DNA of 64,000 nucleotides from Polycyclovorans algicola TG408 (GTDB lineage Bacteria > Pseudomonadota > Gammaproteobacteria > Nevskiales > Nevskiaceae). A program made the translations under genes and the position numbers. Positions 1 through 64,000 of this stretch are shown here, in pieces (position 1 is the first letter of the stretch; every line of letters starts with the position of its first letter). The notes under the pieces are model-generated. The model was not told where the DNA came from and made no database searches. It worked only from the letters and a program-made list of their open reading frames with translations. The stretch covers positions 3,094,830-3,158,829 of the forward strand of contig NZ_JOMH01000001.1 of NCBI RefSeq assembly GCF_000711245.1, read 5' to 3'.

Positions 1-129
1 CTCCAACTCGGTGCGGTACAGCGCCGCGTGGCAGCTGTCGCACTTGATCCACAAGCCTTCGGGCACGTTGCGCGTGCGCTGCGCGGCGCTGACCAGCTTG
101 GAACCGGTAATTTTATCGAGCCAACTCAA
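1..129 (-). CDS. accD: Acetyl-CoA carboxylase carboxyltransferase subunit beta, N-terminal part
   Basis: Only the first 43 codons are present; the gene runs off the left edge. The product would be the zinc-binding beta subunit of the carboxyltransferase that makes malonyl-CoA for fatty acid synthesis in the cytoplasm. The reading begins MSWLDKITGSKL, typical of AccD, and includes the first half of the zinc ribbon, C30-x2-C33 (KCDSC). The start is TTG at 129, supported by a GGAGG seven bases upstream. It follows trpA by 48 bp on the same strand, the usual trpBA-accD order, so it is probably cotranscribed with the trp genes. Confidence 0.93.
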   Translation of the reverse strand, partial: MSWLDKITGSKLVSAAQRTRNVPEGLWIKCDSCHAALYRTELE

Positions 130-177
130 GACCGAACCTCCGAAAACGGACGGGAATCATACGGCTTACCCACCACC

Positions 178-1005
178 CTACCCTGCATCCATGGCACGGC
201 GCAGTGCCGCCAATGTTGCCGTCAACTGTGCCGGCAGCCCATCCGGTTGATCGACGCCTTCGGCAATCTGGTTGACCAGCGTGCTGCCGACCACCACGCC
301 ATCGGCAACGCGCGCCACGGCGGCGGCGGTTTCCGGGCTGCGAATGCCAAAACCAACGGCCACGGGAATCTGCGTCACCCCGCGCAGTGCGGCGACCTGG
401 GTCGCCACTGCATCGACATCAAGATTGGCGGCGCCGGTGACGCCCTTGAGCGACACGTAATACAGGTACCCCGCCGCGTGCTCAGCGATGGTCGCGACCC
501 GCGCGATCGGCGTGGTGGGCGACACCAGGAAGATCGGCGCCAACCCGCGTGCGGTCAGCGTCGGCAGATAAGCGTCGGCTTCTTCAACGGCAAGGTCGAC
601 AATCAGCACGCCATCGACCCCGGCATGGTCGGCCGCGTCGGCGAAGTCGGCCAAGCCGAAGCGCTCGATAGGATTGAGATACCCCATCAGCACCACCGGC
701 GTTTGCGCATCGGTCTGGCGAAATTCGCTCACCAGCGCGAGGGTGCGCCGCAACGTGGTGCCGGCTTTGAGCGCCCGCTCGCAGGCCAGTTGAATCACCG
801 GGCCATCGGCCATCGGGTCAGAGAACGGCATGCCGAGTTCGATGATGTCGGCCCCGCCGGCCACCAAAGCGTGCATCAACGCGACGCTGTGACCGGGGTG
901 CGGGTCACCGGCGGTGATGTACGGAATCAGGGCCTTGCGGCCGTCGGCCCGAAGCCGCGCAAAGGTGGCGTTCAAGCGGCCAGACGCCGAGGATTGGGTA
1001 CTCAT
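178..1005 (-). CDS. trpA: Tryptophan synthase alpha chain
   Basis: The product cleaves indole-3-glycerol phosphate to indole and glyceraldehyde-3-phosphate and passes indole to TrpB through the alpha2-beta2 tunnel. It has 275 residues, the normal size for this TIM-barrel protein. The catalytic acids are visible as E56 in [11 protein letters not shown] and D67 in DPMADGP, matching Glu49 and Asp60 of E. coli. The glycine-rich phosphate-binding loop GFGIRSPE lies near residue 220. The ATG at 1005 overlaps the trpB stop by 4 bp (ATGA), implying translational coupling. No truncation or missing catalytic residue is seen. Confidence 0.97.
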
Positions 1006-2201
1006 GTGAGGGAAATGCCCTCGCGCTTGGCAATGGTGAAAATATCCTTGTCGCCGCGACCCGAGAGGTTGACCACGATGTGCCGATCAGGCCCTAACTC
1101 AGTCGCCAGCACTTTGGCGTAAGCCAGCGCGTGGGACGGTTCCAGCGCCGGGATGATGCCCTCGACGCGGGTCAACTCATGGAAGGCGGCCAGCGCGGCG
1201 TCATCGTTGATCGCCACATAGCGGGCGCGCCCACTGTCCTTAAGCCACGCGTGCTCGGGGCCGACGCCGGGATAGTCCAGGCCCGCCGAAATCGAATGGG
1301 TGTTCGAAATCTGGCCGTCAGCGTCGGCCATGATGTAGGTCTTGTTGCCGTGCAGCACGCCGGGCGTTCCGGCCGACAGTGGTGCAGCATGGTCGGGCGT
1401 GTCGATGCCGTAACCGCCGGCCTCGACACCGACCAACTCAACGCCGTCCATGCCGATGAATGGGTGAAACATGCCGATGGCGTTCGAGCCACCGCCGACG
1501 CAAGCGACCAGCACGTCCGGCATGCGACCGATGCGCGCCGGGCATTGCACCAGCAGTTCGCGGCCGACCACGGCATTGAAGTCGCGCACCAGCATCGGGT
1601 ACGGGTGCGGGCCGGCCACCGTGCCGATCACATAAAACGTGTCGTCGACGTTGGTCACCCAATCGCGCAGCGCCTCGTTGAGCGCGTCCTTGAGCGTCTG
1701 CGTGCCACTTCGAACCGGAATCACCTCTGCGCCCAGCAGTTTCATTCGATACACGTTGGGCGACTGCCGCTCGACGTCTTCAGCGCCCATGTAGACCACG
1801 CATTTCAGACCCAGGCGCGCGGCGATGGTGGCGCTGGCCACGCCGTGTTGGCCGGCGCCGGTCTCGGCAATGATGCGGGTCTTGCCCAAATGCTTGGCGA
1901 GTAGGGCCTGACCGACGGTGTTGTTGATCTTGTGCGCACCGGTGTGGTTCAGGTCTTCGCGCTTGAGCCAGATCTGCGCACCGCCCCACTTCGCCGTCAG
2001 GCGCTCGGCGTGATATAGCGGGCTGGGCCGGCCGACATAGTGTTTGAGGTCGTTGTCCAACTCGGCCAGGAACGTCGGGTCGTCCTTGAGACGCGCGTAG
2101 GCCTCGCTGAGCCGCGCCAACGGTTCCATCAGGGTTTCGGCGACAAACTGACCGCCGTAGGGGCCAAAATGCCCGCGGGCATCCGGAAAGTCATAGGGCA
2201 T
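1002..2201 (-). CDS. trpB: Tryptophan synthase beta chain
   Basis: This PLP enzyme condenses indole with serine to give tryptophan. The protein has 399 residues, the family norm. The PLP lysine is K91 in [10 protein letters not shown], and the phosphate-cradling loop reads [10 protein letters not shown]. The ATG at 2201 is preferred because an AGG lies nine bases upstream and the protein then begins [17 protein letters not shown]; a TTG at 2210, overlapping the trpF stop as TTGA, is an alternative. It sits directly between trpF and trpA. No attenuator is visible immediately upstream, so expression probably depends on the promoters of the upstream genes. Confidence 0.97.
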
Positions 2202-2206
2202 AGCGT

Positions 2207-2863
2207 TCAACCTAATGCGTCCGCAGCGCGCACCGCCGCGACAAAGTCCACCATTTTGCCGGAATCCTTGATGCCCGGCCGCGACTCGATGCCGCTGGAG
2301 ACATCCACCGCAAATGGTCGCGCGACGGCGATGGCCTCGGCCACGTTGCCTGGGTGCAGTCCGCCCGCCACGATCAGGGGCATCGGCAGGCGCTGCTGCG
2401 CAGCTTGCCAGTCAAAGGTTTCACCGCTGCCGCCCATTGCCCCCGGTGCATGACCGTCTAGCAACAACGCCCCGGCGCCGGCAAACGCGGCGGACGCGGC
2501 AACAAGATCGGCCCCACCCTTCATCGCCAGCGCCTTGAACCAGCGCCGACCGAAGCGCGCGCAGTCGGCAGCAGACTCGCTGCCGTGAAACTGCAACCAG
2601 TCGGGCGAGAACGTTGCCAGCGCAGCGTCAATCCACTCGGCCGGGGCGTCCTTGAACAAGGCCACGCTCGCCACCCCCGGCGGCAGACGGTGACGCAGGG
2701 TCTCGGCGATCCCGGCATTGATCGCGCGCGGGCTTTGCGGCACCAGCACGAAGCCCACGAGGTCGACGCCCAGGGCCACGGCCAGATCAAGGTCTTCGGC
2801 GCGGGTGATGCCGCAAAACTTGATGCGGGTGCGGTGGGGGCGTAACTGTGCGGCGTCATTCAT
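2207..2863 (-). CDS. trpF: Phosphoribosylanthranilate isomerase
   Basis: The product performs the Amadori rearrangement of phosphoribosylanthranilate to CdRP in tryptophan synthesis. It is a 218-residue TIM-barrel protein of usual length. The catalytic cysteine is in IKFCGITR near residue 16 and the catalytic aspartate is in [10 protein letters not shown] near residue 185. The frame is open further upstream, but the ATG at 2863 places the start seven bases after the truA stop and gives the conserved N-terminus. Gene order truA-trpF-trpB-trpA matches many gammaproteobacteria. Confidence 0.96.
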
Positions 2864-2870
2864 GGCGCAA

Positions 2871-3662
2871 TTATGAGCCCGCCGGGTAAGGCCAGGGCGG
2901 CGGTGCAGGAATCTCGAACGCGAGCGGGTACCGCGGTCCGACGAAGTACAGACCATCGGCGGCGGCGGTCATGCCGGCGAGGCGGCGGTCACGCGCCGCC
3001 AGCACGTCGGCGATCCATGTTTCGGGCCGGCGGCCGAGACCCACCTCGACCAGGCTGCCGACAATGTTGCGCACCATGTGGTGCAAAAACGCGTTGCCGA
3101 GGACGTGGATCCCGATCATGACGCCGTCGCGCACGACATTGACGTGGGCCAGTTCGCGCACCGGGTTGGGCGCCTGGCAGCGGGTGTCGCGAAAGCTGGA
3201 AAAGTCATGCCGCCCCACCAGCGCCTGTGCCGCACGATGCATGGCGACCTCGTCGAGCGGGCGCATCTCCCAGGTGGCGCGCCCACCCCACAGGGCGCTG
3301 CGCGCGCGTTGGTTGAGGATCAGATAGCGGTACTCGCGGGCACTGGCCTCAAAGCGGGCGTGAAAGCGATCCGACACGGGCATCGCCCAGCGCAGGCTGA
3401 CATCGGGCGGCAGCAGGCTGTTGGTGCCCAGCAGCCATGCGTAGGGACGCCGCGCGGCACTGCTGTCGAAGTGAATCACCTGTTGCAGCGCGTGTACGCC
3501 GGCATCGGTGCGTCCGGCGGTCACGATCTGCACCGGATGATCGGCGACGGTGCTCAAGGCCGCCTCGACGGTGCCTTGCACGGTCGTCTGGTCGGGCAGC
3601 CGCTGCCAGCCGGAATAGCCGCTGCCCAGATATTCGACGCCCGCAGCCCAGCGCTGATTCAT
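2871..3662 (-). CDS. truA: tRNA pseudouridine(38-40) synthase TruA
   Basis: The product isomerises uridines 38-40 in the anticodon arm of many tRNAs. It has 263 residues, close to the family norm. The catalytic aspartate is D53 in VTAGRTDAGVHA. The N-terminal fold begins WAAGVEYLGSGYSGWQ, and the later HHMVRNIVGSLVEVG segment is typical of the C-terminal half. The ATG at 3662 overlaps the stop of the upstream membrane protein by 4 bp; an in-frame ATG 48 bp upstream would only add an Ala/Gly-rich stretch. It lies between fimV and trpF, a widely conserved setting. Confidence 0.96.
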   Translation of the reverse strand: MNQRWAAGVEYLGSGYSGWQRLPDQTTVQGTVEAALSTVADHPVQIVTAGRTDAGVHALQQVIHFDSSAARRPYAWLLGTNSLLPPDVSLRWAMPVSDRFHARFEASAREYRYLILNQRARSALWGGRATWEMRPLDEVAMHRAAQALVGRHDFSSFRDTRCQAPNPVRELAHVNVVRDGVMIGIHVLGNAFLHHMVRNIVGSLVEVGLGRRPETWIADVLAARDRRLAGMTAAADGLYFVGPRYPLAFEIPAPPPWPYPAGS

Positions 3663-4327
3663 CGCGGCCAAAGCCAGACCCCCAGCACCAGCAGCACCAG
3701 CAGTCCCCACTCCCAGAGCCGTGGCCAGGGCAAGGCCAGCACGTGATGCGTCGAGGTCGGCGGCTGGCGCTCAATCTCTGCAATCCATGCTGCCGCGAGG
3801 TCCAGCCCCTTGAGCCCCTGCGCCTTGAGCTTGCGGTAGCGCGCCTCAACCCCATCAACCGCCGACAGCGTAAAGGCCAGCAGCGCCGTGGCGCGGCCGG
3901 TCGGCACGCCGAGGCGCGACAACGGCGTCAGCAACTGGTCCAGGGCGGCCACCAGTTGCGGCACCGGGGTGACCGACAGCAACCAGTAGACCGCCGCCAA
4001 CAGGCTGACCAACACCAGAATGCGCCGACTGCCTTCCCACAAGCCTTCCCAACTGAGGCCGGGTGTCCAGGGCGTCAGGGCTTCGCCAGGGGTAAAGCCG
4101 AGGTAGAGCACGACAATACTGAGCAGCAGCCAGCGCAGCCGCATCACACCGAAGCGAAGCCGCCGCAGCGCACCGGGCTCGGTGACGGCATAAGCGGTGA
4201 TCAAACCGAAGGCCAGCACCAGCAGATCGGCCAGCGGCAGGCTGCTGAGCGCCGGCGCGATGATGATCAGCATCAACACCCGGGTGAGCGGACGCAAGCC
4301 ACGCCCGGTGCCCGCCACCACGCTCAA
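3659..4327 (-). CDS. EcfT/CbiQ-like membrane protein, orphan
   Basis: This is a 222-residue integral membrane protein. Hydrophobic segments lie at about residues 15-50 (two close segments), 68-82, 103-122 and 203-218. Between the third and fourth is a charged cytoplasmic loop containing RYRKLKAQGLKGLDLAAAW. The layout resembles the T (transmembrane coupling) component of ECF vitamin and metal transporters, whose Ala-Arg-Gly coupling motif may correspond to AQG here. No ATPase or substrate-binding S component is adjacent. Both ends overlap neighbours by 4 bp (fimV upstream, truA downstream), so it is firmly part of this operon. The family call is moderate and the substrate unknown. Confidence 0.6.
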   Translation of the reverse strand: MSVVAGTGRGLRPLTRVLMLIIIAPALSSLPLADLLVLAFGLITAYAVTEPGALRRLRFGVMRLRWLLLSIVVLYLGFTPGEALTPWTPGLSWEGLWEGSRRILVLVSLLAAVYWLLSVTPVPQLVAALDQLLTPLSRLGVPTGRATALLAFTLSAVDGVEARYRKLKAQGLKGLDLAAAWIAEIERQPPTSTHHVLALPWPRLWEWGLLVLLVLGVWLWPR

Positions 4328-7131
4328 CCCAGCCGCGACATCAGGCTGCGCGCCTCGTCCTGCTGGGTGTCGTTTCCTTCGACCAGCACTTCGCCGAGCA
4401 GCGCGCGCGCCATCTCGGCATCGCCCATGTCGACGTAGGCACGGGCAAGATCGAGCTTGGTGGCCGCTTCGTCACCGGTTCCCAGCGAATCGCTGTCGGC
4501 TTCGGCGTCGGTCTCTGGCGTCAGCTCCTTGTCGAGCGCGAAGTCGTCGAGCTTGAAGTCATCAAGGGCATCCAGCTCATCAATCGCCGGACCCGGCTCG
4601 GCGGCCTGCAACGGGGTCGTCGGCACTGCGGGCGGCGGCGCGTCGTCGAAACCGCTGAGGTCAAAATCGACGCCAGGGTCGTCGCCTTCTGCCGCCGGCG
4701 GAGTCGCAGGGGCTGCAGGGGCTGCAGGGGCTGCGGCAGGCTCGGGGGCATCAAACTTTAGGTCGAAGCCAATGAAGTTTTCCGGCGCCGAAGGGGTGGC
4801 GCCCGGGGCTTGCAGCACGTCGGACGGATCGGGCGACGGCAGGTCGTCGAGGCTGAAGTCGAGGCCGCCATCGTCCGGCAGCGGGGCCGCGGGCGACTCC
4901 ACATCAACAACGGCGTCCTGCGCCGCCGCATCGGCAGCAAACAGCGGCGCGTCAGGCGCGACCCGGCGGCCGGCTTCGACCAGCGCCTGCCACTGGGCGT
5001 CATTGACGTGGGGCTTGGCGTCTTTGGCGGCAGCGATGAAAGCGCGCACGCGCCCGGCATCGAGCAACACTTCGGCGCGCTTGACCAGCCATTCGGCGCG
5101 GTACGGGTCACCTTCCAGCGCCGTGTCGAGCGCGTCGAGCGCGTCGTCGTAAAGGCCAAAGGACATGTGCGCGTCGGCCTGCGCCAAGGGATCATCATCG
5201 ATCGCCGCGGCGGGCGTGGTGTCGGCCGGAATGTCGGGAAGTTCGGGTGTCGGCGTTGGTGTCGGCGCGTCAAGCTCTGACAGCAGCGCGTCCGCCTTGG
5301 CCCAGCCACTCTCAGGGTCGAGACCGGCATCAAAATCATCGTTGAAATCGGACTCGACTGGATCACGCTGCGATGACGTCTTGTCGGCAGGCGCGTCAAT
5401 CACCTGTGCGGCGTCAAAATCGGGAATGTCGTCAAGGTTGGCGGGGTCGGCCTGCGCACGGGTCCGCTCGGCATCGGCCTGCTCTTCGGCATAGGCAGCC
5501 ATGAACAGTGCCTCGGCTTCGTCGGCCTGGCGCTGCGCAGCCTCAACCGAGGCCGGCGGTGCCGCGCTGACGGCAGCACCCCCCCCGACAGCGGGGGCAG
5601 CATTGAGGTTGGGCGACGACTTCTTCGGCGCAGGCGGAGGCGGAGGCGGAACGACACTGGCCGTGTCGGCGCTTGCCTGGCGGCGGCGGCGAACCAGCAG
5701 CACGACAATCAAGCCGACCACGATCACCAGCAGCAATAACGGCCAAAGCGGCACGCCAGGCGACGCATCAGCGCCCGAGCCGCTGACGGCGGGTTCGGCA
5801 GCGTCGCGCTCGGTGTCGACCGCCAGCGGGTCATCGACGTCGCCGACGCCGTCAACGCCGCCGGTTTGGGCTTCATCAGGTTCCGCGCCGGTGTCAAGGT
5901 CGGAATCCGGGCCAAGACCCGCATCATCGAGGCCGGTTTCGGCATCGTCCATCGCCGACGGGTCTGCTGTGCCGGCAGCGGTGTCAGCGTCGGCATCCGC
6001 TTCGGCAGGGGCGCCCGGTAGGGTGCCATCAACGGCCGGAGCAGCCGCGCTGGCATCGTCGGGGTTGTCGTCAGCCGCCATCGGCGCCGGCGTTGCACTG
6101 GGGGTGGCGGTCACCGTCGGCGTGGCCGTCGGGGTCGCGGTGGGCGTCGATGTGGCGGTGGGTGTCGATGTGGCGATGGGCCGGGCCGTGGCTGCCGGCG
6201 CCTGGCGCGGCGCGGCAGACGCCGCTCGGCCGTCGATACGGCCACTGCGACGCATGGCGGCGACGGCGGCCTGCGCTTCCTGCGCCGAGGTCCTGAGCAT
6301 GGCGTCGCGGCTGGGGACATCGAGTGTGACGTTCTTCATCAGGCCTTCAAACCGACCCCGATCAAACGCCGTCGGGTTGGCCATGATCAGCGCATAGATG
6401 ACCTGGTTCATCTCGACGTCGGCGTCCGGGCGCACGGCGGTGGCCACACCCCACAGGGTTTCGCGCGGCTTGACGGTGTACTGCTGGGTCGCGGACGGCG
6501 TCGGCGAAGGCGCGTCGCTGGCGGTCGTCTTCGCGGGCGGGGTTGCCGACGCGCGGGTGGGCACAGCCGTTGGCGCGGCGGTCGACACCTCGGTTGGCGT
6601 TACCGTGGGTGCGGCCGTCGGTGCTGGCGTGGCGACCACGGGCGTCGGGGCGGGCGACCGCGTGGTCGGCGACGGCGTGGCCACTTGGCGCGGAAGTGTC
6701 GGGGGCGGCGCGGGTGTGTCGCTGCTGCGGCCGGCAATGATCGGCGGCGGCGGGTCAAGCAAGACGGTGTACTCGCGAAGCACGCGGCCGGTGGCCGAGC
6801 GCACGTCAAGCAAGAAGGTCAGAAATGGTTCGCGCACGGCGCGCGAGGCGTTGATCTCGATGCGTGGCGGGCTGCCCGCGACCACTTTGAACTCAAGGTT
6901 GCTGAGGTAATCGGCGCGCTCGATGCCCATGCGCTCAAAATCGGCACCGTCGGCGAGCTTGACGCGCACGGCATCGACGTCGTCGGTGGGCACGGCCAGC
7001 AATGGAATCTGCGCCACGAACGGTTGGTTCAACGCGGACCGCACCTGTATCTCGCCCAAGCCGAGCGCCATGGCGGTCGACGTACCGATCAGAGCGGCAA
7101 CGCTCAGTGACGCAACCCAAAAACGACGCAT
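4324..7131 (-). CDS. fimV: FimV/HubP-type polar hub protein
   Basis: This is a 935-residue inner-membrane protein that binds peptidoglycan and organises the cell pole and type IV pilus or chemotaxis machinery. In order it has a signal peptide (residues 1-22, ending TAMA), the FimV N-terminal domain (GEIQVRSALNQPF), a Pro/Thr-rich linker, a LysM domain at about 215-258 (QYTVKPRETLWGVA), a second Thr/Pro repeat linker, and one transmembrane helix near 457-480 followed by RRRRQ. A long acidic cytoplasmic tail follows, ending in the conserved FimV TPR-like motif DLARAYVDMGDAEMARALL. The ATG at 7131 has a GGAGAGGG Shine-Dalgarno; an upstream in-frame ATG at 7164 lacks one. The linkers contain short DNA repeats prone to length change. 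Confidence 0.93.
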   Translation of the reverse strand: MRRFWVASLSVAALIGTSTAMALGLGEIQVRSALNQPFVAQIPLLAVPTDDVDAVRVKLADGADFERMGIERADYLSNLEFKVVAGSPPRIEINASRAVREPFLTFLLDVRSATGRVLREYTVLLDPPPPIIAGRSSDTPAPPPTLPRQVATPSPTTRSPAPTPVVATPAPTAAPTVTPTEVSTAAPTAVPTRASATPPAKTTASDAPSPTPSATQQYTVKPRETLWGVATAVRPDADVEMNQVIYALIMANPTAFDRGRFEGLMKNVTLDVPSRDAMLRTSAQEAQAAVAAMRRSGRIDGRAASAAPRQAPAATARPIATSTPTATSTPTATPTATPTVTATPSATPAPMAADDNPDDASAAAPAVDGTLPGAPAEADADADTAAGTADPSAMDDAETGLDDAGLGPDSDLDTGAEPDEAQTGGVDGVGDVDDPLAVDTERDAAEPAVSGSGADASPGVPLWPLLLLVIVVGLIVVLLVRRRRQASADTASVVPPPPPPAPKKSSPNLNAAPAVGGGAAVSAAPPASVEAAQRQADEAEALFMAAYAEEQADAERTRAQADPANLDDIPDFDAAQVIDAPADKTSSQRDPVESDFNDDFDAGLDPESGWAKADALLSELDAPTPTPTPELPDIPADTTPAAAIDDDPLAQADAHMSFGLYDDALDALDTALEGDPYRAEWLVKRAEVLLDAGRVRAFIAAAKDAKPHVNDAQWQALVEAGRRVAPDAPLFAADAAAQDAVVDVESPAAPLPDDGGLDFSLDDLPSPDPSDVLQAPGATPSAPENFIGFDLKFDAPEPAAAPAAPAAPATPPAAEGDDPGVDFDLSGFDDAPPPAVPTTPLQAAEPGPAIDELDALDDFKLDDFALDKELTPETDAEADSDSLGTGDEAATKLDLARAYVDMGDAEMARALLGEVLVEGNDTQQDEARSLMSRLG

Positions 7132-7231
7132 TTCCCTCTCCCTTGGATTCAGGCGGCTTGGCAACCTGACGCGGTCAGCCCTGATAGATCACACGAACTT
7201 TAAACCGCAGTTCCTTCAATTGGCTGAAAAA

Positions 7232-8143
7232 CTACCGGACTGTAGAACCGCACAGCCGTCGCAGCAAGCGTGCAGCGGGTTCGGCGGCGCCGATTCCCAG
7301 ATTGTCGGCCACCACCGCCAACTGTAACCGGCGCTCTGCAACATGCACATCGCGTACCCGTACGCCGCCGTCGGACGCCATCAAGGTGACCGGCGAGGGC
7401 ACCTCGTCTGTGGCGTCGCTGACCACCACACCGGGAATTTTCGCCAGACAGGCGCACACGGCTGCGGCGTCAATCGTGTCGCTCTCGAGGGTGATGAAGA
7501 CGCTGATCGACAGGCCGACAAACACCGGCACATCCCAGCATTGCAACTGGATGCGGCGCTCGGCACCGGACCAAAAGGCTGCGGCAGCCGCGGCATGCCG
7601 CTCCGGCGCCGGGGCGACCGGCAGGGTGTTGAAGGCGATGCGTTGCGGATAGACCCCGGCGGGGGGGTCACGAAAGTTCAAGACCGCAGCGGTCTGTTGG
7701 CCAAGAATCTCCAGCGCGGCGCTGCCCCGTTCCGAGGCGGGCTGCATCACCGAGGCCGTCACGGCACTGACGCCAAACGCGGCGTGCAAAGGACGTAGCA
7801 ACTTCGCGAGCACCACCCAGCCACTGCTCGCCAGTTGCAAGCGCTGCGACGGCAGGGGGTCATCCGCCGCGACCATGACTGGCCAGCCGTCTTCGCCCGC
7901 ATCGTTCAACCCCAGTGCGGCAACGCCCTGCCTGGCCAAGGTCGCGAGTCGCGCCGCTGCCCCAGGCACCGAGCCGTCGGCGCAGGCCGCAGCGATGCCG
8001 TCGGGCAAGTCGTCGTCAATATCAGCGGCGTTGACCGCCAGCACCGCACGGCGCGCATGACCCGCGTCGGCCAGGGCGTCAATCAGCAATTCGCCGACCG
8101 GGCTGTCGGCGCCGAGGACGGCGATCAGCGGATCGGCGCTCAA
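7232..8143 (-). CDS. usg: Usg protein: aspartate-semialdehyde dehydrogenase paralogue without catalytic cysteine
   Basis: This 303-residue protein is homologous to Asd over its full length: an N-terminal Rossmann start ([16 protein letters not shown]) and a C-terminal dehydrogenase domain ([26 protein letters not shown]). In the Asd position of the active-site GNCTNS motif it has LQLASSG, so the nucleophilic cysteine is absent and Asd activity is unlikely. The start is TTG at 8143, overlapping the asd stop as TTGA, with the Asd-like N-terminus beginning at once. Usg proteins are found next to asd and truA in many gammaproteobacteria; their role is not firmly established. Confidence 0.85.
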
Positions 8144-9264
8144 GCCTTGAGACCGGGCGTGGTCAACAGGATGCGCAGCATGCGCCGCAGCGGTTCGGCG
8201 GCGCCCCACAGCAACTGGTCGCCAATCACGAAGGCCGACACGTACTGCGGGCCAAGATTGAGCATGCGGACGCGCCCCACGCCAATCTCCAGCCCACCGG
8301 TGATGGCGGCGGGAATCAGCTCCTTGACCGTGACCTCGCGCTCGTTGGGTACCCACTTCACCCAGTCATTGCCGGAGCGGATGATGCGCTCAATCTCGCC
8401 AAGCGGGATGTCCTGGTGCAGCTTCAACGTCAGTGCCAGGCTGTGGCAACGCATGGCACCGATGCGCACGCACAGGCCGTCCACCGGCACCGGCTTGGCA
8501 TTACCGAGGATCTTGTTGACCTCGGCCTGACCTTTCCATTCTTCCTTGCTCTGGCCATTGTCGAGCTGGGCATCGATCCATGGAATCAACCCACCCGCCA
8601 GCGGTGCACCAAAGTATTCAGTGGGCACTTCGTTGTTGATGGCCTGAGCCACCTTGCGGTCGATGTCGAGAATGGCCGAGGCCGGGTCGGCCAGCTCGGC
8701 GGCTACGGCGCCGTGTACTGCGCCCATGCCGGTGAGCAGCTCGCGCATGTGGTTGGCCCCGCCACCCGACGCCGCCTGATAGGTCATCGAGCTGACCCAA
8801 TCCACCAATCCTTCGCGGAACAGCCCGCCCACACCCATCAGCAGGATGGAGTTGGTGCAGTTGCCGCCGATGAAGTTCTTGATGCCGCGCGCCAGTGCGT
8901 CATCAATCACCTGGCGATTGACCGGGTCAAGCACGATGACCGCGTCGTCCTTCATGCGCAGCGTCGAGGCGGCGTCAATCCAGTAGCCGTTCCAGCCGCT
9001 GGTGCGCAGCTTGGGGAACACGGCGTGGGTGTAGTCGCCGCCCTGGCAGGTGATGACCACGTCCATTGCCGCCAGTGCAGCAACCTCGTTGGCGTCTTTC
9101 AGGGCTTGCGTGGTGCAGCCTTCAATCTGCGGACCGGCGCCGCCGACGTTCGAGGTCGAAAAAAAGTGTGGCTCGATCAGCCCGAAGTCACCCTCGGCCT
9201 GCATGCGTGCCATCAGCACCGACCCCACCATCCCGCGCCACCCGACAAATCCGACTTTGGTCAT
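8140..9264 (-). CDS. asd: Aspartate-semialdehyde dehydrogenase
   Basis: The product reduces beta-aspartyl phosphate to aspartate semialdehyde, the branch point to lysine, diaminopimelate, methionine and threonine. It has 374 residues and is of the long gammaproteobacterial type, starting [17 protein letters not shown]. The catalytic cysteine lies in [14 protein letters not shown] near residue 135, and the acid/base histidine in [14 protein letters not shown]. The ATG at 9264 has AGGA eight bases upstream; an ATG at 9273 would sit too close to that site. It is followed directly by usg. The 285-bp gap upstream holds a REP pair and an inverted-repeat element. Confidence 0.96.
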
Positions 9265-9298
9265 CACGTCCATCCTGTTTTACGTTCAAAGGGCTCAT

Positions 9299-9356
9299 GT
9301 AGGTCGGCCTTCAGGCCGACTTCGAACCTTGCCTGTCGGGTTGAAACCCGACCTAC
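9299..9356. repeat. Paired GTAG-type REP hairpins
   Basis: GTAGGTCGG at 9299-9307 is complementary to CCGACCTAC at 9348-9356. Two self-complementary hairpins lie inside: GTCGGCC-TTCA-GGCCGAC (9303-9320) and GTCGGGT-TGAA-ACCCGAC (9335-9352). Each half therefore reads as a GTAG-headed stem-loop and the two face each other, a small BIME-like cruciform. GTAG-headed REPs of this kind are well known in Stenotrophomonas, Xanthomonas and pseudomonads, where RAYT transposases mobilise them. No RAYT gene is in the window. Confidence 0.8.
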
Positions 9357-9396
9357 TTGGCTGCTGTTCTGTTCCAACACACAAATCAAAATATTT

Positions 9397-9530
9397 AACG
9401 CAAAGGCGCAAAGGGAAAAAGCGAGGACGCGAAGAGAAACAAAAAAATCAGGGAAGACCCTGTCAGTGCGCACAGTTTCCTCATCGGTTTCTTCTTTGCG
9501 TCCTTTCTTTCCTCTTTGCGCCTTTGCGTT
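9397..9530. repeat. Inverted-repeat element, copy 1 (AACGCAAAGGCGCAAAG arms)
   Basis: A perfect 17-bp arm, AACGCAAAGGCGCAAAG at 9397-9413, is repeated in reverse complement at 9514-9530. Purine-rich A/G DNA follows the left arm and pyrimidine-rich DNA precedes the right arm, extending the pairing imperfectly (GAGGACGC against GCGTCC). The centre is unpaired and codes for nothing evident. A second copy with identical arms lies at 11357-11499. The two bracket leuB and leuD. Confidence 0.85.
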
Positions 9531-9549
9531 GAAATGTTTTTGACTCTTC

Positions 9550-10629
<1,080 letters not shown>

Positions 10630-10662
10630 AGTGCGTCTCGTCAGTCGTGGTGAAGTGCGGCG

Positions 10663-11301
10663 TCAGGCAAACAACCAAGGCGTCTGCGCGCGACGCTTGG
10701 CCTCGTAGGCACGGATGGCATCGGCGCTTTGCAGGGTCAGGCCAATCTCGTCGAGGCCATTGACCAGGTTGTGCTTGTGGTGCGGATTGATGTCGAACGC
10801 GAAGCTTCGTCCATCGGGCAGACGCACCTGCTGAGCCGGTAAATCAATGGTGATACTTGCGTTGGCATCGGCGTTCACGACCTCGAACAATGCCTGCACT
10901 TCGTCCTCTTTCAATGCAACCGGCAGCAAGCCATTTTTGAAGCAGTTGGAGAAGAAGATATCGGCGTAGCTGGGCGCAATCACGGCGCGAAAGCCCTGGT
11001 CGTCCAGCGCCCAAACCGCGTGCTCGCGCGACGAGCCGCAGCCAAAGTTGTCGCGCGCCAGCAGAATCTCGGCGCCCGCGTGCTTGGCATCGTTGAGCAC
11101 GAAGTCGGGATTCAGCCGCCGCGTCGCGGGGTCAACATCCAGGGTGCCGGGGTCGAGGTAGCGCCAGTCGTCAAACAGGAACGGCCCGAAGCCGGTGCGC
11201 TTGATCGACTTCAGGTACTGCTTGGGAATGATCGCGTCGGTGTCCACGTTGGGACGATCCAGCGGCAAGGCCTTGGCGGTGACTTGGGTAAAGGCTTTCA
11301 T
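10663..11301 (-). CDS. leuD: 3-isopropylmalate dehydratase small subunit
   Basis: With LeuC the product forms isopropylmalate isomerase. It has 212 residues and begins [20 protein letters not shown]. The aconitase swivel-domain signature is visible ([41 protein letters not shown]). The ATG at 11301 follows a purine-rich stretch. In the usual cluster it directly follows leuC; here two hotdog-fold genes and a repeat element intervene. Confidence 0.97.
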
Positions 11302-11356
11302 GGCTCACCTCGAAAAAACGATTCAAAAGTAGTGAAAAAACAACATCAAATGCTTC

Positions 11357-11499
11357 AACGCAAAGGCGCAAAGAACAGCCAAGAAAGGACGCAGAGAAAA
11401 CAAGAAAACAAAAAACTTCTTTGTGTTCAGCGACAATTCCCGCTTCACCCCAAGTCTTCGGCTTTGCGTCCTTGCTTCTCCCCTTTGCGCCTTTGCGTT
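11357..11499. repeat. Inverted-repeat element, copy 2 (AACGCAAAGGCGCAAAG arms)
   Basis: The same 17-bp arms as in copy 1 lie at 11357-11373 and, reversed, at 11483-11499. Internal homology includes AAGGACGC near the left arm and GCGTCCTT near the right. The centre differs from copy 1. The element fills most of the gap between the hotdog gene ending at 11515 and leuD. Confidence 0.85.
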
Positions 11500-11514
11500 A
11501 AGAGCTTTTATCTC

Positions 11515-11952
11515 TCAATCCGCCAACAAAAAATGGGCATTGGCAGCCGCCACCGGCTTGTCGGGGTTGTCCACCCAGGCAGTGACGTTGACGGTTGCCA
11601 CGCGGCGGCCGTGGCGGGTGATGCTGGCGCGGGCCAGCACAAAGTCGGTGTCCTGCGCGCCACGCAGGTATTCGTGCGTGACGTTGATGATTTTCGGCAT
11701 GCGCTGTAGCTCGGGCAGCAGCAATAACTGCGCGGTGGCGGTGAGTTCCATCAGCGCGCCGATGGCGCCGCCGTGCACGGCGCGAATGAGCGCGTTGCCG
11801 TAGTGCGAGGGGTTGCAGGTCAAGCGGCCGATCAACTCGGTGTCCTCGCCTTCAACTGAAAACCCCAAGAACCGTGCATAGGGAATCTGCACGATCAGCG
11901 GTCGCAGCTCTGCCACGGTGTGCACGTGCTGCATTTGTTCAATCAGCGACAC
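11515..11952 (-). CDS. Hotdog-fold (PaaI-like) thioesterase family protein
   Basis: This 145-residue single-domain hotdog protein contains the family segment VHGGAIGALMELTATAQLLL followed by INVTHEYLRGAQ, as in PaaI-type acyl-CoA thioesterases. The GTG at 11952 is chosen because GGAAGG lies six bases upstream; it makes a 14-bp overlap with the upstream hotdog gene. An ATG at 11934 is the alternative. The substrate cannot be read from the sequence. Its place between leuC and leuD suggests cotranscription with leucine genes but not necessarily a shared pathway. Confidence 0.8.
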   Translation of the reverse strand: MSLIEQMQHVHTVAELRPLIVQIPYARFLGFSVEGEDTELIGRLTCNPSHYGNALIRAVHGGAIGALMELTATAQLLLLPELQRMPKIINVTHEYLRGAQDTDFVLARASITRHGRRVATVNVTAWVDNPDKPVAAANAHFLLAD

Positions 11953-12436
11953 GGTGCACCTTCCAGGTGGTGGGATCACCCTCACGGGCATGACCCGAAA
12001 CCTGGTCCTGAAACACGACGAACGAAGCGACACCGATGGCGATCAGGTCTTCCGGGTCACCGTCATGTGCGACCGCACGGATAAAAGCGATATGTTTGGT
12101 CAAACGATCTACTCGCGCGTCACAGAACACGGTGGCGCCCGACTGGGCCGCACGCAAGTAATCAATGCGCAGGTCCAAGGTCGCGATGCGGCGCAACTCG
12201 GACAATTCGGACAACAGCGCGCCGCCGAAGGTGGCGTCGAACAAGGTCGTAATGGCGCCGCCGTGAATCACGCCGGTGTCGGGGTCCCCCACCAGGTCTT
12301 CACGCCACGGCAGGCTCAACTGCAGACGGCCCGGCGCTGACTCGACATAGCGCAGACCCAATTCACAACTGTGCGGTACCACGTCGACAAAGTAGGCCTG
12401 ACCGGTTTCGGCATTGACGTTGTGCAGGGGGTTCAT
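11939..12436 (-). CDS. Hotdog-fold (PaaI-like) thioesterase family protein
   Basis: This 165-residue protein has the PaaI-type hotdog core: GVIHGGAITTLFDATFGGALL with a conserved aspartate, then TLDLRIDYLRAAQSG. It is a diverged paralogue of the next gene, with which it overlaps by 14 bp, so the two products may form a heteromer or act on related acyl-CoAs. The ATG at 12436 gives a compact domain; the open frame upstream passes through repeat DNA and is not domain-like. leuC lies 133 bp upstream. Confidence 0.82.
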   Translation of the reverse strand: MNPLHNVNAETGQAYFVDVVPHSCELGLRYVESAPGRLQLSLPWREDLVGDPDTGVIHGGAITTLFDATFGGALLSELSELRRIATLDLRIDYLRAAQSGATVFCDARVDRLTKHIAFIRAVAHDGDPEDLIAIGVASFVVFQDQVSGHAREGDPTTWKVHRVAD

Positions 12437-12499
12437 GGGCAGACCTCGCAACTCAGCAGGCCGACACGCAGGCTGTGCCCGCGCCCGCTCCCCTCCGCC

Positions 12500-12560
12500 C
12501 GCATCCGCGGACGGTTCCCCCCTCTCCCGCGATGCGGGCGAGGGGATGCGGCATCGCCTG
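12500..12560. repeat. GC-rich palindromic repeat, CCCCTCTCCCGC type
   Basis: CCCCTCTCCCGC at 12519-12530 pairs, with one mismatch, with GCGGGCGAGGGG at 12534-12545. The same motif occurs twice within metG (near 56839-56864 and 56943-56968). It is an interspersed repeat common in GC-rich gammaproteobacteria. Here it lies in the gap between leuC and the first hotdog gene. Confidence 0.65.
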
Positions 12561-12569
12561 CGGCAGTCT

Positions 12570-13985
12570 TCATGTGTACTGCCGCACGTCGACAAAATGA
12601 CCGGCGATGCCCGCAGCCGCCGCCATCGCCGGAGAAACCAAGTGCGTCCGCCCGCCCTGCCCCTGACGCCCTTCGAAGTTGCGGTTGCTGGTCGAGGCGC
12701 AGCGCTCGCCCGGCTCCAGGCGGTCGGCGTTCATCGCCAGGCACATCGAGCACCCGGGCTCGCGCCATTCAAATCCGGCGTCCAGAAACACCTTGTCCAG
12801 CCCCTCGGCCTCGGCCTGCTGCTTCACCAGCCCGGAGCCGGGCACAACCATGGCCAGCATGACGCTGTCGGCCTTCTTGCGGCCCTTGACCACGCTGGCG
12901 GCGGCGCGCAAATCCTCGATGCGCGAGTTGGTGCACGAGCCGATGAACACCTTGTCGATGTGGATCTGCTCAATGGGCGTGTTGGCAGTCAGGCCCATGT
13001 AGGCCAGCGCCTTTTCCATGCCACTGCGCTTGACCGGATCGGTGACGGTGGCGGGGTCAGGCACGCTGGCCGTTACCGGGCCGACCATCTCGGGCGAGGT
13101 GCCCCAGGTGACCTGCGGGGCGATGTCGGCGGCGTCAATCTCGATCACCTTGTCGAACACCGCGTCGGGGTCGGACTTCAGCGTCTTCCAGTAGGCCACG
13201 GCGGCGTCCCAATGTTCGGCCTTGGGCGCAAACGGACGGCCTTTCACGTAGGCGATGGTCTTGTCGTCCACCGCCACCAGGCCGGCGCGCGCACCGCCTT
13301 CGATGGCCATGTTGCACAGGGTCATACGGCCTTCCATCGACAGATCTTCGATGGCCTCGCCCGCGTATTCCACGACATAACCGGTGCCGCCGGCGGTCCC
13401 GATGCGGCCGATAATCGCCAACGTAATGTCTTTGCCGGTGACGCCGGGGCCAACATGGCCGTTGACGCGGATCAGCATGGATTTGGCCTTCTTCAGCATC
13501 AGCGTCTGGGTCGCCAGCGCGTGCTCGACCTCGGAGGTGCCGATACCAAAGGCCAGCGCGCCAAACGCGCCGTGGGTGGAGGTGTGCGAGTCGCCGCAGA
13601 CCACCGTCATGCCCGGCAGGGTGGCGCCCTGCTCGGGACCCATGACGTGGACGATGCCCTGGCGCACGTCCATCAAATCAAATTTGGTGATGCCAAACTT
13701 GGCGCAGTTGCTGTCCAGGGCGTCCAGCTGGGCGCGGGAAATCGGGTCCTTGATGCCCTGGGCACGGTTTTCGGTGGGCACGTTGTGGTCCGGCACTGCC
13801 AGGTTCGCCGCCAGGCGCCACGGTTTGCGGCCGTTGAGGCGCAGCCCGTCAAAGGCCTGTGGGCTGGTGACTTCGTGCACCAGATGGCGATCGATGTAGA
13901 TCAATGCCGAGCCGTCACCGGCATCGGTCACCACGTGGGCGTTCCAGACTTTGTCGTACAGGGTTTGCGGGGTTTGGACGCTCAT
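12570..13985 (-). CDS. leuC: 3-isopropylmalate dehydratase large subunit
   Basis: This aconitase-family subunit carries the [4Fe-4S] cluster used to isomerise 2- to 3-isopropylmalate. It has 471 residues, the normal bacterial size. Cluster ligands are in [13 protein letters not shown] and in the CSMCLAMN segment. Other family segments are [21 protein letters not shown] and [12 protein letters not shown]. It is first in the run leading to leuDB and is divergent from a LysR gene, with palindromes in the 118-bp gap that could be the regulator's site. Confidence 0.97.
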
Positions 13986-14103
13986 CGCTGGCTCCGGGCT
14001 GGCGGGACAATGACGGCATGGTAGGCCTCGACATTGAATAACTCCAATGAATCGTTTTCATGGTTATGATTCTCTAACGGAATACCAATACGATCGCTGA
14101 TCC
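13986..14103. promoter_or_regulatory. Divergent leuC / LysR control region with LysR-type palindromes
   Basis: ATTC-N7-GAAT at 14069-14083 fits the T-N11-A LysR box. A second inverted repeat, CATTG-N8-CAATG, is at 14032-14049. The gap is visibly more AT-rich than its neighbours, as expected for back-to-back promoters. LysR proteins usually bind such sites to control themselves and the divergent gene; the assignment to this regulator is inference. Confidence 0.55.
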
Positions 14104-14970
14104 ATGGACACGCAACTTCTCACTGCCTTCATCGAAGTGGCTGACAGCCAGTCGTTCACGCGCGCGGCCGATGTGCTGCACCTGTCCCAACCGGCGGTCA
14201 GCAAACGCATTACCGCGCTGGAAGACCAAATCGGCCGACCGTTGTTTGACCGCGTCGGGCGCAACATCTCGCTCACCGACGCCGGGCACACCTTGCTGCC
14301 CTACGCCCGCAAGGTGCTGCAAGACATCGAAGACGGCCGCCGTGCGCTGTCGCAGCTCGAAGGCCATGTCAGCGGGCGACTGAGCATCGGCACCAGCCAC
14401 CACATCGGGCTGCACCGGCTGCCGCCGGTATTGGGCGCCTACACCCGTGACTATCCTCAGGTGGATCTGGACATTCACTTCATGGACTCGGAAGTGGCCT
14501 GCGACGCCGTGCTGGCCGGCAAGCTGGAGCTGGGCATCGTCACTCTGCCGCTGCAGTCGTTGCCGCATCTGCAATCGCGGGCGGTATGGCCGGACCCGCT
14601 GACCGTGGTCTGCGCCGCGAGCCACCCCTTGGCGCAGAGCCGCAAAACGAGCCTGAAACAACTCGCCGAGCACCCCGCCGTGCTGCCCGACGCCGCCACC
14701 TATACCCATCGCATCATCACCGAGGCCTTCAAGGCCAGGGGCGTGGCGCCGCGGGTTCGGCTGGCGACGAATTATCTTGAGACGCTGAAAATGCTGGTCA
14801 GCATTGGCCTCGGCTGGAGCGTACTGCCCGACTCGATGATCGACGACAGCCTGATCCGACTGCAGATTCCCGGCTTGGCAATGTCCCGCCAACTGGGCAT
14901 GGTCTGGCACGAGCGCCGAACCCTGTCGGGCGCCGCTCAGGCGCTGATGCAGCTGATGCAGCAGGCCTGA
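14104..14970 (+). CDS. LysR family transcriptional regulator, divergent from leuC
   Basis: The 288-residue protein has an N-terminal winged helix-turn-helix (residues 1-60, [20 protein letters not shown]) and a C-terminal periplasmic-binding-like effector domain ([19 protein letters not shown], then [19 protein letters not shown]). The ATG at 14104 gives the standard LysR start, [20 protein letters not shown]. Divergence from leuC suggests control of the leu cluster, perhaps by a pathway intermediate. I cannot assign it to a named regulator such as LeuO or IlvY. Confidence 0.9.
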
Positions 14971-14993
14971 CCAAACCCCCAACCGGAGGTCAG

Positions 14994-15386
14994 ATGACCG
15001 ACACACTCGAACGCAACAAACAGACCGTGACCGCCTTCTATGACCTGATGTTCAACCAGTGCCGGCCGGCCGAGGCCATCGACCTTTACGCCGGTGACCA
15101 CTACCGCCAGCACAACCCCCACGTCGCCGACGGCAAAGCGGCCTTCATTGCCTACTTTGAGCGGATGGCGGCTGAATTTCCCGGCAAGCGGGTGCAGTTC
15201 AAGCGGGTCTTCGCTGAGGGGGACTACGTGATCCTGCACTGCCAGCAAACCTGGCCCACCGATGCCCATCGCGAATGGGCGGGCATCGACATTTTTCGCT
15301 TGGATGCAAACGGCAAAATCGTCGAGCACTGGGACGTGCTGCAGGTGGTGCCCGCCGAGTCGGCCAACGACAACGGCATGTTTTAG
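14994..15386 (+). CDS. SnoaL-like / NTF2-fold protein
   Basis: This 130-residue cone-shaped alpha+beta protein resembles the SnoaL-like family (COG4922 type). It has a helical start ([15 protein letters not shown]), a middle [21 protein letters not shown] and a C-terminal sheet ([20 protein letters not shown]). Members include cyclases, hydrolases and proteins without known activity. A strong CGGAGG lies just upstream of the ATG, and the gene starts 23 bp after the LysR stop, so the two are probably cotranscribed. Its stop codon overlaps the stop of the convergent NorF-like gene. Confidence 0.8.
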
Positions 15387-15664
15387 GAGACGGGCGGCAA
15401 CTCCACCCACAACATCGTCACCAGCACGATGGCCAGCAGTGCGATCCACAGCTCGGCCACAAGGCGCATCAGATTGGGCGCGTGGCGCAGCTCCATGAAG
15501 TCGAGCACCACATATCGCACCTTGATCAGGCTGACCAGAATGATGCCGCTGGCCGCCAGGGTTTTGTCATCGCCGGCGCCGCCGCCCAGCGCCCACGACA
15601 GCAGCGTGGCGCCGACCAGCGCCAGCCAGATCACCGTATAACGCGATCGCAGCAGCCAGGCCAT
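15383..15664 (-). CDS. Cytochrome c oxidase subunit IV-like small membrane protein (NorF-like)
   Basis: This 93-residue protein has three hydrophobic helices ([55 protein letters not shown]) and the central motif [16 protein letters not shown] seen in the prokaryotic COX4/NorF family. The ATG at 15664 overlaps the stop of the subunit III-like gene in a TGATG junction, so the two are translated together. No catalytic subunit is nearby, so it is an accessory subunit of an oxidase or NO reductase encoded elsewhere, or has another role. Confidence 0.72.
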
Positions 15665-16293
15665 CAGTTGATCAGAAACAGCAGTGCAAACAACACGATC
15701 CACAACAGATCAACCAGATGCCAAAAACTGGCGCCCGACTCGAAGTTGCGCAGCGCGTTGGCGCTGTAGGGCGCTTCACCGGCGTAGGCGCGCATGGTCA
15801 GCAGCACGCCGGTGCCGATCACCACGTGGATCAGGTGAATGGCGGTGTAGACGTAATACAACATGAAGAAGTCGTTGCTGCTCAGGGTGATGCCCGAGGC
15901 GATCTTCGGCGTGTACTCAACCGCCTTCACCGCCATGAAGCCCAGCGAGCAGGCGATGGCCCAGGTCAGGCAGCCGCGCATGACACCGGGCTTGCCAGCG
16001 CGCGCCGCACGAATCGCCGACGCCACCAGCCAGGAGCTGGTCAGCAAGAGCACGGTATTGAGCAAGCCGAGTTCGGTGCTGAGCAAAGCCTGCGACTCGG
16101 CAAACATCGCCGGGTTGTCGGCGCGATAAAACAGGAACAGCCCGAACAGCAGCGAAAACAGAATGCCGTCACCGGCAATCAGCATCCACACGCCCCCCTC
16201 GCCCGGAATGTGCCCCTGACGTGGGGGATCGGCAGCGGGGTTTGACGCCACGGTGTCAGGCAAAACCGGTCCCGGAGCGCCGCTTCTCGGCAT
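15664..16293 (-). CDS. Heme-copper oxidase subunit III-like protein (NorE-like)
   Basis: This protein of about 209 residues has five predicted helices and the subunit III pattern: GEGGVWMLIAGDGILFSLLFGLF, TVLLLTSSWLVASAIRAA, LGFMAVKAVEYTPKI and the C-terminal ASFWHLVDLLWIVLFALLFL. The short five-helix form matches NorE-type proteins. The ATG at 16293 creates a 38-bp overlap with the upstream gene; a GTG at 16251 is an alternative. NorE and NorF help NO reductase in Paracoccus but also occur without norCB, as here. Confidence 0.8.
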   Translation of the reverse strand: MPRSGAPGPVLPDTVASNPAADPPRQGHIPGEGGVWMLIAGDGILFSLLFGLFLFYRADNPAMFAESQALLSTELGLLNTVLLLTSSWLVASAIRAARAGKPGVMRGCLTWAIACSLGFMAVKAVEYTPKIASGITLSSNDFFMLYYVYTAIHLIHVVIGTGVLLTMRAYAGEAPYSANALRNFESGASFWHLVDLLWIVLFALLFLIN

Positions 16294-16978
16294 TCACCGC
16301 TTTGATGGTGACCGTGCTCATGATCATGATCCAGCCGAAAAACACGATGTAGATGAACCAGAACGAGATCAGTCCGTCGTAGGCAAACGGGCCCGTCTTG
16401 AACAGCTCAATCAATGCGGCCGGCGAAATCAGCACCGCACACCAAAGGTTAAAGAACGCCACCCAGCGCGGGTAAACCGTCGGCACGCTCTGGTCGCGAA
16501 AAATGGCAATGGCAATCGACACCATGAACACTGCAAACGGCGGCCAGCTGAGAATGAAGATGAACCAGACCCAGTCGTTCATGATCTGCATGAAATCGGC
16601 GCCCATCGCCTCGGGGCGAAACGCCATCATCGCCCAGGTGATCGGCATGAGCAGAAAGAACACGTAGCCGCCGCCGGTGTTGGCGACCGACAGATAGGTG
16701 AGTACCGGTGTGCCGCGCTCCATCTTGCGCATCATCATGACGATGGACATGGCCCAGGTCAGATAGAAGGTGTAGCAAATGCACTGGATGACCGTGCCGG
16801 CGCGAATACCGATCTTGCGATCAATAAAAATCTGCTTCAGCGATTCAGCGTCGAGTGCCGGTGAAGGCGGCGGAATAAAGCCCATCAGCCAGCCTTGGGA
16901 CAGCGCCAAGGCCACCACCAGCACCATGCCGGAGTAGGCCATCACCTTGATCAGCGGGCCGTTGTCGGGGGAATTCAT
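16256..16978 (-). CDS. Multi-pass membrane protein of unknown function, linked to the NorE/NorF-like pair
   Basis: This 240-residue protein has about six hydrophobic helices, beginning LIKVMAYSGMVLVVALALSQ and ending FWFIYIVFFGWIMIMSTVTI. No heme-copper histidine pattern or known enzyme motif is visible. The ATG at 16978 removes a long non-membrane upstream extension. Its 3' end overlaps the subunit III-like gene, so the three genes form one operon. I do not recognise the family; a role in assembly or as an extra subunit is a guess from context. Confidence 0.65.
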   Translation of the reverse strand: MNSPDNGPLIKVMAYSGMVLVVALALSQGWLMGFIPPPSPALDAESLKQIFIDRKIGIRAGTVIQCICYTFYLTWAMSIVMMMRKMERGTPVLTYLSVANTGGGYVFFLLMPITWAMMAFRPEAMGADFMQIMNDWVWFIFILSWPPFAVFMVSIAIAIFRDQSVPTVYPRWVAFFNLWCAVLISPAALIELFKTGPFAYDGLISFWFIYIVFFGWIMIMSTVTIKAVNAEKRRSGTGFA

Positions 16979-17141
16979 GTTGTCGCTTCTCCTTGGGAAA
17001 CCGCAGCCCCCCGTATCAGGCCGTTGAGCTGCCGCGACCGGGGAGTCGAATTGATGAACATCGTGCCTTATCATCGGGCGCTCCGCTTCTGCCTTCAAGC
17101 CGGACCCTTCGGCAGCTCGGGAAAGCGGAAGGATGACCCCG

Positions 17142-17753
17142 TCAGGGCTGACGTTCACGTTGCGTGCCGCGCTCGCCTTCACGCACTTCCACCGCGCGGC
17201 CGTTTTCCAGTGTCACCTCGCGCTGTAGCCGACGCGGGCCGAAGTCGTAGCGCCAGCGTTCGCGGTAGACCTCGACCACCTGGCCTTGCGAGAAGGCGAG
17301 TCCATCCAGGGCGCCGTCAGCGCGGCGCGGCGGCGCCAGCAGGTGAACGGCCTCGGCACTTTGCGGCTGGCCGCAGTGGCGCAGTAACCGGTACTTGGTC
17401 ATGCCCTGGCTGATCATCTCGGGCGCGCAATCACCGTCGGGCGGGCGGCTAAAGCCGTAGCCCGCAGCCTCGATGGCCCGCAGTCGACCGTTGCGAAAGC
17501 GCAGCACCCGCAGCAACTGCCGCGACCCGAAGTCGTAGGTCCATTCCTCAGTGACCTGCAGCCTGCCCGGCACCTGTGAAACGCCCGCATCCCAGGGGTC
17601 CATCAGTGCCGGCTCGCCACAGACCGCACGCACCTGCGCCCGGTCATCGCCCAGCGCCACCAGCCTTGACCCACATCGCAAGGTGTCGTCGGCTTCCAAC
17701 GCGGTGGCAACCAGCGACGCCAGCACCCCCAGCGCAATACGCCATTCAGTCAT
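17142..17753 (-). CDS. DUF2845 family exported protein
   Basis: This 203-residue protein has a short signal peptide (RIALGVLASLVATALEA). The mature part contains two copies of a motif: CGSRLVALGDDRAQVRAVCG, later echoed by ISQGMTKYRLLRHCGQPQ, and WTYDFGSRQLLRVLRF echoed by WRYDFGPRRLQREVTL. This duplicated pattern with paired cysteines is characteristic of DUF2845. The function is unknown; it is presumably periplasmic. The start overlaps the DUF1415 stop by 8 bp, so the two are coupled. Confidence 0.8.
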   Translation of the reverse strand: MTEWRIALGVLASLVATALEADDTLRCGSRLVALGDDRAQVRAVCGEPALMDPWDAGVSQVPGRLQVTEEWTYDFGSRQLLRVLRFRNGRLRAIEAAGYGFSRPPDGDCAPEMISQGMTKYRLLRHCGQPQSAEAVHLLAPPRRADGALDGLAFSQGQVVEVYRERWRYDFGPRRLQREVTLENGRAVEVREGERGTQRERQP

Positions 17754-18291
17754 CGACGCGGCTGCCGAATAGCGCGCGTCGCCGCTCAGCGCTGAGCGCC
17801 CGCATGTGCCGGATGTTCACCTCGGGAATGCCGTGGGCAGCCGGATGCCGAGCCACGGCGGCGGCCACGCCATCTTCCCGCAACAGGTGAATCAAGGGCA
17901 GCGGCGAACGATTGGTGAGATGGCTGGGGTCATCCGGCGGCAGGCCGTCAAAGCGATAGCGCGGGTGAAAGCTCGCGACCTGATAGACGCCGACGCGTCC
18001 CTGCCGACGCAGCAGCGCATCGACCTGGTCCAGAAATGCCAGATACGCATCGAAGCGCGACAGCATCTGCGGGATCGCGATCAACGTGGTTTCAAGCTCA
18101 GCGGCCGGCGTGTCGTCGAGCCGGTTGATCTCGGCCTGCACCTCGTTGAGCAGCAACACCTCGTCGGTCGCCCCGCTGACGTGGATACGCAGACGCTGGC
18201 CACGCAGGGTCGCTGCGGCAAACGGACACAGGTTGAGGCCGATCACCACCGCCGTCAGCCACTCGCGTACCGCCTGTTCGACACCTTCCAT
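17746..18291 (-). CDS. DUF1415 family protein
   Basis: This cytoplasmic protein of 181 residues has DUF1415 segments: WLTAVVIGLNLCPFA with a conserved cysteine, TTLIAIPQMLSRFDAYLAFL, VASFHPRYRFDGLPPDDPSH and LTNRSPLPLIHLLRE. No catalytic role has been established that I know of. The ATG at 18291 gives MEGVEQAVREWL; an in-frame ATG at 18312 would add seven residues. It is divergent from dacB, with about 60 bp between starts. Confidence 0.82.
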   Translation of the reverse strand: MEGVEQAVREWLTAVVIGLNLCPFAAATLRGQRLRIHVSGATDEVLLLNEVQAEINRLDDTPAAELETTLIAIPQMLSRFDAYLAFLDQVDALLRRQGRVGVYQVASFHPRYRFDGLPPDDPSHLTNRSPLPLIHLLREDGVAAAVARHPAAHGIPEVNIRHMRALSAERRRALFGSRVDD

Positions 18292-18354
18292 GAACGCTCC
18301 CCGGACCGGCACATTCTGGACCCGAGACAGGCCCTCGCTCGCTACACTCTGAAG

Positions 18355-19860
18355 ATGAGATTACAGAGCAAATCAGTGCGACAAGGCGTGAGGAATGCGA
18401 GTGCGATGACCCGCTGGGGCGCGATGCTGTTGTGCGCGGCAAGTCCGACATTGGCGATGGCGCAATGGCCCGCCCTGCAGAAACTGCAAGACGAGCGCGA
18501 TGCCCGCGTCACCGCCCTGGTCTATGACCTGGGCAGCGAGACACCGCTCGCCGTCATGGCGCCGCAACAGCGGCTGTCACCGGCGTCACTGAGCAAGCTG
18601 GTGCTGGCGTCCGCCGTGCTTGAACAATGGCCCGGCGACCACCGCTTTGTCACCCGCCTGGGCGGCGCGCTACCCGATACCGACGGCGTGATCGACAGTG
18701 ATCTGTGGGTCAGCGGTGAAGGTGATCCCAGCGTCGAGCACCGCGACATGTGGCTGCTGGCGGCGCGCCTCAAACAGCGCGGCGTGACGCAGATCAACGG
18801 CGACGTGGTCACCAGCGCCTCGCCATTCGGCCACCTCGAATGCGAGGTCAAGGACCGCTGCGACGCTAAGCGCCGCACCCATACCGCCTACGACGCGCCC
18901 CTGTCGGCCGTGGGCGTGGACTACGGCACCTGGTGCATTGATCTGGCCCCACAATTGCCGGGGCAGCAGGCCGCCCTCAGCCACTGCGCCGCCTTTGAGC
19001 TGCCCATCCCCCTCGACGGCACCATCGCCAGCCGCAAGCCCGGCACCCGCAGCGCCATGTGGCTGGACCGGCGCAGCGTGCTCGGCGACGACCAACTGGT
19101 GATGGGCGGTGACATCGGCCGCGACACCCGCCTCTACCGCTCAATGAGCGACCCGGCACTGGGCACCGGCCTGCTGCTGCGGCAGGCCCTGACCGAACTG
19201 GGCATTCAAGTGATGGGCGGCGTGCGGGTCAGCCAAGCAGCCGCGCCTTCAGACTTGATCATGCTCGCCGGCCACGAGGGCGCGCCGGTGCGTGAGCAGG
19301 TCGCCGGCCTGCTGCGCTATTCCAACAACTACATCTCCGACATGCTGACCCTGGGCCTTGCGCTGCAGCGCACACCGCAACCGATCAGCACGCTGGCCGA
19401 AGCCTCGCAGCTACTGACCGCGCGCTTGCAGCGGGCGCGGACTGCGGTCGGCTTGACCAACGCGCCGACGCCCAACACGCCGATCGTGCTGCACAGCGGC
19501 AGCGGCCTGACCCCCGAGAATCGTGTCTCGGCCGAAGACCTGGTGGCCCTGCTACGCGACGAGTACCGGCAGGTGCAGCGCTTCCCGCTGTTTTATGCCG
19601 GGCTGGTGGTGCCGGGTGAAGCACCAAGCCGCACCCTGCGCCGTGGCAACACCGACTGGCGCCAGCGCGTGGCGCTCAAGACCGGGACTCTGACCGAGCC
19701 CAATTCGGTGTTCGGCACGGCGGGCTATCTGCGCAAAAAGGACGGGGGCTGGATGGCCTTCGCGGTCATCGTCAACGGCGCGGACCGCAAGGGCATTCCC
19801 ATGAGCGTCTCGCTGCAGGCCATCCGCTCCGACATCGAGGACCTGCTCGCGAAGCACTGA
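18355..19860 (+). CDS. dacB: D-alanyl-D-alanine carboxypeptidase/endopeptidase (PBP4, peptidase S13)
   Basis: This periplasmic class C penicillin-binding protein trims peptidoglycan peptides. It has about 501 residues. A signal peptide ends ASPTLAMAQ. The three active-site motifs are present in order: SLSK (in RLSPASLSKLVLA), SNN (in LRYSNNYISD) and KTGT (in ALKTGTLTEPN). The start is ambiguous: the ATG at 18355 gives a long basic n-region, while an ATG at 18406 with GAGGA about 11 bases upstream gives a more usual 20-residue signal. Confidence 0.92.
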   Translation: MRLQSKSVRQGVRNASAMTRWGAMLLCAASPTLAMAQWPALQKLQDERDARVTALVYDLGSETPLAVMAPQQRLSPASLSKLVLASAVLEQWPGDHRFVTRLGGALPDTDGVIDSDLWVSGEGDPSVEHRDMWLLAARLKQRGVTQINGDVVTSASPFGHLECEVKDRCDAKRRTHTAYDAPLSAVGVDYGTWCIDLAPQLPGQQAALSHCAAFELPIPLDGTIASRKPGTRSAMWLDRRSVLGDDQLVMGGDIGRDTRLYRSMSDPALGTGLLLRQALTELGIQVMGGVRVSQAAAPSDLIMLAGHEGAPVREQVAGLLRYSNNYISDMLTLGLALQRTPQPISTLAEASQLLTARLQRARTAVGLTNAPTPNTPIVLHSGSGLTPENRVSAEDLVALLRDEYRQVQRFPLFYAGLVVPGEAPSRTLRRGNTDWRQRVALKTGTLTEPNSVFGTAGYLRKKDGGWMAFAVIVNGADRKGIPMSVSLQAIRSDIEDLLAKH

Positions 19861-19879
19861 GACCTTGGCGTATGCTGCG

Positions 19880-20054
19880 CGCCCTCAGGTGCCGACCCTT
19901 GCAGGTCGGTGAAACGGGAAGTCCGTGCAAATCGGACGCTGCCCCCGCAACGGTGAATGGTTCGGGGTTGCGCTTTACGCCACTGTCCGGTTGACGACGG
20001 GAAGGCCGCAACCCAGCACGCCATAAGTCCGGAGACCGGCCTGAGGTAGGTGCC
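19880..20054 (+). promoter_or_regulatory. Adenosylcobalamin riboswitch
   Basis: The conserved B12-box elements are in order: GGTCGGTGAAACGGGAAGTC near 19904-19923, GCTGCCCCCGCAACGGTGAA near 19939-19958, and AAGTCCGGAGACCGGCCTGA near 20025-20044. The closing stem pairs CCTCAGG (about 19883-19889) with CCTGAGG (20040-20047). It lies directly upstream of the TonB-dependent receptor. A perfect ATGGCA-AC-TGCCAT hairpin at 20081-20094 lies between aptamer and start codon and could take part in the expression switch. Confidence 0.95.
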
Positions 20055-20129
20055 GTGGTCGCGGAGGGCGAACCTGACGGATGGCAACTGCCATGCGGCC
20101 ACGGTTTGTCGATTGCAGATGGACGACCC

Positions 20130-22031
20130 GTGCGCCTGATCCGGTCCCTGATTCAACCGCTTCACCCGATGTCGCTTGCGGCCGCCTTGTGCTGCCCGCT
20201 GACCACGTTTGCCGACACTGCGCTGCCGCCGCTGACGGTAGCCGGAGTCAACGCCGAGCTGGACCAGAGCGGCGTGCAGCTGCGGGTGCCGGTCGATCCG
20301 CTTTTGGCTAGCGACCTGCCGAGCCTGCTCGCCACCCTGCCCGGCGTACAGGTGCGTCGCAGCGGTGGTCTGGGCGCCTACAGCGAGGCCAGTCTGCGTG
20401 GCAGCAACGGCCGTCAGGTCAGGATATTGCTCGACGGCCAGCCGCTGGACGGCGGCGGCGGCGAAGCCACCTCATTGGCACTGATCAGCCCGCTGATGCT
20501 GCACGACGTCACCGTGCACAAAGGCCGCGTGCCGGTCGACCTTGCCGGCGGTCTGGCCGGCAGCATCAATCTGCGCACCCCTGAGGTGCTGCGCGCGCCG
20601 CTGCTGGGCAGCTTCAGCCTCGGCAGCTTCGGCGAGCGCCAGGCGCATGCCGCCGCGCAATTGGCGACTGACGTCCAGCTCGCCGCCGGTCTGCAACAGG
20701 CCGACAACGACTTCAAGTACCGCAACGCCTTCAAGCCCTTCGACCCCACCGACCCCGACCGCCGTCGCCGCGAGCTGCGCCTCAATGCCGACACGGCGCA
20801 GCGCTACGCCCTGCTGAGCCTGCGCGCGCCGCTGCGGGTGCAGGCGCATGTCATTGATGACGCGCAATCGCTGCCCACCCGTCTCAACCTGCCCGACCAG
20901 ACCGCGCAACTCGACACTCGCGCGTACGGCCTGAGCATCGCCGGCGACACGTCGGCGCGCTGGCACCACCGGCTGTCGACGCGCTGGCTGGACGAGCGCT
21001 TTCGCGACCGCGACAGCCAGATCGGCCTCGGTGCGCAAGACAGCCGCAGCCGCACCTTCGGCATCGACGGCCAGAGCCGCTTCCACTTCGGAGACGGCAG
21101 CCTCGCGGTGCTTGATGCCGGGCATACCCGCTACCGCGCCGAAGACCGGATTGGTGATGTTCCCACCCAGGACGCCGAGCGGTTGCAACTGGGTGGTGCG
21201 GCTGAAACCTTTGGCGATCTCGGTGCATGGCGCGCCAACGCCAGCCTCGGCGTGCAGTGGTCCGAAGACCGCGCCGACGGCCAGCAGGAAGAGCACTGGC
21301 AATGGGCGCCTGCCGTGGGTCTGACACGGCGACTTGGCCCCTGCATTGCCGCAGGCAACCTCGGCAGTCGCGAGCGCCTCGCAACCTTTTTTGAGCGCTA
21401 CGGTGACCGCGGACTGTTTCGCGGCAACCCCGAGCTGCGTCCTGAGCGCGCCGACTATGCTGATCTGGGCGCCCGCTGCGCGCCAGTCGGCAGTGCGTGG
21501 ACCGTCGATGCGGCGGTATTCGGCCAGGACCTGCGTGATGCCATCAGCCCCACCTTCAACGCGCAGGGTGTGGGCCGCTCGATCAACACCGAGCGCGCCG
21601 AAATCTACGGTGTCGAGTGGGGTGGCACCGCCCGGCTTGGTCGCTGGCAGGGGCAGATCGGCGGCACCCTTCAGAGCACCGAAAACCGCAGCGGCCCCGG
21701 CGCGGCGCGCGGCAAACAATTACCCGGGCGCTACACCGAACAGATCAACGCACGGCTTGAGACCGAGTTCTGGGCCCTGCGCTGGCACTACGCCTTCAGC
21801 TTTGAACACGGCCAGTTTTACGACAGCCCAAACCTGCTGAAAGCTGCGCCACTACGTCGCCATGACATCGGCGTGCGCGGCCAATGGCAACGCGTCGGCT
21901 GGTCGGTGCAGGCGCTGAACCTGCGCGATGACAACCCCGAACAGTTCAACGGCTTTCCCACGCCCGGGCGCCATTTACGGCTGACCCTGAGCTATCCCGC
22001 CATCATGTCCCCCGATTCACCCAAGGAGTAA
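20130..22031 (+). CDS. btuB: TonB-dependent outer-membrane receptor, cobalamin type
   Basis: The product is probably the outer-membrane corrinoid transporter. It has about 633 residues. A signal peptide ends TTFADTA, then come a TonB-box-like LPPLTVAG and the plug domain (LLATLPGVQVRRSGGLGAYS, RGSNGRQVRILLDGQPL, VTVHKGRVPVDLAGGLAG). The rest is a beta-barrel ending with GRHLRLTLSY plus a short tail, PAIMSPDSPKE, so the usual C-terminal aromatic is missing. The GTG at 20130 is chosen because it gives a normal signal peptide; an ATG at 20169 is an alternative. The upstream riboswitch and the downstream lipoprotein support a vitamin B12 role. Direct substrate evidence is lacking. Confidence 0.85.
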   Translation: MRLIRSLIQPLHPMSLAAALCCPLTTFADTALPPLTVAGVNAELDQSGVQLRVPVDPLLASDLPSLLATLPGVQVRRSGGLGAYSEASLRGSNGRQVRILLDGQPLDGGGGEATSLALISPLMLHDVTVHKGRVPVDLAGGLAGSINLRTPEVLRAPLLGSFSLGSFGERQAHAAAQLATDVQLAAGLQQADNDFKYRNAFKPFDPTDPDRRRRELRLNADTAQRYALLSLRAPLRVQAHVIDDAQSLPTRLNLPDQTAQLDTRAYGLSIAGDTSARWHHRLSTRWLDERFRDRDSQIGLGAQDSRSRTFGIDGQSRFHFGDGSLAVLDAGHTRYRAEDRIGDVPTQDAERLQLGGAAETFGDLGAWRANASLGVQWSEDRADGQQEEHWQWAPAVGLTRRLGPCIAAGNLGSRERLATFFERYGDRGLFRGNPELRPERADYADLGARCAPVGSAWTVDAAVFGQDLRDAISPTFNAQGVGRSINTERAEIYGVEWGGTARLGRWQGQIGGTLQSTENRSGPGAARGKQLPGRYTEQINARLETEFWALRWHYAFSFEHGQFYDSPNLLKAAPLRRHDIGVRGQWQRVGWSVQALNLRDDNPEQFNGFPTPGRHLRLTLSYPAIMSPDSPKE

Positions 22032-22038
22032 CCGATTC

Positions 22039-23232
22039 ATGACCCTTTTGAAATTCACGCCGCGCGCGGCCATCGGCCTGCTGGTCACCGTGCTGATCTC
22101 GGCCTGCTCAAGTGGCGACAACCAATTCAGGGGCACCCCGGATGCCAGCGACGTCAGTGCCGTGGTCGCCACCCGCGCGTCAGACTTCAGCAGCGGCGCC
22201 GTATCGCTGATCAATGCCGAAACATTGACCGGGCAGAACAACCTGGCGCCGACCACGTCCGACATTCGGGTCCGCGCCGCAAGCGAGCAATTCTTCGTCA
22301 TCGAGCGTTTCGACAGCAACACGGTCAAGCGCTTCGACCTCGACATGCCCAACACGCCCAACCTGACGGCCTCAACCCAGGACCCTGACGACACGGCGCA
22401 AAGCAACCCCGCCGACCTGCTGATGGTCAGCCCCACCAAGGGCTATCTGCTGCGCTACGGGTCGGGCACGGTATGGATCGTCAACCCGTCGGCCACCACT
22501 GAAGCCGGATTCAAGACCGGTGAAATCGACCTGTCGCACTACGACGCCGATGGCGTGCCGGAGATGATTACCGGGGTCATCGACCGGGGCCTGCTGTTTA
22601 TCGCCATGCAGCGGCTCGAAAACTTCGCGTCGGTCAAAAGCGGCTATGTCGCCGTGATCGACATCGGCAGCGACGAGGAGGTCGACACCGGCAACAACCC
22701 CGACCTGCCGGGCATCGAATTGCCGCTGCAAAGCCCCACCGGCCTCATCATCGATCCCGCCAGCCTTGACCTGCTGGCCATCGGCAGCGGCGGCTTCGAC
22801 GGCAGCTTCACACCGGTGTTCGAGGGCGGCATTGCCCGCATCGATACCGGCACGTTCACCGCCGAGTTGCTGCTCGACGACGGCAGCGCCGAAAGCGCAC
22901 CCTTCGGCCAGTTCGGCGAGCTGGTGGCCATCAGCGGCACGCAGGCCTACTTCACCGCCGGCGAACCGTTTGCCGCGCAAACCCTGTACCGCTTCGACCC
23001 AACCACCGATGCCGACCCGGTTGCGGTTGACGGCTTCATCGATCAGGAACTGGGCGCGCTGGCGGTCGATCCGCTGAATCGTCTGTGGGTCGCACGCGCC
23101 GACACTGAGGCGCCGGGCATCAGCCTGCTGGACGTTTCCGGCGGCGGTGAGACGGTGATGGGCAGCCGTATCAACACCTCGTTGATCCCGATCAACATTG
23201 ACTTTGCGGTGCTGCCCGACATCAACGACTGA
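22039..23232 (+). CDS. Beta-propeller-like outer-membrane lipoprotein, coupled to the B12 receptor
   Basis: The 397-residue protein has a lipoprotein signal with lipobox LISAC (C23) and serine at +2, which favours the outer membrane. The mature part is rich in repeated beta-strand blocks (YLLRYGSGTVWIVNPS, GYVAVIDIGSDEEV, DLLAIGSGGFDG, TLYRFDPTTDA, LGALAVDPLNRLWVARAD), like YncE/YVTN-type propellers. It starts 7 bp after the receptor stop, so it falls under the same riboswitch. By position and architecture it resembles BtuG, the surface lipoprotein that captures B12 for BtuB in Bacteroides. Homology is not claimed; function is inferred from context. Confidence 0.75.
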   Translation: MTLLKFTPRAAIGLLVTVLISACSSGDNQFRGTPDASDVSAVVATRASDFSSGAVSLINAETLTGQNNLAPTTSDIRVRAASEQFFVIERFDSNTVKRFDLDMPNTPNLTASTQDPDDTAQSNPADLLMVSPTKGYLLRYGSGTVWIVNPSATTEAGFKTGEIDLSHYDADGVPEMITGVIDRGLLFIAMQRLENFASVKSGYVAVIDIGSDEEVDTGNNPDLPGIELPLQSPTGLIIDPASLDLLAIGSGGFDGSFTPVFEGGIARIDTGTFTAELLLDDGSAESAPFGQFGELVAISGTQAYFTAGEPFAAQTLYRFDPTTDADPVAVDGFIDQELGALAVDPLNRLWVARADTEAPGISLLDVSGGGETVMGSRINTSLIPINIDFAVLPDIND

Positions 23233-23251
23233 GTGCGGACCTGCAGTTGCG

Positions 23252-23284
23252 GCGCCCGGCGGTAAAACCCGCCGGGCGCAGTTT
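23252..23284 (+). terminator. Hairpin terminator between convergent genes
   Basis: GCGCCCGGCGG at 23252-23262 pairs perfectly with CCGCCGGGCGC at 23269-23279 around a TAAAAC loop, giving an 11-bp GC stem. A short T-containing tail (AGTTTCATT) follows on the plus strand. It lies 20 bp after the lipoprotein stop and next to the end of the convergent rlmA, so it may serve both strands. Confidence 0.75.
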
Positions 23285-24090
23285 CATTGCGGCTTGCGTT
23301 TGAACAACAGCAGCGAAAAGGCAGCTTCGGTTTCAAACGCTGCGAACGCATTCATCGCCTCGCGCCGCTCGGGCCTGGCCTTCCAGGCATAGGGCGTCAT
23401 CAGCAGCAAATGCTGCAAGTCGGCCTGTGAGAGCTGCAGCGGCACGGACACCGTTTGCTGGGTCACCGCCTCAAAATCGGTCTCGAAACCGACCCTGAAT
23501 TTATCGGGTGCATGCGCCTGCACCACATCGAACAACTGTTCGCGCAGGGTCCACAAATGCCGGGCCGCCGGCGTCACCACCAGCACATGGCCGCCGGGGC
23601 GCAGTACGCGCCGCATCTCGGCCACGTGCAGTTGCGTGAACAGGTTGGTGACCCCATCGACCGAGGCGTCCGCCAGTGGCAAGTGCGCGCCGCTGCCGAC
23701 CAGCCAGGTGATGGCCGGATAGCGTTTGGCCGCCAGGCGTATCGCCGGGCGGGCAATGTCGAGGCCGATGACCTCGCCCGCCACGGCGGGAAACGCACCG
23801 GTGTAATCGCCCTCACCACAGCCGATGTCGAGCACGCGGGTCGCTTTCAGTGGCGCCAACATCGCCAACACCGCGTCACGCAGTGGCCGGTAGTGGCCGG
23901 CCTGCAAGAACGCCCGGCGCGCGTGCACCATCCGCACGTCGTCGCCGGGGTCGCGACTCTTCTTCTGCTGTACCGGCAACAGGTTGACGTAGCCCTCGCG
24001 CGCGACGTCGAAGCTGTGACCCTGTTCACAGCGCCAGGCTTTCGGCTCGCGCGCCAGCGGCAGGCGGCACAGGGGGCAAATCACACTCAT
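23284..24090 (-). CDS. rlmA: 23S rRNA (guanine-N1)-methyltransferase RlmA
   Basis: The product methylates N1 of a guanine in hairpin 35 of 23S rRNA (G745 in E. coli) using SAM. It has 268 residues. The N-terminal zinc site is C5-x2-C8 with C21 and H25 (ICPLCRLPL, RCEQGH). The SAM motif is VLDIGCGEGDYTGAF, followed by the class I methyltransferase pattern (LPLADASVDGVTNLF). The ATG at 24090 overlaps the upstream FAD-protein stop by 4 bp. Confidence 0.93.
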   Translation of the reverse strand: MSVICPLCRLPLAREPKAWRCEQGHSFDVAREGYVNLLPVQQKKSRDPGDDVRMVHARRAFLQAGHYRPLRDAVLAMLAPLKATRVLDIGCGEGDYTGAFPAVAGEVIGLDIARPAIRLAAKRYPAITWLVGSGAHLPLADASVDGVTNLFTQLHVAEMRRVLRPGGHVLVVTPAARHLWTLREQLFDVVQAHAPDKFRVGFETDFEAVTQQTVSVPLQLSQADLQHLLLMTPYAWKARPERREAMNAFAAFETEAAFSLLLFKRKPQ

Positions 24091-25718
24091 TGGGGCCGTC
24101 CACCCTCGGCGAGCAGGCTCAGCGCCAGCGCTTCGGCGACGCGTATGCCATCAATCCCCGCCGACATGATGCCGCCGGCATAGCCCGCGCCCTCGCCCGC
24201 CGGAAACAGGCCGCGGGTGTTCAGGCTCTGGTAGTCGGCATCGCGGGTGATGCGCAGCGGTGACGAGGTGCGGGTTTCGACGCCGGTCAGCACCGCATCG
24301 TGGCGGGCAAAGCCCTTGATCTGCCGGTCGAACACCGGCAAGGCCTCGCGTATCGCTTCGATGGCGTAGGCCGGCAGCGCGCAAGCAAGATCACCCAGGC
24401 GCACGCCGGGTTTGTAGCTGGGCAAGACGCTGCCCAGCGCCGTGGACGGCTGTCCGGCAAGGAAGTCGCCGACCAGTTGCGCCGGCGCCTCGTAGTTGCG
24501 GCCGCCAAGCACGAAGGCCTGTGATTCGAGTTGCGCCTGCAAGGCGATACCCGCCAAGGGCCCAGCCGCCACGCCACCGGGATAATCCTCGGGCGAAATG
24601 CCGACCACGATGCCGGCGTTGGCGTTGCGTTCGTTGCGCGAGTACTGGCTCATGCCATTGGTCACCACCCGGCCCGGCTCTGAGGTGGCCGCGACCACCG
24701 TGCCGCCGGGACACATGCAGAAGCTGTACACCGAACGGCCATTGCGGGCGTGGTGCACCAGCTTGTAATCGGCCGCGCCGAGCAGCGGGTGGCCGGCAAA
24801 CTTGCCCAACCGCGCGCTGTCGATCAGCGACTGCGGGTGCTCGATGCGAAAGCCCACCGAGAACGGCTTGGCCTCCATGAATACCTCGCGCTCGTGAAGC
24901 ATGCGAAATGTCTCGCGGGCGCTGTGGCCCAGTGCCAGCAGGACATGGTCGGCGCGCACGGTCTCGCCGCTGGCCAGGGTCACGCCACGCATCTGCCCCG
25001 CCTCGATGAGCACGTCGGTCACCTGCTGACCAAACCGAACCTCACCCCCTAGCGCTTCGATTTCTTCGCGCATGCGCGTCACCACGCCGGTCAGGCGAAA
25101 GGTGCCGATGTGCGGCTTGCTGACGTAAAGGATCTCTTCCGGCGCGCCCGCCTTGACGAACTCGTTCAGCACCTTGCGGCCGTGGAACTTGGGGTCACGC
25201 ACCTGACTCCAGAGCTTGCCATCGCTGAACAAGCCGGCACCGCCCTCGCCGAACTGCACGTTGGATTCCGCATTGAGCGTGTGCTTGCGCCACAGCCCCC
25301 AAGTGTCCTGCGTGCGTTGCCGCACCGGCTGACCGCGCTCGAGCACGATGGGGCGAAAGCCCATCTGCGCCAGCATCAGCGCCGCAAAAATTCCGCAGGG
25401 CCCGAAGCCAATGACCAGCGGACGGTTGGCAAAGCCGGCGGGTGCGTGGGCGACCGGGTGGTAGGTGACGTCCGGCGCCGGGCGCACGTGCGCATCGCCC
25501 TCAAACTTGGCCAGCACCGCAGCCTCATCACGCAGCTCGCAATCGACGGTGTAAACAAAACTCAGCTCGGCCGATTTCTTGCGCGCGTCATAGCTGCGCT
25601 TGAACACGATGAAGCGCAACAGATCACCGTCCGGCAGGCGCAAACGCTTCTGAATGGCCGGTGCCAGTGCTTCGGGCGAGTGATTGACGGGCAGTGTGAG
25701 TTCGGTAAGGCGCAGCAT
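24087..25718 (-). CDS. FAD-dependent oxidoreductase of the COG2509 type
   Basis: The 543-residue cytoplasmic flavoprotein has an N-terminal domain of about 95 residues (LPDGDLLRFIVFKRSYDARK), then a Rossmann FAD-binding motif, LVIGFGPCGIFAALMLAQMG. Family blocks follow: NVQFGEGGAGLFSDGKL, HIGTFRL, ALGHSARETFRML, SFCMCPGGTVVAATSE and the C-terminal FPAGEGAGYAGGIMSAGIDG. These match the uncharacterised FAD-dependent dehydrogenases of COG2509. The substrate is unknown. It is coupled to rlmA by a 4-bp overlap. Confidence 0.88.
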   Translation of the reverse strand: MLRLTELTLPVNHSPEALAPAIQKRLRLPDGDLLRFIVFKRSYDARKKSAELSFVYTVDCELRDEAAVLAKFEGDAHVRPAPDVTYHPVAHAPAGFANRPLVIGFGPCGIFAALMLAQMGFRPIVLERGQPVRQRTQDTWGLWRKHTLNAESNVQFGEGGAGLFSDGKLWSQVRDPKFHGRKVLNEFVKAGAPEEILYVSKPHIGTFRLTGVVTRMREEIEALGGEVRFGQQVTDVLIEAGQMRGVTLASGETVRADHVLLALGHSARETFRMLHEREVFMEAKPFSVGFRIEHPQSLIDSARLGKFAGHPLLGAADYKLVHHARNGRSVYSFCMCPGGTVVAATSEPGRVVTNGMSQYSRNERNANAGIVVGISPEDYPGGVAAGPLAGIALQAQLESQAFVLGGRNYEAPAQLVGDFLAGQPSTALGSVLPSYKPGVRLGDLACALPAYAIEAIREALPVFDRQIKGFARHDAVLTGVETRTSSPLRITRDADYQSLNTRGLFPAGEGAGYAGGIMSAGIDGIRVAEALALSLLAEGGRPQ

Positions 25719-25763
25719 CGACGGGATTCACGACCGGGGGGCACATTGTCCCATGCGGACGCC

Positions 25764-26630
25764 TCAGCGCGGCGCGTCAGCCGGATAATGACGTTTAAGG
25801 AAGGCGATCATCGCCGCGCTAAAGGCATCGTTGCGATCACCGGCCACCATGTGCCCGGCCTCAGCGATGTCGACGACTTCGGCATGGGGCATCTGCTGGC
25901 GAAAGGCGGTGACACCGGCTTCACTCACCACATCACTCTGGCCACCACGAACCAGCAGGGTGGGCGCAGCAATTCGCGCGGCGGCGGCCTCCATGCGGGC
26001 TTCGAACGTCTTCAGATAGGCCAGATGCTCCTCAAAGCGGGTGTCGATCAGCCGCGGGTCCCAGTGCCAGTAAAGGCGCCCGTCATCGCCGCGACGCAGG
26101 TTCTTCATCAGCCCCGAGGGGTCACGAGGGCGCGGGCGACTGGGGTTGTACGCGGCGACGACATCGGCCACTTCGTCCAGCGACGCGAAGCCGTCGAGGT
26201 TCGCGCTCATGAATTTACGAATGTGCTCGACGCCGTCACGCTCGACCCTGGGCGCGACATCGACCAGCACCAGGGCGCTGGCAATGGGCAGGTCCGCCTC
26301 GCCCATGGCGATCAGTGCAGCCATGCCGCCCATCGATGCACCGACCAGCGCCGGCGGCCGGTCCAGGGTGGCAATGACCGACCGCAGGTCGGCCACGGAG
26401 GCATCGCTGGAATAGTCGCCATCTTCGGCCCAGTCACTCTCGCCATGACCGCGCGCATCGAACGACAGCACGTAATAGCCCGCAGCCGCCAACTCGCCGA
26501 AAGCGCGCGACCATGCGTGTCGCGTCTGACCGCCGCCGTGCAACAACACGACCGCCGGCCCATGAGGCGGCCCAGCAATATCGGCCATCAGACGGAGGCC
26601 GCGACTGCCGATCAATGAACTTGTTTTCAT
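25764..26630 (-). CDS. Alpha/beta hydrolase
   Basis: The 288-residue protein has an alpha/beta-hydrolase fold. The oxyanion motif is LLHGGGQTRHAW, followed by FDARGHGESDW. The nucleophile elbow is GASMGG (serine near residue 98), the acid is probably the aspartate in LLVRGGQSDVVSE, and the histidine lies in IAEAGHMVAGD. The pattern fits esterases, epoxide hydrolases and peroxidases, and the substrate cannot be told. The ATG at 26630 is used; a GTG one codon earlier is possible. It stands alone, divergent from the YqhA gene. Confidence 0.87.
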   Translation of the reverse strand: MKTSSLIGSRGLRLMADIAGPPHGPAVVLLHGGGQTRHAWSRAFGELAAAGYYVLSFDARGHGESDWAEDGDYSSDASVADLRSVIATLDRPPALVGASMGGMAALIAMGEADLPIASALVLVDVAPRVERDGVEHIRKFMSANLDGFASLDEVADVVAAYNPSRPRPRDPSGLMKNLRRGDDGRLYWHWDPRLIDTRFEEHLAYLKTFEARMEAAAARIAAPTLLVRGGQSDVVSEAGVTAFRQQMPHAEVVDIAEAGHMVAGDRNDAFSAAMIAFLKRHYPADAPR

Positions 26631-26715
26631 CACGCCAGCATAACCATTGAGGCAGCGTTCAACGGTGATGTGCGGCTGTTAGACTCCGCGCCGCCCCACG
26701 CTCCGGAACCCCTGC

Positions 26716-27318
26716 ATGTCAACCCCCTTGCCCAAAGCGCTCGGCCCGCTGCCGACGCTCATTTTCTCGTCCCGCTGGCTACAGTTGCCGCTGTATCTGG
26801 GACTGATCGTGGCGCAGTGTGTTTACGTCATTCTGTTCGTCAAAGAGCTTTGGCACCTTATTCATGGCGCCTTCGAGCTCAACGAGCAGGCGGTGATGCT
26901 GATCGTGCTGGCACTGATCGACGTGGTGATGATTTCCAACCTGCTGGTCATGGTCATTGTCGGCGGCTACGAGACCTTCGTCTCGCGACTGCGGCTGGAA
27001 AACCACCCCGACCAGCCCGAGTGGTTGAGCCACGTCAACGCCTCGGTGCTCAAGGTCAAACTGGCGATGGCGATCATCGGCATCTCGTCGATTCACTTGC
27101 TAAAAACCTTCATCGAGGCCGGCTCGCTGGGCGCCTATCCGCTGTGTGCTGACGTGGCCGCCGGCGTGCGCTGCACCACGACGACCGAGGCGGGCGTGAT
27201 GTGGCAGACGATCATCCACATGGCCTTCATCGTCTCGGCGCTGGGCATTGCCTGGACCGACCGACTGATGTCGCAATCGACCGCCAACGCGCGTAACAAA
27301 AACCCTGCGGCACATTGA
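26716..27318 (+). CDS. YqhA family membrane protein (UPF0114)
   Basis: The 200-residue inner-membrane protein has four hydrophobic segments. UPF0114 blocks are visible: [53 protein letters not shown] and [20 protein letters not shown]. Function is not established. The ATG at 26716 begins [20 protein letters not shown]. An inverted repeat, CCCTGCG/CGCAGGG (27303-27327), spans the stop codon, but without a T-run. Confidence 0.88.
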
Positions 27319-27447
27319 GTCGCAGGGCGCCATCGCGGCGGCGGGATGGGAATTGCTGCAGTGCAGCGTGCTAAGCTCAGGCTCGACATCAATTTGAATA
27401 CGGGCGTCCCTTGACGAACATTGCGCCCGCAGAATCAGGTACTTGCA

Positions 27448-29760
27448 ATGCTTTTGGCCACCGACCTTGATGGCACGTTTCTCGCCGGCTCGGACGAAGA
27501 TCGCCAACGCCTTTATCAGCTGATCAACCGCCACCCGCAGATTCAACTGGCCTTCGTCACCGGCCGCGGGTTGGAGTCGGTCCTGCCGCTGCTCTCCGAC
27601 CCGATCCTGCCGCGCCCGGACTACATCGTCTGCGACGTGGGGGCGACCGTGGTCGACGGCCACACGCTACAACCGATCCAGCCGCTGCAGTCCGACATCG
27701 ACCACCGCTGGCCTGGCGAATCCGCCATCGCCATGGCATTGGCCGATGTACCCGACATCCAGCGGCAGGAATTTCCCCAAGAGCGGCGCTGCTCTTACTT
27801 CTGCCGCGAGACGGCCGTCACCGATACGCTGCGCAAACGCGTCGAGGCCCTGGGCTGCGACCTGCTGTTTTCCAACGGCGTGTATCTGGACGTGCTGCCG
27901 AAAGACGTCAACAAGGGCGCAACGCTGAAAGGGCTGGTGACCACCCTGGGGCTTCCCGAGTCCAGCGTGCTGACCGCCGGTGACACGCTCAACGACCTGT
28001 CGATGCTGGCCTGCGGGTTCAAGGCTGTGGCGGTGGGCGACTCGGAGCAGCCGCTGCTCGACGCCACCCGCGGCAAAGGTCTGGTGCTGCAGGCCGAGCG
28101 GCCCGGTTGCGGCGGCATTCTCGAGGCACTGGCCTACTTCGGCTTTCTCGGCGAAGCCGGTATCCGCTCGGAGGCCGATCCTGAGAGGCCGTTCGGCAAG
28201 TCGAAACTGCTGATGGTTTACCACCGTCTGCCTTACGAAGAGGCGGTGGTCGACGGCAAGCCGGTGCGCCGCCGGCACCGCTCGCCCAACGGCATCCTGC
28301 CGTCGCTGCTGTCGTTTTTCAAAGGGGAGCACGCCGGCACCTGGGTCGCATGGTCAACACACGAAGGCAAAGGGCGGTTCGAAACCCACACCGATTTCGA
28401 GCCCGAGAACTACCCCAAACTCACCGTGCGCCGCGTGCCACTGAGCCATCACGACGTCGACATTTTCTACAAGCGCTTTTCAAAAGAAGCCTTCTGGCCG
28501 ACTTTGCACACCTTCTGGGAGCGTGCGCGTTTTCGCGAAGAGGACTGGCAGCTCTATCTCGAGGTCAACAAGCGTTTTGCCGAAGCCACCGCCGACGAGG
28601 CCGCCGAGGGCGCCACGGTGTGGATTCACGATTACAACCTGTGGATGGTCCCGGCGTACTTGCGAGAGCGCCGTCCAGACCTGCGCATCGCGTTTTTTCA
28701 CCACACGTATTTTCCGTCGGCCGACGTGTTCAACGTGGTGCCGTGGCGGCGCGAGATCATCGGCAGCCTGCTGCAGTGCAACTACATCGGCTTTCATATC
28801 CCGCGTCAGGTCGAGAACTTTGTCGACGCCGCGCGCGGCGCCTTCCCGTTCAAGACCATCGCCAAAGAGAGCTGCGCGCCACGCTTCCAAACCTATGGCT
28901 GCGCCGTGGGGCTGGACAACATGACCAGCCAGATTGAAGTGCATGGCCGGCGCATCCAGCTCGGCGCGCACCCGGTCGGCATCGACATGGGACGCATCAA
29001 GGATGCCCTGAAAGAGGCCGACTCCAAAGGCCGCCTCGAAGCCCTGCGCAAGCCGTTGACCGGCGTCAAGCTGATCCTTTCGGTCGAGCGCCTCGACTAC
29101 ACCAAGGGCACGCTGGAAAAGCTGGTGGCCTTCGAGAAGCTGCTAGAGGTCTACCCCGAACTGCTCGGCAAAATCACGCTGATGACCGTGTGCGTGCCGG
29201 CCGCCAGTTCCATGACCGTTTACGACGAGCTCCAGACGCAGATCGAGCAGGCCGTCGGCCGCATCAACGGCCGCTATTCACAGGTCGGCTGGACGCCGGT
29301 GCAGTTCTTCTTCCGCAGCATGCCGTTCGATGAAATTTGCGCCTACTACGCGATGGCCGACGTGAGCTGGATCACGCCCTTGCGCGACGGCCTGAATCTG
29401 GTTTGCAAGGAGTACGTGGCGGTGCAGGGCCTGACCCAGGGACGCGGCGTGCTGGTGCTGTCGGAATTTGCCGGCGCCGCGGCCGAACTGAAGGGCGCCA
29501 TTCTCACCAACCCGCACGACACCGCAGACCTGGTGTCCAGCCTGTACCTGGCCCTGAACATGGGCCGCGCCGAGGCCGAGTCACGCCTGCGTCAGTTGTA
29601 CGACGATGTGAACTATCACAGCGTGGCGCGCTGGGGCGACGACTTTCTGGCCGCCGTCGAAAACAACGGCGCCATCGACCCCGGCCGCATTGAATACGTC
29701 GACCCGGTTACCGGCATGCCAACGGTTGTGAAAGACAAAGCGCCGGCATCGACAACCTGA
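27448..29760 (+). CDS. ggpPS: Fused glucosylglycerol-phosphate phosphatase/synthase (GgpPS type)
   Basis: The 770-residue protein joins two enzymes. Residues 1 to about 245 are a HAD phosphatase: nucleophile motif ATDLDGTFLAG, lysine region DVNKGATLKGL and acidic motif LTAGDTLNDLSML. Residues from about 260 are a GT20 glycosyltransferase with VWIHDYNLWMVPAYLRERRP, HPVGIDMGRI, LILSVERLDYTKG and PLRDGLNLVCKEYV. This order matches the GgpPS fusions that make the osmolyte glucosylglycerol from ADP-glucose and glycerol-3-phosphate in Stenotrophomonas and halotolerant pseudomonads. A trehalose-6-phosphate synthase/phosphatase fusion is the alternative, but those usually have the phosphatase at the C-terminus. 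The ATG at 27448 has AGG eight bases upstream. Confidence 0.85.
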   Translation: MLLATDLDGTFLAGSDEDRQRLYQLINRHPQIQLAFVTGRGLESVLPLLSDPILPRPDYIVCDVGATVVDGHTLQPIQPLQSDIDHRWPGESAIAMALADVPDIQRQEFPQERRCSYFCRETAVTDTLRKRVEALGCDLLFSNGVYLDVLPKDVNKGATLKGLVTTLGLPESSVLTAGDTLNDLSMLACGFKAVAVGDSEQPLLDATRGKGLVLQAERPGCGGILEALAYFGFLGEAGIRSEADPERPFGKSKLLMVYHRLPYEEAVVDGKPVRRRHRSPNGILPSLLSFFKGEHAGTWVAWSTHEGKGRFETHTDFEPENYPKLTVRRVPLSHHDVDIFYKRFSKEAFWPTLHTFWERARFREEDWQLYLEVNKRFAEATADEAAEGATVWIHDYNLWMVPAYLRERRPDLRIAFFHHTYFPSADVFNVVPWRREIIGSLLQCNYIGFHIPRQVENFVDAARGAFPFKTIAKESCAPRFQTYGCAVGLDNMTSQIEVHGRRIQLGAHPVGIDMGRIKDALKEADSKGRLEALRKPLTGVKLILSVERLDYTKGTLEKLVAFEKLLEVYPELLGKITLMTVCVPAASSMTVYDELQTQIEQAVGRINGRYSQVGWTPVQFFFRSMPFDEICAYYAMADVSWITPLRDGLNLVCKEYVAVQGLTQGRGVLVLSEFAGAAAELKGAILTNPHDTADLVSSLYLALNMGRAEAESRLRQLYDDVNYHSVARWGDDFLAAVENNGAIDPGRIEYVDPVTGMPTVVKDKAPASTT

Positions 29761-29791
29761 GGCGCGTTTCAAGCGCCGAATCTGCTGCGCC

Positions 29792-30259
29792 TTACAACGT
29801 CAGCGAGTAGACGTCGGCATCCTCGCGCCCGCCGTTGGGACACGGGTAATAACCAGGCCGCCGGCCAATGGGCGTGAAACCGGCCGCAAGGTACAGCGTC
29901 GCGGCGCGCCGGTTGCTGACCCGCACTTCAAGAAACAGCACTTCGGTGCCGGCATGGCGGGCGATGTGAATCAGGTGCGCCAACAAGCGCTGGCCATGGC
30001 CCTGACCCTGCAGCGCGGGATCGACGCAGACATTGAGCACATGCCCCTCGCCCGCCGCCATGCTCATCAGGGCATAGCCCACGAGATGCTCGTCGGCGTC
30101 ACGCATCACCCAGGCCGAATAGCCCGCGCGCAGGCAGTCGATGAAGATACCTTCGGTCCATGGACTGGGGTAAGCCCGCAGCTCCAGCGCGATCACGGCC
30201 GACAAGTCTTGTTCGTGCATCGGCCGGATGCCCGGCGCGCCGTCAGTCGACAGCGCCAT
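29792..30259 (-). CDS. rimI: Ribosomal protein S18 alanine N-acetyltransferase
   Basis: The GNAT enzyme of 155 residues acetylates the N-terminal alanine of ribosomal protein S18. The acetyl-CoA motif is VCVDPALQGQGHGQRLLAHL. RimI-specific segments include PWTEGIFIDCLRAGY, FLEVRVSNRRAATLYLAAGF and a C-terminal RRPGYYP. It overlaps the 3' end of the uracil-DNA glycosylase gene by 17 bp, a common rimI neighbourhood, and is convergent with ggpPS. Confidence 0.93.
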   Translation of the reverse strand: MALSTDGAPGIRPMHEQDLSAVIALELRAYPSPWTEGIFIDCLRAGYSAWVMRDADEHLVGYALMSMAAGEGHVLNVCVDPALQGQGHGQRLLAHLIHIARHAGTEVLFLEVRVSNRRAATLYLAAGFTPIGRRPGYYPCPNGGREDADVYSLTL

Positions 30260-31034
30260 TGACGCGTTGCCAAATGCCTTTGAGGTCTTGCCAGCTCTTG
30301 GCTTTTTCGCGCGGACTGCGCAGCAGGTACGCCGGGTGATACGTCACCAGCAGCGGCGTCTGCAGCGGTCCGTAGTGGTGCAGCGGGCCGCGCAGACGCG
30401 ACAGCGGCTGGTCGGTTGCCAGCAAACGCTGCGCTGCGACCCGCCCCAGGGCAACGATCAGACGCGGTTTGATCAAGGCGATCTGCGCTTCCAGATAAGG
30501 GCGGCACGCCTCGGCCTCATCGGTCGCCGGGTCGCGGTTTCCCGGCGGCCGACATTTAACGACGTTGGCAATGAACACGTTGCGCTCTCGACTGTGGTCA
30601 ATGGCGGCCAGCATTTCATCGAGCAACTTGCCCGCACGGCCGACGAAGGGCAGGCCAGAGGCGTCTTCATCGGCGCCAGGACCTTCGCCGACAATCATCA
30701 GCGGCGCATCGCGTGCGCCCGCTCCAAAGACGGTCTGCGTTCGGGTCGGGCACAAACCACATTGGGTGCATGACGCGACGGCGGCTTCAAGCGTGGCCCA
30801 GTCGGCGTAGGCGTCCATGCCTGACGCTGCCGCAGACGGCTGGGCCGGCGGCCGGACATCGGCGCGCGGCGGTGATGATGGCGGTGGGGTCGTCACCCGA
30901 TCAGGCGCAGCCGCCTCGACGGGACCGGCGGCGGCTGACACGTCTGCCGTTGGCGCTGTCGCGGGCGCGCCGTCGCGCAGCGCCCACGAATCCACCCCCA
31001 GCCGGGCCAGTCGCCGCTTTCGCGCATCGTTCAT
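30243..31034 (-). CDS. Uracil-DNA glycosylase, family 4 ([4Fe-4S])
   Basis: The 263-residue DNA-repair enzyme excises uracil. An Ala/Pro-rich N-terminal 75 residues precede the catalytic domain. The catalytic motif is MIVGEGPGADED, motif II is TYHPAYLLRSP, and the substrate pocket is PFVGRAGKLLDEML. Iron-sulfur cysteines are visible in CTQCGLCPTR, NVVKCRPPGN and EACRPYLE. It lies four bases downstream of leuA and overlaps rimI, so it may share the leuA transcript. Confidence 0.92.
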   Translation of the reverse strand: MNDARKRRLARLGVDSWALRDGAPATAPTADVSAAAGPVEAAAPDRVTTPPPSSPPRADVRPPAQPSAAASGMDAYADWATLEAAVASCTQCGLCPTRTQTVFGAGARDAPLMIVGEGPGADEDASGLPFVGRAGKLLDEMLAAIDHSRERNVFIANVVKCRPPGNRDPATDEAEACRPYLEAQIALIKPRLIVALGRVAAQRLLATDQPLSRLRGPLHHYGPLQTPLLVTYHPAYLLRSPREKAKSWQDLKGIWQRVNGAVD

Positions 31035-31038
31035 CCGC

Positions 31039-32706
31039 TCAGGCCTGCAGCGCGCGGTTCAATGCCGACAGAATCGCCTTCAGCGATGCGGTGACGATGT
31101 TGGCGTCCACCCCGACACCGAACAGCGCGCGCCCATCATCGACCTTGAGCTCGATATAGGTCACCGCCTGTGCATTGGCGCCACCGGTGAGTGCGTGCTC
31201 GTGGTAATCGATCACCGAGATGCCGTGCCCGGTCTGCCGCGACAGGGCTTCGACGAACGCATCAATGGGACCGTTGCCCTGGCCCTGCAGCGCCACCGGC
31301 ACATCGTCAATCACCAGCTCACACGCCAGCTTCACCGACGATGCTTTTGAATCTTCGACCAGATGATGGGCATCGTAGCGATGGCGTCCCGGGCGCAGAT
31401 AATGCTGCTCAAAAATCTGCCAGATGTCGGCAGCGCGCACTTCCTTGCCCGACAGGTCGGTGAACGACTGCACCACCTGCGAGAACTCGATCTGCAACCG
31501 GCGCGGCAGGCTGAAGCCGTACTCGTGCTCCAGCAGATAGCTGATGCCGCCCTTGCCCGACTGGGAGTTGACGCGGATCACCGCCTCGTAGGAGCGGCCG
31601 ATGTCCAGCGGGTCGATGGGCAGATACGGCATGTCCCAGATCTCGTCGGGCTGCCGGGCATCAAAGGCCTTCTTGATCGCATCCTGGTGCGAGCCGGAGA
31701 ACGATGTGAACACCAGATCGCCCACGTAGGGGTGCCGGGGGTGGACCGGCAACTGGTTGCAATACTCCACCGTGCGCCGCACCTCGTCGATGTCGGAAAA
31801 ATCCAGTCCCGGATGCACACCCTGGGTGTACAGATTCAGCGCCAGGTTGACGACGTCAAAGTTGCCCGTGCGCTCCCCATTGCCGAACAGGCAGCCTTCA
31901 ATGCGGTCGGCGCCGGCCATCAGCGCGAACTCGCCGGCGGCGATGCCAGTGCCGCGGTCGTTGTGGGGGTGAATGGACATGATCACCGAATCGCGGCGGG
32001 CGATATTGCGGTGCATCCACTCGACCATGTCGGCAAAAATGTTTGCCGTGGAGTGCTCCACCGTCGATGGCAGGTTGATGATGATCGGCCGCTCGGGTGT
32101 CGCCCCGGCGGCGTCGACCACGGCATCGACCACACGCTTGGAAAACGCCAGCTCGGTGCCCGAAAACATCTCGGGTGAATACTCGAAGCGCCAGTCGGTT
32201 TCCGGGTTGGCATCCGCCAATTCGCGCGCCAGGCGGATATGCGACACCGCCAGGTCAACGACCTCGTCCTCACTCATCTTGAACACGACGCGGCGCATCA
32301 CCGGCGCCACCGCGTTGTAGATGTGGACGATCGCGCGCGGCGCACCCTTCAAGGCTTTGAAGGAGCGGCGAATCAGGGTGTCGCGCGCCGGGGTCAGCAC
32401 CTGGATGGTCACGTCGTCGGGGATCAAGCCCTTGTCGATCAGGTGCCGATGAAAATCGAACTCGGTTTGCGAGGCCGACGGAAAACCGACCTCGATTTCC
32501 TTGAAGCCGACCCGCACCAGTAATTCAAACATGCGCAGCTTACGCTCGGCGTTCATCGGCTCGATGAGCGCCTGGTTGCCGTCTCGCAGGTCGGTGGACA
32601 ACCAGATGGGGGCCCGGGTGAGCACCGCGTCGGGCCAGGTGCGGTCGCGCAGGTGCACGGGCGCGAAGGGGCGATATTTCTTCGAAGGGTCAGTCAACAA
32701 GGTCAT
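31039..32706 (-). CDS. leuA: 2-isopropylmalate synthase
   Basis: The product condenses acetyl-CoA with 2-ketoisovalerate, the committed and leucine-inhibited step of leucine synthesis. It has 555 residues and is of the longer bacterial class. The catalytic TIM barrel shows [15 protein letters not shown] at the start and the metal-binding [12 protein letters not shown]. The regulatory LeuA dimer domain is at the C-terminus ([18 protein letters not shown]). The ATG at 32706 is used; a GTG three codons earlier is possible. It is separated from leuCDB by about 17 kb and has its own promoter and a candidate leader. Confidence 0.96.
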
Positions 32707-32803
32707 GGCAGTCACTCATCGGGGGCGCAACGCAGCAAACCACGCGGCGCAAAACATGAACTCCGGCGGCCGAGAGAACGGGCGGAGACAGGATTCGGGA
32801 TGC

Positions 32804-32823
32804 GCGCGGTAGAGGCCCCGCGC
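32804..32823 (-). promoter_or_regulatory. Second leader hairpin upstream of leuA
   Basis: GCGCGG at 32804-32809 and CCGCGC at 32818-32823 form a perfect 6-bp stem with an 8-base loop, between the candidate leader peptide and leuA. No T-run follows on the minus strand, so if it acts in attenuation it would need Rho or translational blocking rather than intrinsic termination. Confidence 0.3.
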
Positions 32824-32838
32824 TGGCGCTGATGGAAG

Positions 32839-32854
32839 TCTGCCTTACGGCAGA
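32839..32854 (-). promoter_or_regulatory. Hairpin over the leader-peptide stop codon
   Basis: TCTGCC at 32839-32844 and GGCAGA at 32849-32854 form a perfect stem around a 4-base loop that holds the stop codon of the short leucine-rich reading frame. A ribosome stalled on the leucine codons just upstream would affect folding of this hairpin. Confidence 0.35.
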
Positions 32855-32892
32855 AGTCGACCGAGCAGACGGCACAACGAACCCGCACCCAT
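32845..32892 (-). CDS. Candidate leuA leader peptide
   Basis: This is a 15-codon reading frame in the leuA leader, starting with ATG at 32892: MGAGSLCRLLGRLLP. Five of 15 codons are leucine (positions 6, 9, 10, 13 and 14), and the stop lies in the loop of a perfect hairpin. It lies between a good promoter (-10 at 32942-32947) and leuA. There is no clear Shine-Dalgarno, and GC-rich DNA often yields leucine codons by chance, so the call is tentative. Confidence 0.35.
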   Translation of the reverse strand: MGAGSLCRLLGRLLP

Positions 32893-32941
32893 CAAAGGGC
32901 TTAACCAGAATTGCTTGGCATCGGACGTTGGCACAGGAAGC

Positions 32942-32969
32942 AGTATAGCTCAGCCATCTTCATCGGCAA
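32942..32969 (-). promoter_or_regulatory. Sigma70-type promoter for leuA
   Basis: On the minus strand TTGCCG (32964-32969) and TATACT (32942-32947) are spaced by 16 bp. The site overlaps the pssA stop and would give a leuA leader of about 230 nt. The hexamers are close to consensus for such GC-rich DNA. Confidence 0.55.
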
Positions 32970-33729
32970 CCGTGCGTCGCCGCCGTTTGTACCAGCGCCA
33001 CAGCGCGGCGGCCGGCGCCGACATCGCATAGATGAACGAGGTCACAAACAGCACCACCGGCGGGTTAATGGCGACCACCACGATCAGCCCCACGGCAATC
33101 AGCAGGGTGGCAAAGGGGACGCGCTCGGACAGCGGCGCCTGCTTGAAACTCGGGTAGCGGAAGTTGCTCACCATCAGCAAGGCAACGACGACGGTCAGTA
33201 TCGTTGCCGGCACCAGCAGGTCATCACCCTGCAGTTCTGCGCTGTGCGCCGACCAGACGAAGAAGGTCACCACCGCGGCGGCGGCGGGGCTGGGCAGGCC
33301 GAAAAAATCCTTGTTGCTGCCGGCGATGGCGGCCAGCACGTTGAAGCGTGCCAGCCGTAGCGCCGTGCACGCGGTGAAGGTGAAGGCGACCACCCAGCCC
33401 AGCTTGCCGCCCAGCCAGCGGTAGTCAGCGAGATGATGGAGGCTGAAGGCGTACATCACCACCGAGGTCGCCACGCCGAACGCGACCATGTCACAGAGCG
33501 AGTCGTATTCCTTGCCGAAGTCGGTCTGGGTGTTGGTCATGCGCGCGATGCGGCCATCCAGGGCATCGGCAATTGACGCCCCGAGGATTGCCATTGAGGC
33601 AATACCGAAATTGCCATTCATCGCTGACACGATGGCGAGGAAGCCCCCAAACAGGGTGCCGGTGGTGAACAGGTTGGGCAGCAGGTAAATGCCTTTGCGC
33701 TGCCTCGGTTGCGGATCAGGGGAATTCAT
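32950..33729 (-). CDS. pssA: CDP-diacylglycerol--serine O-phosphatidyltransferase
   Basis: This inner-membrane enzyme makes phosphatidylserine, the precursor of phosphatidylethanolamine. It has 259 residues and is of the membrane type with about eight hydrophobic segments. The CDP-alcohol phosphotransferase signature D-G-x2-A-R-x8-G-x3-D-x3-D reads DGRIARM, then DFGKEYDSLCD. The N-terminus is GIYLLPNLFTTGTLFGGFLA. It sits between ilvC and leuA; a similar ilv-pssA neighbourhood is known in pseudomonads. Confidence 0.95.
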   Translation of the reverse strand: MNSPDPQPRQRKGIYLLPNLFTTGTLFGGFLAIVSAMNGNFGIASMAILGASIADALDGRIARMTNTQTDFGKEYDSLCDMVAFGVATSVVMYAFSLHHLADYRWLGGKLGWVVAFTFTACTALRLARFNVLAAIAGSNKDFFGLPSPAAAAVVTFFVWSAHSAELQGDDLLVPATILTVVVALLMVSNFRYPSFKQAPLSERVPFATLLIAVGLIVVVAINPPVVLFVTSFIYAMSAPAAALWRWYKRRRRTVADEDG

Positions 33730-33889
33730 CCGCTCATGTTAACCGGTCACTGGGGATGCTCGGCCAGTCGCGGATGATGGGTCACAGGCGGGTCGCGGCG
33801 AGTAGGCCCGGCCAGCCCAGAGGGGCCGCTGCCGGTAACGGGTCAAGGGGCACCTCGGCCAGCGCCCGGCCGTTGGGGCCAGAGCGGCC

Positions 33890-33927
33890 CAAATGAAGAC
33901 GGCGGAACGTCGAAACGTTCCGCCGTC
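33890..33927 (-). terminator. Intrinsic terminator downstream of ilvC
   Basis: GACGGCGGAACGT (33898-33910) pairs perfectly with ACGTTCCGCCGTC (33915-33927) around CGAA. On the minus strand the stem is followed by TTCATTT. It lies 55 bp after the ilvC stop. The rest of the 252-bp gap to pssA holds no gene that I can see. Confidence 0.8.
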
Positions 33928-33981
33928 GTATCCGTCGAAATGTCAGCGGTTGTGACCGCCCACATCGTACTGCGTGAAACG

Positions 33982-35037
<1,056 letters not shown>

Positions 35038-35571
35038 TTAAGGTTGAGAAGATTGATCGGCAGCGTCGGCGGTCTGCGGCACTGCAAGACAGGCGCCGCC
35101 GCGCTCGATGGCGGCAAGGCCACTGCGCACCAGCTCGATCAGGCTGGCACGCTCGGTAAGGTCACTGATTAAAAGGTCATTTTCCAGCACGGTGCCGGAG
35201 TGCTTGAGCACCTGGATGCCGTCCTGATCGTCGAGAACCACGGCGCCATGACGATGTGCGCACTCGACAATGGCGTCAGCCTGACCGGCCGCCGCACGCA
35301 CCTTGACCAGCACCAGCTCGGACTCGAGATGGTCGGTGAGGGACAGGTCGCGAATGTCGACCACATCGACCACCTTGCGGGTCTGCTGCACGATTTGATG
35401 CACCACCGCATCCGAGCCGAAGGTGACCAGCGTCAGGCGCGACACGTGGGGATCCTCGGTGGGAGCGACCGAGAGTGAATCGATGTTGTAACCGCGGGAC
35501 GAAAACATGCCGGCAACGCGCGCCAGCGCGCCCGCCTCGTTTTGCAGCAGCAGGGTAATGATGTGTCGCAT
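35038..35571 (-). CDS. ilvN: Acetolactate synthase small (regulatory) subunit
   Basis: This regulatory subunit binds the catalytic subunit and mediates valine feedback. It has 177 residues. The ACT domain is at the N-terminus (RHIITLLLQNEAGALARVAG, FSSRGYNIDSLSVAPTED), and the C-terminal domain contains VLDDQDGIQVLKHSGT. The ATG at 35571 matches the family start. The catalytic subunit, normally just upstream, is absent: 136 bp of non-coding DNA and then an insertion sequence occupy that place. Upstream of the ATG is a promoter but no Shine-Dalgarno. Confidence 0.95.
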   Translation of the reverse strand: MRHIITLLLQNEAGALARVAGMFSSRGYNIDSLSVAPTEDPHVSRLTLVTFGSDAVVHQIVQQTRKVVDVVDIRDLSLTDHLESELVLVKVRAAAGQADAIVECAHRHGAVVLDDQDGIQVLKHSGTVLENDLLISDLTERASLIELVRSGLAAIERGGACLAVPQTADAADQSSQP

Positions 35572-35581
35572 AAGGGCGCGA

Positions 35582-35610
35582 ATCCTAGACAGTTCGGCGT
35601 GGCGGCGCAA
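35582..35610 (-). promoter_or_regulatory. Promoter for ilvN-ilvC
   Basis: On the minus strand TTGCGC (35605-35610) and TAGGAT (35582-35587) are 17 bp apart. The expected transcription start is only about 4-5 bases before the ilvN ATG at 35571. With no Shine-Dalgarno visible, the mRNA may be nearly leaderless. Confidence 0.5.
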
Positions 35611-35707
35611 CGAAAAGCGACGCCAGGCGCCCTGCAGCCGCCACGGAACTGGGCCGAATTTACCGCCGCCTGGGGCCCGGATGTCATGGCAGCGTCAACG
35701 TCAGGCG

Positions 35708-37036
35708 CTAGCAGGCTGGTGAAAATCTCTCCTCTTCCCCTGACTTTCTCATGCTCCCTGGATTTTTCGGCGCGGGAGAGACGCCGTGCGAGCTGATCTC
35801 GCGGGTGTTGCGGTGTCCGACGGCGCCCTTGGGGCACCTCTGGACGGATCTCGCCTATGCCCGGATCGTCTGCGGCTGCAGCAGGCTGAGCATGCGCACC
35901 AGGTTGTAGGCGGCAAAGGTCAGCAGCGCCTGTCCCTGGATGCGCTCGACGCCCTTGTGCCGGGTCTTGCGCAGCCCGCCGACGGTCTTGATCCAGCCAA
36001 AGGCTTCTTCGATGCGTTTGCGCCGGTTCAGGCTCAGGGCATAGGCCTTGCCACGGGCTGCGCGGCCGTCGACGGCACTGCCGGTCTTCTTGCGCGCGAT
36101 GTGGGCCTTCAAGCCCTGCTTCTTGAGAAAACCGACGAAGGCCTCGGTGTCATAGCCCTTGTCTCCGGCCACCGTCGCACCGGACTTGCGAATGCTGCGC
36201 CGGATCATGCGCTCGGCGGCGACCCATTCGGCCCGTCCGTCGGCCTGGGTGGTCTCCACATCGACAATCAGGCCATTGCGGTGCTCGGAAAGTGCATGCG
36301 TCAGATAGCGCAGCTTGGCTTCCGCGTAGGTGCCCTTCTTGTAGAGCCGGGATTCCGGATCGGTGGTGCTTTGATGGGTGGCGTTGCTGCGCGACTCTCC
36401 CGAAAAGTCCACCTCGGGGTTGCGGCCACCGCCTCCGCCACGGGGGCCGCCGCCGTCCTTGCGCACGAAGCTCTTGTGGCCGGCCCAAGCTTCAATCATC
36501 GAACCGTCGACGCTGAAATGTTCGTCGGAGGTCAACTGCTGCCATTCGGCCAGATAGAGCACCCGCTGGAAGAAAGCGCGCGCCATCTGGGTCGACAACA
36601 GCCGGTCGCGGTTGGCGCTGAAAACGGTGCGATCCCACACCGCGTCGTCCATCTGCAGCCCGACAAACCACCGAAACAGCAGGTTGTAGTCCAGCTGCTC
36701 GATCAGCAGCCGCTCGCTGCGGACGGTGTAGAGAATCTGCAGCAGCAGTGCCCGCAGCAGCCGCTCGGGTGGAATCGACGGGCGCCCGGTGTGCGAGTAG
36801 ACCGCCTCAAACTCGGCATCCATGCTCGCGAGCAAGCCATCCACCAGGGGCCGCAGCCGCCGCAGCGGATGATCCTCCGGCACCCGGCGTTCCAGAGTGA
36901 TGTAGCTGAACATCGCGAACTGTCCCGTGTCGGTTCCGCGCATCGATCCGCCCAAAGTCACCGCTCCTGCGGCACCCTTCAACAAGCAATAATCGTGTCA
37001 AATCAGAGGGCTGGGGCTTTTTCACCAGCCTGCTAG
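35708..37036. mobile_element. IS5-superfamily insertion sequence with CTAG flanks
   Basis: The element is 35712-37032 (1321 bp), bounded by CTAG at 35708-35711 and 37033-37036. Its ends are inverted repeats beginning CAGGCTGGTGAAAA on the left, with the same sequence reversed on the right. Because CTAG is itself palindromic, the target duplication cannot be told from an extension of the repeats. It carries one intact transposase gene on the minus strand. It lies between ilvN and the PhoX-like gene and is the only IS in the window. Confidence 0.92.
35855..36943 (-). CDS. IS5-superfamily transposase
   Basis: The DDE transposase is about 362 residues from the ATG at 36943; an ATG at 36985 would add 14. 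The N-terminal DUF772-like part reads MFSYITLERRVPEDHPLRRL and SERLLIEQLDYNLLFRWFVG. The catalytic core follows, with D in FSVDGSMIEAWAG, D in VAGDKGYDTEAF and E in RKRIEEAFGWIKTVGG. A glycine-rich insertion (GGGPRGGGGG) lies between the first catalytic aspartate and the rest. The frame is intact, so the element may still be active. Confidence 0.92.
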   Translation of the reverse strand: MRGTDTGQFAMFSYITLERRVPEDHPLRRLRPLVDGLLASMDAEFEAVYSHTGRPSIPPERLLRALLLQILYTVRSERLLIEQLDYNLLFRWFVGLQMDDAVWDRTVFSANRDRLLSTQMARAFFQRVLYLAEWQQLTSDEHFSVDGSMIEAWAGHKSFVRKDGGGPRGGGGGRNPEVDFSGESRSNATHQSTTDPESRLYKKGTYAEAKLRYLTHALSEHRNGLIVDVETTQADGRAEWVAAERMIRRSIRKSGATVAGDKGYDTEAFVGFLKKQGLKAHIARKKTGSAVDGRAARGKAYALSLNRRKRIEEAFGWIKTVGGLRKTRHKGVERIQGQALLTFAAYNLVRMLSLLQPQTIRA

Positions 37037-37059
37037 GCTTATCGCAGGCCTTGGACCCA

Positions 37060-38532
37060 ATGCGACCGATGAACCCTCTCTTGCACCCCATCGAAGCACA
37101 GGGCCTGTCGCGCCGCGTTTTCCTCAGGCACCTGCTGTTGACCGCCGGCAGCGTTAGCGCGGCCACCTGGCTGACCGGCTGTGGCTCGTCGGGCACCATG
37201 CCTGGCAGCCAAAGCGGCCGCCGCAGCCCCTTCGCAGACATGGGTCCGCTGCTGCCGGCCGATGACAACGGGGTCCAATTGCCTGCCGGCTTCACCTCGC
37301 GGGTCGTCGCCGTCTTCGGCGAGCCCCCCGTGGCCAGCAACCCCAGCTTTCTGTGGCATTCCGACCCTGATGGTGCGGGCGTCTTCCGCACTGACGATGG
37401 CGGGTGGATTCTGCTTTCGAACTCTGAGGCGCGTGATGCCACGACCGCCTTCGGCCAATTGCCGGCCGACCTGCAAAGCCTCGCCAGCCGCGATTCGCTG
37501 GAAGTGCTCAACAGCGTGCTGGGCCCTATCACCGGTCTGTTGCCGCTCAGTCCGCCGTTGATCGTGCCGTTTGCCGGCGGGGTCAGCGCGCTGCGCTTCG
37601 ATGCCGATGGCACCCTCGTCGACGCCTACCCGGTTCAACGCAACACCACCACCAACTGCTCCGGCGGTGTCACGCCCTGGGGCACGTGGATCAACGGCGA
37701 AGAGATTGCCGACGGCTTCATGTTCGAGTGCAGCCCACTGCGCGACGGTGGCACGCCGATCCGCCTCGACCGATTCGGTCGCAAAGCCCACGAGATGGCG
37801 GCAGTGGACGTTGCCGGCCGGGCGATTTACCACACCGAAGACATCAGCGGCGACGATCGCTTCTACCGCACCGTGTTTGATGCACAGGCGTGGCCCAGCG
37901 GCGGCAAGCCGGACTACGCGCAGGGCGTGCTGCAGGTCTTGGCAGTCGATGCCGGCCTCGAGGCGGCACGACAGGGCCCGGTGCCCATCCGCTGGGTTAA
38001 CGCCGTTGACGACGGCCGCCCACAGAACCAGGTCTACCCACCCGAGTCGACGATCTTCGCCGGCAACGAGGGCGTGTGGTTTCTGCGCGATTTCGTTTTC
38101 TTCTCGACCAAGAGCGACGACAACATCTGGGTGATCGACACCCTTGGCGGCACCGTCGAGAGCATCTACAACCCGGCCGATGGCCCCATCGGCTCGCCGG
38201 TCGACCCCGCTGAGCCGGCGATGTTTGGCGTCGACAACATCTGCATGACCCTCGACGGCGAGATGATCGTGGTCGAAGACGGCGGTGACATGCGCGCCAT
38301 GGTCTTGCTGCCCGATCGCAGCACCATTCCGCTGCTGCGGCTGCCGGGCAATGCCAACGTGACCGAGGTCACCGGACCGGCCTTTTCACCGGATGGCCGG
38401 CGGCTGTATGTGTCCAGCCAGCGGGCGCTGCGCAATGGCCTGCCGGCCGCATTCGGGTTGGGCGGCGTGACCTACGAGATCACCCTGCCGTTTGCGGTGC
38501 GGGTCGATCCACCGCTGGCTGCGATGCTTTAG
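37060..38532 (+). CDS. Tat-exported PhoX/DUF839-like lipoprotein
   Basis: The protein of about 490 residues begins with a twin-arginine signal (LSRRVFLRHLLL, arginines 18-19) that ends in a lipobox, LTGC (C41). It should therefore be folded in the cytoplasm, exported by Tat and lipidated. The body is propeller-like and matches DUF839/PhoX proteins, which include Ca/Fe-dependent phosphatases: NCSGGVTPWGTWINGEE, GRKAHEMAAVDVAGRAIYHT, DNICMTLDGEMIVVEDGG and TGPAFSPDGRRLYVSSQR. Alternative ATG at 37069. The enzymatic activity is not proven by sequence. Its stop overlaps that of the convergent CNNM gene. Confidence 0.82.
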   Translation: MRPMNPLLHPIEAQGLSRRVFLRHLLLTAGSVSAATWLTGCGSSGTMPGSQSGRRSPFADMGPLLPADDNGVQLPAGFTSRVVAVFGEPPVASNPSFLWHSDPDGAGVFRTDDGGWILLSNSEARDATTAFGQLPADLQSLASRDSLEVLNSVLGPITGLLPLSPPLIVPFAGGVSALRFDADGTLVDAYPVQRNTTTNCSGGVTPWGTWINGEEIADGFMFECSPLRDGGTPIRLDRFGRKAHEMAAVDVAGRAIYHTEDISGDDRFYRTVFDAQAWPSGGKPDYAQGVLQVLAVDAGLEAARQGPVPIRWVNAVDDGRPQNQVYPPESTIFAGNEGVWFLRDFVFFSTKSDDNIWVIDTLGGTVESIYNPADGPIGSPVDPAEPAMFGVDNICMTLDGEMIVVEDGGDMRAMVLLPDRSTIPLLRLPGNANVTEVTGPAFSPDGRRLYVSSQRALRNGLPAAFGLGGVTYEITLPFAVRVDPPLAAML

Positions 38533-39593
38533 GGCGTTCCGGCCTGCGAGGCCCCCACCCGTTCGCGCGCCAGCGCCTGCATGTCGGCCACCGTGTCGGC
38601 CTCGTCCATGATCTCCAGCCCCAGCAGGGTTTCAATCACGTCTTCCATGGTGACCACACCCTGGGTCACGCCGTACTCGTCAACCACCACGGCCAGGTGC
38701 GTGCGGCTCTGGGTCAGCCGTTTGACCAGGACCGGCAGGTGCATGCGGTCGAGCACGAACAGCGCCTCGCGCTGGTAATTGCTGACGGGCTGTGTCTGCT
38801 CACCCCGCGCGGCGGCGGCGAGCAGGTCATCACGGAGCACGAACCCGCTCACCGTACCAATCTCGTCGCGATACACCGGCAGACGTGACACCGTGGCCGA
38901 GTCATCGCGCGCCAGAAAGTCGCTGATGACCGTGTCGGCACGTACCGCCTGCACCACCGTGCGCGGCGTCATGATCGCGCGCGCCGTGGTCTCTCGAAAC
39001 GCCATCAGGTTGCGGATCACTTCGGTTTCGCTGTCGTCGAGCCGCCCTTCGTTCTGGCCCTGCTCGGCCATCGCCAGAAAGTCGTGACGCGAGAAAACCG
39101 GCCGGTCACCGTCCTTTTTCAGCAGCCGGGTCAGCCCTTCGCTCATCCGCACCAACGGGTAGAGCACCCAGATCAACACCTTGAGACTAGTCACCGTGAA
39201 CGGCACAAACTTTTGCCAGTAACTGGCGCCCAGGGTTTTGGGAATGATCTCGGAGAAGACCAGAATCGCCAGGGTCGCGGCCCCAGCAATGATCGCCTCG
39301 AAGCTCAGAGACAGGCCAAAAAGGTCCAGACCAGCACTGCCAAACAGCACATTGGCCTGCGCACCAACGCCGATCGCACCCACGGTGTGCGCGGTGGTGT
39401 TGAGCGTGAGAATCGCCGACAGCGGACGGTCGATGTCTTTTTTGAACTCGGCCAGCAACTTGCCGGTGGTGCTGCCCTTGGCGATAGCGCCGGTGACATA
39501 GCTGGGCGTCACCGACAGCAGCACCGCCTCCCACATCGAGCACGCGAAAGAGATCACCAGCGCCAGGAGCAGAAAAACAATCAGTAGCGTCAT
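38529..39593 (-). CDS. CNNM/CorC-type membrane protein with CBS domains
   Basis: The 354-residue protein has an N-terminal DUF21 transmembrane domain (helices at about 1-25, 55-120 and 128-150) and a cytoplasmic CBS pair (RAIMTPRTVVQAVRADTV and THLAVVVDEYGVTQGVVTME). Such proteins are linked to magnesium or cobalt efflux and resistance. It has no C-terminal CorC/HlyC transporter-associated domain, so it is a short form. The ATG is at 39593. It is convergent with the PhoX-like gene by overlapping stop codons. Confidence 0.87.
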   Translation of the reverse strand: MTLLIVFLLLALVISFACSMWEAVLLSVTPSYVTGAIAKGSTTGKLLAEFKKDIDRPLSAILTLNTTAHTVGAIGVGAQANVLFGSAGLDLFGLSLSFEAIIAGAATLAILVFSEIIPKTLGASYWQKFVPFTVTSLKVLIWVLYPLVRMSEGLTRLLKKDGDRPVFSRHDFLAMAEQGQNEGRLDDSETEVIRNLMAFRETTARAIMTPRTVVQAVRADTVISDFLARDDSATVSRLPVYRDEIGTVSGFVLRDDLLAAAARGEQTQPVSNYQREALFVLDRMHLPVLVKRLTQSRTHLAVVVDEYGVTQGVVTMEDVIETLLGLEIMDEADTVADMQALARERVGASQAGTP

Positions 39594-39630
39594 GGCCGCA
39601 GCCTGCCAGAAGCCGCCCGTTGGCGTCCTT

Positions 39631-40194
39631 TCAGGTTCGGGGCAAGGTCACACCCTGCTGGCCCTGGTATTTGCCACCCCTGTCCTTATACGAGGTCTCA
39701 CAAATCTCGTCCGACTCCAGGAACAACATCTGCGCCACGCCCTCGTTGGCGTAAATGCGCGCCGGCAGCGGCGTGGTGTTGGAGAACTCCAGGGTCACAT
39801 GGCCTTCCCATTCCGGCTCCAGCGGCGTGACGTTGACGATGATGCCGCAGCGCGCGTAGGTACTTTTCCCCAGGCAAATGGTCAGCACGCTGCGCGGAAT
39901 GCGGAAGTATTCGACCGTGCGTGCCAGCGCGAACGAGTTGGGCGGAATGATGCACACCGGCCCCTTCACATCGACGAAGCCGCGCGGGTCGAAATTCTTC
40001 GGGTCGACGATGGTGCTGTTGATGTTGGTGAAGATCTTGAATTCATCGGCGCAGCGCACGTCGTAGCCGTAGCTGGACACGCCGTAGCTGATGATCTTCT
40101 GGCCGTCGACTTCGCGGGTTTGCCCCTCGGCAAACGGTTCGATCATGCCCTTGCGGGCCATTTCGGTGATCCAGCGGTCAGATTTGATGCTCAT
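39631..40194 (-). CDS. dcd: dCTP deaminase
   Basis: The product deaminates dCTP to dUTP for thymidylate synthesis. It has 188 residues, the exact family length. Conserved blocks: SIKSDRWI at the start, [40 protein letters not shown] with the catalytic glutamate, and [16 protein letters not shown]. The ATG at 40194 is chosen over an open upstream extension that overlaps apbC. It lies just downstream of apbC, the usual dcd-apbC-metG arrangement of gammaproteobacteria. Confidence 0.96.
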
Positions 40195-40207
40195 GTGAGT
40201 GCGATCT

Positions 40208-41326
40208 TCAGTCGTCGGTGATTTCGAGGGTCGGGAAGCTTCCAGCCGCGCCAAAGGCCAGCTTTGCAGCCGCGCTGATGGCGATGTCGCGGTAGCGCCG
40301 GGCCAACGCGCCATCGGGCTCGGCGACCACGGTGGGGTGGCCACCGTCTGCGTTGAGGCGAATGCTCAGGTCCAGCGGCAGGCTGCCCAGCAGCGCAATG
40401 CCGGCGTCATTGGCCATACGCTGGCCGCCGCCACTGCCGAAGATCGCTTCTTCATGGCCGCAGTTGCTGCACACATGGGTGCTCATGTTCTCGACCACGC
40501 CCAGCACCGGCACCGACACCTTGTTGAACATGGCCAGCGCCTTGCGCGCGTCCAGCAGCGCGATGTCTTGCGGCGTGGTGACGATCACCGCGCCCGACAC
40601 CGGAATCTTCTGCGACAAGGTGAGCTGGATGTCGCCGGTGCCCGGCGGCAGGTCGATGACCAGGTAATCCAGGTCGTCCCAGCGGGTTTCGGTGATCAAC
40701 TGGGTCAGTGCCTGGCTGACCATCGGCCCGCGCCAGATCATCGCCTGCGACGCGTCGATGAGGTAACCGATGCTCATCGTCTGCACGCCGTGCGCCATCA
40801 CCGGCAGCATGGTTTTGCCGTCGGGCGAGCTGGGCTTGGTGGCATCGGCGCCCATCATTCGCGGCTGGCTGGGGCCGTAGATGTCGGCATCCAGCAGGCC
40901 CACGCGCGCGCCCTCGGCGTGCAGCGCCAGCGCCAGATTGGCCGACACCGTGGACTTGCCCACTCCGCCCTTGCCGCTGGCCACGGCGATGATGTTGCGA
41001 ATGCCGGGGTAGGCCTTGAGCGCGCCGCCTAAGGTGGCAGTGCCGATCACACTGCTCACATCAACAGTTATGGGCCCTTCCAACACCGTGGCCAACACCT
41101 TCGGCAGATCGGCTTGCAGCGTGGCGGCAAGACTGCGCGCCGGAATCGGCAGGTTCAGTTGCAGTCGCCAGCCCGTGCCATCCGCCACACACCCGCCGAC
41201 CACCCCGGCGCTCACCAGGCCTTGCCCGATCAACGGGTGTTGGTAGTCGTCCAGTGCGGCCAGCACCTCGGGGGAACAATCCTGCATCACGGCGCCCGCG
41301 AAAAATGGGGCTGCATTGTGCGACAT
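40208..41326 (-). CDS. apbC: Iron-sulfur cluster carrier ATPase ApbC/Mrp
   Basis: The P-loop protein of about 372 residues carries [4Fe-4S] clusters to apoproteins. It has an N-terminal MIP18-like domain, the deviant Walker [20 protein letters not shown], Walker [13 protein letters not shown] and the cluster-binding CSNC. The start is uncertain: ATG at 41326 ([11 protein letters not shown]) or ATG at 41287 (MQDCSPEVL). In related genomes metG is the divergent neighbour; here about 14 kb of accessory genes separate them. Confidence 0.93.
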
Positions 41327-41419
41327 CGGCGCGCATCCGGCAGTGCGCCCACGGGCGTATGAAGGGCGTCGCTCATCCGAGTGACGACGCTGTTGCCCCA
41401 CCTCACCCGGAGTGCCTCC

Positions 41420-42421
41420 ATGTCATCGCACCGTTTCTGGTCGACCCCGTTAATGGTCGGCACACTGATCGCAGCCGGTGGCCTGACCGGGTCCGCCCTG
41501 GCCAACGACCCCGTCGCGCAGGTTGATGCGCTGGAAGCGCTGGCCGGCAAGCATCCGGGCTTTCGTCGTGGCCAGGCCAAGGGCGTATGTGCCAGTGGTC
41601 ATTTCGTCGGCACCGAGGCGGGCAGGGGGTTGAGCAAGGCCAGCGCCTTTTCGGGCGACAAGCACGCGGTGGTGGCGCGTTTCTCGGTGGGGGGCGGCAA
41701 CCCGACCGCCACCGATCAATCCAAGTCAGCGCGCGGCCTGGCGCTGCAGATGACCCTGCCGAACGGCGAGCAATGGCAAATGGCCAACATTTCGGCGCCG
41801 TTGTACTTCGTCGGCAAGCCCGAATTGTTTGCGCCCTTCGTGCTGGCCCGCGCGCCCGACCCAGCCACCAGCAAGCCCGATCCTGACGCACTCGCCGCCT
41901 TCAGCAAGGCGCACCCCGAGACGCTCAAGCAGGCGGCGTGGCTGGCCGAGCAACCCATCGGCGGCAGCTACGCCGGCTACCGCTACTGGGGCGTCAACGC
42001 TTTCGAATTGACCGATGCCGAGGACGAAAGCCAGTTCGTGCGCTGGTCGTTCACCCCGCAGGTCGAGCTTGCCCCGCCGGATGTGGCCAGGCTCGCCAAG
42101 CTGGGTGATGATTTTCTGGCCGATGACCTGGCCCGGCGCCTTGAAGACGGGCCGGTCGCCTTCGACTTTCATTTCCAACTGGCCACCGAAGACGACTCGC
42201 GGGTCGATGCCACGACAATCTGGCCCGACAGCAATCCACGCGTGCTGGCGGGCACCCTGGTGATCGACGCCACTACGCCCGGTGTGGGCGGGGCCTGCGA
42301 CAAGATGATGTTCAACCCGCTGACCCTGCCCGAGGGCATTGCGCCGTCGGACGACCCGGTATTGCACGCTCGGCCGGGCGCCTACGCGGTGTCATTCGGG
42401 CGTCGCGCAGGCGACCAGTAA
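41420..42421 (+). CDS. Periplasmic catalase-family peroxidase
   Basis: The 333-residue protein has a signal peptide (MVGTLIAAGGLTGSALA). It matches the short catalase-related family: KGVCASGHFVGTEAG with the distal histidine, ARFSVGGGNP, ADQSKSARG-like TDQSKSARGLALQM with the conserved arginine, and a C-terminal RPGAYAVSFGRR with the candidate heme tyrosine. These proteins are heme peroxidases rather than true catalases and detoxify organic peroxides. ATG at 41420. It is divergent from apbC and is the first gene of the accessory block. Confidence 0.88.
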   Translation: MSSHRFWSTPLMVGTLIAAGGLTGSALANDPVAQVDALEALAGKHPGFRRGQAKGVCASGHFVGTEAGRGLSKASAFSGDKHAVVARFSVGGGNPTATDQSKSARGLALQMTLPNGEQWQMANISAPLYFVGKPELFAPFVLARAPDPATSKPDPDALAAFSKAHPETLKQAAWLAEQPIGGSYAGYRYWGVNAFELTDAEDESQFVRWSFTPQVELAPPDVARLAKLGDDFLADDLARRLEDGPVAFDFHFQLATEDDSRVDATTIWPDSNPRVLAGTLVIDATTPGVGGACDKMMFNPLTLPEGIAPSDDPVLHARPGAYAVSFGRRAGDQ

Positions 42422-42448
42422 CCCGAGACGAGCGCACATCAACCGGGC

Positions 42449-42907
42449 TCAACCGCCCGTTGCTGGCATGGCAGCGGCGATTCGTTGCGCCAACGCCTCA
42501 AGCGCATCGCGCCCGTTCTCGCGCGGACGGCGCTTGGCGGCCAGCAGACTGATGTGCCAGATCAGCCGCGTCACCGTGCGCAGCGTGTCGCCGCCGTAGC
42601 GCGGAATGACGTGAATGTGCACGTGCGGCACCGTCTGGCTGGCGCCCTTGCCGTCGTTCACCAGCAGGTGCTGCGCAAGGCTGCCCAGCGCCTGACGCTG
42701 GGCAACACCCACGCGCCGCGCGACTTCCCACAGGTGCCCCCGCAGGTCGGCATCCAGTTCATCCAGGGTCGCCACCGACTTGCGCGGCACCACCAGCACA
42801 TGGCCACGAGTGATCGGATTGATGTCCATGAAGGCCACGCATTCTTCGTCCTGATGCACGAAGCTGGCGGGCAGCGCGCCTGCCATCAGATGGTCGAAAA
42901 TCGTCAT
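42449..42907 (-). CDS. HIT family nucleotide hydrolase/transferase
   Basis: The 152-residue histidine-triad protein has the catalytic motif HVHIHVIPRYGG and the N-terminal IFDHLMAGALPASFVHQDEE with FMDINPITRGHVLVVPRKSV. HIT proteins hydrolyse AMP-linked compounds such as adenosine phosphoramidates. The natural substrate cannot be told. The ATG is at 42907. It converges with the catalase-like gene and is divergent from the restriction region. Confidence 0.9.
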   Translation of the reverse strand: MTIFDHLMAGALPASFVHQDEECVAFMDINPITRGHVLVVPRKSVATLDELDADLRGHLWEVARRVGVAQRQALGSLAQHLLVNDGKGASQTVPHVHIHVIPRYGGDTLRTVTRLIWHISLLAAKRRPRENGRDALEALAQRIAAAMPATGG

Positions 42908-43162
42908 GTTTGATTAGCTCTCGGGTCAACAAGGATGTGATGCGCACCGATACGGATCGAGACGCCCAAAAGGTTTGCAGTACGCTACAAGCCTCAAAAA
43001 AACTTTTGCCGCAGATGGGAACCCTTGGGGCACCCGCAATCATCATTGCCCTGCTCTTGAGATGTGATCAGCTCGACTTCATTGAAGGATCAAGATCGGC
43101 TGGGTGAATCATGCGCGAGGGAGCAAGCCGACGACAATGAAGCGCCTCGGAGAAGCGGTCGC
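42908..43162. other. AT-richer gap at the left edge of the restriction locus
   Basis: This 255-bp gap between the HIT gene and the AlbA-domain remnant is less GC-rich than its surroundings (for example CAAAAAAACTTTTGCC near 42997). It contains only short frames without recognisable content. It presumably holds the promoter for the hsd genes; I could not pick one confidently. No attachment site or direct repeat is obvious. Confidence 0.4.
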
Positions 43163-43765
43163 GTGAGCCTCGAAGGACAACTCCTCGATAAAAATTTTTT
43201 GCGATCAGTCACCGGCAAAAGTGCCGACTGGAACGAGCCGGTCAAAGATTGCGTCGCGTTCGCCAACGCGACGGGTGGTCGCCTGCCACTCGGCATCGAA
43301 GATGGTCATGAGCTGCCTTCGGTCGAGACGCTGCAATCTTGGATCAAGCGATGGCTGGAATGGGCTTTGATCCAAAGCGCGGGCCGCTACCCTGACACCA
43401 AGATGGGCGACCTTCATCGGCGGGTAGGGGCAGAAATTCCGCGCTCTCGGGTACGGCGTGCTGTTGAGCAACTGGTCAAAGACGGCGAACTGCTTCAGAA
43501 GGGGGGCGCAATGGCACACGCTACCGCCTCCCCTGATTTGGCTCAAAAGCGGCCATATCCGCCCAGCCTGAACCAAATTAATGCGCCAAACGGGCCGACT
43601 CGAACGCTAACGATTTATTCCGCCAAGAGTTTTGCTTTGGTCCACAAGCGAGACTTGAGCCAAAGTGCCTTCCCGAGAGCGCAATCGAAGAGCTTGCGTC
43701 CTGCCAGCGATAGCAGAACAGCATGGAATCTTGGTGCATTACGCACCAGACAGGGAAAACGGTAA
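43163..43765 (+). pseudogene. Internally deleted AlbA_2 (Schlafen-like) ATP-binding protein gene
   Basis: The frame starts at GTG 43163 after GGAG. Residues 1-50 are a good start of an AlbA_2 domain protein (LLDKNFLRSVTGKSADWNEP, CVAFANATGGRLPLGIEDGH). Such proteins are normally about 450-550 residues and often sit inside type I restriction loci. Here the domain breaks off and joins a winged-helix-like C-terminal piece (GDLHRRVGAEIPRSRVRRAV, EQLVKDGELLQKGG), so some 300 codons appear to be missing. The remaining 80 or so codons to the stop do not look like protein. hsdR starts 3 bp later. Confidence 0.6.
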
Positions 43766-43768
43766 CTC

Positions 43769-46567
43769 ATGACCAAATCCGAGGCTCAAACCCGATCAGA
43801 GCTGGTTGACCAGCACCTCGCCCAGTCTGGCTGGAACATCAAGGACCCCACGCAGGTCATCGAAGAATTCGACATCTTGACCGTCTTGCCAGAGGGGGCG
43901 GCCGAACCGCGTACGCGCTACGAAGGCCACCAGTTCAGCGACTATGTCCTGCTGGGCAAAGACCGCAAGCCACTGGCGGTAATCGAAGCCAAAAAAACAA
44001 GCCGAGATGCTGCCATTGGTCGTGAGCAAGCGAAGCAGTATTGCCACAACATCCAGAAGCAATTGGGCGGTGAGCTGCCATTCTGCTTTTACACAAACGG
44101 TCACGAAACCTATTTCTGGGATCTGGGAAATGCCCCACCGCGCAAGGTGGTCGGTTTTCCCACCCGTGACGACCTAGAACGCTTCGCCTACATCCGCCGC
44201 AATCGCAAGCCACTGACGCAAGAGTTCATCAACACCTCGATTGCAGGTCGCGACTACCAAATCCGTGCGATTCGCTCAGTGCTCGAAGGCATTGAGCAGA
44301 AAAAGCGTGACTTCCTGCTGGTGATGGCCACCGGCACCGGCAAAACCCGCACCTGCATTGCCATGGTCGATGCCTTGATGCGCGCTGGCCACGCTGAGAA
44401 GGTGCTGTTTCTGGTCGATCGCATCGCACTTCGCGAGCAGGCACTGGCGGCCTTCAAGGAACACATGCCCAACGAGCCGCGCTGGCCCAATATGGGCGAA
44501 AAACTGATCGCCAAAGACCGCCGCATTTACGTTGCCACCTATCCCACGATGCTCAACATCATCCGGGACAAGGCGCAGCACTTGTCTCCGCATTTCTTCG
44601 ATTTCATCGTCGTCGATGAGAGCCATCGCTCCATCTACAACACCTTCGGCGAAGTGCTCGACTACTTCAAAACCATCACCCTGGGTCTGACGGCCACGCC
44701 GACCGACATCATCGATCACAACACCTTCCAGCTTTTCCATTGCGAAGACGGCCTGCCGACCTTCGCCTATACCTTCGAAGAGGCCGTGAACAACGTGCCG
44801 CCCTACCTCTGCAACTTCCAGGTCATGAAGATTCAGACCAAGTTCCAGATGGAAGGCATCAGCAAACGCACGATTTCGCTGGAAGACCAAAAAAAGCTGA
44901 TCCTGCAAGGCAAGGAGGTTGACGAAATCAACTTCGAAGGCTCGCAGCTCGAAAAGCAGGTGATCAACAAGGGCACCAACACCCTGATCGTCCGCGAGTT
45001 CATGGAGGAATCCATCAAGGACGCCAACGGCGTGCTGCCGGGCAAAACCATCTTCTTCTGCGCCACCATGGCCCACGCCCGGCGCATCGAAGAAATCTTC
45101 GACAAGCTTTATCCGCAGTACAAGGGCGAGCTGGCCAAGGTGCTGGTGTCGGACGACCCGCGCGTCTACGGCAAGGGCGGTCTGCTCGATCAGTTCACCA
45201 ACAACGACATGCCACGCATTGCCATCAGCGTGGACATGCTCGACACCGGCATCGACGTGCGCGAAATCGTCAACCTCGTGTTCGCCAAACCGGTCTATTC
45301 CTACACCAAGTTCTGGCAGATGGTCGGACGCGGCACACGCTTGCTGGAAACGAGCAAGCCCAAACCCTGGTGCCTTGAGAAAGACGTGTTCCTGATCCTC
45401 GACTGCTGGGACAACTTTGAATACTTCAAGCTCAATCCCAAGGGCAAGGAACTCAAGCCACAGTTGCCACTGCCCGTGCGTTTGGTAGGTCTGCGGCTCG
45501 ACAAGATCGAGAAGGCCAACGACAGCGGCCATGCCGACATTGCTGGTCGTGAAATCGCCAAGCTCCGCCTGCAAATTACTGCGCTGCCCAAGGAATCGGT
45601 GGTGATCAAAGAAGCCGCCGCTGTGCTGGCGCGGCTGGAAGATGAAAATTTCTGGATCAGCCTCAGCCACGACCGGTTGGAGTTCCTGCGCGCTGAAATC
45701 AAGCCGCTGTTCCGTACCGTCTCCGAGGCCGACTTCAAGGCCATGCGTTTTGAGCGCGATCTGCTGGAATACTCGCTGGCCGTGCTGAATGAAGACAAAG
45801 CACAAGCCGACGCCATCAAGGCAGGCATCGTCGAACAGATCAGTGAACTGCCGCTCTCGGTCAGCTTCGTGAAGCAGGAAGAAGCCCTGATCCGCGCCGC
45901 GCAAACCAGCCGCTACTGGGTCAAGGCGGATGAAGATGCCTTCGATGAATTGGTCGCCAAGCTCGGTCCACTGATGAAATTCCGCGAGCAAAGCACCGGC
46001 CAGGAGCAAACCCACCTCGACCTGCTCGATGAGTTGCACAAGAAAGAACGGGTGGAATTCGGCCCGCAGCACGAGGCGGTGAGCATCAGTCGTTACCGTC
46101 AAATGGTCGAGGCGCTGATTGCCGACCTCACCGAGCACAATCCGGTACTGCAGAAGATCAAGAACGGCGAGGCAGTAAGTGCAGATGACGCCAACCGACT
46201 AGCCGAACTGCTGCATGAAGAACATCCACATATCACCGAACATCTGCTGCGGCAGGTCTACAAGAACCGCAAGGCGCGCTTCATTCAGTTCATTCGCCAC
46301 ATCATGGGCATTGAGTTACTTCAGAGCTTTCCGGATGAAGTCAGCGCCGCCTTCGACCAATTCATCCGTGCCCACACAACGCTCAGCAGCCGACAGATGG
46401 ATTTCCTCAACCTGCTGAAGAACTTCATCATCGAGCGCGAAATGGTGGAGAAGAGAGACCTGATCAACGCCCCCTTTACGGTCATCCACCCGCAGGGCAT
46501 CCGTGGCGTGTTCAGCACGGCCGAAATCAACGACATCCTTCAGCTGACCGAACGGTTGGCTGCCTAA
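43769..46567 (+). CDS. hsdR: Type I restriction enzyme, endonuclease/translocase subunit R
   Basis: The 932-residue motor and nuclease subunit cuts DNA remote from the unmethylated site. Residues 55-80 hold the PD-(D/E)xK nuclease (D58 in FSDYVLL, E73-A-K75 in AVIEAKKTSR). The SF2 motor follows: Walker A MATGTGKT (186-193), DESH (283-286), TATP (308-311) and motif VI MVGRGTRLL. The C-terminal part resembles the EcoEI-type R subunit that binds the methylase. All catalytic residues are present. ATG at 43769; 15 bp separate it from hsdM. Confidence 0.95.
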   Translation: MTKSEAQTRSELVDQHLAQSGWNIKDPTQVIEEFDILTVLPEGAAEPRTRYEGHQFSDYVLLGKDRKPLAVIEAKKTSRDAAIGREQAKQYCHNIQKQLGGELPFCFYTNGHETYFWDLGNAPPRKVVGFPTRDDLERFAYIRRNRKPLTQEFINTSIAGRDYQIRAIRSVLEGIEQKKRDFLLVMATGTGKTRTCIAMVDALMRAGHAEKVLFLVDRIALREQALAAFKEHMPNEPRWPNMGEKLIAKDRRIYVATYPTMLNIIRDKAQHLSPHFFDFIVVDESHRSIYNTFGEVLDYFKTITLGLTATPTDIIDHNTFQLFHCEDGLPTFAYTFEEAVNNVPPYLCNFQVMKIQTKFQMEGISKRTISLEDQKKLILQGKEVDEINFEGSQLEKQVINKGTNTLIVREFMEESIKDANGVLPGKTIFFCATMAHARRIEEIFDKLYPQYKGELAKVLVSDDPRVYGKGGLLDQFTNNDMPRIAISVDMLDTGIDVREIVNLVFAKPVYSYTKFWQMVGRGTRLLETSKPKPWCLEKDVFLILDCWDNFEYFKLNPKGKELKPQLPLPVRLVGLRLDKIEKANDSGHADIAGREIAKLRLQITALPKESVVIKEAAAVLARLEDENFWISLSHDRLEFLRAEIKPLFRTVSEADFKAMRFERDLLEYSLAVLNEDKAQADAIKAGIVEQISELPLSVSFVKQEEALIRAAQTSRYWVKADEDAFDELVAKLGPLMKFREQSTGQEQTHLDLLDELHKKERVEFGPQHEAVSISRYRQMVEALIADLTEHNPVLQKIKNGEAVSADDANRLAELLHEEHPHITEHLLRQVYKNRKARFIQFIRHIMGIELLQSFPDEVSAAFDQFIRAHTTLSSRQMDFLNLLKNFIIEREMVEKRDLINAPFTVIHPQGIRGVFSTAEINDILQLTERLAA

Positions 46568-46582
46568 ACAACAAGGCACCCC

Positions 46583-48247
46583 ATGCTGCAAAACAACCCC
46601 GAACTCAAAAGCAAGATCGATCAGCTCTGGAACAAATTCTGGAGTGGTGGCATCAGCAATCCGCTCACCGCCATTGAGCAGATCACCTACCTGCTATTCA
46701 TGAAGCGGCTAGACGAGCTCGATCAAAAGCGTCAAGCAGATGCCGAATGGACGAGTGATATTTATACGTCCAAATTCGAGGGCCAATGGATTCCACCGGA
46801 GGAGCGCAACTGGCCGGTGGCCGAGCAGAGGCCGATCAACAAGCGCACGCTGCGCTGGAGCGAATTCAAGCGCCTGCAGGCCGAAGAGATGCTGCAGCAC
46901 GTGCAGGGCAAGGTATTCCCTTTCCTCAAGGACCTGAACGGATCGGCGTCCAACTTCACCCACCACATGAAGAACGCGGTGTTCATCATCCCCAAGCCAC
47001 AATTGCTGGTGGAGGCGGTCAAGACCATCGACGACATTTTCGAAGTGATGGAGCGCGACTCGCGCGAAAACGGTCAGGCTTTCCAGGACATCCAGGGCGA
47101 TGTTTACGAAATGCTGCTATCCGAGATCGCCTCTGCCGGCAAAAACGGCCAGTTCCGTACCCCGCGCCATATAATCAAACTGATGGCGGATTTGGTGCGC
47201 CCACAGCTCGGCCACAAGATTGCCGATCCAGCCTGTGGCACGGGTGGCTTCCTGCTTGGCGCCTATCAGTATGTCGTCACCCAGCTCGCCATCAATGCGG
47301 GCACACAGAATCTCGCACCAGACGAAGACGGTTTTTTACGGACTTCCGTTGCTGCCGCATTTGATGCAAAGCGGCAAGCCATCCTGCAAGAAACCCTTTA
47401 CGGCTATGACATTGACAGCACCATGGTTCGTCTGGGGCTGATGAACCTGATGATGCACGGCATCGACGAGCCGCACATCGACTACAAAGACACCCTCAGC
47501 AAAAGTTACAACCAAGAGGCTGAGTACGACATCGTGATGGCCAACCCGCCCTTCACCGGCAGCATCGACAAGGGCGACATCAACGAAAACCTGCAACTCG
47601 GCACTACAAAAACCGAACTGCTGTTTGTCGAAACCATCTACGGCCTGCTGAAGAAAGGCGGCACCGCCTGCGTGATCGTGCCGCAGGGCGTGCTATTCGG
47701 CTCCGGCGGCGCTTTCAAGATCCTGCGCCAGTTGCTGGTGGAGCGTTGCGACCTCAAGGCCGTCATCACCATGCCCAGCGGCGTGTTTAGGCCTTATGCC
47801 GGGGTCAGCACCGCTATTTTGCTGTTCACCAAAGTCTGGGGGCCGAAGGACAACGTCACCCAGCCCGCCACCGAACACGTCTGGTTCTACGAAATGACCG
47901 CTGACGGCTACTCGCTGGACGACAAACGCAGCAAGCAGGAGGGCAATGGCGACCTGCAGGACATCATCGCCAAATACCACGCCCGCAATCCGGCCACCGA
48001 CATCGACCGCACCGCCAAGTGCTTCATGGTGCCGCGTGCCGAGATCGCGGATGAGAAAAACAACTACGACCTCTCTCTTTCCCGCTACAAAACCGATGTG
48101 TTCGAAGACGTGCACTACGACGCGCCGGGCGTGATTCTGGAGCGACTGATTCAGGCCGAGGTGGGGGATGTGGACGAGGCAGAACTTGCCAAAGTGCAAG
48201 GCGGCATCGTGCGCGAGTTGCTGGAGTTGAAGGGGATGGTGGGATGA
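46583..48247 (+). CDS. hsdM: Type I restriction enzyme, methyltransferase subunit M
   Basis: The N6-adenine methyltransferase subunit has 554 residues. After the HsdM N-terminal domain (SKIDQLWNKFWSGGISNPLT, ITYLLFMKRLDELD) comes the SAM site, motif I ADPACGTGGFLLGA (residues 214-227), and the catalytic NPPF at 321-324 in DIVMANPPFTGSID. GQFRTPRHIIKLMADLVRP is the typical segment before motif I. A short AAGG precedes the ATG. Its 3' end overlaps hsdS by 4 bp. Confidence 0.96.
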   Translation: MLQNNPELKSKIDQLWNKFWSGGISNPLTAIEQITYLLFMKRLDELDQKRQADAEWTSDIYTSKFEGQWIPPEERNWPVAEQRPINKRTLRWSEFKRLQAEEMLQHVQGKVFPFLKDLNGSASNFTHHMKNAVFIIPKPQLLVEAVKTIDDIFEVMERDSRENGQAFQDIQGDVYEMLLSEIASAGKNGQFRTPRHIIKLMADLVRPQLGHKIADPACGTGGFLLGAYQYVVTQLAINAGTQNLAPDEDGFLRTSVAAAFDAKRQAILQETLYGYDIDSTMVRLGLMNLMMHGIDEPHIDYKDTLSKSYNQEAEYDIVMANPPFTGSIDKGDINENLQLGTTKTELLFVETIYGLLKKGGTACVIVPQGVLFGSGGAFKILRQLLVERCDLKAVITMPSGVFRPYAGVSTAILLFTKVWGPKDNVTQPATEHVWFYEMTADGYSLDDKRSKQEGNGDLQDIIAKYHARNPATDIDRTAKCFMVPRAEIADEKNNYDLSLSRYKTDVFEDVHYDAPGVILERLIQAEVGDVDEAELAKVQGGIVRELLELKGMVG

Positions 48248-49797
48248 GGCTCCGCAAACTCGATGAATTTATGGTTAAACGGGGAGGCTCTGTCGACCCC
48301 TCCAAATTTAAAAATGAGACGTTTCAGCTTTTAAGCATTCCCGCATTCGATCAAGGGAGTCCCGATGTTGTCGAGGGCGAAAAGATTGGGTCCTCCAAGA
48401 AGATCGTTGAGCCTCGTGATGTCTTGCTGTCAAAAATAGTCCCTCATATCCGGCGCTGCTGGATTGTTCCCGAGCGCATTGACAAACGGCAGATCGCTTC
48501 CGGCGAATGGATCCAATTTCGGGGCGATGATTTATTTCCAGAATACCTACGGCTGTACTTGATATCAAACCGTTTTCATAGACAATTCATGAACACTGTG
48601 AAGGGAGTGGGAGGATCACTTCTTAGAGCAAGCCCGGCACAGGTTGCTGAAATCGAAATCCCTGTCCCCGAAGAGTTCGACGACCAAATCCGCATTGCCC
48701 ATCTGCTCGGCAAAGTGGAAGGGCTGATCGCCCAGCGCAAACAACACCTGCAACAACTCGACGACCTGCTCAAGAGCGTATTTCTGGACATGTTTGGCGA
48801 TCCGGTTCGGAATGAGAGGGGGTGGGATAAAGCACCGCTTGAAAAGCTTGGCTCCGTCAATCGCGGAGTATCCAAACACCGCCCAAGAAACGATCCGAAA
48901 TTATTGGGCGGCAAGTATCCACTGATTCAAACGGGCGAAGTGTCGAATGCGGGCACCTATATCACGACATACACGCAAACTTATTCGGAAATAGGTTTTT
49001 CTCAGAGCAAGCAGTGGCCAGTTGGCACACTGTGCATCACGATTGCTGCAAACATTGCCCAAACTGGCATTTTGATGTTTGAAGCCTGCTTCCCGGATAG
49101 TGTGGTTGGATTTATCGCAGACGCAAATGAGGCCAATCCTCTTTATGTTCACGGCCTGTTCTGGTTCTTCCAGTCCATCTTGGAAAAGAATGCGCCAGCA
49201 GCAGCGCAGAAGAACATCAATCTTGAGATTCTGCGCAACCTGGAGGTTCCGAAACCTCCGATTCTTCTACAAAACCAGTTCGCCACCGTCGTTGAAAAGA
49301 TCGAAGGCATCAAATTCCGCCACCAGCAAAGCCTCACCGACCTCGAAGCCCTCTACGGCGTGCTGAGCCAGAAGGCCTTCAAGGGCGAGCTGGATCTGTC
49401 GCGCGTGCCGATGCCGGGCATACAACCAGAAGATGAGCAAACCGTGGCAGCAGAACCCTTGCACGCACCCGCCGAACAAGGCTTGGCCATCCACTTGCCT
49501 GACACCGACAACTTACTCGATGCGCTTGTGAGCGCTGAGGTGCGCGAGGGTTTGATCGCGCAGTGGCTGGTGGCCTATCGCGGCCAACTCAGCGACACGC
49601 CGTTTTCAGTGCAGCACTTCACGGCGGCGGCGCAAACGCGGCTGGCGGAGCTGTACCCGGACAACGACTTCGCACTGGGTGCCAACGACTACGAGCACAT
49701 CAAGGCCTGGGTGTTCGATGCGCTGGCCGCTGGCACGCTGGCGCAGGCGTTTGATGACGCGGGCAACCGCATTGAACTCAAGGCCGTGCAGGCATGA
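48244..49797 (+). CDS. hsdS: Type I restriction enzyme, specificity subunit S, with C-terminal extension
   Basis: The 517-residue protein sets the recognition sequence. It has TRD1 (about 1-145), conserved helix 1 (QIRIAHLLGKVEGLIAQRKQ, 148-167, continuing to about 187), TRD2 (about 195-340) and conserved helix 2 (340-385, ending QKAFKGELDLS). Beyond the normal end there is a further tail of about 127 residues (391-517), acidic and mostly helical, with AEVREGLIAQWLVAYRGQLS and ANDYEHIKAWVFDALAAG. The TRD-coding DNA, especially 48250-49250, is visibly AT-richer than the helices, a sign of TRD exchange. It is coupled by 4-bp overlaps at both ends (hsdM and the AAA ATPase). Confidence 0.93.
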   Translation: MRLRKLDEFMVKRGGSVDPSKFKNETFQLLSIPAFDQGSPDVVEGEKIGSSKKIVEPRDVLLSKIVPHIRRCWIVPERIDKRQIASGEWIQFRGDDLFPEYLRLYLISNRFHRQFMNTVKGVGGSLLRASPAQVAEIEIPVPEEFDDQIRIAHLLGKVEGLIAQRKQHLQQLDDLLKSVFLDMFGDPVRNERGWDKAPLEKLGSVNRGVSKHRPRNDPKLLGGKYPLIQTGEVSNAGTYITTYTQTYSEIGFSQSKQWPVGTLCITIAANIAQTGILMFEACFPDSVVGFIADANEANPLYVHGLFWFFQSILEKNAPAAAQKNINLEILRNLEVPKPPILLQNQFATVVEKIEGIKFRHQQSLTDLEALYGVLSQKAFKGELDLSRVPMPGIQPEDEQTVAAEPLHAPAEQGLAIHLPDTDNLLDALVSAEVREGLIAQWLVAYRGQLSDTPFSVQHFTAAAQTRLAELYPDNDFALGANDYEHIKAWVFDALAAGTLAQAFDDAGNRIELKAVQA

Positions 49798-51662
49798 AGC
49801 TGCTGCGCCTCAAGATCACCGACCCGGCAGGCTTTCGCAGCCTGCCCGGTGGTTTTGAGCATTACTTTCGCACCGAATGGAGCTTGCAGGACGAACTGGC
49901 CCAGCCCGAAGGCTTTGCGCCTTTCGTGTGCGCCGGCCCCAATGGCAGCGGCAAGTCCAACCTGCTAGAAGCGCTGGCTGCGATCTTCTTTCAGCTGGAA
50001 ATCCTGCGAGTGCGCCGCAGTTTTCTGCCCGAGATGTTGCAAAACACCGATCAGGACTTGTCGCCTGCGGCGTTTGAACTGGCTTATCTGATTCGGGTAC
50101 CACCCGAATACGTTCGCCCCGGTGGCCAGGTATGGGCGAAGGTGTACGTCTGGAAAATACCAGGTGAATCGGTGTGCATTTTGTGGGAGAACCAGAGCGA
50201 CTTCGACACGGATGTTTCTGAGGCTTTCAAGGGTGATCACGCCAACATCCTGCTGCCCCAGTATGTGCTGGGCTACTCGTCTGGCGAGAACGAAATCCTC
50301 AGCCTGCCCTTCCTCAAGCTGCGTTTTGTGCAGTTCGACGAATACTGGAATGCGCTGACCCGGCAATTGAGTTATCCCGGCCACCCGGAGACGCGACTGG
50401 CCTATCTGGACAGCGGTTTCAGCCAAGCCATTCTGCTGTGCAACCTGCTGTTTCAGGACGAGGCCACATTGCAGCCCTTCCGCGAGGATGTGGGCATCGA
50501 GGCTTTGCGGGAATTCCGCATCATCCTGCGCCGCCGAATTCCGATCGACACAATACAACTGGAAGCCTTCGACCTAGCTGATGAAGATCAGAAGCGCGAG
50601 CGACGAAATCGAATACAGGCGGAAGCTCGAACACGCGGACTCTCAGAGTCTGATATCAGCCAGTCAGTTGACGATTGGGTTCGCCGCGAGATCATCAAAG
50701 ACAACCCCGCGCTCTCGGAAACTGATGAACCGGTAAGTACGCGCTACCGCCTGAACTTGCTGCAGCTGCTGGAGGCTGACGAGAAGTCGTCGCTGGTGGT
50801 GAGCGCCCTCAAGCGTTGTGCCACGCTGAGTTACATCGACGATGCCAGCGATGCGCTGGTGCTCGACTACTGGGTGAATGACGCGACCCGGCAGGCATTC
50901 CGAGAGAACTTCGATGGCTCGGCGCTGGCGCTTTTCCAGGCGTTTCAGGTCCTGCTGACGCTCAACCTGCATGCCGTCAGCGACGCGCTGAAGTCCGATC
51001 TCTACACCTCTACCAGCCACTACGTCGGCGAGACGGTGCCAACCCTGGCATCCGACCAGCGCATCACGCGCTTCAAGTTCGTGCGCTTCACCAAGCAGGG
51101 TGTGGCCGAGCCGATGATGCTCAAGGAATTGTCGGATGGCGAGCACCAGTTGCTGCACAGCCTCGGCCTGTGCCTGCTATTTCGGGAGACCAACAGCGTG
51201 TTCCTCCTCGACGAGCCGGAAACCCACTTCAACCCAGACTGGCGCGCCAACTTCATCACGCGACTGCGCCAATGCCTGCCGCGCAAGGATAATGTCGCGC
51301 AGGAAATGCTGATCACCACCCACACGCCTTTCCTGATCTCCGATAGCAAGCCGGACAAGGTGCTGGTGTTCTCCAAGAACAACACCAACGGCACTGTCAG
51401 CATCAGCCACCCGGACTACAACACCCTGGGCGCGTCGATCAACCAGATCACCATGAAAACCTTCGGTAAGCGCGAAACCATCGGTGGCCATTCGCAGGCG
51501 CTACTGGACGATCTGCGTCGGCGCTTTGAAGTGGGTGCGGAAGACAAGGAAACCTTGATCACGGAAATCCATCAGCAGCTCGGTGATTCGGTGGAGAAGC
51601 TGCTGCTGATCAAGGCCATTCTCGACAGCGGTCAGCCGGGAAACAATGGGGCGCAAGACTGA
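49794..51662 (+). CDS. Restriction-associated AAA/ABC-type ATPase (PtuA/OLD-like)
   Basis: The 622-residue SMC/OLD-type ATPase has Walker A AGPNGSGKSNLLEAL (47-61), a long middle region (about 100-440), an ABC-like signature ELSDGEHQLL (445-454), Walker B NSVFLLDEPETHF (467-479) and an H-loop TTHTPF (508-513). No TOPRIM nuclease domain follows, so it is more like PtuA of Septu or retron ATPases than full OLD. The start overlaps hsdS (ATGA) and the stop overlaps the HNH gene (TGATG). It most likely senses or loads DNA for the HNH nuclease. The functional call is inference. Confidence 0.85.
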   Translation: MKLLRLKITDPAGFRSLPGGFEHYFRTEWSLQDELAQPEGFAPFVCAGPNGSGKSNLLEALAAIFFQLEILRVRRSFLPEMLQNTDQDLSPAAFELAYLIRVPPEYVRPGGQVWAKVYVWKIPGESVCILWENQSDFDTDVSEAFKGDHANILLPQYVLGYSSGENEILSLPFLKLRFVQFDEYWNALTRQLSYPGHPETRLAYLDSGFSQAILLCNLLFQDEATLQPFREDVGIEALREFRIILRRRIPIDTIQLEAFDLADEDQKRERRNRIQAEARTRGLSESDISQSVDDWVRREIIKDNPALSETDEPVSTRYRLNLLQLLEADEKSSLVVSALKRCATLSYIDDASDALVLDYWVNDATRQAFRENFDGSALALFQAFQVLLTLNLHAVSDALKSDLYTSTSHYVGETVPTLASDQRITRFKFVRFTKQGVAEPMMLKELSDGEHQLLHSLGLCLLFRETNSVFLLDEPETHFNPDWRANFITRLRQCLPRKDNVAQEMLITTHTPFLISDSKPDKVLVFSKNNTNGTVSISHPDYNTLGASINQITMKTFGKRETIGGHSQALLDDLRRRFEVGAEDKETLITEIHQQLGDSVEKLLLIKAILDSGQPGNNGAQD

Positions 51663-52795
51663 TGCTGTTTCCGTACATCTACGTGCCACACAAGATGGAG
51701 AAGATGCAGGCGTTCATCGACTTCATTTTTCATGAGGTTTGGTGCAAGGCTCCGGCAAGCGGCGCCTTTGGCCTGCACCTGTTTGACGCCAACACTGAGC
51801 TGCGCGAAGTGATGGAAGCGTTTTATTACTCCGACACGCAGGGTGCCGATTTCTTCCATGGCCATGTAGAGCGAATATACGGCCTGTTTTCGGCGCTTGA
51901 CGCCGCGCAGATCAACCAGTTTCAGCGGTGGTATCAGGGCAATAACGATTTGGAGAAGGTGTGCGCCAATGATCCGGCTACACATCTCGTCCGGTACACC
52001 GACATCGCGGCTGCCCATCAAGACCTTGGCGAGCAACTGGCGGTTTTCTTCAAGGGGCTATACGCACAATCGTTTTTGGATCTTGCTGTACTACGAGACA
52101 AGATCGGTGACATCGCTAACCACTATCAAACCTTTGTATCGACCAACGCGGCTGGAAAATGCCCGTTCTGCGGCATCGGCGACATCAAGGGCACGCACCA
52201 CACCAAACGCGAGGCCTACGACCATTACTTGCCCAAGGCGCTGTACCCATTCAACTCGATGAATTTTCGCAATCTTGCACCCGCCTGCCACGAATGCAAC
52301 AGCACCTATAAGCTCAGCAAGGATCCCGCGCACAACCTGGCTGGGCGGCGCAAAGCTTTCAATCCCTATGCCGCAGCCAGTCATACGATTCAAATCCAGA
52401 TCACTCTAAAACACGCAGATGTAGATAAATTGCTGCCTGCTGACATCACGATGCACTTCGGCCCTGCGGCGGTGGCTGAAGAACTTGATACTTGGAAGGA
52501 CGTGTACGGTATTGAAGAGCGCTACAAAGCCAAACTCTGCGGGGAGAACGACGGGAAGTATTGGCTGACACAGGTGCTGGACGAATGCCAAGCGCACGAC
52601 AAGCGACCTGCCGACATCATAGCTATGCGCGCCGCCCAAGCACAGAGTAAACCGTACGCTGACTGCAATTTCCTCCGAAAACCCTTTCTTGACGCCTTCC
52701 AGCCAATCATCCCGCTTTTAAATTTTTCCACGGCAGCCAAATTGCATATCGGCAACCAGCTGAAGCCCGTCGAGACCAAGGTATCGACACCATGA
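51662..52795 (+). CDS. HNH endonuclease coupled to the AAA ATPase (PtuB-like)
   Basis: The 377-residue protein has a mainly helical N-terminal part of about 160 residues. An HNH module with zinc ligands follows: C167-P-F-C170, then YDHYLPK (D187-H188), FRNLAPACHECNST (N204, C209, C212, N213). The C-terminal 150 residues are unassigned. An ATPase followed by an HNH nuclease is the Septu arrangement, but this protein is larger than a typical PtuB, and here both are downstream of hsdS. Start and stop overlap their neighbours (TGATG, then ATGA with sbcB). Confidence 0.82.
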   Translation: MLFPYIYVPHKMEKMQAFIDFIFHEVWCKAPASGAFGLHLFDANTELREVMEAFYYSDTQGADFFHGHVERIYGLFSALDAAQINQFQRWYQGNNDLEKVCANDPATHLVRYTDIAAAHQDLGEQLAVFFKGLYAQSFLDLAVLRDKIGDIANHYQTFVSTNAAGKCPFCGIGDIKGTHHTKREAYDHYLPKALYPFNSMNFRNLAPACHECNSTYKLSKDPAHNLAGRRKAFNPYAAASHTIQIQITLKHADVDKLLPADITMHFGPAAVAEELDTWKDVYGIEERYKAKLCGENDGKYWLTQVLDECQAHDKRPADIIAMRAAQAQSKPYADCNFLRKPFLDAFQPIIPLLNFSTAAKLHIGNQLKPVETKVSTP

Positions 52796-54234
52796 GCACC
52801 TCCAAAGATCGCTTCCTCTGGCACGACTACGAAACCTTCGGCGCCGACGCTGCGCGCGATCGCCCCTCGCAGTTCGCAGGTGTCTACACCGACGCCGACC
52901 TGAACCCGGTGGGCGAGCCGCTGATGTTCTACTGCCAGCCGACGCTGGACGTGCTGCCGCATCCCGACGCCGCGCTGATCACCGGCATCAGCCCGCAGAT
53001 TGCCGAGCGTGACGGCCTGCCCGAGTACCAGTTTGCCGAGCGCATCCACCAGGCCTTCAGCGGCCCCAATGTGTGCGGCGTAGGCTACAACTCGATTCGG
53101 TTTGACGATGAATTCACCCGCCACCTGTTCTGGCGCAATTTCATAGATCCGTATCGCCGTGAGTGGTTTGGCGGCAACAGCCGCTGGGACCTGATTGACG
53201 TGGTCCGCCTGTGGCACGCGCTGCGGCCCGAGGGGCTGGAATGGCCGGTGAACGACAAGGGCGCCACCAGTTTCAAGCTGGAACACCTGAGCGCCGCCAA
53301 TGGCCTGGTGCACGAGCGCGCCCACGATGCGCTGTCCGACGTGTACGCGACCCTGGCGCTGGCGCAGAAGCTGAAGGCCGCCCAGCCGCGATTGTTCGAG
53401 CACGCCCTGAAGCTGCGTGACAAGCGCATCGCCGCCAATCTGCTGAAGCTGGGCGACCCGCAGCCGGTGCTGCATGTGTCGTCACGCATTCCGGCGACGC
53501 TGGGCTGCATCACCGCCGTCATCCCGCTGGCGGTGCACCCGGTGAATAAAAACTGCGTCATCTGCTTTGACCTGCGCCAAGACACCGCCGCACTGCTCAG
53601 CCTTGACGTGGACGAGCTGCAAGACCGGCTGTTTACCCCCGCCGCCGAACTGCCCGAAGGCATCGACCGGCTGGCGCTGAAAGGCATCCACCTCAACAAG
53701 TCACCGATGCTGGCGCCCATGGGCACGCTCAGCGCCGAGGCGGCTGAGCGCTGGCAGTTCGACCTGCCCCAGATTCGCGAGCACCATGCGACCCTGCTGG
53801 GGGTGGGCGACGCGCTGCGCGACAAGGTGCAGGCCATCTTCGTGCAACCGGATTTTGATGAGCAGGACGCCGAATGTTCGCTCTACGCCGGCTTTGTCAG
53901 CGATGCCGACCGTGCGCGCTGCGAGCAGGTGCGCAAGGCCGGGCCCGGTGCGGTGGAATCCTTCGATGGCAGCTTTGAAGACGCACGCCTCAACATGCTG
54001 CTGTTCCGCTGGCGCGCGCGCCACGCCCCGCACACGCTCAACGCCGCCGAGCAGGACGAATGGCAACAGTTCGTGCAGCGCAAGCTGCAGGTGGATACCG
54101 GGCTGGCATCAATGACCCTGGAGGCCTATCAGGCCCTCATCGACCAGCGCATGCGCGAGATCAACGATCCCGACAAGCTGCGCCTGCTGGTGGACCTGAA
54201 GAGTTGGCCGATGGATGCGGGGTTGCCGCTGTAG
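52792..54234 (+). CDS. sbcB: Exodeoxyribonuclease I
   Basis: The 3'-5' single-strand DNA exonuclease acts in recombination and mismatch repair. It has 480 residues, full family length. DEDDh residues: D12 and E14 in LWHDYETFG, the second aspartate region in CGVGYNSIRFDDEF, and HDALSDVYATLALA near residue 180. The ExoI C-terminal domains follow (YAGFVSDADRARCEQV, LLFRWRARH). The ATG overlaps the HNH stop by 4 bp (ATGA), tying this repair gene to the defence operon. Confidence 0.94.
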   Translation: MSTSKDRFLWHDYETFGADAARDRPSQFAGVYTDADLNPVGEPLMFYCQPTLDVLPHPDAALITGISPQIAERDGLPEYQFAERIHQAFSGPNVCGVGYNSIRFDDEFTRHLFWRNFIDPYRREWFGGNSRWDLIDVVRLWHALRPEGLEWPVNDKGATSFKLEHLSAANGLVHERAHDALSDVYATLALAQKLKAAQPRLFEHALKLRDKRIAANLLKLGDPQPVLHVSSRIPATLGCITAVIPLAVHPVNKNCVICFDLRQDTAALLSLDVDELQDRLFTPAAELPEGIDRLALKGIHLNKSPMLAPMGTLSAEAAERWQFDLPQIREHHATLLGVGDALRDKVQAIFVQPDFDEQDAECSLYAGFVSDADRARCEQVRKAGPGAVESFDGSFEDARLNMLLFRWRARHAPHTLNAAEQDEWQQFVQRKLQVDTGLASMTLEAYQALIDQRMREINDPDKLRLLVDLKSWPMDAGLPL

Positions 54235-54299
54235 AACTGGCGCAGCAGCCCTGCCGGGATTGATGTTCGCGGGCCTGCGGCTGGGCTCTTTGAATGTTG

Positions 54300-54356
54300 T
54301 CATTGGACAAACCAATTCGATTGTTTTGTATCGCGTATCGATATAAAGTAAGCCCA
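54300..54356 (+). promoter_or_regulatory. higBA promoter/operator region
   Basis: This AT-rich stretch directly before higB contains TTGGAC (54304-54309), 17 bp, then TTGTAT (54327-54332), and also TATAAA near 54342. Two TATCG direct repeats sit between them. HigA-type antitoxins usually bind their own promoter, so these repeats may be the operator. Confidence 0.4.
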
Positions 54357-54638
54357 ATGGCCATCCAGTCGTTCAGATCCCGCGAAACTGAAGCGCTGCA
54401 TGGGCGCCACCGGGTTGCACGCTTCGTCAACATTGAATCCGTAGCGCGGCGCAAGCTGGATCAGTTGGATGCCGCCGGCACCTTGCGCGACATGGCGGCC
54501 CCACCGGGGAACCGACTTGAGGCGCTACGTGGCAACCGAGCCGGTGAGCACAGCATCCGAATCAACGATCAGTGGCGGGTGTGCTTCATCTGGACCGACC
54601 AGGGCCCGAAAGACGTTGAAATCGTCGACTACCACTGA
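54357..54638 (+). CDS. higB: HigB/RelE-family toxin
   Basis: The 93-residue product is probably a ribosome-dependent mRNA interferase. Its RelE-fold sequence reads IQSFRSRETEALHGRHRVAR at the start, LEALRGNRAGEHSIRINDQW in the middle and RVCFIWTDQGPKDVEIVDYH at the end, typical of HigB/GraT toxins, with the basic residues and the C-terminal aspartate-tyrosine-histidine. ATG at 54357; the open frame upstream is promoter DNA. The antitoxin gene follows by 22 bp, the toxin-first order typical of hig loci. Confidence 0.9.
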   Translation: MAIQSFRSRETEALHGRHRVARFVNIESVARRKLDQLDAAGTLRDMAAPPGNRLEALRGNRAGEHSIRINDQWRVCFIWTDQGPKDVEIVDYH

Positions 54639-54660
54639 TGACCAACAACGGAGATCGATC

Positions 54661-54981
54661 ATGAGTAGAAAGCTCAAACCCATCCACCCCGGCGAGCAGT
54701 TGCGAGAGGAATTCATGATTCCGCTGGGCCTGTCCAGCAACGCCCTGGCCCGTGCCCTGGGGGTGACGCCTGCGCGCATCAACGAAATCGCCAGAGGGCG
54801 GCGCGGCATCAGCGCCGATACCGCGCTGCGGCTGGCGCGTTACTTCGGCACCTCCCATCAGTTCTGGATCAACTTGCAAGCCAACTATGAGGTGAAGTGC
54901 GCGGAGGACGCCGCCGGGAGTGTTATCGCCAAGATCAAGCCATTGGCGGATGCCGATCGCGAGTTGGGCCACGCGGCTTAG
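54661..54981 (+). CDS. higA: HigA family antitoxin
   Basis: The 106-residue XRE-type antitoxin begins MSRKLKPIHPGEQLREEFM. The helix-turn-helix LGLSSNALARALGVTPARIN and the HigA block GISADTALRLARYFGTSHQF-W follow. It should bind and neutralise HigB and repress the locus. A GGAGAT Shine-Dalgarno lies just upstream of the ATG. The pair ends the accessory block before metG. Confidence 0.93.
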   Translation: MSRKLKPIHPGEQLREEFMIPLGLSSNALARALGVTPARINEIARGRRGISADTALRLARYFGTSHQFWINLQANYEVKCAEDAAGSVIAKIKPLADADRELGHAA

Positions 54982-55077
54982 CGCGTACAGCGCAAAATGA
55001 CCCGTGCCATTCACGCCCCAGTGGACGTCATGGCCGCGCCAACGCTTTGACGCCGTGCCAGTCAAAACGACCCCCGT

Positions 55078-55094
55078 CCAGCGGGTGGCATAAT
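55078..55094 (+). promoter_or_regulatory. Extended -10 promoter for metG
   Basis: TGGCATAAT ends at 55094, a TGn extended -10 with hexamer CATAAT, about 30 bp before the metG ATG. The expected -35 position has no good match, which is tolerated for extended -10 promoters. Confidence 0.4.
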
Positions 55095-55126
55095 TCGCGC
55101 CCTGTTTTGAACCGCTGACTGCCGCC

Positions 55127-57301
55127 ATGCGTCGCATCCTCGTCACCAACGCCCTGCCCTACGCCAACGGCGAGATCCACCTCGGCCATCTCGTCGGCTA
55201 TGTGCAGGCCGACATCTGGGTGCGCTTTCAGCGGCTCTGCCGGCACGAGGTCCATTACGTCTGCGCTGATGACGCCCACGGCACACCGATCATGCTGGCC
55301 GCCGAGAAGGCCGGTCTGGCCCCTGAGGACTTCATCGACAGCGTCCGCAAGCGGCACATGGCCGACTTTGCCGACTTTGGCGTCGAATTCGACCATTACC
55401 ACTCAACGCACAGCCCTGAAAACGAGCGGCTTTCGCAACTGATCTACACCCGCCTGCGCGACGCCGGACACATTGCCCAGCGCAACGTGCGGCAGTTGTA
55501 CGACCCCGAGCGGCAGATGTTTCTGCCGGATCGCTTCATCAAGGGCGAATGCCCCAAGTGCAGCGCGGCCGACCAGTACGGTGACAACTGCGAAGTCTGC
55601 GGCGCCGCCTACGCGCCCACCGACCTGAAGAACCCGCGTTCGGTTGTCAGCGGCGCGGCGCCGGAGCTGCGGGATTCGGAGCATTACTTCTTCAAGCTCA
55701 ATGACTTTAAAGATTTCGTAACAGATTATTTACAGGAGAGTCTCCCGGAGGCGCCGGTCTCAGGCACTGAAAGCTGGCGACCGCGCTTAGCCGCCCACAA
55801 AAGTATGCTTGCGAAGCTGAAGGAGTGGCTCGATGCCGGACTAAGGGACTGGGACATCTCGCGCGACGCCCCCTACTTCGGCTTCGCGATTCCCGATGCG
55901 CCGGGCAAGTATTTTTACGTATGGCTGGATGCGCCCATCGGCTACATGGCAAGTTTTGCTGCACACGCCGCGAAGCTTGGCAAGCCGGAACTGTTCGACG
56001 AATACTGGGGTGCGCCTCACCCCTCACCCCTCACGCCTCACGAGATTCACCATTTCATCGGCAAGGACATCGTCAACTTCCACGGGCTGTTCTGGCCGGC
56101 GATGCTCAAAGGCGCAGGCTTTCGCACGCCCACGCAACTGCACGTCAACGGCTACTTGACCATCAACGGTCAGAAAATGAGCAAAAGCCGCGGCACCTTC
56201 ATTCAGGCACGGACCTGGCTGGGCCACTTGCCGCCGGAGGCGCTGCGCTACTACTTCGCCGCCAAACTCGGTAGCGGGCCGGAAGACCTGGACCTGAGCC
56301 TCGACGACTTCGCGGCGCGGGTGAACAGCGACCTGGTGGGCAAGTACGTGAACATTGCCAGCCGTTGTGCCGGGTTCATTGAAAAGCAGTTCGACAGCAA
56401 GCTGAGCCGAGAACTCTTCCAAACCCCGGAATCAATTCATGCCCTCGTACTGGACTACGGCGATGAAATTAAAGCTCGGTACGAATCAGGAGAGCTCTCT
56501 ACTGTTGTGAGATCGGTGATGTGGCTTGCTGACAAAGCCAATGCAGAGCTTCAAAAGCTCGCACCATGGAAGCGGATAAAAGAGGAAGGTAGTCGTAACG
56601 AAGTACATGAGATTTGCTCCACCTTCATTAACGTCTTCCGCCTACTCACGCTCTACCTCAAACCCATCCTGCCGCAGCTCGCCAAGCAGGCCGAAGCCTT
56701 CCTCAACATCCCCCCGCTGAACTGGGCCGACGCCGCCACGCCGCTGCTCGATCACGCCATCAACCCGTACCAGCCGCTCATGACCCGTATCGAGAAAGCC
56801 CAGACCGACGCGCTGCTTGCCGCCGAAGCCGGTAATAGCCCCTCTCCCGCAGGCGGGAGAGGGGTTGGGGAGAGGGCCGCGCCCGAGCGCGGTGCGCCGT
56901 CCCAATTGCCCGCCGCCGTTCCGGCGACGCCCTCTCCCCCAACCCCTCTCCCGATTTCGGGAGAGGGGAGTCAGACAATCTCCATCGACGACTTCATCAA
57001 AGTCGACCTGCGCGTGGCGCGCATCGCCGAAGCTGGCGCGGTCGAGGGCGCCGACAAGCTGCTGCGCCTGCAACTCGATCTGGGGCCGCTCGGCACGCGG
57101 CAGGTGTTTGCCGGCATCAAGAAGGCCTACGACCCCGCACTGCTGGTCGGCAAGCTCACGGTCTGCGTCGCCAACCTGGCGCCGCGCAAGATGAAGTTCG
57201 GCATGTCTGAAGGCATGGTGCTGGCCGCCAGCAACGACAGCGCTGGCCCCTGTCTACTCTGGCCGGACGAAGGCGCCGAGCCCGGAATGCGGATCAAATA
57301 A
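55127..57301 (+). CDS. metG: Methionine--tRNA ligase
   Basis: The 724-residue class I synthetase charges tRNA-Met. HIGH motif variant EIHLGH at 16-21. The zinc knuckle is CPKC-x9-CEVC. KMSKS lies at about 349-353 ([11 protein letters not shown]). The C-terminal EMAP/tRNA-binding domain (residues about 620-724, [20 protein letters not shown]) is present. Two anomalies: residues about 571-617 are a Pro/Gly/Ser-rich linker encoded by palindromic repeat DNA, and [12 protein letters not shown] near residue 300 is encoded by a CCTCAC tandem repeat in place of the usual acidic loop. Two stretches (about 55690-55840 and 56410-56640) have lower GC and rarer codons than the rest. Confidence 0.95.
56020..56042 (+). 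repeat. CCTCAC tandem repeat inside metG
   Basis: Four imperfect units of C(C)CCTCA(C/C) run through this stretch (CCTCACCCCTCACCCCTCACGCCTCAC) in frame. They encode HPSPLTPH in the connective region of MetG, where family members normally have a charged loop before YHFIGKDI. It appears to be a short simple-sequence expansion or a captured intergenic repeat. Confidence 0.7.
56836..56972 (+). repeat. Palindromic CCCCTCTCCCG repeat pair captured in metG
   Basis: Hairpin 1 is CCCCTCTCCCGC (56839-56850) with GCGGGAGAGGGG (56853-56864). Hairpin 2 is CCCCTCTCCCGA (56943-56954) with TCGGGAGAGGGG (56957-56968). TTGGGGAGAGGG after hairpin 1 is also complementary to CCCTCTCCCCCAA before hairpin 2, giving a nested inverted repeat. 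The whole unit is in frame and is read as a disordered linker between the anticodon-binding and tRNA-binding domains. Confidence 0.8.
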
Positions 57302-57395
57302 GGGCGAAAAGCCTTAATTTCGAAAGCGCATAAGCCTATTCATATTCATGACCAAATCTTGTGGGCGCACAAGCGGCGGCGCATCCTAGACGCCC

Positions 57396-57971
57396 ATGTC
57401 TGACGTGCTCCTCATCCTTCTTGGCGCGGTGCTCGTGCACAACTTCGTGTTGGTGCAGTTTCTCGGCCTGTGTCCGTTCATGGGCACCTCGAAAAAGGTC
57501 GAAACCAGTGGTGGGCTGGCACTGGCCACCACCTTCGTGCTCACCCTCACCGCCGTGGTCACCCATGTCATCGACACGTGGGTGCTGGCCATTTTCGGGC
57601 TGGAATACCTGCGCACCATCGTCTTCATCGTGGTGATTGCCGGCGTGGTGCAGTTCGTCGAAATGGTCGTGCAGAAAACCAGCCCGCTGCTGTATCAGGT
57701 GCTGGGTATTTACCTGCCGCTGATCACCACCAACTGCATCGTGCTCGGCGTGGCGCTGATCAACGTGCGGCAGTCGTCCACGTTTCTGGAATCGGCCCTC
57801 ACCGGCATCGGCGCCGGCCTCGGCTTCTCGCTGGTGCTGCTGCTGTTTGCCAGCCTGCGTGAACGACTGACCGTGGCCGACGTACCCAAGTCGTTCAAAG
57901 GCGCACCCGTCGCGTTGGTCACCGCCGGCGTGATGAGTCTCGCTTTCCTCGGTTTCGCGGGGCTGGCCTGA
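57396..57971 (+). CDS. rnfA: Electron transport complex subunit RnfA
   Basis: The 191-residue integral membrane subunit of the Rnf (Rsx) ferredoxin:NAD oxidoreductase has six helices. Family segments: [20 protein letters not shown] with a conserved cysteine, [10 protein letters not shown]-like [19 protein letters not shown] with the second cysteine, and [20 protein letters not shown]. The ATG is at 57396, 94 bp after metG; no strong terminator separates them. It is the first gene of a complete rnfABCDGE set. Confidence 0.96.
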
Positions 57972-57975
57972 TCAC

Positions 57976-58527
57976 ATGCTGACGGCCGTCCTCACCCTGA
58001 CGCTGCTCGCAGCCGCCTTCGGCGTGGTGCTGGGTTACGCCAGCATCCGCTTCAAGGTGGAGGGCGATCCGCTGGTCGAGAAGATCGACAAGATCCTGCC
58101 GCAGACGCAATGCGGCCAATGCGGTTTTCCCGGCTGCAAGCCGTACGCGACCGCCATTGCCGGCGGTGAGGCCGAAATCAACCAGTGCCCGCCCGGCGGC
58201 GAAGAAGGTGTGCTCAAACTCGCCGAGCTGCTCGGCCGCGATCCGATGCCGCTCAACGCCGACAACGGCGTCGCCAAGACCGTCAAGACCCTCGCCTTGA
58301 TTGACGAGGCGGTGTGCATCGGCTGCACCAAGTGCATCCAGGCCTGCCCGGTGGACGCCATCGTTGGCGCCGCCAACCAGATGCACACCGTCATCGAAAG
58401 CCATTGCACCGGCTGCGAACTGTGCCTGCCGCCCTGCCCGGTGGACTGCATCACCATGGAGCCGGTCGCCGACACAGTGAAAACTTGGCGCTGGCCGCTG
58501 CCGCCCGGCGAGCGGGAGGCCGCGTGA
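57976..58527 (+). CDS. rnfB: Electron transport complex subunit RnfB
   Basis: The 183-residue iron-sulfur subunit accepts electrons from ferredoxin. An N-terminal membrane anchor ([17 protein letters not shown]) is followed by the [4Fe-4S] motif [16 protein letters not shown]. Then comes a 2x[4Fe-4S] ferredoxin domain: [16 protein letters not shown] and [16 protein letters not shown]. It starts 4 bp after rnfA and overlaps rnfC by GTGA. Confidence 0.96.
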
Positions 58528-60482
58528 TTGCCGAGGCGCCGATCCGGCTGTATGGCTTTCACGGCGGCCTGCACCTGGACGACCGCAAGTCGCTGGCCAC
58601 CGGTCAGCCAATTGGCGAGGTGCCGCTGCCGGACGCCTTGATTCTGCCGCTGTCGCAGCACATCGGCGGCGCGGCCAAACCGCGCGTCAAGGTCGGTGAC
58701 GTGGTGCGTCGCGGGCAAACCGTCGCCGACCCGCAGGGCGTGGTGTCGTCGCCGGTGCACGCCCCGACCTCGGGGCGCATCGTCGCCATCGAACCACGCC
58801 GCGTGCCGCACCCGTCCGGCCTCAAGGCCGACTGCGTGGTGCTCGAACCCGACGGCCTCGACCAGTGGCTGGACGCGCCGGAATGGACGCCGCTGCCCGA
58901 CTTCACCGCCGCCAGTGGCGAGCAGATTCGCGTGATCGCACGCGCCGCCGGCATCGTCGGCCTGGGTGGCGCGGCGTTCCCGTCGGCGATCAAGCTCAAT
59001 CCGGGCCGCGTCGTCGACACGCTGATCATCAACGGCGCCGAGTGCGAGCCCTACATCAGTTGCGACCAGATGCTGATGACCGAACAGGCGGACGAAATCG
59101 TCCTCGGCATTCGCGTGGTGCTGCATGCGCTGGGCGCGCCGCGCTGTCTGATCGGCGTCGAAGACAACAAGCCTGCGGCCATTCGTGCGCTGTCGCGCGC
59201 CTGCGAGAAGGACGCCCACATCCACGTCGTGGTGGTGCCGACCCGCTACCCGCAAGGCGGCGAGAAACAGCTCATCCAGACCCTGGCCGGTCTCGAAGTG
59301 CCCAGTGAAGGCCTGCCACTGGACCTCGGCATCGTTTGCCACAACCCCGGCACCGTCCGCGCCGTGGGCCGCGCCGTGTGCTTGGGCGAGCCGCTGATCG
59401 AACGCATCATCACCGTCACCGGCGAGGCCGTGGCGCAACCGCGCAATTTCCGCGTGCGGCTGGGCACGCCGATGCGCCACCTGGTCGAACAGGCCGGCGG
59501 CCTCAAAGGCACACCCGGACGACTGCTGATGGGCGGACCGATGATGGGCTTTGCCCTGCCCAACCTCGACGTGCCGGTGATCAAGGCCACCAACTGCGTG
59601 CTGGCGCTGGCGCCGGAAACGATTCGCGCGACGCCCGAAGCCCAGCCGTGCATCCGCTGCGGCGAATGCGTCACCGTGTGTCCGTCGCGCCTGCTACCTC
59701 AACAGCTTTACTGGCACGCCCGCGCCCGCGAGTTCGAGGCGGCCGAAAATCTGAATCTGTTTGACTGCATTGAATGTGGCTGCTGCGCCATCGTCTGCCC
59801 CAGCCACATTCCGCTGGTGCAGTACTACCGCTTCGCCAAGACCGAGATTCACGCCGCCGAGGCCGAAAAGCGCGAGGCCGACGCCGCACGCCTGCGCCAC
59901 GAGGCCCGTCTGGCCCGTATCGAACGCGAAGAGCGGGCCAAAGAAGAAGCCCGCGCACGCAAAAAAGCGGCGCTGGCAGCCGCCAAGTCGGGCGCGCCCA
60001 CACCGCCGCCTGATGCGGCACCCGCCAAGCCCGCCGCCGCCCCGGCCACTGCACCGACGGGCGACGACGATCCGGTCGCCATCGCCATGGCCCGTGCGCA
60101 GGCGCGTCGCAGCGCCAACAACGCCGTGCCCGCCCCGGCGTCAGTCGAAACCGAACCCACCGCCGCCGAGACGAACCCGCCAACGCCTGCCGACGACGAT
60201 CCGGTGGCCAGGGCCATCGCTGCCGCCAAAGCACGCAAGGCCGCGAAAGAAGCAGCGGCGCCGACGCCCTCCGAGGCCCCTCAAGCGCCGGCGGAAGACG
60301 ACCCGGTGGCCAAGGCCATTGCCGCGGCCAAGGCGCGCAAAGCGGCGAAGGCGGCGGCAACCGAGATACCGCCTGACGCCCCGGCCACCGAGTCCGATGC
60401 CGAAGACCCGGTTGCCAAGGCCATCGCCGCTGCGAAGGCGCGCAAGGCGGCGCGCGACACCGCCGCCGACAACCGCGAATGA
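58524..60482 (+). CDS. rnfC: Electron transport complex subunit RnfC
   Basis: The 652-residue peripheral subunit oxidises or reduces NAD and passes electrons to RnfB. It starts at GTG 58524 inside the rnfB stop, giving [16 protein letters not shown]. The NADH/FMN domain holds [15 protein letters not shown] and [12 protein letters not shown]. Two [4Fe-4S] motifs follow: [20 protein letters not shown] and [20 protein letters not shown]. The last 170 residues are charged coiled coil plus four copies of a [18 protein letters not shown]-like repeat. This Ala/Lys tail is typical of gammaproteobacterial RnfC and varies in length. Confidence 0.95.
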
Positions 60483-61456
60483 ACCGCGACCTGATCAGCT
60501 CACCCCATCTGCGCGTGCAGCCCAACGTGCGCGGCGTGATGTTGCGGGTGCTCGCTGCGCTGCTGCCCGGCATCGCCGTGTTCACCGGCCTGTTCGGCCC
60601 GGGCGTGCTGCTGAATCTGCTGTGGTGCATTGCAGCGGCGGTGCTCACCGAGATCACGGTGATGGCGCTGCGCGGCCGCGACTGGCGAGTGATTGTTGAC
60701 GGCAGCGCGGTGCTCACGGGCGCCCTGCTGGCGCTCGCCCTGCCGCCCGACGCGCCGTGGTGGTTGCCGGTGCTTGGCGGCTTTTTTGCCGTGTCGCTGG
60801 GCAAACAGGTTTATGGCGGCATCGGCTTCAATCCGTTCAACCCGGCCATGGTTGGGTATGTGGTGTTGCTGATCAGCTTTCCGGTAGCGATGACCGCGTG
60901 GCCCAGCCCGAACCTCGGCTGGGCCACCGACGCGGTCAGCCAGGCCACGGCGCTGGATCATGCGCGCACCGCGCTCACCCAGGGCCGAACCCTGACCGAA
61001 GTATTTGCCGACCCCGGCTTTGAAAGCGCCAGCGTGCGCGGCTGGCTGTGGGTGTCGCTGGCCTACCTGGTCGGCGGATTGTTCCTGCTGCAGCAACGCA
61101 CCATCCGCTGGCAGATTCCGCTCGGCGTGCTGCTGGGCATGGGGCTGATGGCGCTGATTTTCTGGGGCATCGACAGCGACCGTTACGCCTCGCCGCTGTT
61201 TCACTGGACCAGCGGCGCAGCGATGCTGGGCGCGTTCTTCATTGCCACCGATCCGGTGTCGGCCAGCACCACACCGCGCGGCCGGTTGATCTTCGGACTG
61301 GGTGTCGGCGTGCTGACCTGGATCATCCGCAGTTGGGGCGGCTACCCCGACGGCTTCGCCTTCGCGGTGCTGCTGATGAACATTCTCGCGCCCACCATCG
61401 ACCGCTACACGCCGACCCGCGTATACGGCACCGGACGCCGGATGGAACGTCCATGA
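60479..61456 (+). CDS. rnfD: Electron transport complex subunit RnfD
   Basis: The 325-residue membrane subunit carries covalent FMN and riboflavin. It has about nine hydrophobic segments. The flavinylation threonine is in DAVSQATALD, corresponding to the S-x-A-T motif. Other family blocks: GKQVYGGIGFNPFNPAMVGY and GAFFIATDPVSASTTPRG. The ATG overlaps the rnfC stop by 4 bp, and the 3' end overlaps rnfG by 4 bp. Confidence 0.95.
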   Translation: MNRDLISSPHLRVQPNVRGVMLRVLAALLPGIAVFTGLFGPGVLLNLLWCIAAAVLTEITVMALRGRDWRVIVDGSAVLTGALLALALPPDAPWWLPVLGGFFAVSLGKQVYGGIGFNPFNPAMVGYVVLLISFPVAMTAWPSPNLGWATDAVSQATALDHARTALTQGRTLTEVFADPGFESASVRGWLWVSLAYLVGGLFLLQQRTIRWQIPLGVLLGMGLMALIFWGIDSDRYASPLFHWTSGAAMLGAFFIATDPVSASTTPRGRLIFGLGVGVLTWIIRSWGGYPDGFAFAVLLMNILAPTIDRYTPTRVYGTGRRMERP

Positions 61457-62112
61457 GCGGCGCCGTGCACGTCCGGCAAATGCTGAAATCCGGCGGCCTG
61501 CTGGCGGCTTTCGGTGTGGTCACCGCCGCACTGTTGGCCGGCGTCTACGGCCTCACCAAAGACCAGATCGCCGCCGCGCAGCAGGCGCGTCTGCTGCGCG
61601 AATTGCAGGCGGTGCTGTCGGCCGAACGCTACGACAATGACCTGGCGCTGGACACGCTGACCCTGGACGACCCGCGCCTCGGCGGGCGCAGCACGGTGTA
61701 CCGCGCGCGCCTTGATGGCCGACCGGCCGCCAGCATCTTTACGGTCGTCGCACCCGACGGTTACAGCGGCGATATCCGCCTGTTGGTGGGCGTCACGCCC
61801 GACGGCACCGTGACCGGCGTGCGTGTCACCGAGCACCGCGAAACCCCCGGCCTTGGCGACAAGATCGAACTGCGCAAGAACGACTGGATTCTGGCCTTCA
61901 CCGGCCGCTCGCTGGGCGACCCGGCGGCTGAGCGATGGACCGTCCGCAAGGACGGCGGCGCCTTCGACCAGTTCACCGGCGCGACCATCACGCCGCGTGC
62001 GGTGGTTGCGGCCGTGGCCCGCACGCTTACCGTTACCGCCGAACGCCAGCACGAATGGTGGGACGATGCGCCCGCCACGACCCCTGACCCGGAGGCCCGC
62101 GACACGCCATGA
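61453..62112 (+). CDS. rnfG: Electron transport complex subunit RnfG
   Basis: The 219-residue subunit has one N-terminal transmembrane helix ([20 protein letters not shown]) and a periplasmic FMN-binding domain. The covalent FMN threonine lies in [15 protein letters not shown], and [15 protein letters not shown] is the family signature. ATG at 61453 inside the rnfD stop (ATGA). It overlaps rnfE by 4 bp. Confidence 0.95.
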
Positions 62113-62792
62113 ACCTGAGCAAGCTCGTCCGTGACGGTCTGTGGACCAACAACCCCGGCCTGGTGCAATTGCTGGGCCTGTGCCCGCTGCTGGCGGTGAG
62201 CAACAACTTCGTCAACGCGCTGTCGCTGGGGCTGGCGACCCTGTTTGTGCTGACCGCCTCCAACCTGACCGTGTCGGCCATCCGCAACGTCGTGCGCCCC
62301 GAGATTCGCATTCCGGTGTTCGTCATGGTCATCGCCTCACTGGTGACCCTGGTCGAGCTGGTGATGAACGCCTACTTCCAGACGCTTTACGACATCCTTG
62401 GCATCTTCCTGCCGATCATCACGACCAACTGCGCCATCATCGGCCGCGCCGAAGCCTTCGCCTCGAAGAACCGTGTCGGACCGGCGCTGATCGACGGCTT
62501 CATGATGGGGCTGGGTTTTCTGCTGGTGCTGGTGGTGTTGGGCGGCGCGCGTGAAATTCTGTCGCTGGGCACGCTCGGCCAGGGCCTGAACCTGCTGCTG
62601 GGCGCCGGTTTTGAAGACGCCTACTGGACGCTGATTCCCAACACCGACGGCCTGCTGCTGGCCGCGCTGCCACCCGGTGCGTTCATTGGCCTGGGCCTGC
62701 TGATTGCCCTGAAAAACTTCATCGACGCGCGCGTCAAACGCTGGCGCCAGCCGTCGCCCGTCGCGTCCGCCGCCGCCCCCGCCGGCGCATGA
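62109..62792 (+). CDS. rnfE: Electron transport complex subunit RnfE
   Basis: The 227-residue membrane subunit is a paralogue of RnfA with opposite topology. It shows [20 protein letters not shown] with a conserved cysteine, [19 protein letters not shown], and [20 protein letters not shown]. It completes the set rnfABCDGE. The nth ATG overlaps its stop by 4 bp, so nth is part of the same transcript. Confidence 0.95.
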
Positions 62793-63454
62793 ACAAGCTC
62801 AGTCGTGCCGAGTTCTACCGGCGCCTGCAGGCGGCCAATCCGGCACCCACCACCGAGCTGAAATTCAACTCGCCCTTCGAGCTGCTGGTGGCGGTGGTGC
62901 TGTCGGCGCAGGCGACCGACGTCGGCGTCAACAAGGCCATGGCCAGACTCTTTCCGGTGGCCAACACCCCGCAGGCGATTCTTGCGCTGGGCGAAGAACG
63001 GCTGCGTGACTTCATCAAGACCATCGGCCTGTTCAAGACCAAGGCGAAGAACGTGATGGGCCTGTGCCAGCAGTTGATCGACCTGCACGGCGGCCAGGTC
63101 CCGCGTGACCGCGATGCCCTCGAAGCCCTGCCCGGCGTTGGCCGCAAAACCGCCAACGTGGTGCTCAACACCGCCTTCGGTGAAGCGACCATTGCGGTCG
63201 ACACGCACATCTTCAGGGTGTCGAATCGCACCGGGCTGGCCAAGGGCAAAACCGTGCGTGCGGTGGAAGACCGTCTGGTCAAGGTCACGCCGGCCGAGTA
63301 CGCGCGCGACGCGCACCACTGGCTGATCCTGCACGGGCGCTACGTCTGCAAGGCACGCAAGCCCGAGTGCTGGCGCTGCGCAGTCATCGACCTGTGCGAC
63401 CATCGCCCCAAGACCCCCGCCCCGGCCGACTGGCCCGCACCGCTCACGCCATGA
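62789..63454 (+). CDS. nth: Endonuclease III
   Basis: The 221-residue base-excision glycosylase/AP lyase removes oxidised pyrimidines. The helix-hairpin-helix and catalytic lysine are in [15 protein letters not shown], the catalytic aspartate in [12 protein letters not shown]. The [4Fe-4S] ligands follow C-x6-C-x2-C-x5-C in [17 protein letters not shown]. It is coupled to rnfE and the next gene by 4-bp overlaps; rnf-nth linkage is classic for gammaproteobacteria. Confidence 0.97.
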
Positions 63455-63795
63455 TCCCCACCGGCTACAAACCCCGCTTCGGCCTGTTTCACATCATCGC
63501 CATCATCGGCCTCAGCCTGAGTGCCTACTACGGCTATGAGTTGATGACGTGGGAAGACCTGACCGACGAAGAGATCGAACAGTCGGTCGAGATCAACCTT
63601 GCGCTTGACCTCAACCGACGCGGCCCCCACCTGCAACCCGACGATGCCACCCGGGCCCGGATGCGCGAACAGGTTCGCGCGGAGATCGTCGGCGAACGCG
63701 CCGTGGCAAAAGAGAAAATCGAGCGTCGCCTTGGCGTGGGTCTGCTATTGACCGTGGCCGGCGGGATTCGCTTGTTGATGGCGCGGGGTATGTGA
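63451..63795 (+). CDS. Small membrane protein of unknown function
   Basis: The 114-residue protein has a hydrophobic segment near residues 11-27 (LFHIIAIIGLSLSAYYGYEL) and another near the C-terminus (LGVGLLLTVAGGIRLLMA). A charged helical middle lies between them (DEEIEQSVEINLALDLNRRG). I recognise no family. ATG at 63451 overlaps the nth stop (ATGA), and the next gene starts 2 bp after its stop, so it belongs to the rnf-nth transcript. Confidence 0.65.
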   Translation: MIPTGYKPRFGLFHIIAIIGLSLSAYYGYELMTWEDLTDEEIEQSVEINLALDLNRRGPHLQPDDATRARMREQVRAEIVGERAVAKEKIERRLGVGLLLTVAGGIRLLMARGM

Positions 63796-63797
63796 GG

Positions 63798-64000
63798 GTG
63801 ATTGAGGTTCGTTCGGCTGAAGCGAGAGACGAAGCGGCGCTCTGGGAATTGATACGCGCCTTCCCGACGCCCACTCCGATCAGCGCCGATGCCTATGCCC
63901 GCATGTTTCAACGCAAGCTCGACGATCCATGCGCCTTGATTGCGGTAGCCCGACAAGGCGAAACGCTCGTTGGCTATGTGTCGGGCCACAAGCATTCGGC
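63798..64000 (+). CDS. GNAT family N-acetyltransferase, N-terminal part
   Basis: The frame starts at GTG 63798, 2 bp after the preceding stop, and runs off the right edge with 67 complete codons. It reads VIEVRSAEARDEAALWELIR and continues to LIAVARQGETLVGYVSGHKH, the typical first half of a GNAT domain (alpha1-alpha2 then beta2-beta3). The acetyl-CoA motif would lie outside the window. The substrate is unknown. Confidence 0.7.
   Translation, partial: MIEVRSAEARDEAALWELIRAFPTPTPISADAYARMFQRKLDDPCALIAVARQGETLVGYVSGHKHS

What the first reader, a model, noticed from the sequence alone, without database searches (positions are those of the whole stretch)
43769..54234. Type I restriction operon fused with a Septu-like ATPase/HNH pair
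hsdR, hsdM, hsdS, an SMC/OLD-type ATPase, an HNH nuclease and sbcB are in one direction. Every junction from hsdM onward overlaps by 1-4 bp, so hsdS, ATPase and HNH are made in a coupled way. The ATPase (Walker A 48-55, signature 445-452, Walker B 467-475, no TOPRIM) and the HNH protein (C167/C170, D187-H188, C209/C212) resemble PtuA and PtuB but are larger. This suggests a composite defence unit: methylation-guided restriction plus an ATPase-gated nuclease, perhaps as a second line when restriction is evaded. ATPase genes associated with restriction loci are known; the working of this combination is, as far as I know, not described.
Basis: partly seen in the sequence, partly recalled or inferred. 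Interest (0 to 1): 0.75.

Follow-up and report, generated by a model that had tools for sequence, protein, structure and literature searches.

The report
Restriction system carrying a PtuAB-like nuclease
A bacterial DNA-restriction operon carries a second, two-protein nuclease related to the Septu defence proteins, and its target-recognition protein has an extra domain so far seen only in this arrangement, which suggests that the second nuclease is wired to the first as a backup against viruses.

Summary
In detail: hsdR-hsdM-hsdS-ATPase-HNH are intact, in one direction, overlapping by 1-4 bp from hsdM on. sbcB is only the chromosomal neighbour: it is this genome's one sbcB and is beside the pair in no other locus examined. 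The other five genes are a real unit. Starting from the ATPase alone, 79 loci from about a dozen phyla had hsdS directly upstream in 77 and HNH directly downstream in 78; the three misses are contig ends. The ATPase is NCBIfam TIGR04435, already named 'restriction system-associated', so that link is known. New here: (1) HsdS ends in a winged-helix-like domain found in 2 of 398 Pseudomonadota genomes, the two with the full-length ATPase, though 203 of 398 have an HsdS domain; (2) the HNH protein has a PtuB-like predicted fold; (3) HNH diverges together with the last ~60 residues of the ATPase, the HsdS domain with the ATPase body; (4) two plasmid forms lack hsdR; (5) a species of the same genus has true PtuA/PtuB in a different type I operon at the same sbcB site. 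Most likely mechanism, inferred and untested: Hsd keeps a PtuAB-like toxin silent and releases it when restriction is blocked, as EcoprrI does with PrrC.

The parts
43769..46567 (+). hsdR, type I restriction subunit (932 aa)
   Evidence: Pfam HSDR_N, ResIII, EcoEI_R_C; PADLOC REase_I 538 bits; E73, K75 and Walker K192 in 63 of 63 full-length homologues
46583..48247 (+). hsdM, type I methyltransferase subunit (554 aa)
   Evidence: Pfam HsdM_N, N6_Mtase; NPPF 321-324 in 68 of 68 full-length homologues
48244..49797 (+). hsdS, type I specificity subunit (517 aa)
   Evidence: Pfam Methylase_S 194-355; PADLOC Specificity_I PDLC03117 411 bits; 4-bp overlap with hsdM
49492..49794 (+). C-terminal domain of HsdS (residues 417-517), winged-helix-like, so far found only beside this ATPase; proposed docking domain
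   Evidence: Alignment A3; 2 of 398 Pseudomonadota genomes, both directly before the ATPase; AF2 pLDDT 91.7; Z 7.4 to LmrR
49794..51662 (+). PtuA-like ABC/SMC-type ATPase, TIGR04435 restrict_AAA_1 (622 aa)
   Evidence: 811 bits, cut-off 300; profile hits to solved PtuA
51456..51629 (+). C-terminal tail of the ATPase (residues 555-612), which diverges together with the HNH protein; proposed HNH-binding part
   Evidence: Partial correlation 0.51 with HNH divergence, permutation p 0.002, 54 loci
51662..52795 (+). PtuB-like HNH nuclease (377 aa) with extra helical parts
   Evidence: AF2 pLDDT 92.0; best solved matches PtuB of retron-Eco7/Ec78, Z 8.1-8.6; conserved C..C-DH-N-C..CN

Best explanation
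[quoted passage not shown] Hsd proteins methylate the host and cut unmethylated DNA (established for the families, not tested here). The PtuA-like ATPase docks on the winged-helix domain at the end of HsdS and carries the HNH nuclease on its C-terminal tail (inferred). The intact Hsd complex keeps the ATPase-HNH pair silent; when a phage inhibitor or failed restriction disturbs Hsd, the pair is switched on and the HNH nuclease attacks tRNA or DNA, stopping the infected cell (inferred). This is the logic of PrrC on EcoprrI, and of retron-Eco7, where RT and msDNA hold PtuAB. Shown here: the conserved unit, the homologies, the private HsdS domain, the linked divergence of ATPase tail and HNH. Inferred: docking, silencing, trigger, substrate.
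For: Fixed gene order in 79 loci: hsdS adjacent in 77, HNH in 78, hsdR found in 65, hsdM in 72; every miss is at a contig end. Wherever the HsdS end domain was found it stood before this ATPase: 2 of 398 genomes, 1 plasmid record of 72,556, against 203 of 398 genomes with an HsdS domain. The HsdS domain tracks the ATPase body (partial r 0.35 given hsdM and hsdR, p 0.002) and not HsdM (0.05, p 0.28); the ATPase tail tracks HNH (0.51, p 0.002) and not the HsdS domain (0.07, p 0.16). Active-site motifs are kept. PtuAB relationship by sequence and fold. PtuA-type ATPases also sit directly after hsdS in other type I operons. Passages read: PtuAB of retron-Eco7 is a toxin that depletes tRNA-Tyr and is held by RT and msDNA (PMC11555353); Septu EcB88 needs its Walker and H-N-H residues and acts like abortive infection (PMC13096335); PrrC is silenced by EcoprrI (PMC2610378).
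Against: No direct evidence of docking, silencing, toxicity or substrate. Two plasmid forms have hsdM-hsdS-ATPase-HNH and no recognisable hsdR, which fits a guard of HsdR badly. The linked divergence could partly reflect plain DNA adjacency; the HsdS target region also tracks the ATPase body weakly (0.18, p 0.002) and the end domain tracks HsdR weakly (0.19, p 0.014). The domain model has only moderate matches (best Z 7.4, no Foldseek E <= 0.001). The domain scores E > 0.001 in 6 of 77 HsdS, all from Bacteroidota, and is not detected at that level in diverged loci that do have the ATPase and HNH (G110, G259, L020, L021, L022).
Confidence: 0.45

Rival explanations
1. Second restriction effector: HsdM-HsdS recognise unmethylated sites and hand them to the ATPase-HNH pair, which cuts or degrades that DNA in addition to, or instead of, HsdR. 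The HsdS end domain recruits the ATPase to the site.
For: Two hsdR-less forms keep HsdM, HsdS, ATPase and HNH: the 41.6-kb Hymenobacter plasmid pHsw2 (no hsdR match, no unassigned ORF of 400 aa or more) and a 109-kb Priestia plasmid (no hsdR match in the 49.9 kb scanned and none annotated in the rest). Target regions differ widely among near relatives while the pair stays (L027/L084: target regions 31%, ATPase 95%, HNH 94% identical). PtuAB of one Septu is reported to target nicked DNA (PMC11555353 discussion passage).
Against: hsdR was found in all 65 of 79 loci whose contig reaches far enough upstream, so the pair does not normally replace HsdR. PtuAB of retron-Eco7 and Septu EcB88 act on tRNA-Tyr. 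HsdR could act in trans in the hsdR-less strains; their chromosomes were not seen.
Confidence: 0.3
2. Independent co-resident: a Septu-like system that only shares transcription with the restriction genes and has its own trigger.
For: Related ATPase-HNH pairs do live without restriction genes beside them: L106, L155, L157 and L160.
Against: In this ATPase family hsdS was directly upstream in 81 of 83 loci and the two misses are contig ends. The private HsdS domain and its divergence together with the ATPase are unexpected for a mere neighbour.
Confidence: 0.15
3. The HsdS end domain only serves methyltransferase or restriction assembly or regulation (for example DNA or operator binding), and the pair is a passive passenger.
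For: Winged helices often bind DNA (general knowledge); the best structural matches are LmrR/PadR-type regulators.
Against: The domain was not found in other HsdS (2 of 398 genomes against 203 with Methylase_S) and follows the ATPase rather than HsdM.
Confidence: 0.1

Closest known systems
TIGR04435 restrict_AAA_1 (NCBIfam 'restriction system-associated AAA family ATPase')
   Same: The ATPase is a full-length member (811 bits, cut-off 300).
   Different: The model names only the ATPase; the HNH partner has no NCBIfam or Pfam match above a cut-off, and the HsdS end domain is named by no matched model; the PADLOC specificity model PDLC03117 spans it without naming it.
Septu (PtuA/PtuB) and retron I-A (Ec78/Eco7) effectors
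   Same: ABC ATPase plus HNH nuclease in overlapping genes, PtuA-like C-terminal half, PtuB-like fold.
   Different: Both proteins score far below the curated cut-offs (PtuA equivalog 44 bits against 500); the HNH protein is larger (377 aa against about 210 in the solved PtuB chains); wired to a type I operon instead of standing alone or with a reverse transcriptase.
PrrC with EcoprrI (type IC RM-linked anticodon nuclease)
   Same: ABC ATPase-nuclease encoded inside a type I RM locus; the proposed guard logic (passages).
   Different: Two proteins with an HNH nuclease, not one protein with the PrrC anticodon-nuclease triad.
PARIS (AriA/AriB)
   Same: PtuA-related ATPase plus separate nuclease that senses anti-restriction (passage).
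   Different: Nuclease is HNH, not the AriB Toprim nuclease (abstract start of PMC12409363); tied to RM genes; AriA scores lower than PtuA (67 against 176 bits).
MADS (methylation-associated defence)
   Same: HsdM-like, HsdS-like and ATPase genes together (mad2, mad5, mad3 models match weakly or partly).
   Different: MAD2 113.6 bits against cut-off 720 and MAD3 27.4 against 420.

Membership tests
Type I restriction-modification | HsdR, HsdM and HsdS with their catalytic and recognition domains | tested here: met
   Pfam and PADLOC matches, conserved motifs
Type I restriction-modification | N6-adenine methylation and restriction activity | not testable with these tools
   needs methylome and plating data
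TIGR04435 restrict_AAA_1 | Score over the curated cut-off (300 bits) | tested here: met
   811.3 bits, profile 1-566 of 568
Septu / PtuAB | ATPase over the PtuA equivalog cut-off NF041760 (500 bits) | tested here: not met
   44.2 bits, C-terminal part only
Septu / PtuAB | HNH protein over the TIGR02646 cut-off (52.15 bits) | tested here: not met
   19.8 bits; PtuB NF041761 not listed at E <= 0.001
Septu / PtuAB | PtuB fold | tested here: met
   VIA-align Z 8.6, 184 residues aligned to a 210-residue chain, rmsd 5.4, 9% identity, next unrelated row Z 3.0; Foldseek alone is not significant, E 1.3
Septu / PtuAB | Protection that needs Walker and HNH residues; tRNA or DNA cleavage | not testable with these tools
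   the residues are conserved
PrrC | ATPase and anticodon-nuclease (HEPN-type, recalled) domain in one protein | tested here: not met
   no such match in Pfam or NCBIfam, nor in the best 25 PADLOC rows
OLD-type ATPase | TOPRIM domain on the ATPase | tested here: not met
   Pfam gives AAA_21 and weak AAA_15, SMC_N, ABC_tran only
MADS | MAD2 and MAD3 over cut-off | tested here: not met
   113.6 against 720; 27.4 against 420 bits
PARIS | AriB Toprim nuclease partner | tested here: not met
   the partner is an HNH protein with a PtuB-like fold

The most novel reading that the evidence does not exclude
HsdS has acquired a dedicated winged-helix docking domain that turns the type I complex into the sensor and silencer of a PtuAB-like effector. 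The effector end (ATPase tail plus HNH) is an exchangeable cartridge, as the target-recognition regions are at the other end, so one chassis varies both what it recognises and what it attacks. In hsdR-less forms the effector is the only nuclease left.
Probability: 0.35. Interest if true: 0.8.

Novelty: new variant of a known kind. Interest (0 to 1): 0.6.

Why it matters
PrrC with EcoprrI is the well-studied case of a restriction enzyme that holds a toxin in check, but it is one protein family. If this reading is right, a second, widespread and differently built nuclease is wired to type I restriction, with an identifiable docking domain. That makes the 2012 proposal that immunity and suicide modules are coupled (PMC3506569, passages read) testable by deleting one domain. 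It would also show PtuAB as a portable effector, used by retrons, alone, and by restriction systems.

Tried and rejected
sbcB as a component: rejected. It is single-copy here (the second hit has 23 bits, under the cut-off). In the ORF search of 101 loci it was found only in L001 and L003, both this genome, and in none of L015-L101. A match was found in 16 of 25 relatives; in the three fetched without restriction genes it lies next to metG (L142) or within 2.7 kb of it (L143, L144).

Mobile-element end repeats around the operon: none stood out among those shown (20 of at least 60 direct families, 25 of 77 inverted pairs). The one sbcB-start pattern searched has a single match in the window, though the sister species has a second copy of the start.

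Accessory genes as part of the system: ORFs found between or beside hsdR, hsdM and hsdS recur only in small sets (largest clusters 10 and 9 of 83 loci, partly outside the operon), so I do not count them as core.

Foldseek on the HNH model gave nothing significant (best row PtuB, E 1.3); the PtuB-fold claim rests on VIA-align, which re-examines Foldseek's own candidates. For the HsdS domain no Foldseek match reached E 0.001.

My hsdR profile has limits: it missed the HsdR of L141, which Pfam recognises (HSDR_N). So for the hsdR-less plasmids I also checked annotation and, for pHsw2, ORF size. The two Priestia genes annotated 'restriction endonuclease' show Mrr_cat or no Pfam match, and the gene before hsdM is a Schlafen-type helicase. 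PLSDB gene tables are incomplete.

DNA adjacency as the cause of the tail-HNH linkage: not excluded. HNH segments far from the junction correlate with the tail as well (residues 241-300: 0.49, 301-350: 0.41, first 60: 0.45), as exchange of the whole gene would also give.

Rows dropped before counts: one search counts only full-length ORFs (77 ATPases, 80 HNH, 63 HsdR, 68 HsdM, 76 HsdS, window included) out of 83 loci plus the window. Searches use the 54 (window included) with all five full-length proteins, L020-L022 excluded. A3 holds the window and 46 of the 70 HsdS ends listed; Bacteroidota rows are left out. A1, A2 and A4 hold 66, 57 and 61 rows out of 80, 77 and 80. The domain profile was iterated on the same loci it was then scored on. 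The tree uses 26 hand-picked ATPases, has long branches, and supports the RM group itself weakly (14).

The viral-contig scan gave 7 loci; 3 (L147-L149) were checked and have all five genes with the HsdS domain (E 3e-36, 8e-9, 4e-6); the 4 weaker ones were not examined.
Full report
What is there. hsdR, hsdM and hsdS look intact. The 622-aa ATPase is a full-length member of NCBIfam TIGR04435, 'restriction system-associated AAA family ATPase' (811 bits, cut-off 300). The 377-aa HNH protein has no NCBIfam or Pfam match above a cut-off; PADLOC gives weak matches to PDC-M01B, PDC-M62B and PtuB.

Is it a unit? A genome scan with the ATPase alone kept the best 80 of 130 relatives, 79 distinct loci. 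By my reading of the record titles they come from about a dozen phyla (Pseudomonadota, Bacteroidota, cyanobacteria, Chlorobi, Desulfobacterota types, Nitrospirota, Planctomycetota, Verrucomicrobiota, Lentisphaerota, Bacillota and others). hsdS lies directly upstream in 77 of 79 and HNH directly downstream in 78 of 79; the misses have 409, 0 and 59 bases of contig on that side. hsdR was found in 65 of 79 and hsdM in 72 of 79; the misses all run into a contig end. With four plasmid loci added, 44 of 81 hsdS/ATPase junctions overlap by 4 bp and 67 of 82 ATPase/HNH junctions by 1 bp. The three viral contigs examined, of seven found, show the same five genes. In an even sample of 398 Pseudomonadota genomes the ATPase is over its cut-off in 2, and in 4 at E <= 1e-40. 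The HNH profile matches 13 of 398; the four strong matches are in those same four genomes, the other nine (E 8e-11 and weaker) cover mostly the HNH motif. So the association is neither chance nor local, but the system is rare in that sample.

The HsdS domain. The HsdS proteins of these loci share a tail after the second target-recognition region. A profile of it, iterated on the same loci, matches 71 of 77 adjacent HsdS at E <= 0.001 and five more weakly; the six that fall short are all Bacteroidota. In the 398 genomes it occurs in 2, both directly before the ATPase, while 203 of the 398 have at least one HsdS domain match. In 72,556 plasmid records it matches one, again this system. The converse fails: the diverged loci G110, G259 and L020-L022 have ATPase and HNH but no domain match at E <= 0.001. 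The predicted structure (pLDDT 91.7) is a winged helix; best matches are LmrR/PadR-type regulators at Z 7.4, 78 residues, rmsd 2.9, a level that may mean only a common arrangement.

The HNH protein. The model (61 sequences, pLDDT 92.0, pTM 0.87) matches PtuB of retron-Eco7/Ec78 over PtuB's whole length (9vh1_F Z 8.6, 184 residues, rmsd 5.4, 9% identity); the next different structure has Z 3.0. Foldseek alone is not significant. The ATPase profile's best solved relatives are AAA ATPases and PtuA of retron Ec78 (E about 1e-12), PtuA 8ee4 (2.7e-8) and AriA (1e-6), through the C-terminal part.

How the parts vary. Over 54 loci with all five full proteins, the ATPase tail (555-612) follows HNH divergence beyond the ATPase body (partial r 0.51, permutation p 0.002) but not the HsdS domain (0.07, p 0.16). 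The HsdS domain follows the ATPase body beyond HsdM and HsdR (0.35, p 0.002), not HsdM (0.05, p 0.28), and HsdR a little (0.19, p 0.014); the HsdS target region follows the ATPase body less (0.18, p 0.002). Among 134 locus pairs with ATPase bodies at least 70% identical, tail and HNH identity correlate at 0.73, body and HNH at 0.08. For example, L027 and L084 share 94% of HNH with each other but 37% with the window; their ATPases are 81-82% identical to the window's overall, yet only 44% over residues 551-600 and 18% after that. I read this as a bridge: HsdS end domain to ATPase body, ATPase tail to HNH. Neighbouring genes exchanged in one tract would give part of the same signal, and pairs of related loci are not independent; the permutations deal with that only partly.

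Variants without hsdR. The whole Hymenobacter plasmid pHsw2 (41,562 bases) has hsdM, hsdS, ATPase and HNH, no hsdR match, and no unassigned ORF of 400 aa or more. The Priestia plasmid has the same four genes; 49,901 of its 109,268 bases were scanned without an hsdR match, and the annotation of the rest names none. My hsdR profile is not all-seeing (it missed the HsdR of L141), and the chromosomes were not seen. The Herpetosiphon plasmid has a second methyltransferase gene before a diverged pair.

A second capture. In a species of the same genus (G002, locus L141) the same place before sbcB holds another type I operon: hsdM, an ATP-binding protein, hsdS, a 456-aa ATPase, a 209-aa HNH protein, a Fic-like protein, hsdR, then sbcB (some names are my reading of the translations). 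There the pair is PtuA (394 bits) and PtuB (242 bits) by PADLOC. I opened seven plasmid contexts of relatives of that PtuA, out of 25 records found: in two (Ketogulonicigenium L154, Enterobacter L158) the ATPase and the next gene lie directly after hsdS and before hsdR; the partner is annotated as an HNH protein in L154 and as hypothetical in L158. The other five have no annotated restriction gene directly beside the ATPase. Placing all restriction-linked ATPases in one clade is rejected (p-AU 8.7e-5, 26 rows, long branches). So PtuAB-type pairs have probably been joined to type I operons more than once. G002 keeps a 23-codon copy of the sbcB start upstream of its cassette, so this is an insertion site and sbcB is the neighbour.

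Mechanism. Passages read show that PtuAB of retron-Eco7 is a toxin depleting tRNA-Tyr, neutralised by RT and msDNA, while another Septu is reported to act on nicked DNA (PMC11555353). Septu EcB88 cleaves tRNA-Tyr (abstract start of PMC13096335) and needs both active sites (passages). PrrC is silenced by its type I enzyme and set free by the T4 Stp peptide (PMC2610378; PMC12707154). Putting these together, the simplest account is that Hsd takes the place of RT-msDNA as holder of a PtuAB-like effector. The hsdR-less forms keep the second-effector reading alive. None of this was tested.

Novelty. The ATPase's link to restriction is in NCBIfam. In the open-access library I found no description of this ATPase with its HNH partner, or of the HsdS domain: 'TIGR04435' and 'restriction system-associated AAA' give no paper, and among the papers listed by the combined searches (4, 0, 14, 15 of 236, 7, 2, 18) none says so in its title or the shown start of its abstract. 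Six passages of the PADLOC paper mention other Septu variants or none (PMC8565338). Most subscription papers and all bioRxiv preprints are outside that library.

Noticed in passing
L141 (G002, same genus), 3963-17499: A different type I operon with PtuA/PtuB inserted before the same sbcB gene; a 23-codon copy of the sbcB start remains upstream.
   Followed up: partly
window 52792-52795 and L141 16039-16042: In both species the last gene of a different restriction cassette overlaps the sbcB start by 4 bp.
   Followed up: no
window 43064-43765: ORF upstream of hsdR with no Pfam, NCBIfam or PADLOC match; it looks to me like a decayed AlbA_2-type gene (recalled, no call supports it).
   Followed up: partly
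window 54294-54981: HigB/HigA toxin-antitoxin pair between sbcB and metG.
   Followed up: no
L105 3224-5095: Herpetosiphon plasmid: a second N6 methyltransferase gene lies between hsdS and a diverged ATPase-HNH pair.
   Followed up: no
L146 14895-16778: Priestia plasmid: a Schlafen-type helicase gene lies just before the hsdR-less hsdM-hsdS-ATPase-HNH set.
   Followed up: no
L068 and L086 hsdS: HsdS C-terminal region lengthened to about 340-350 residues, with the usual end at the tip.
   Followed up: no
window 52718-52792 (HNH residues about 353-377): The last about 25 residues of the HNH protein are poorly predicted and do not match L024, L030 or L027; they may come from the junction with sbcB.
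   Followed up: no
L104 6818-7675: Sinorhizobium HNH relative (103.6 bits) with no match to the ATPase profile in the 14.6-kb stretch; the stretch is unannotated.
   Followed up: no
L120 13562-17764: Diverged copy in G110 with the ATPase in two reading frames and an hsdM-like gene after the HNH gene.
   Followed up: no
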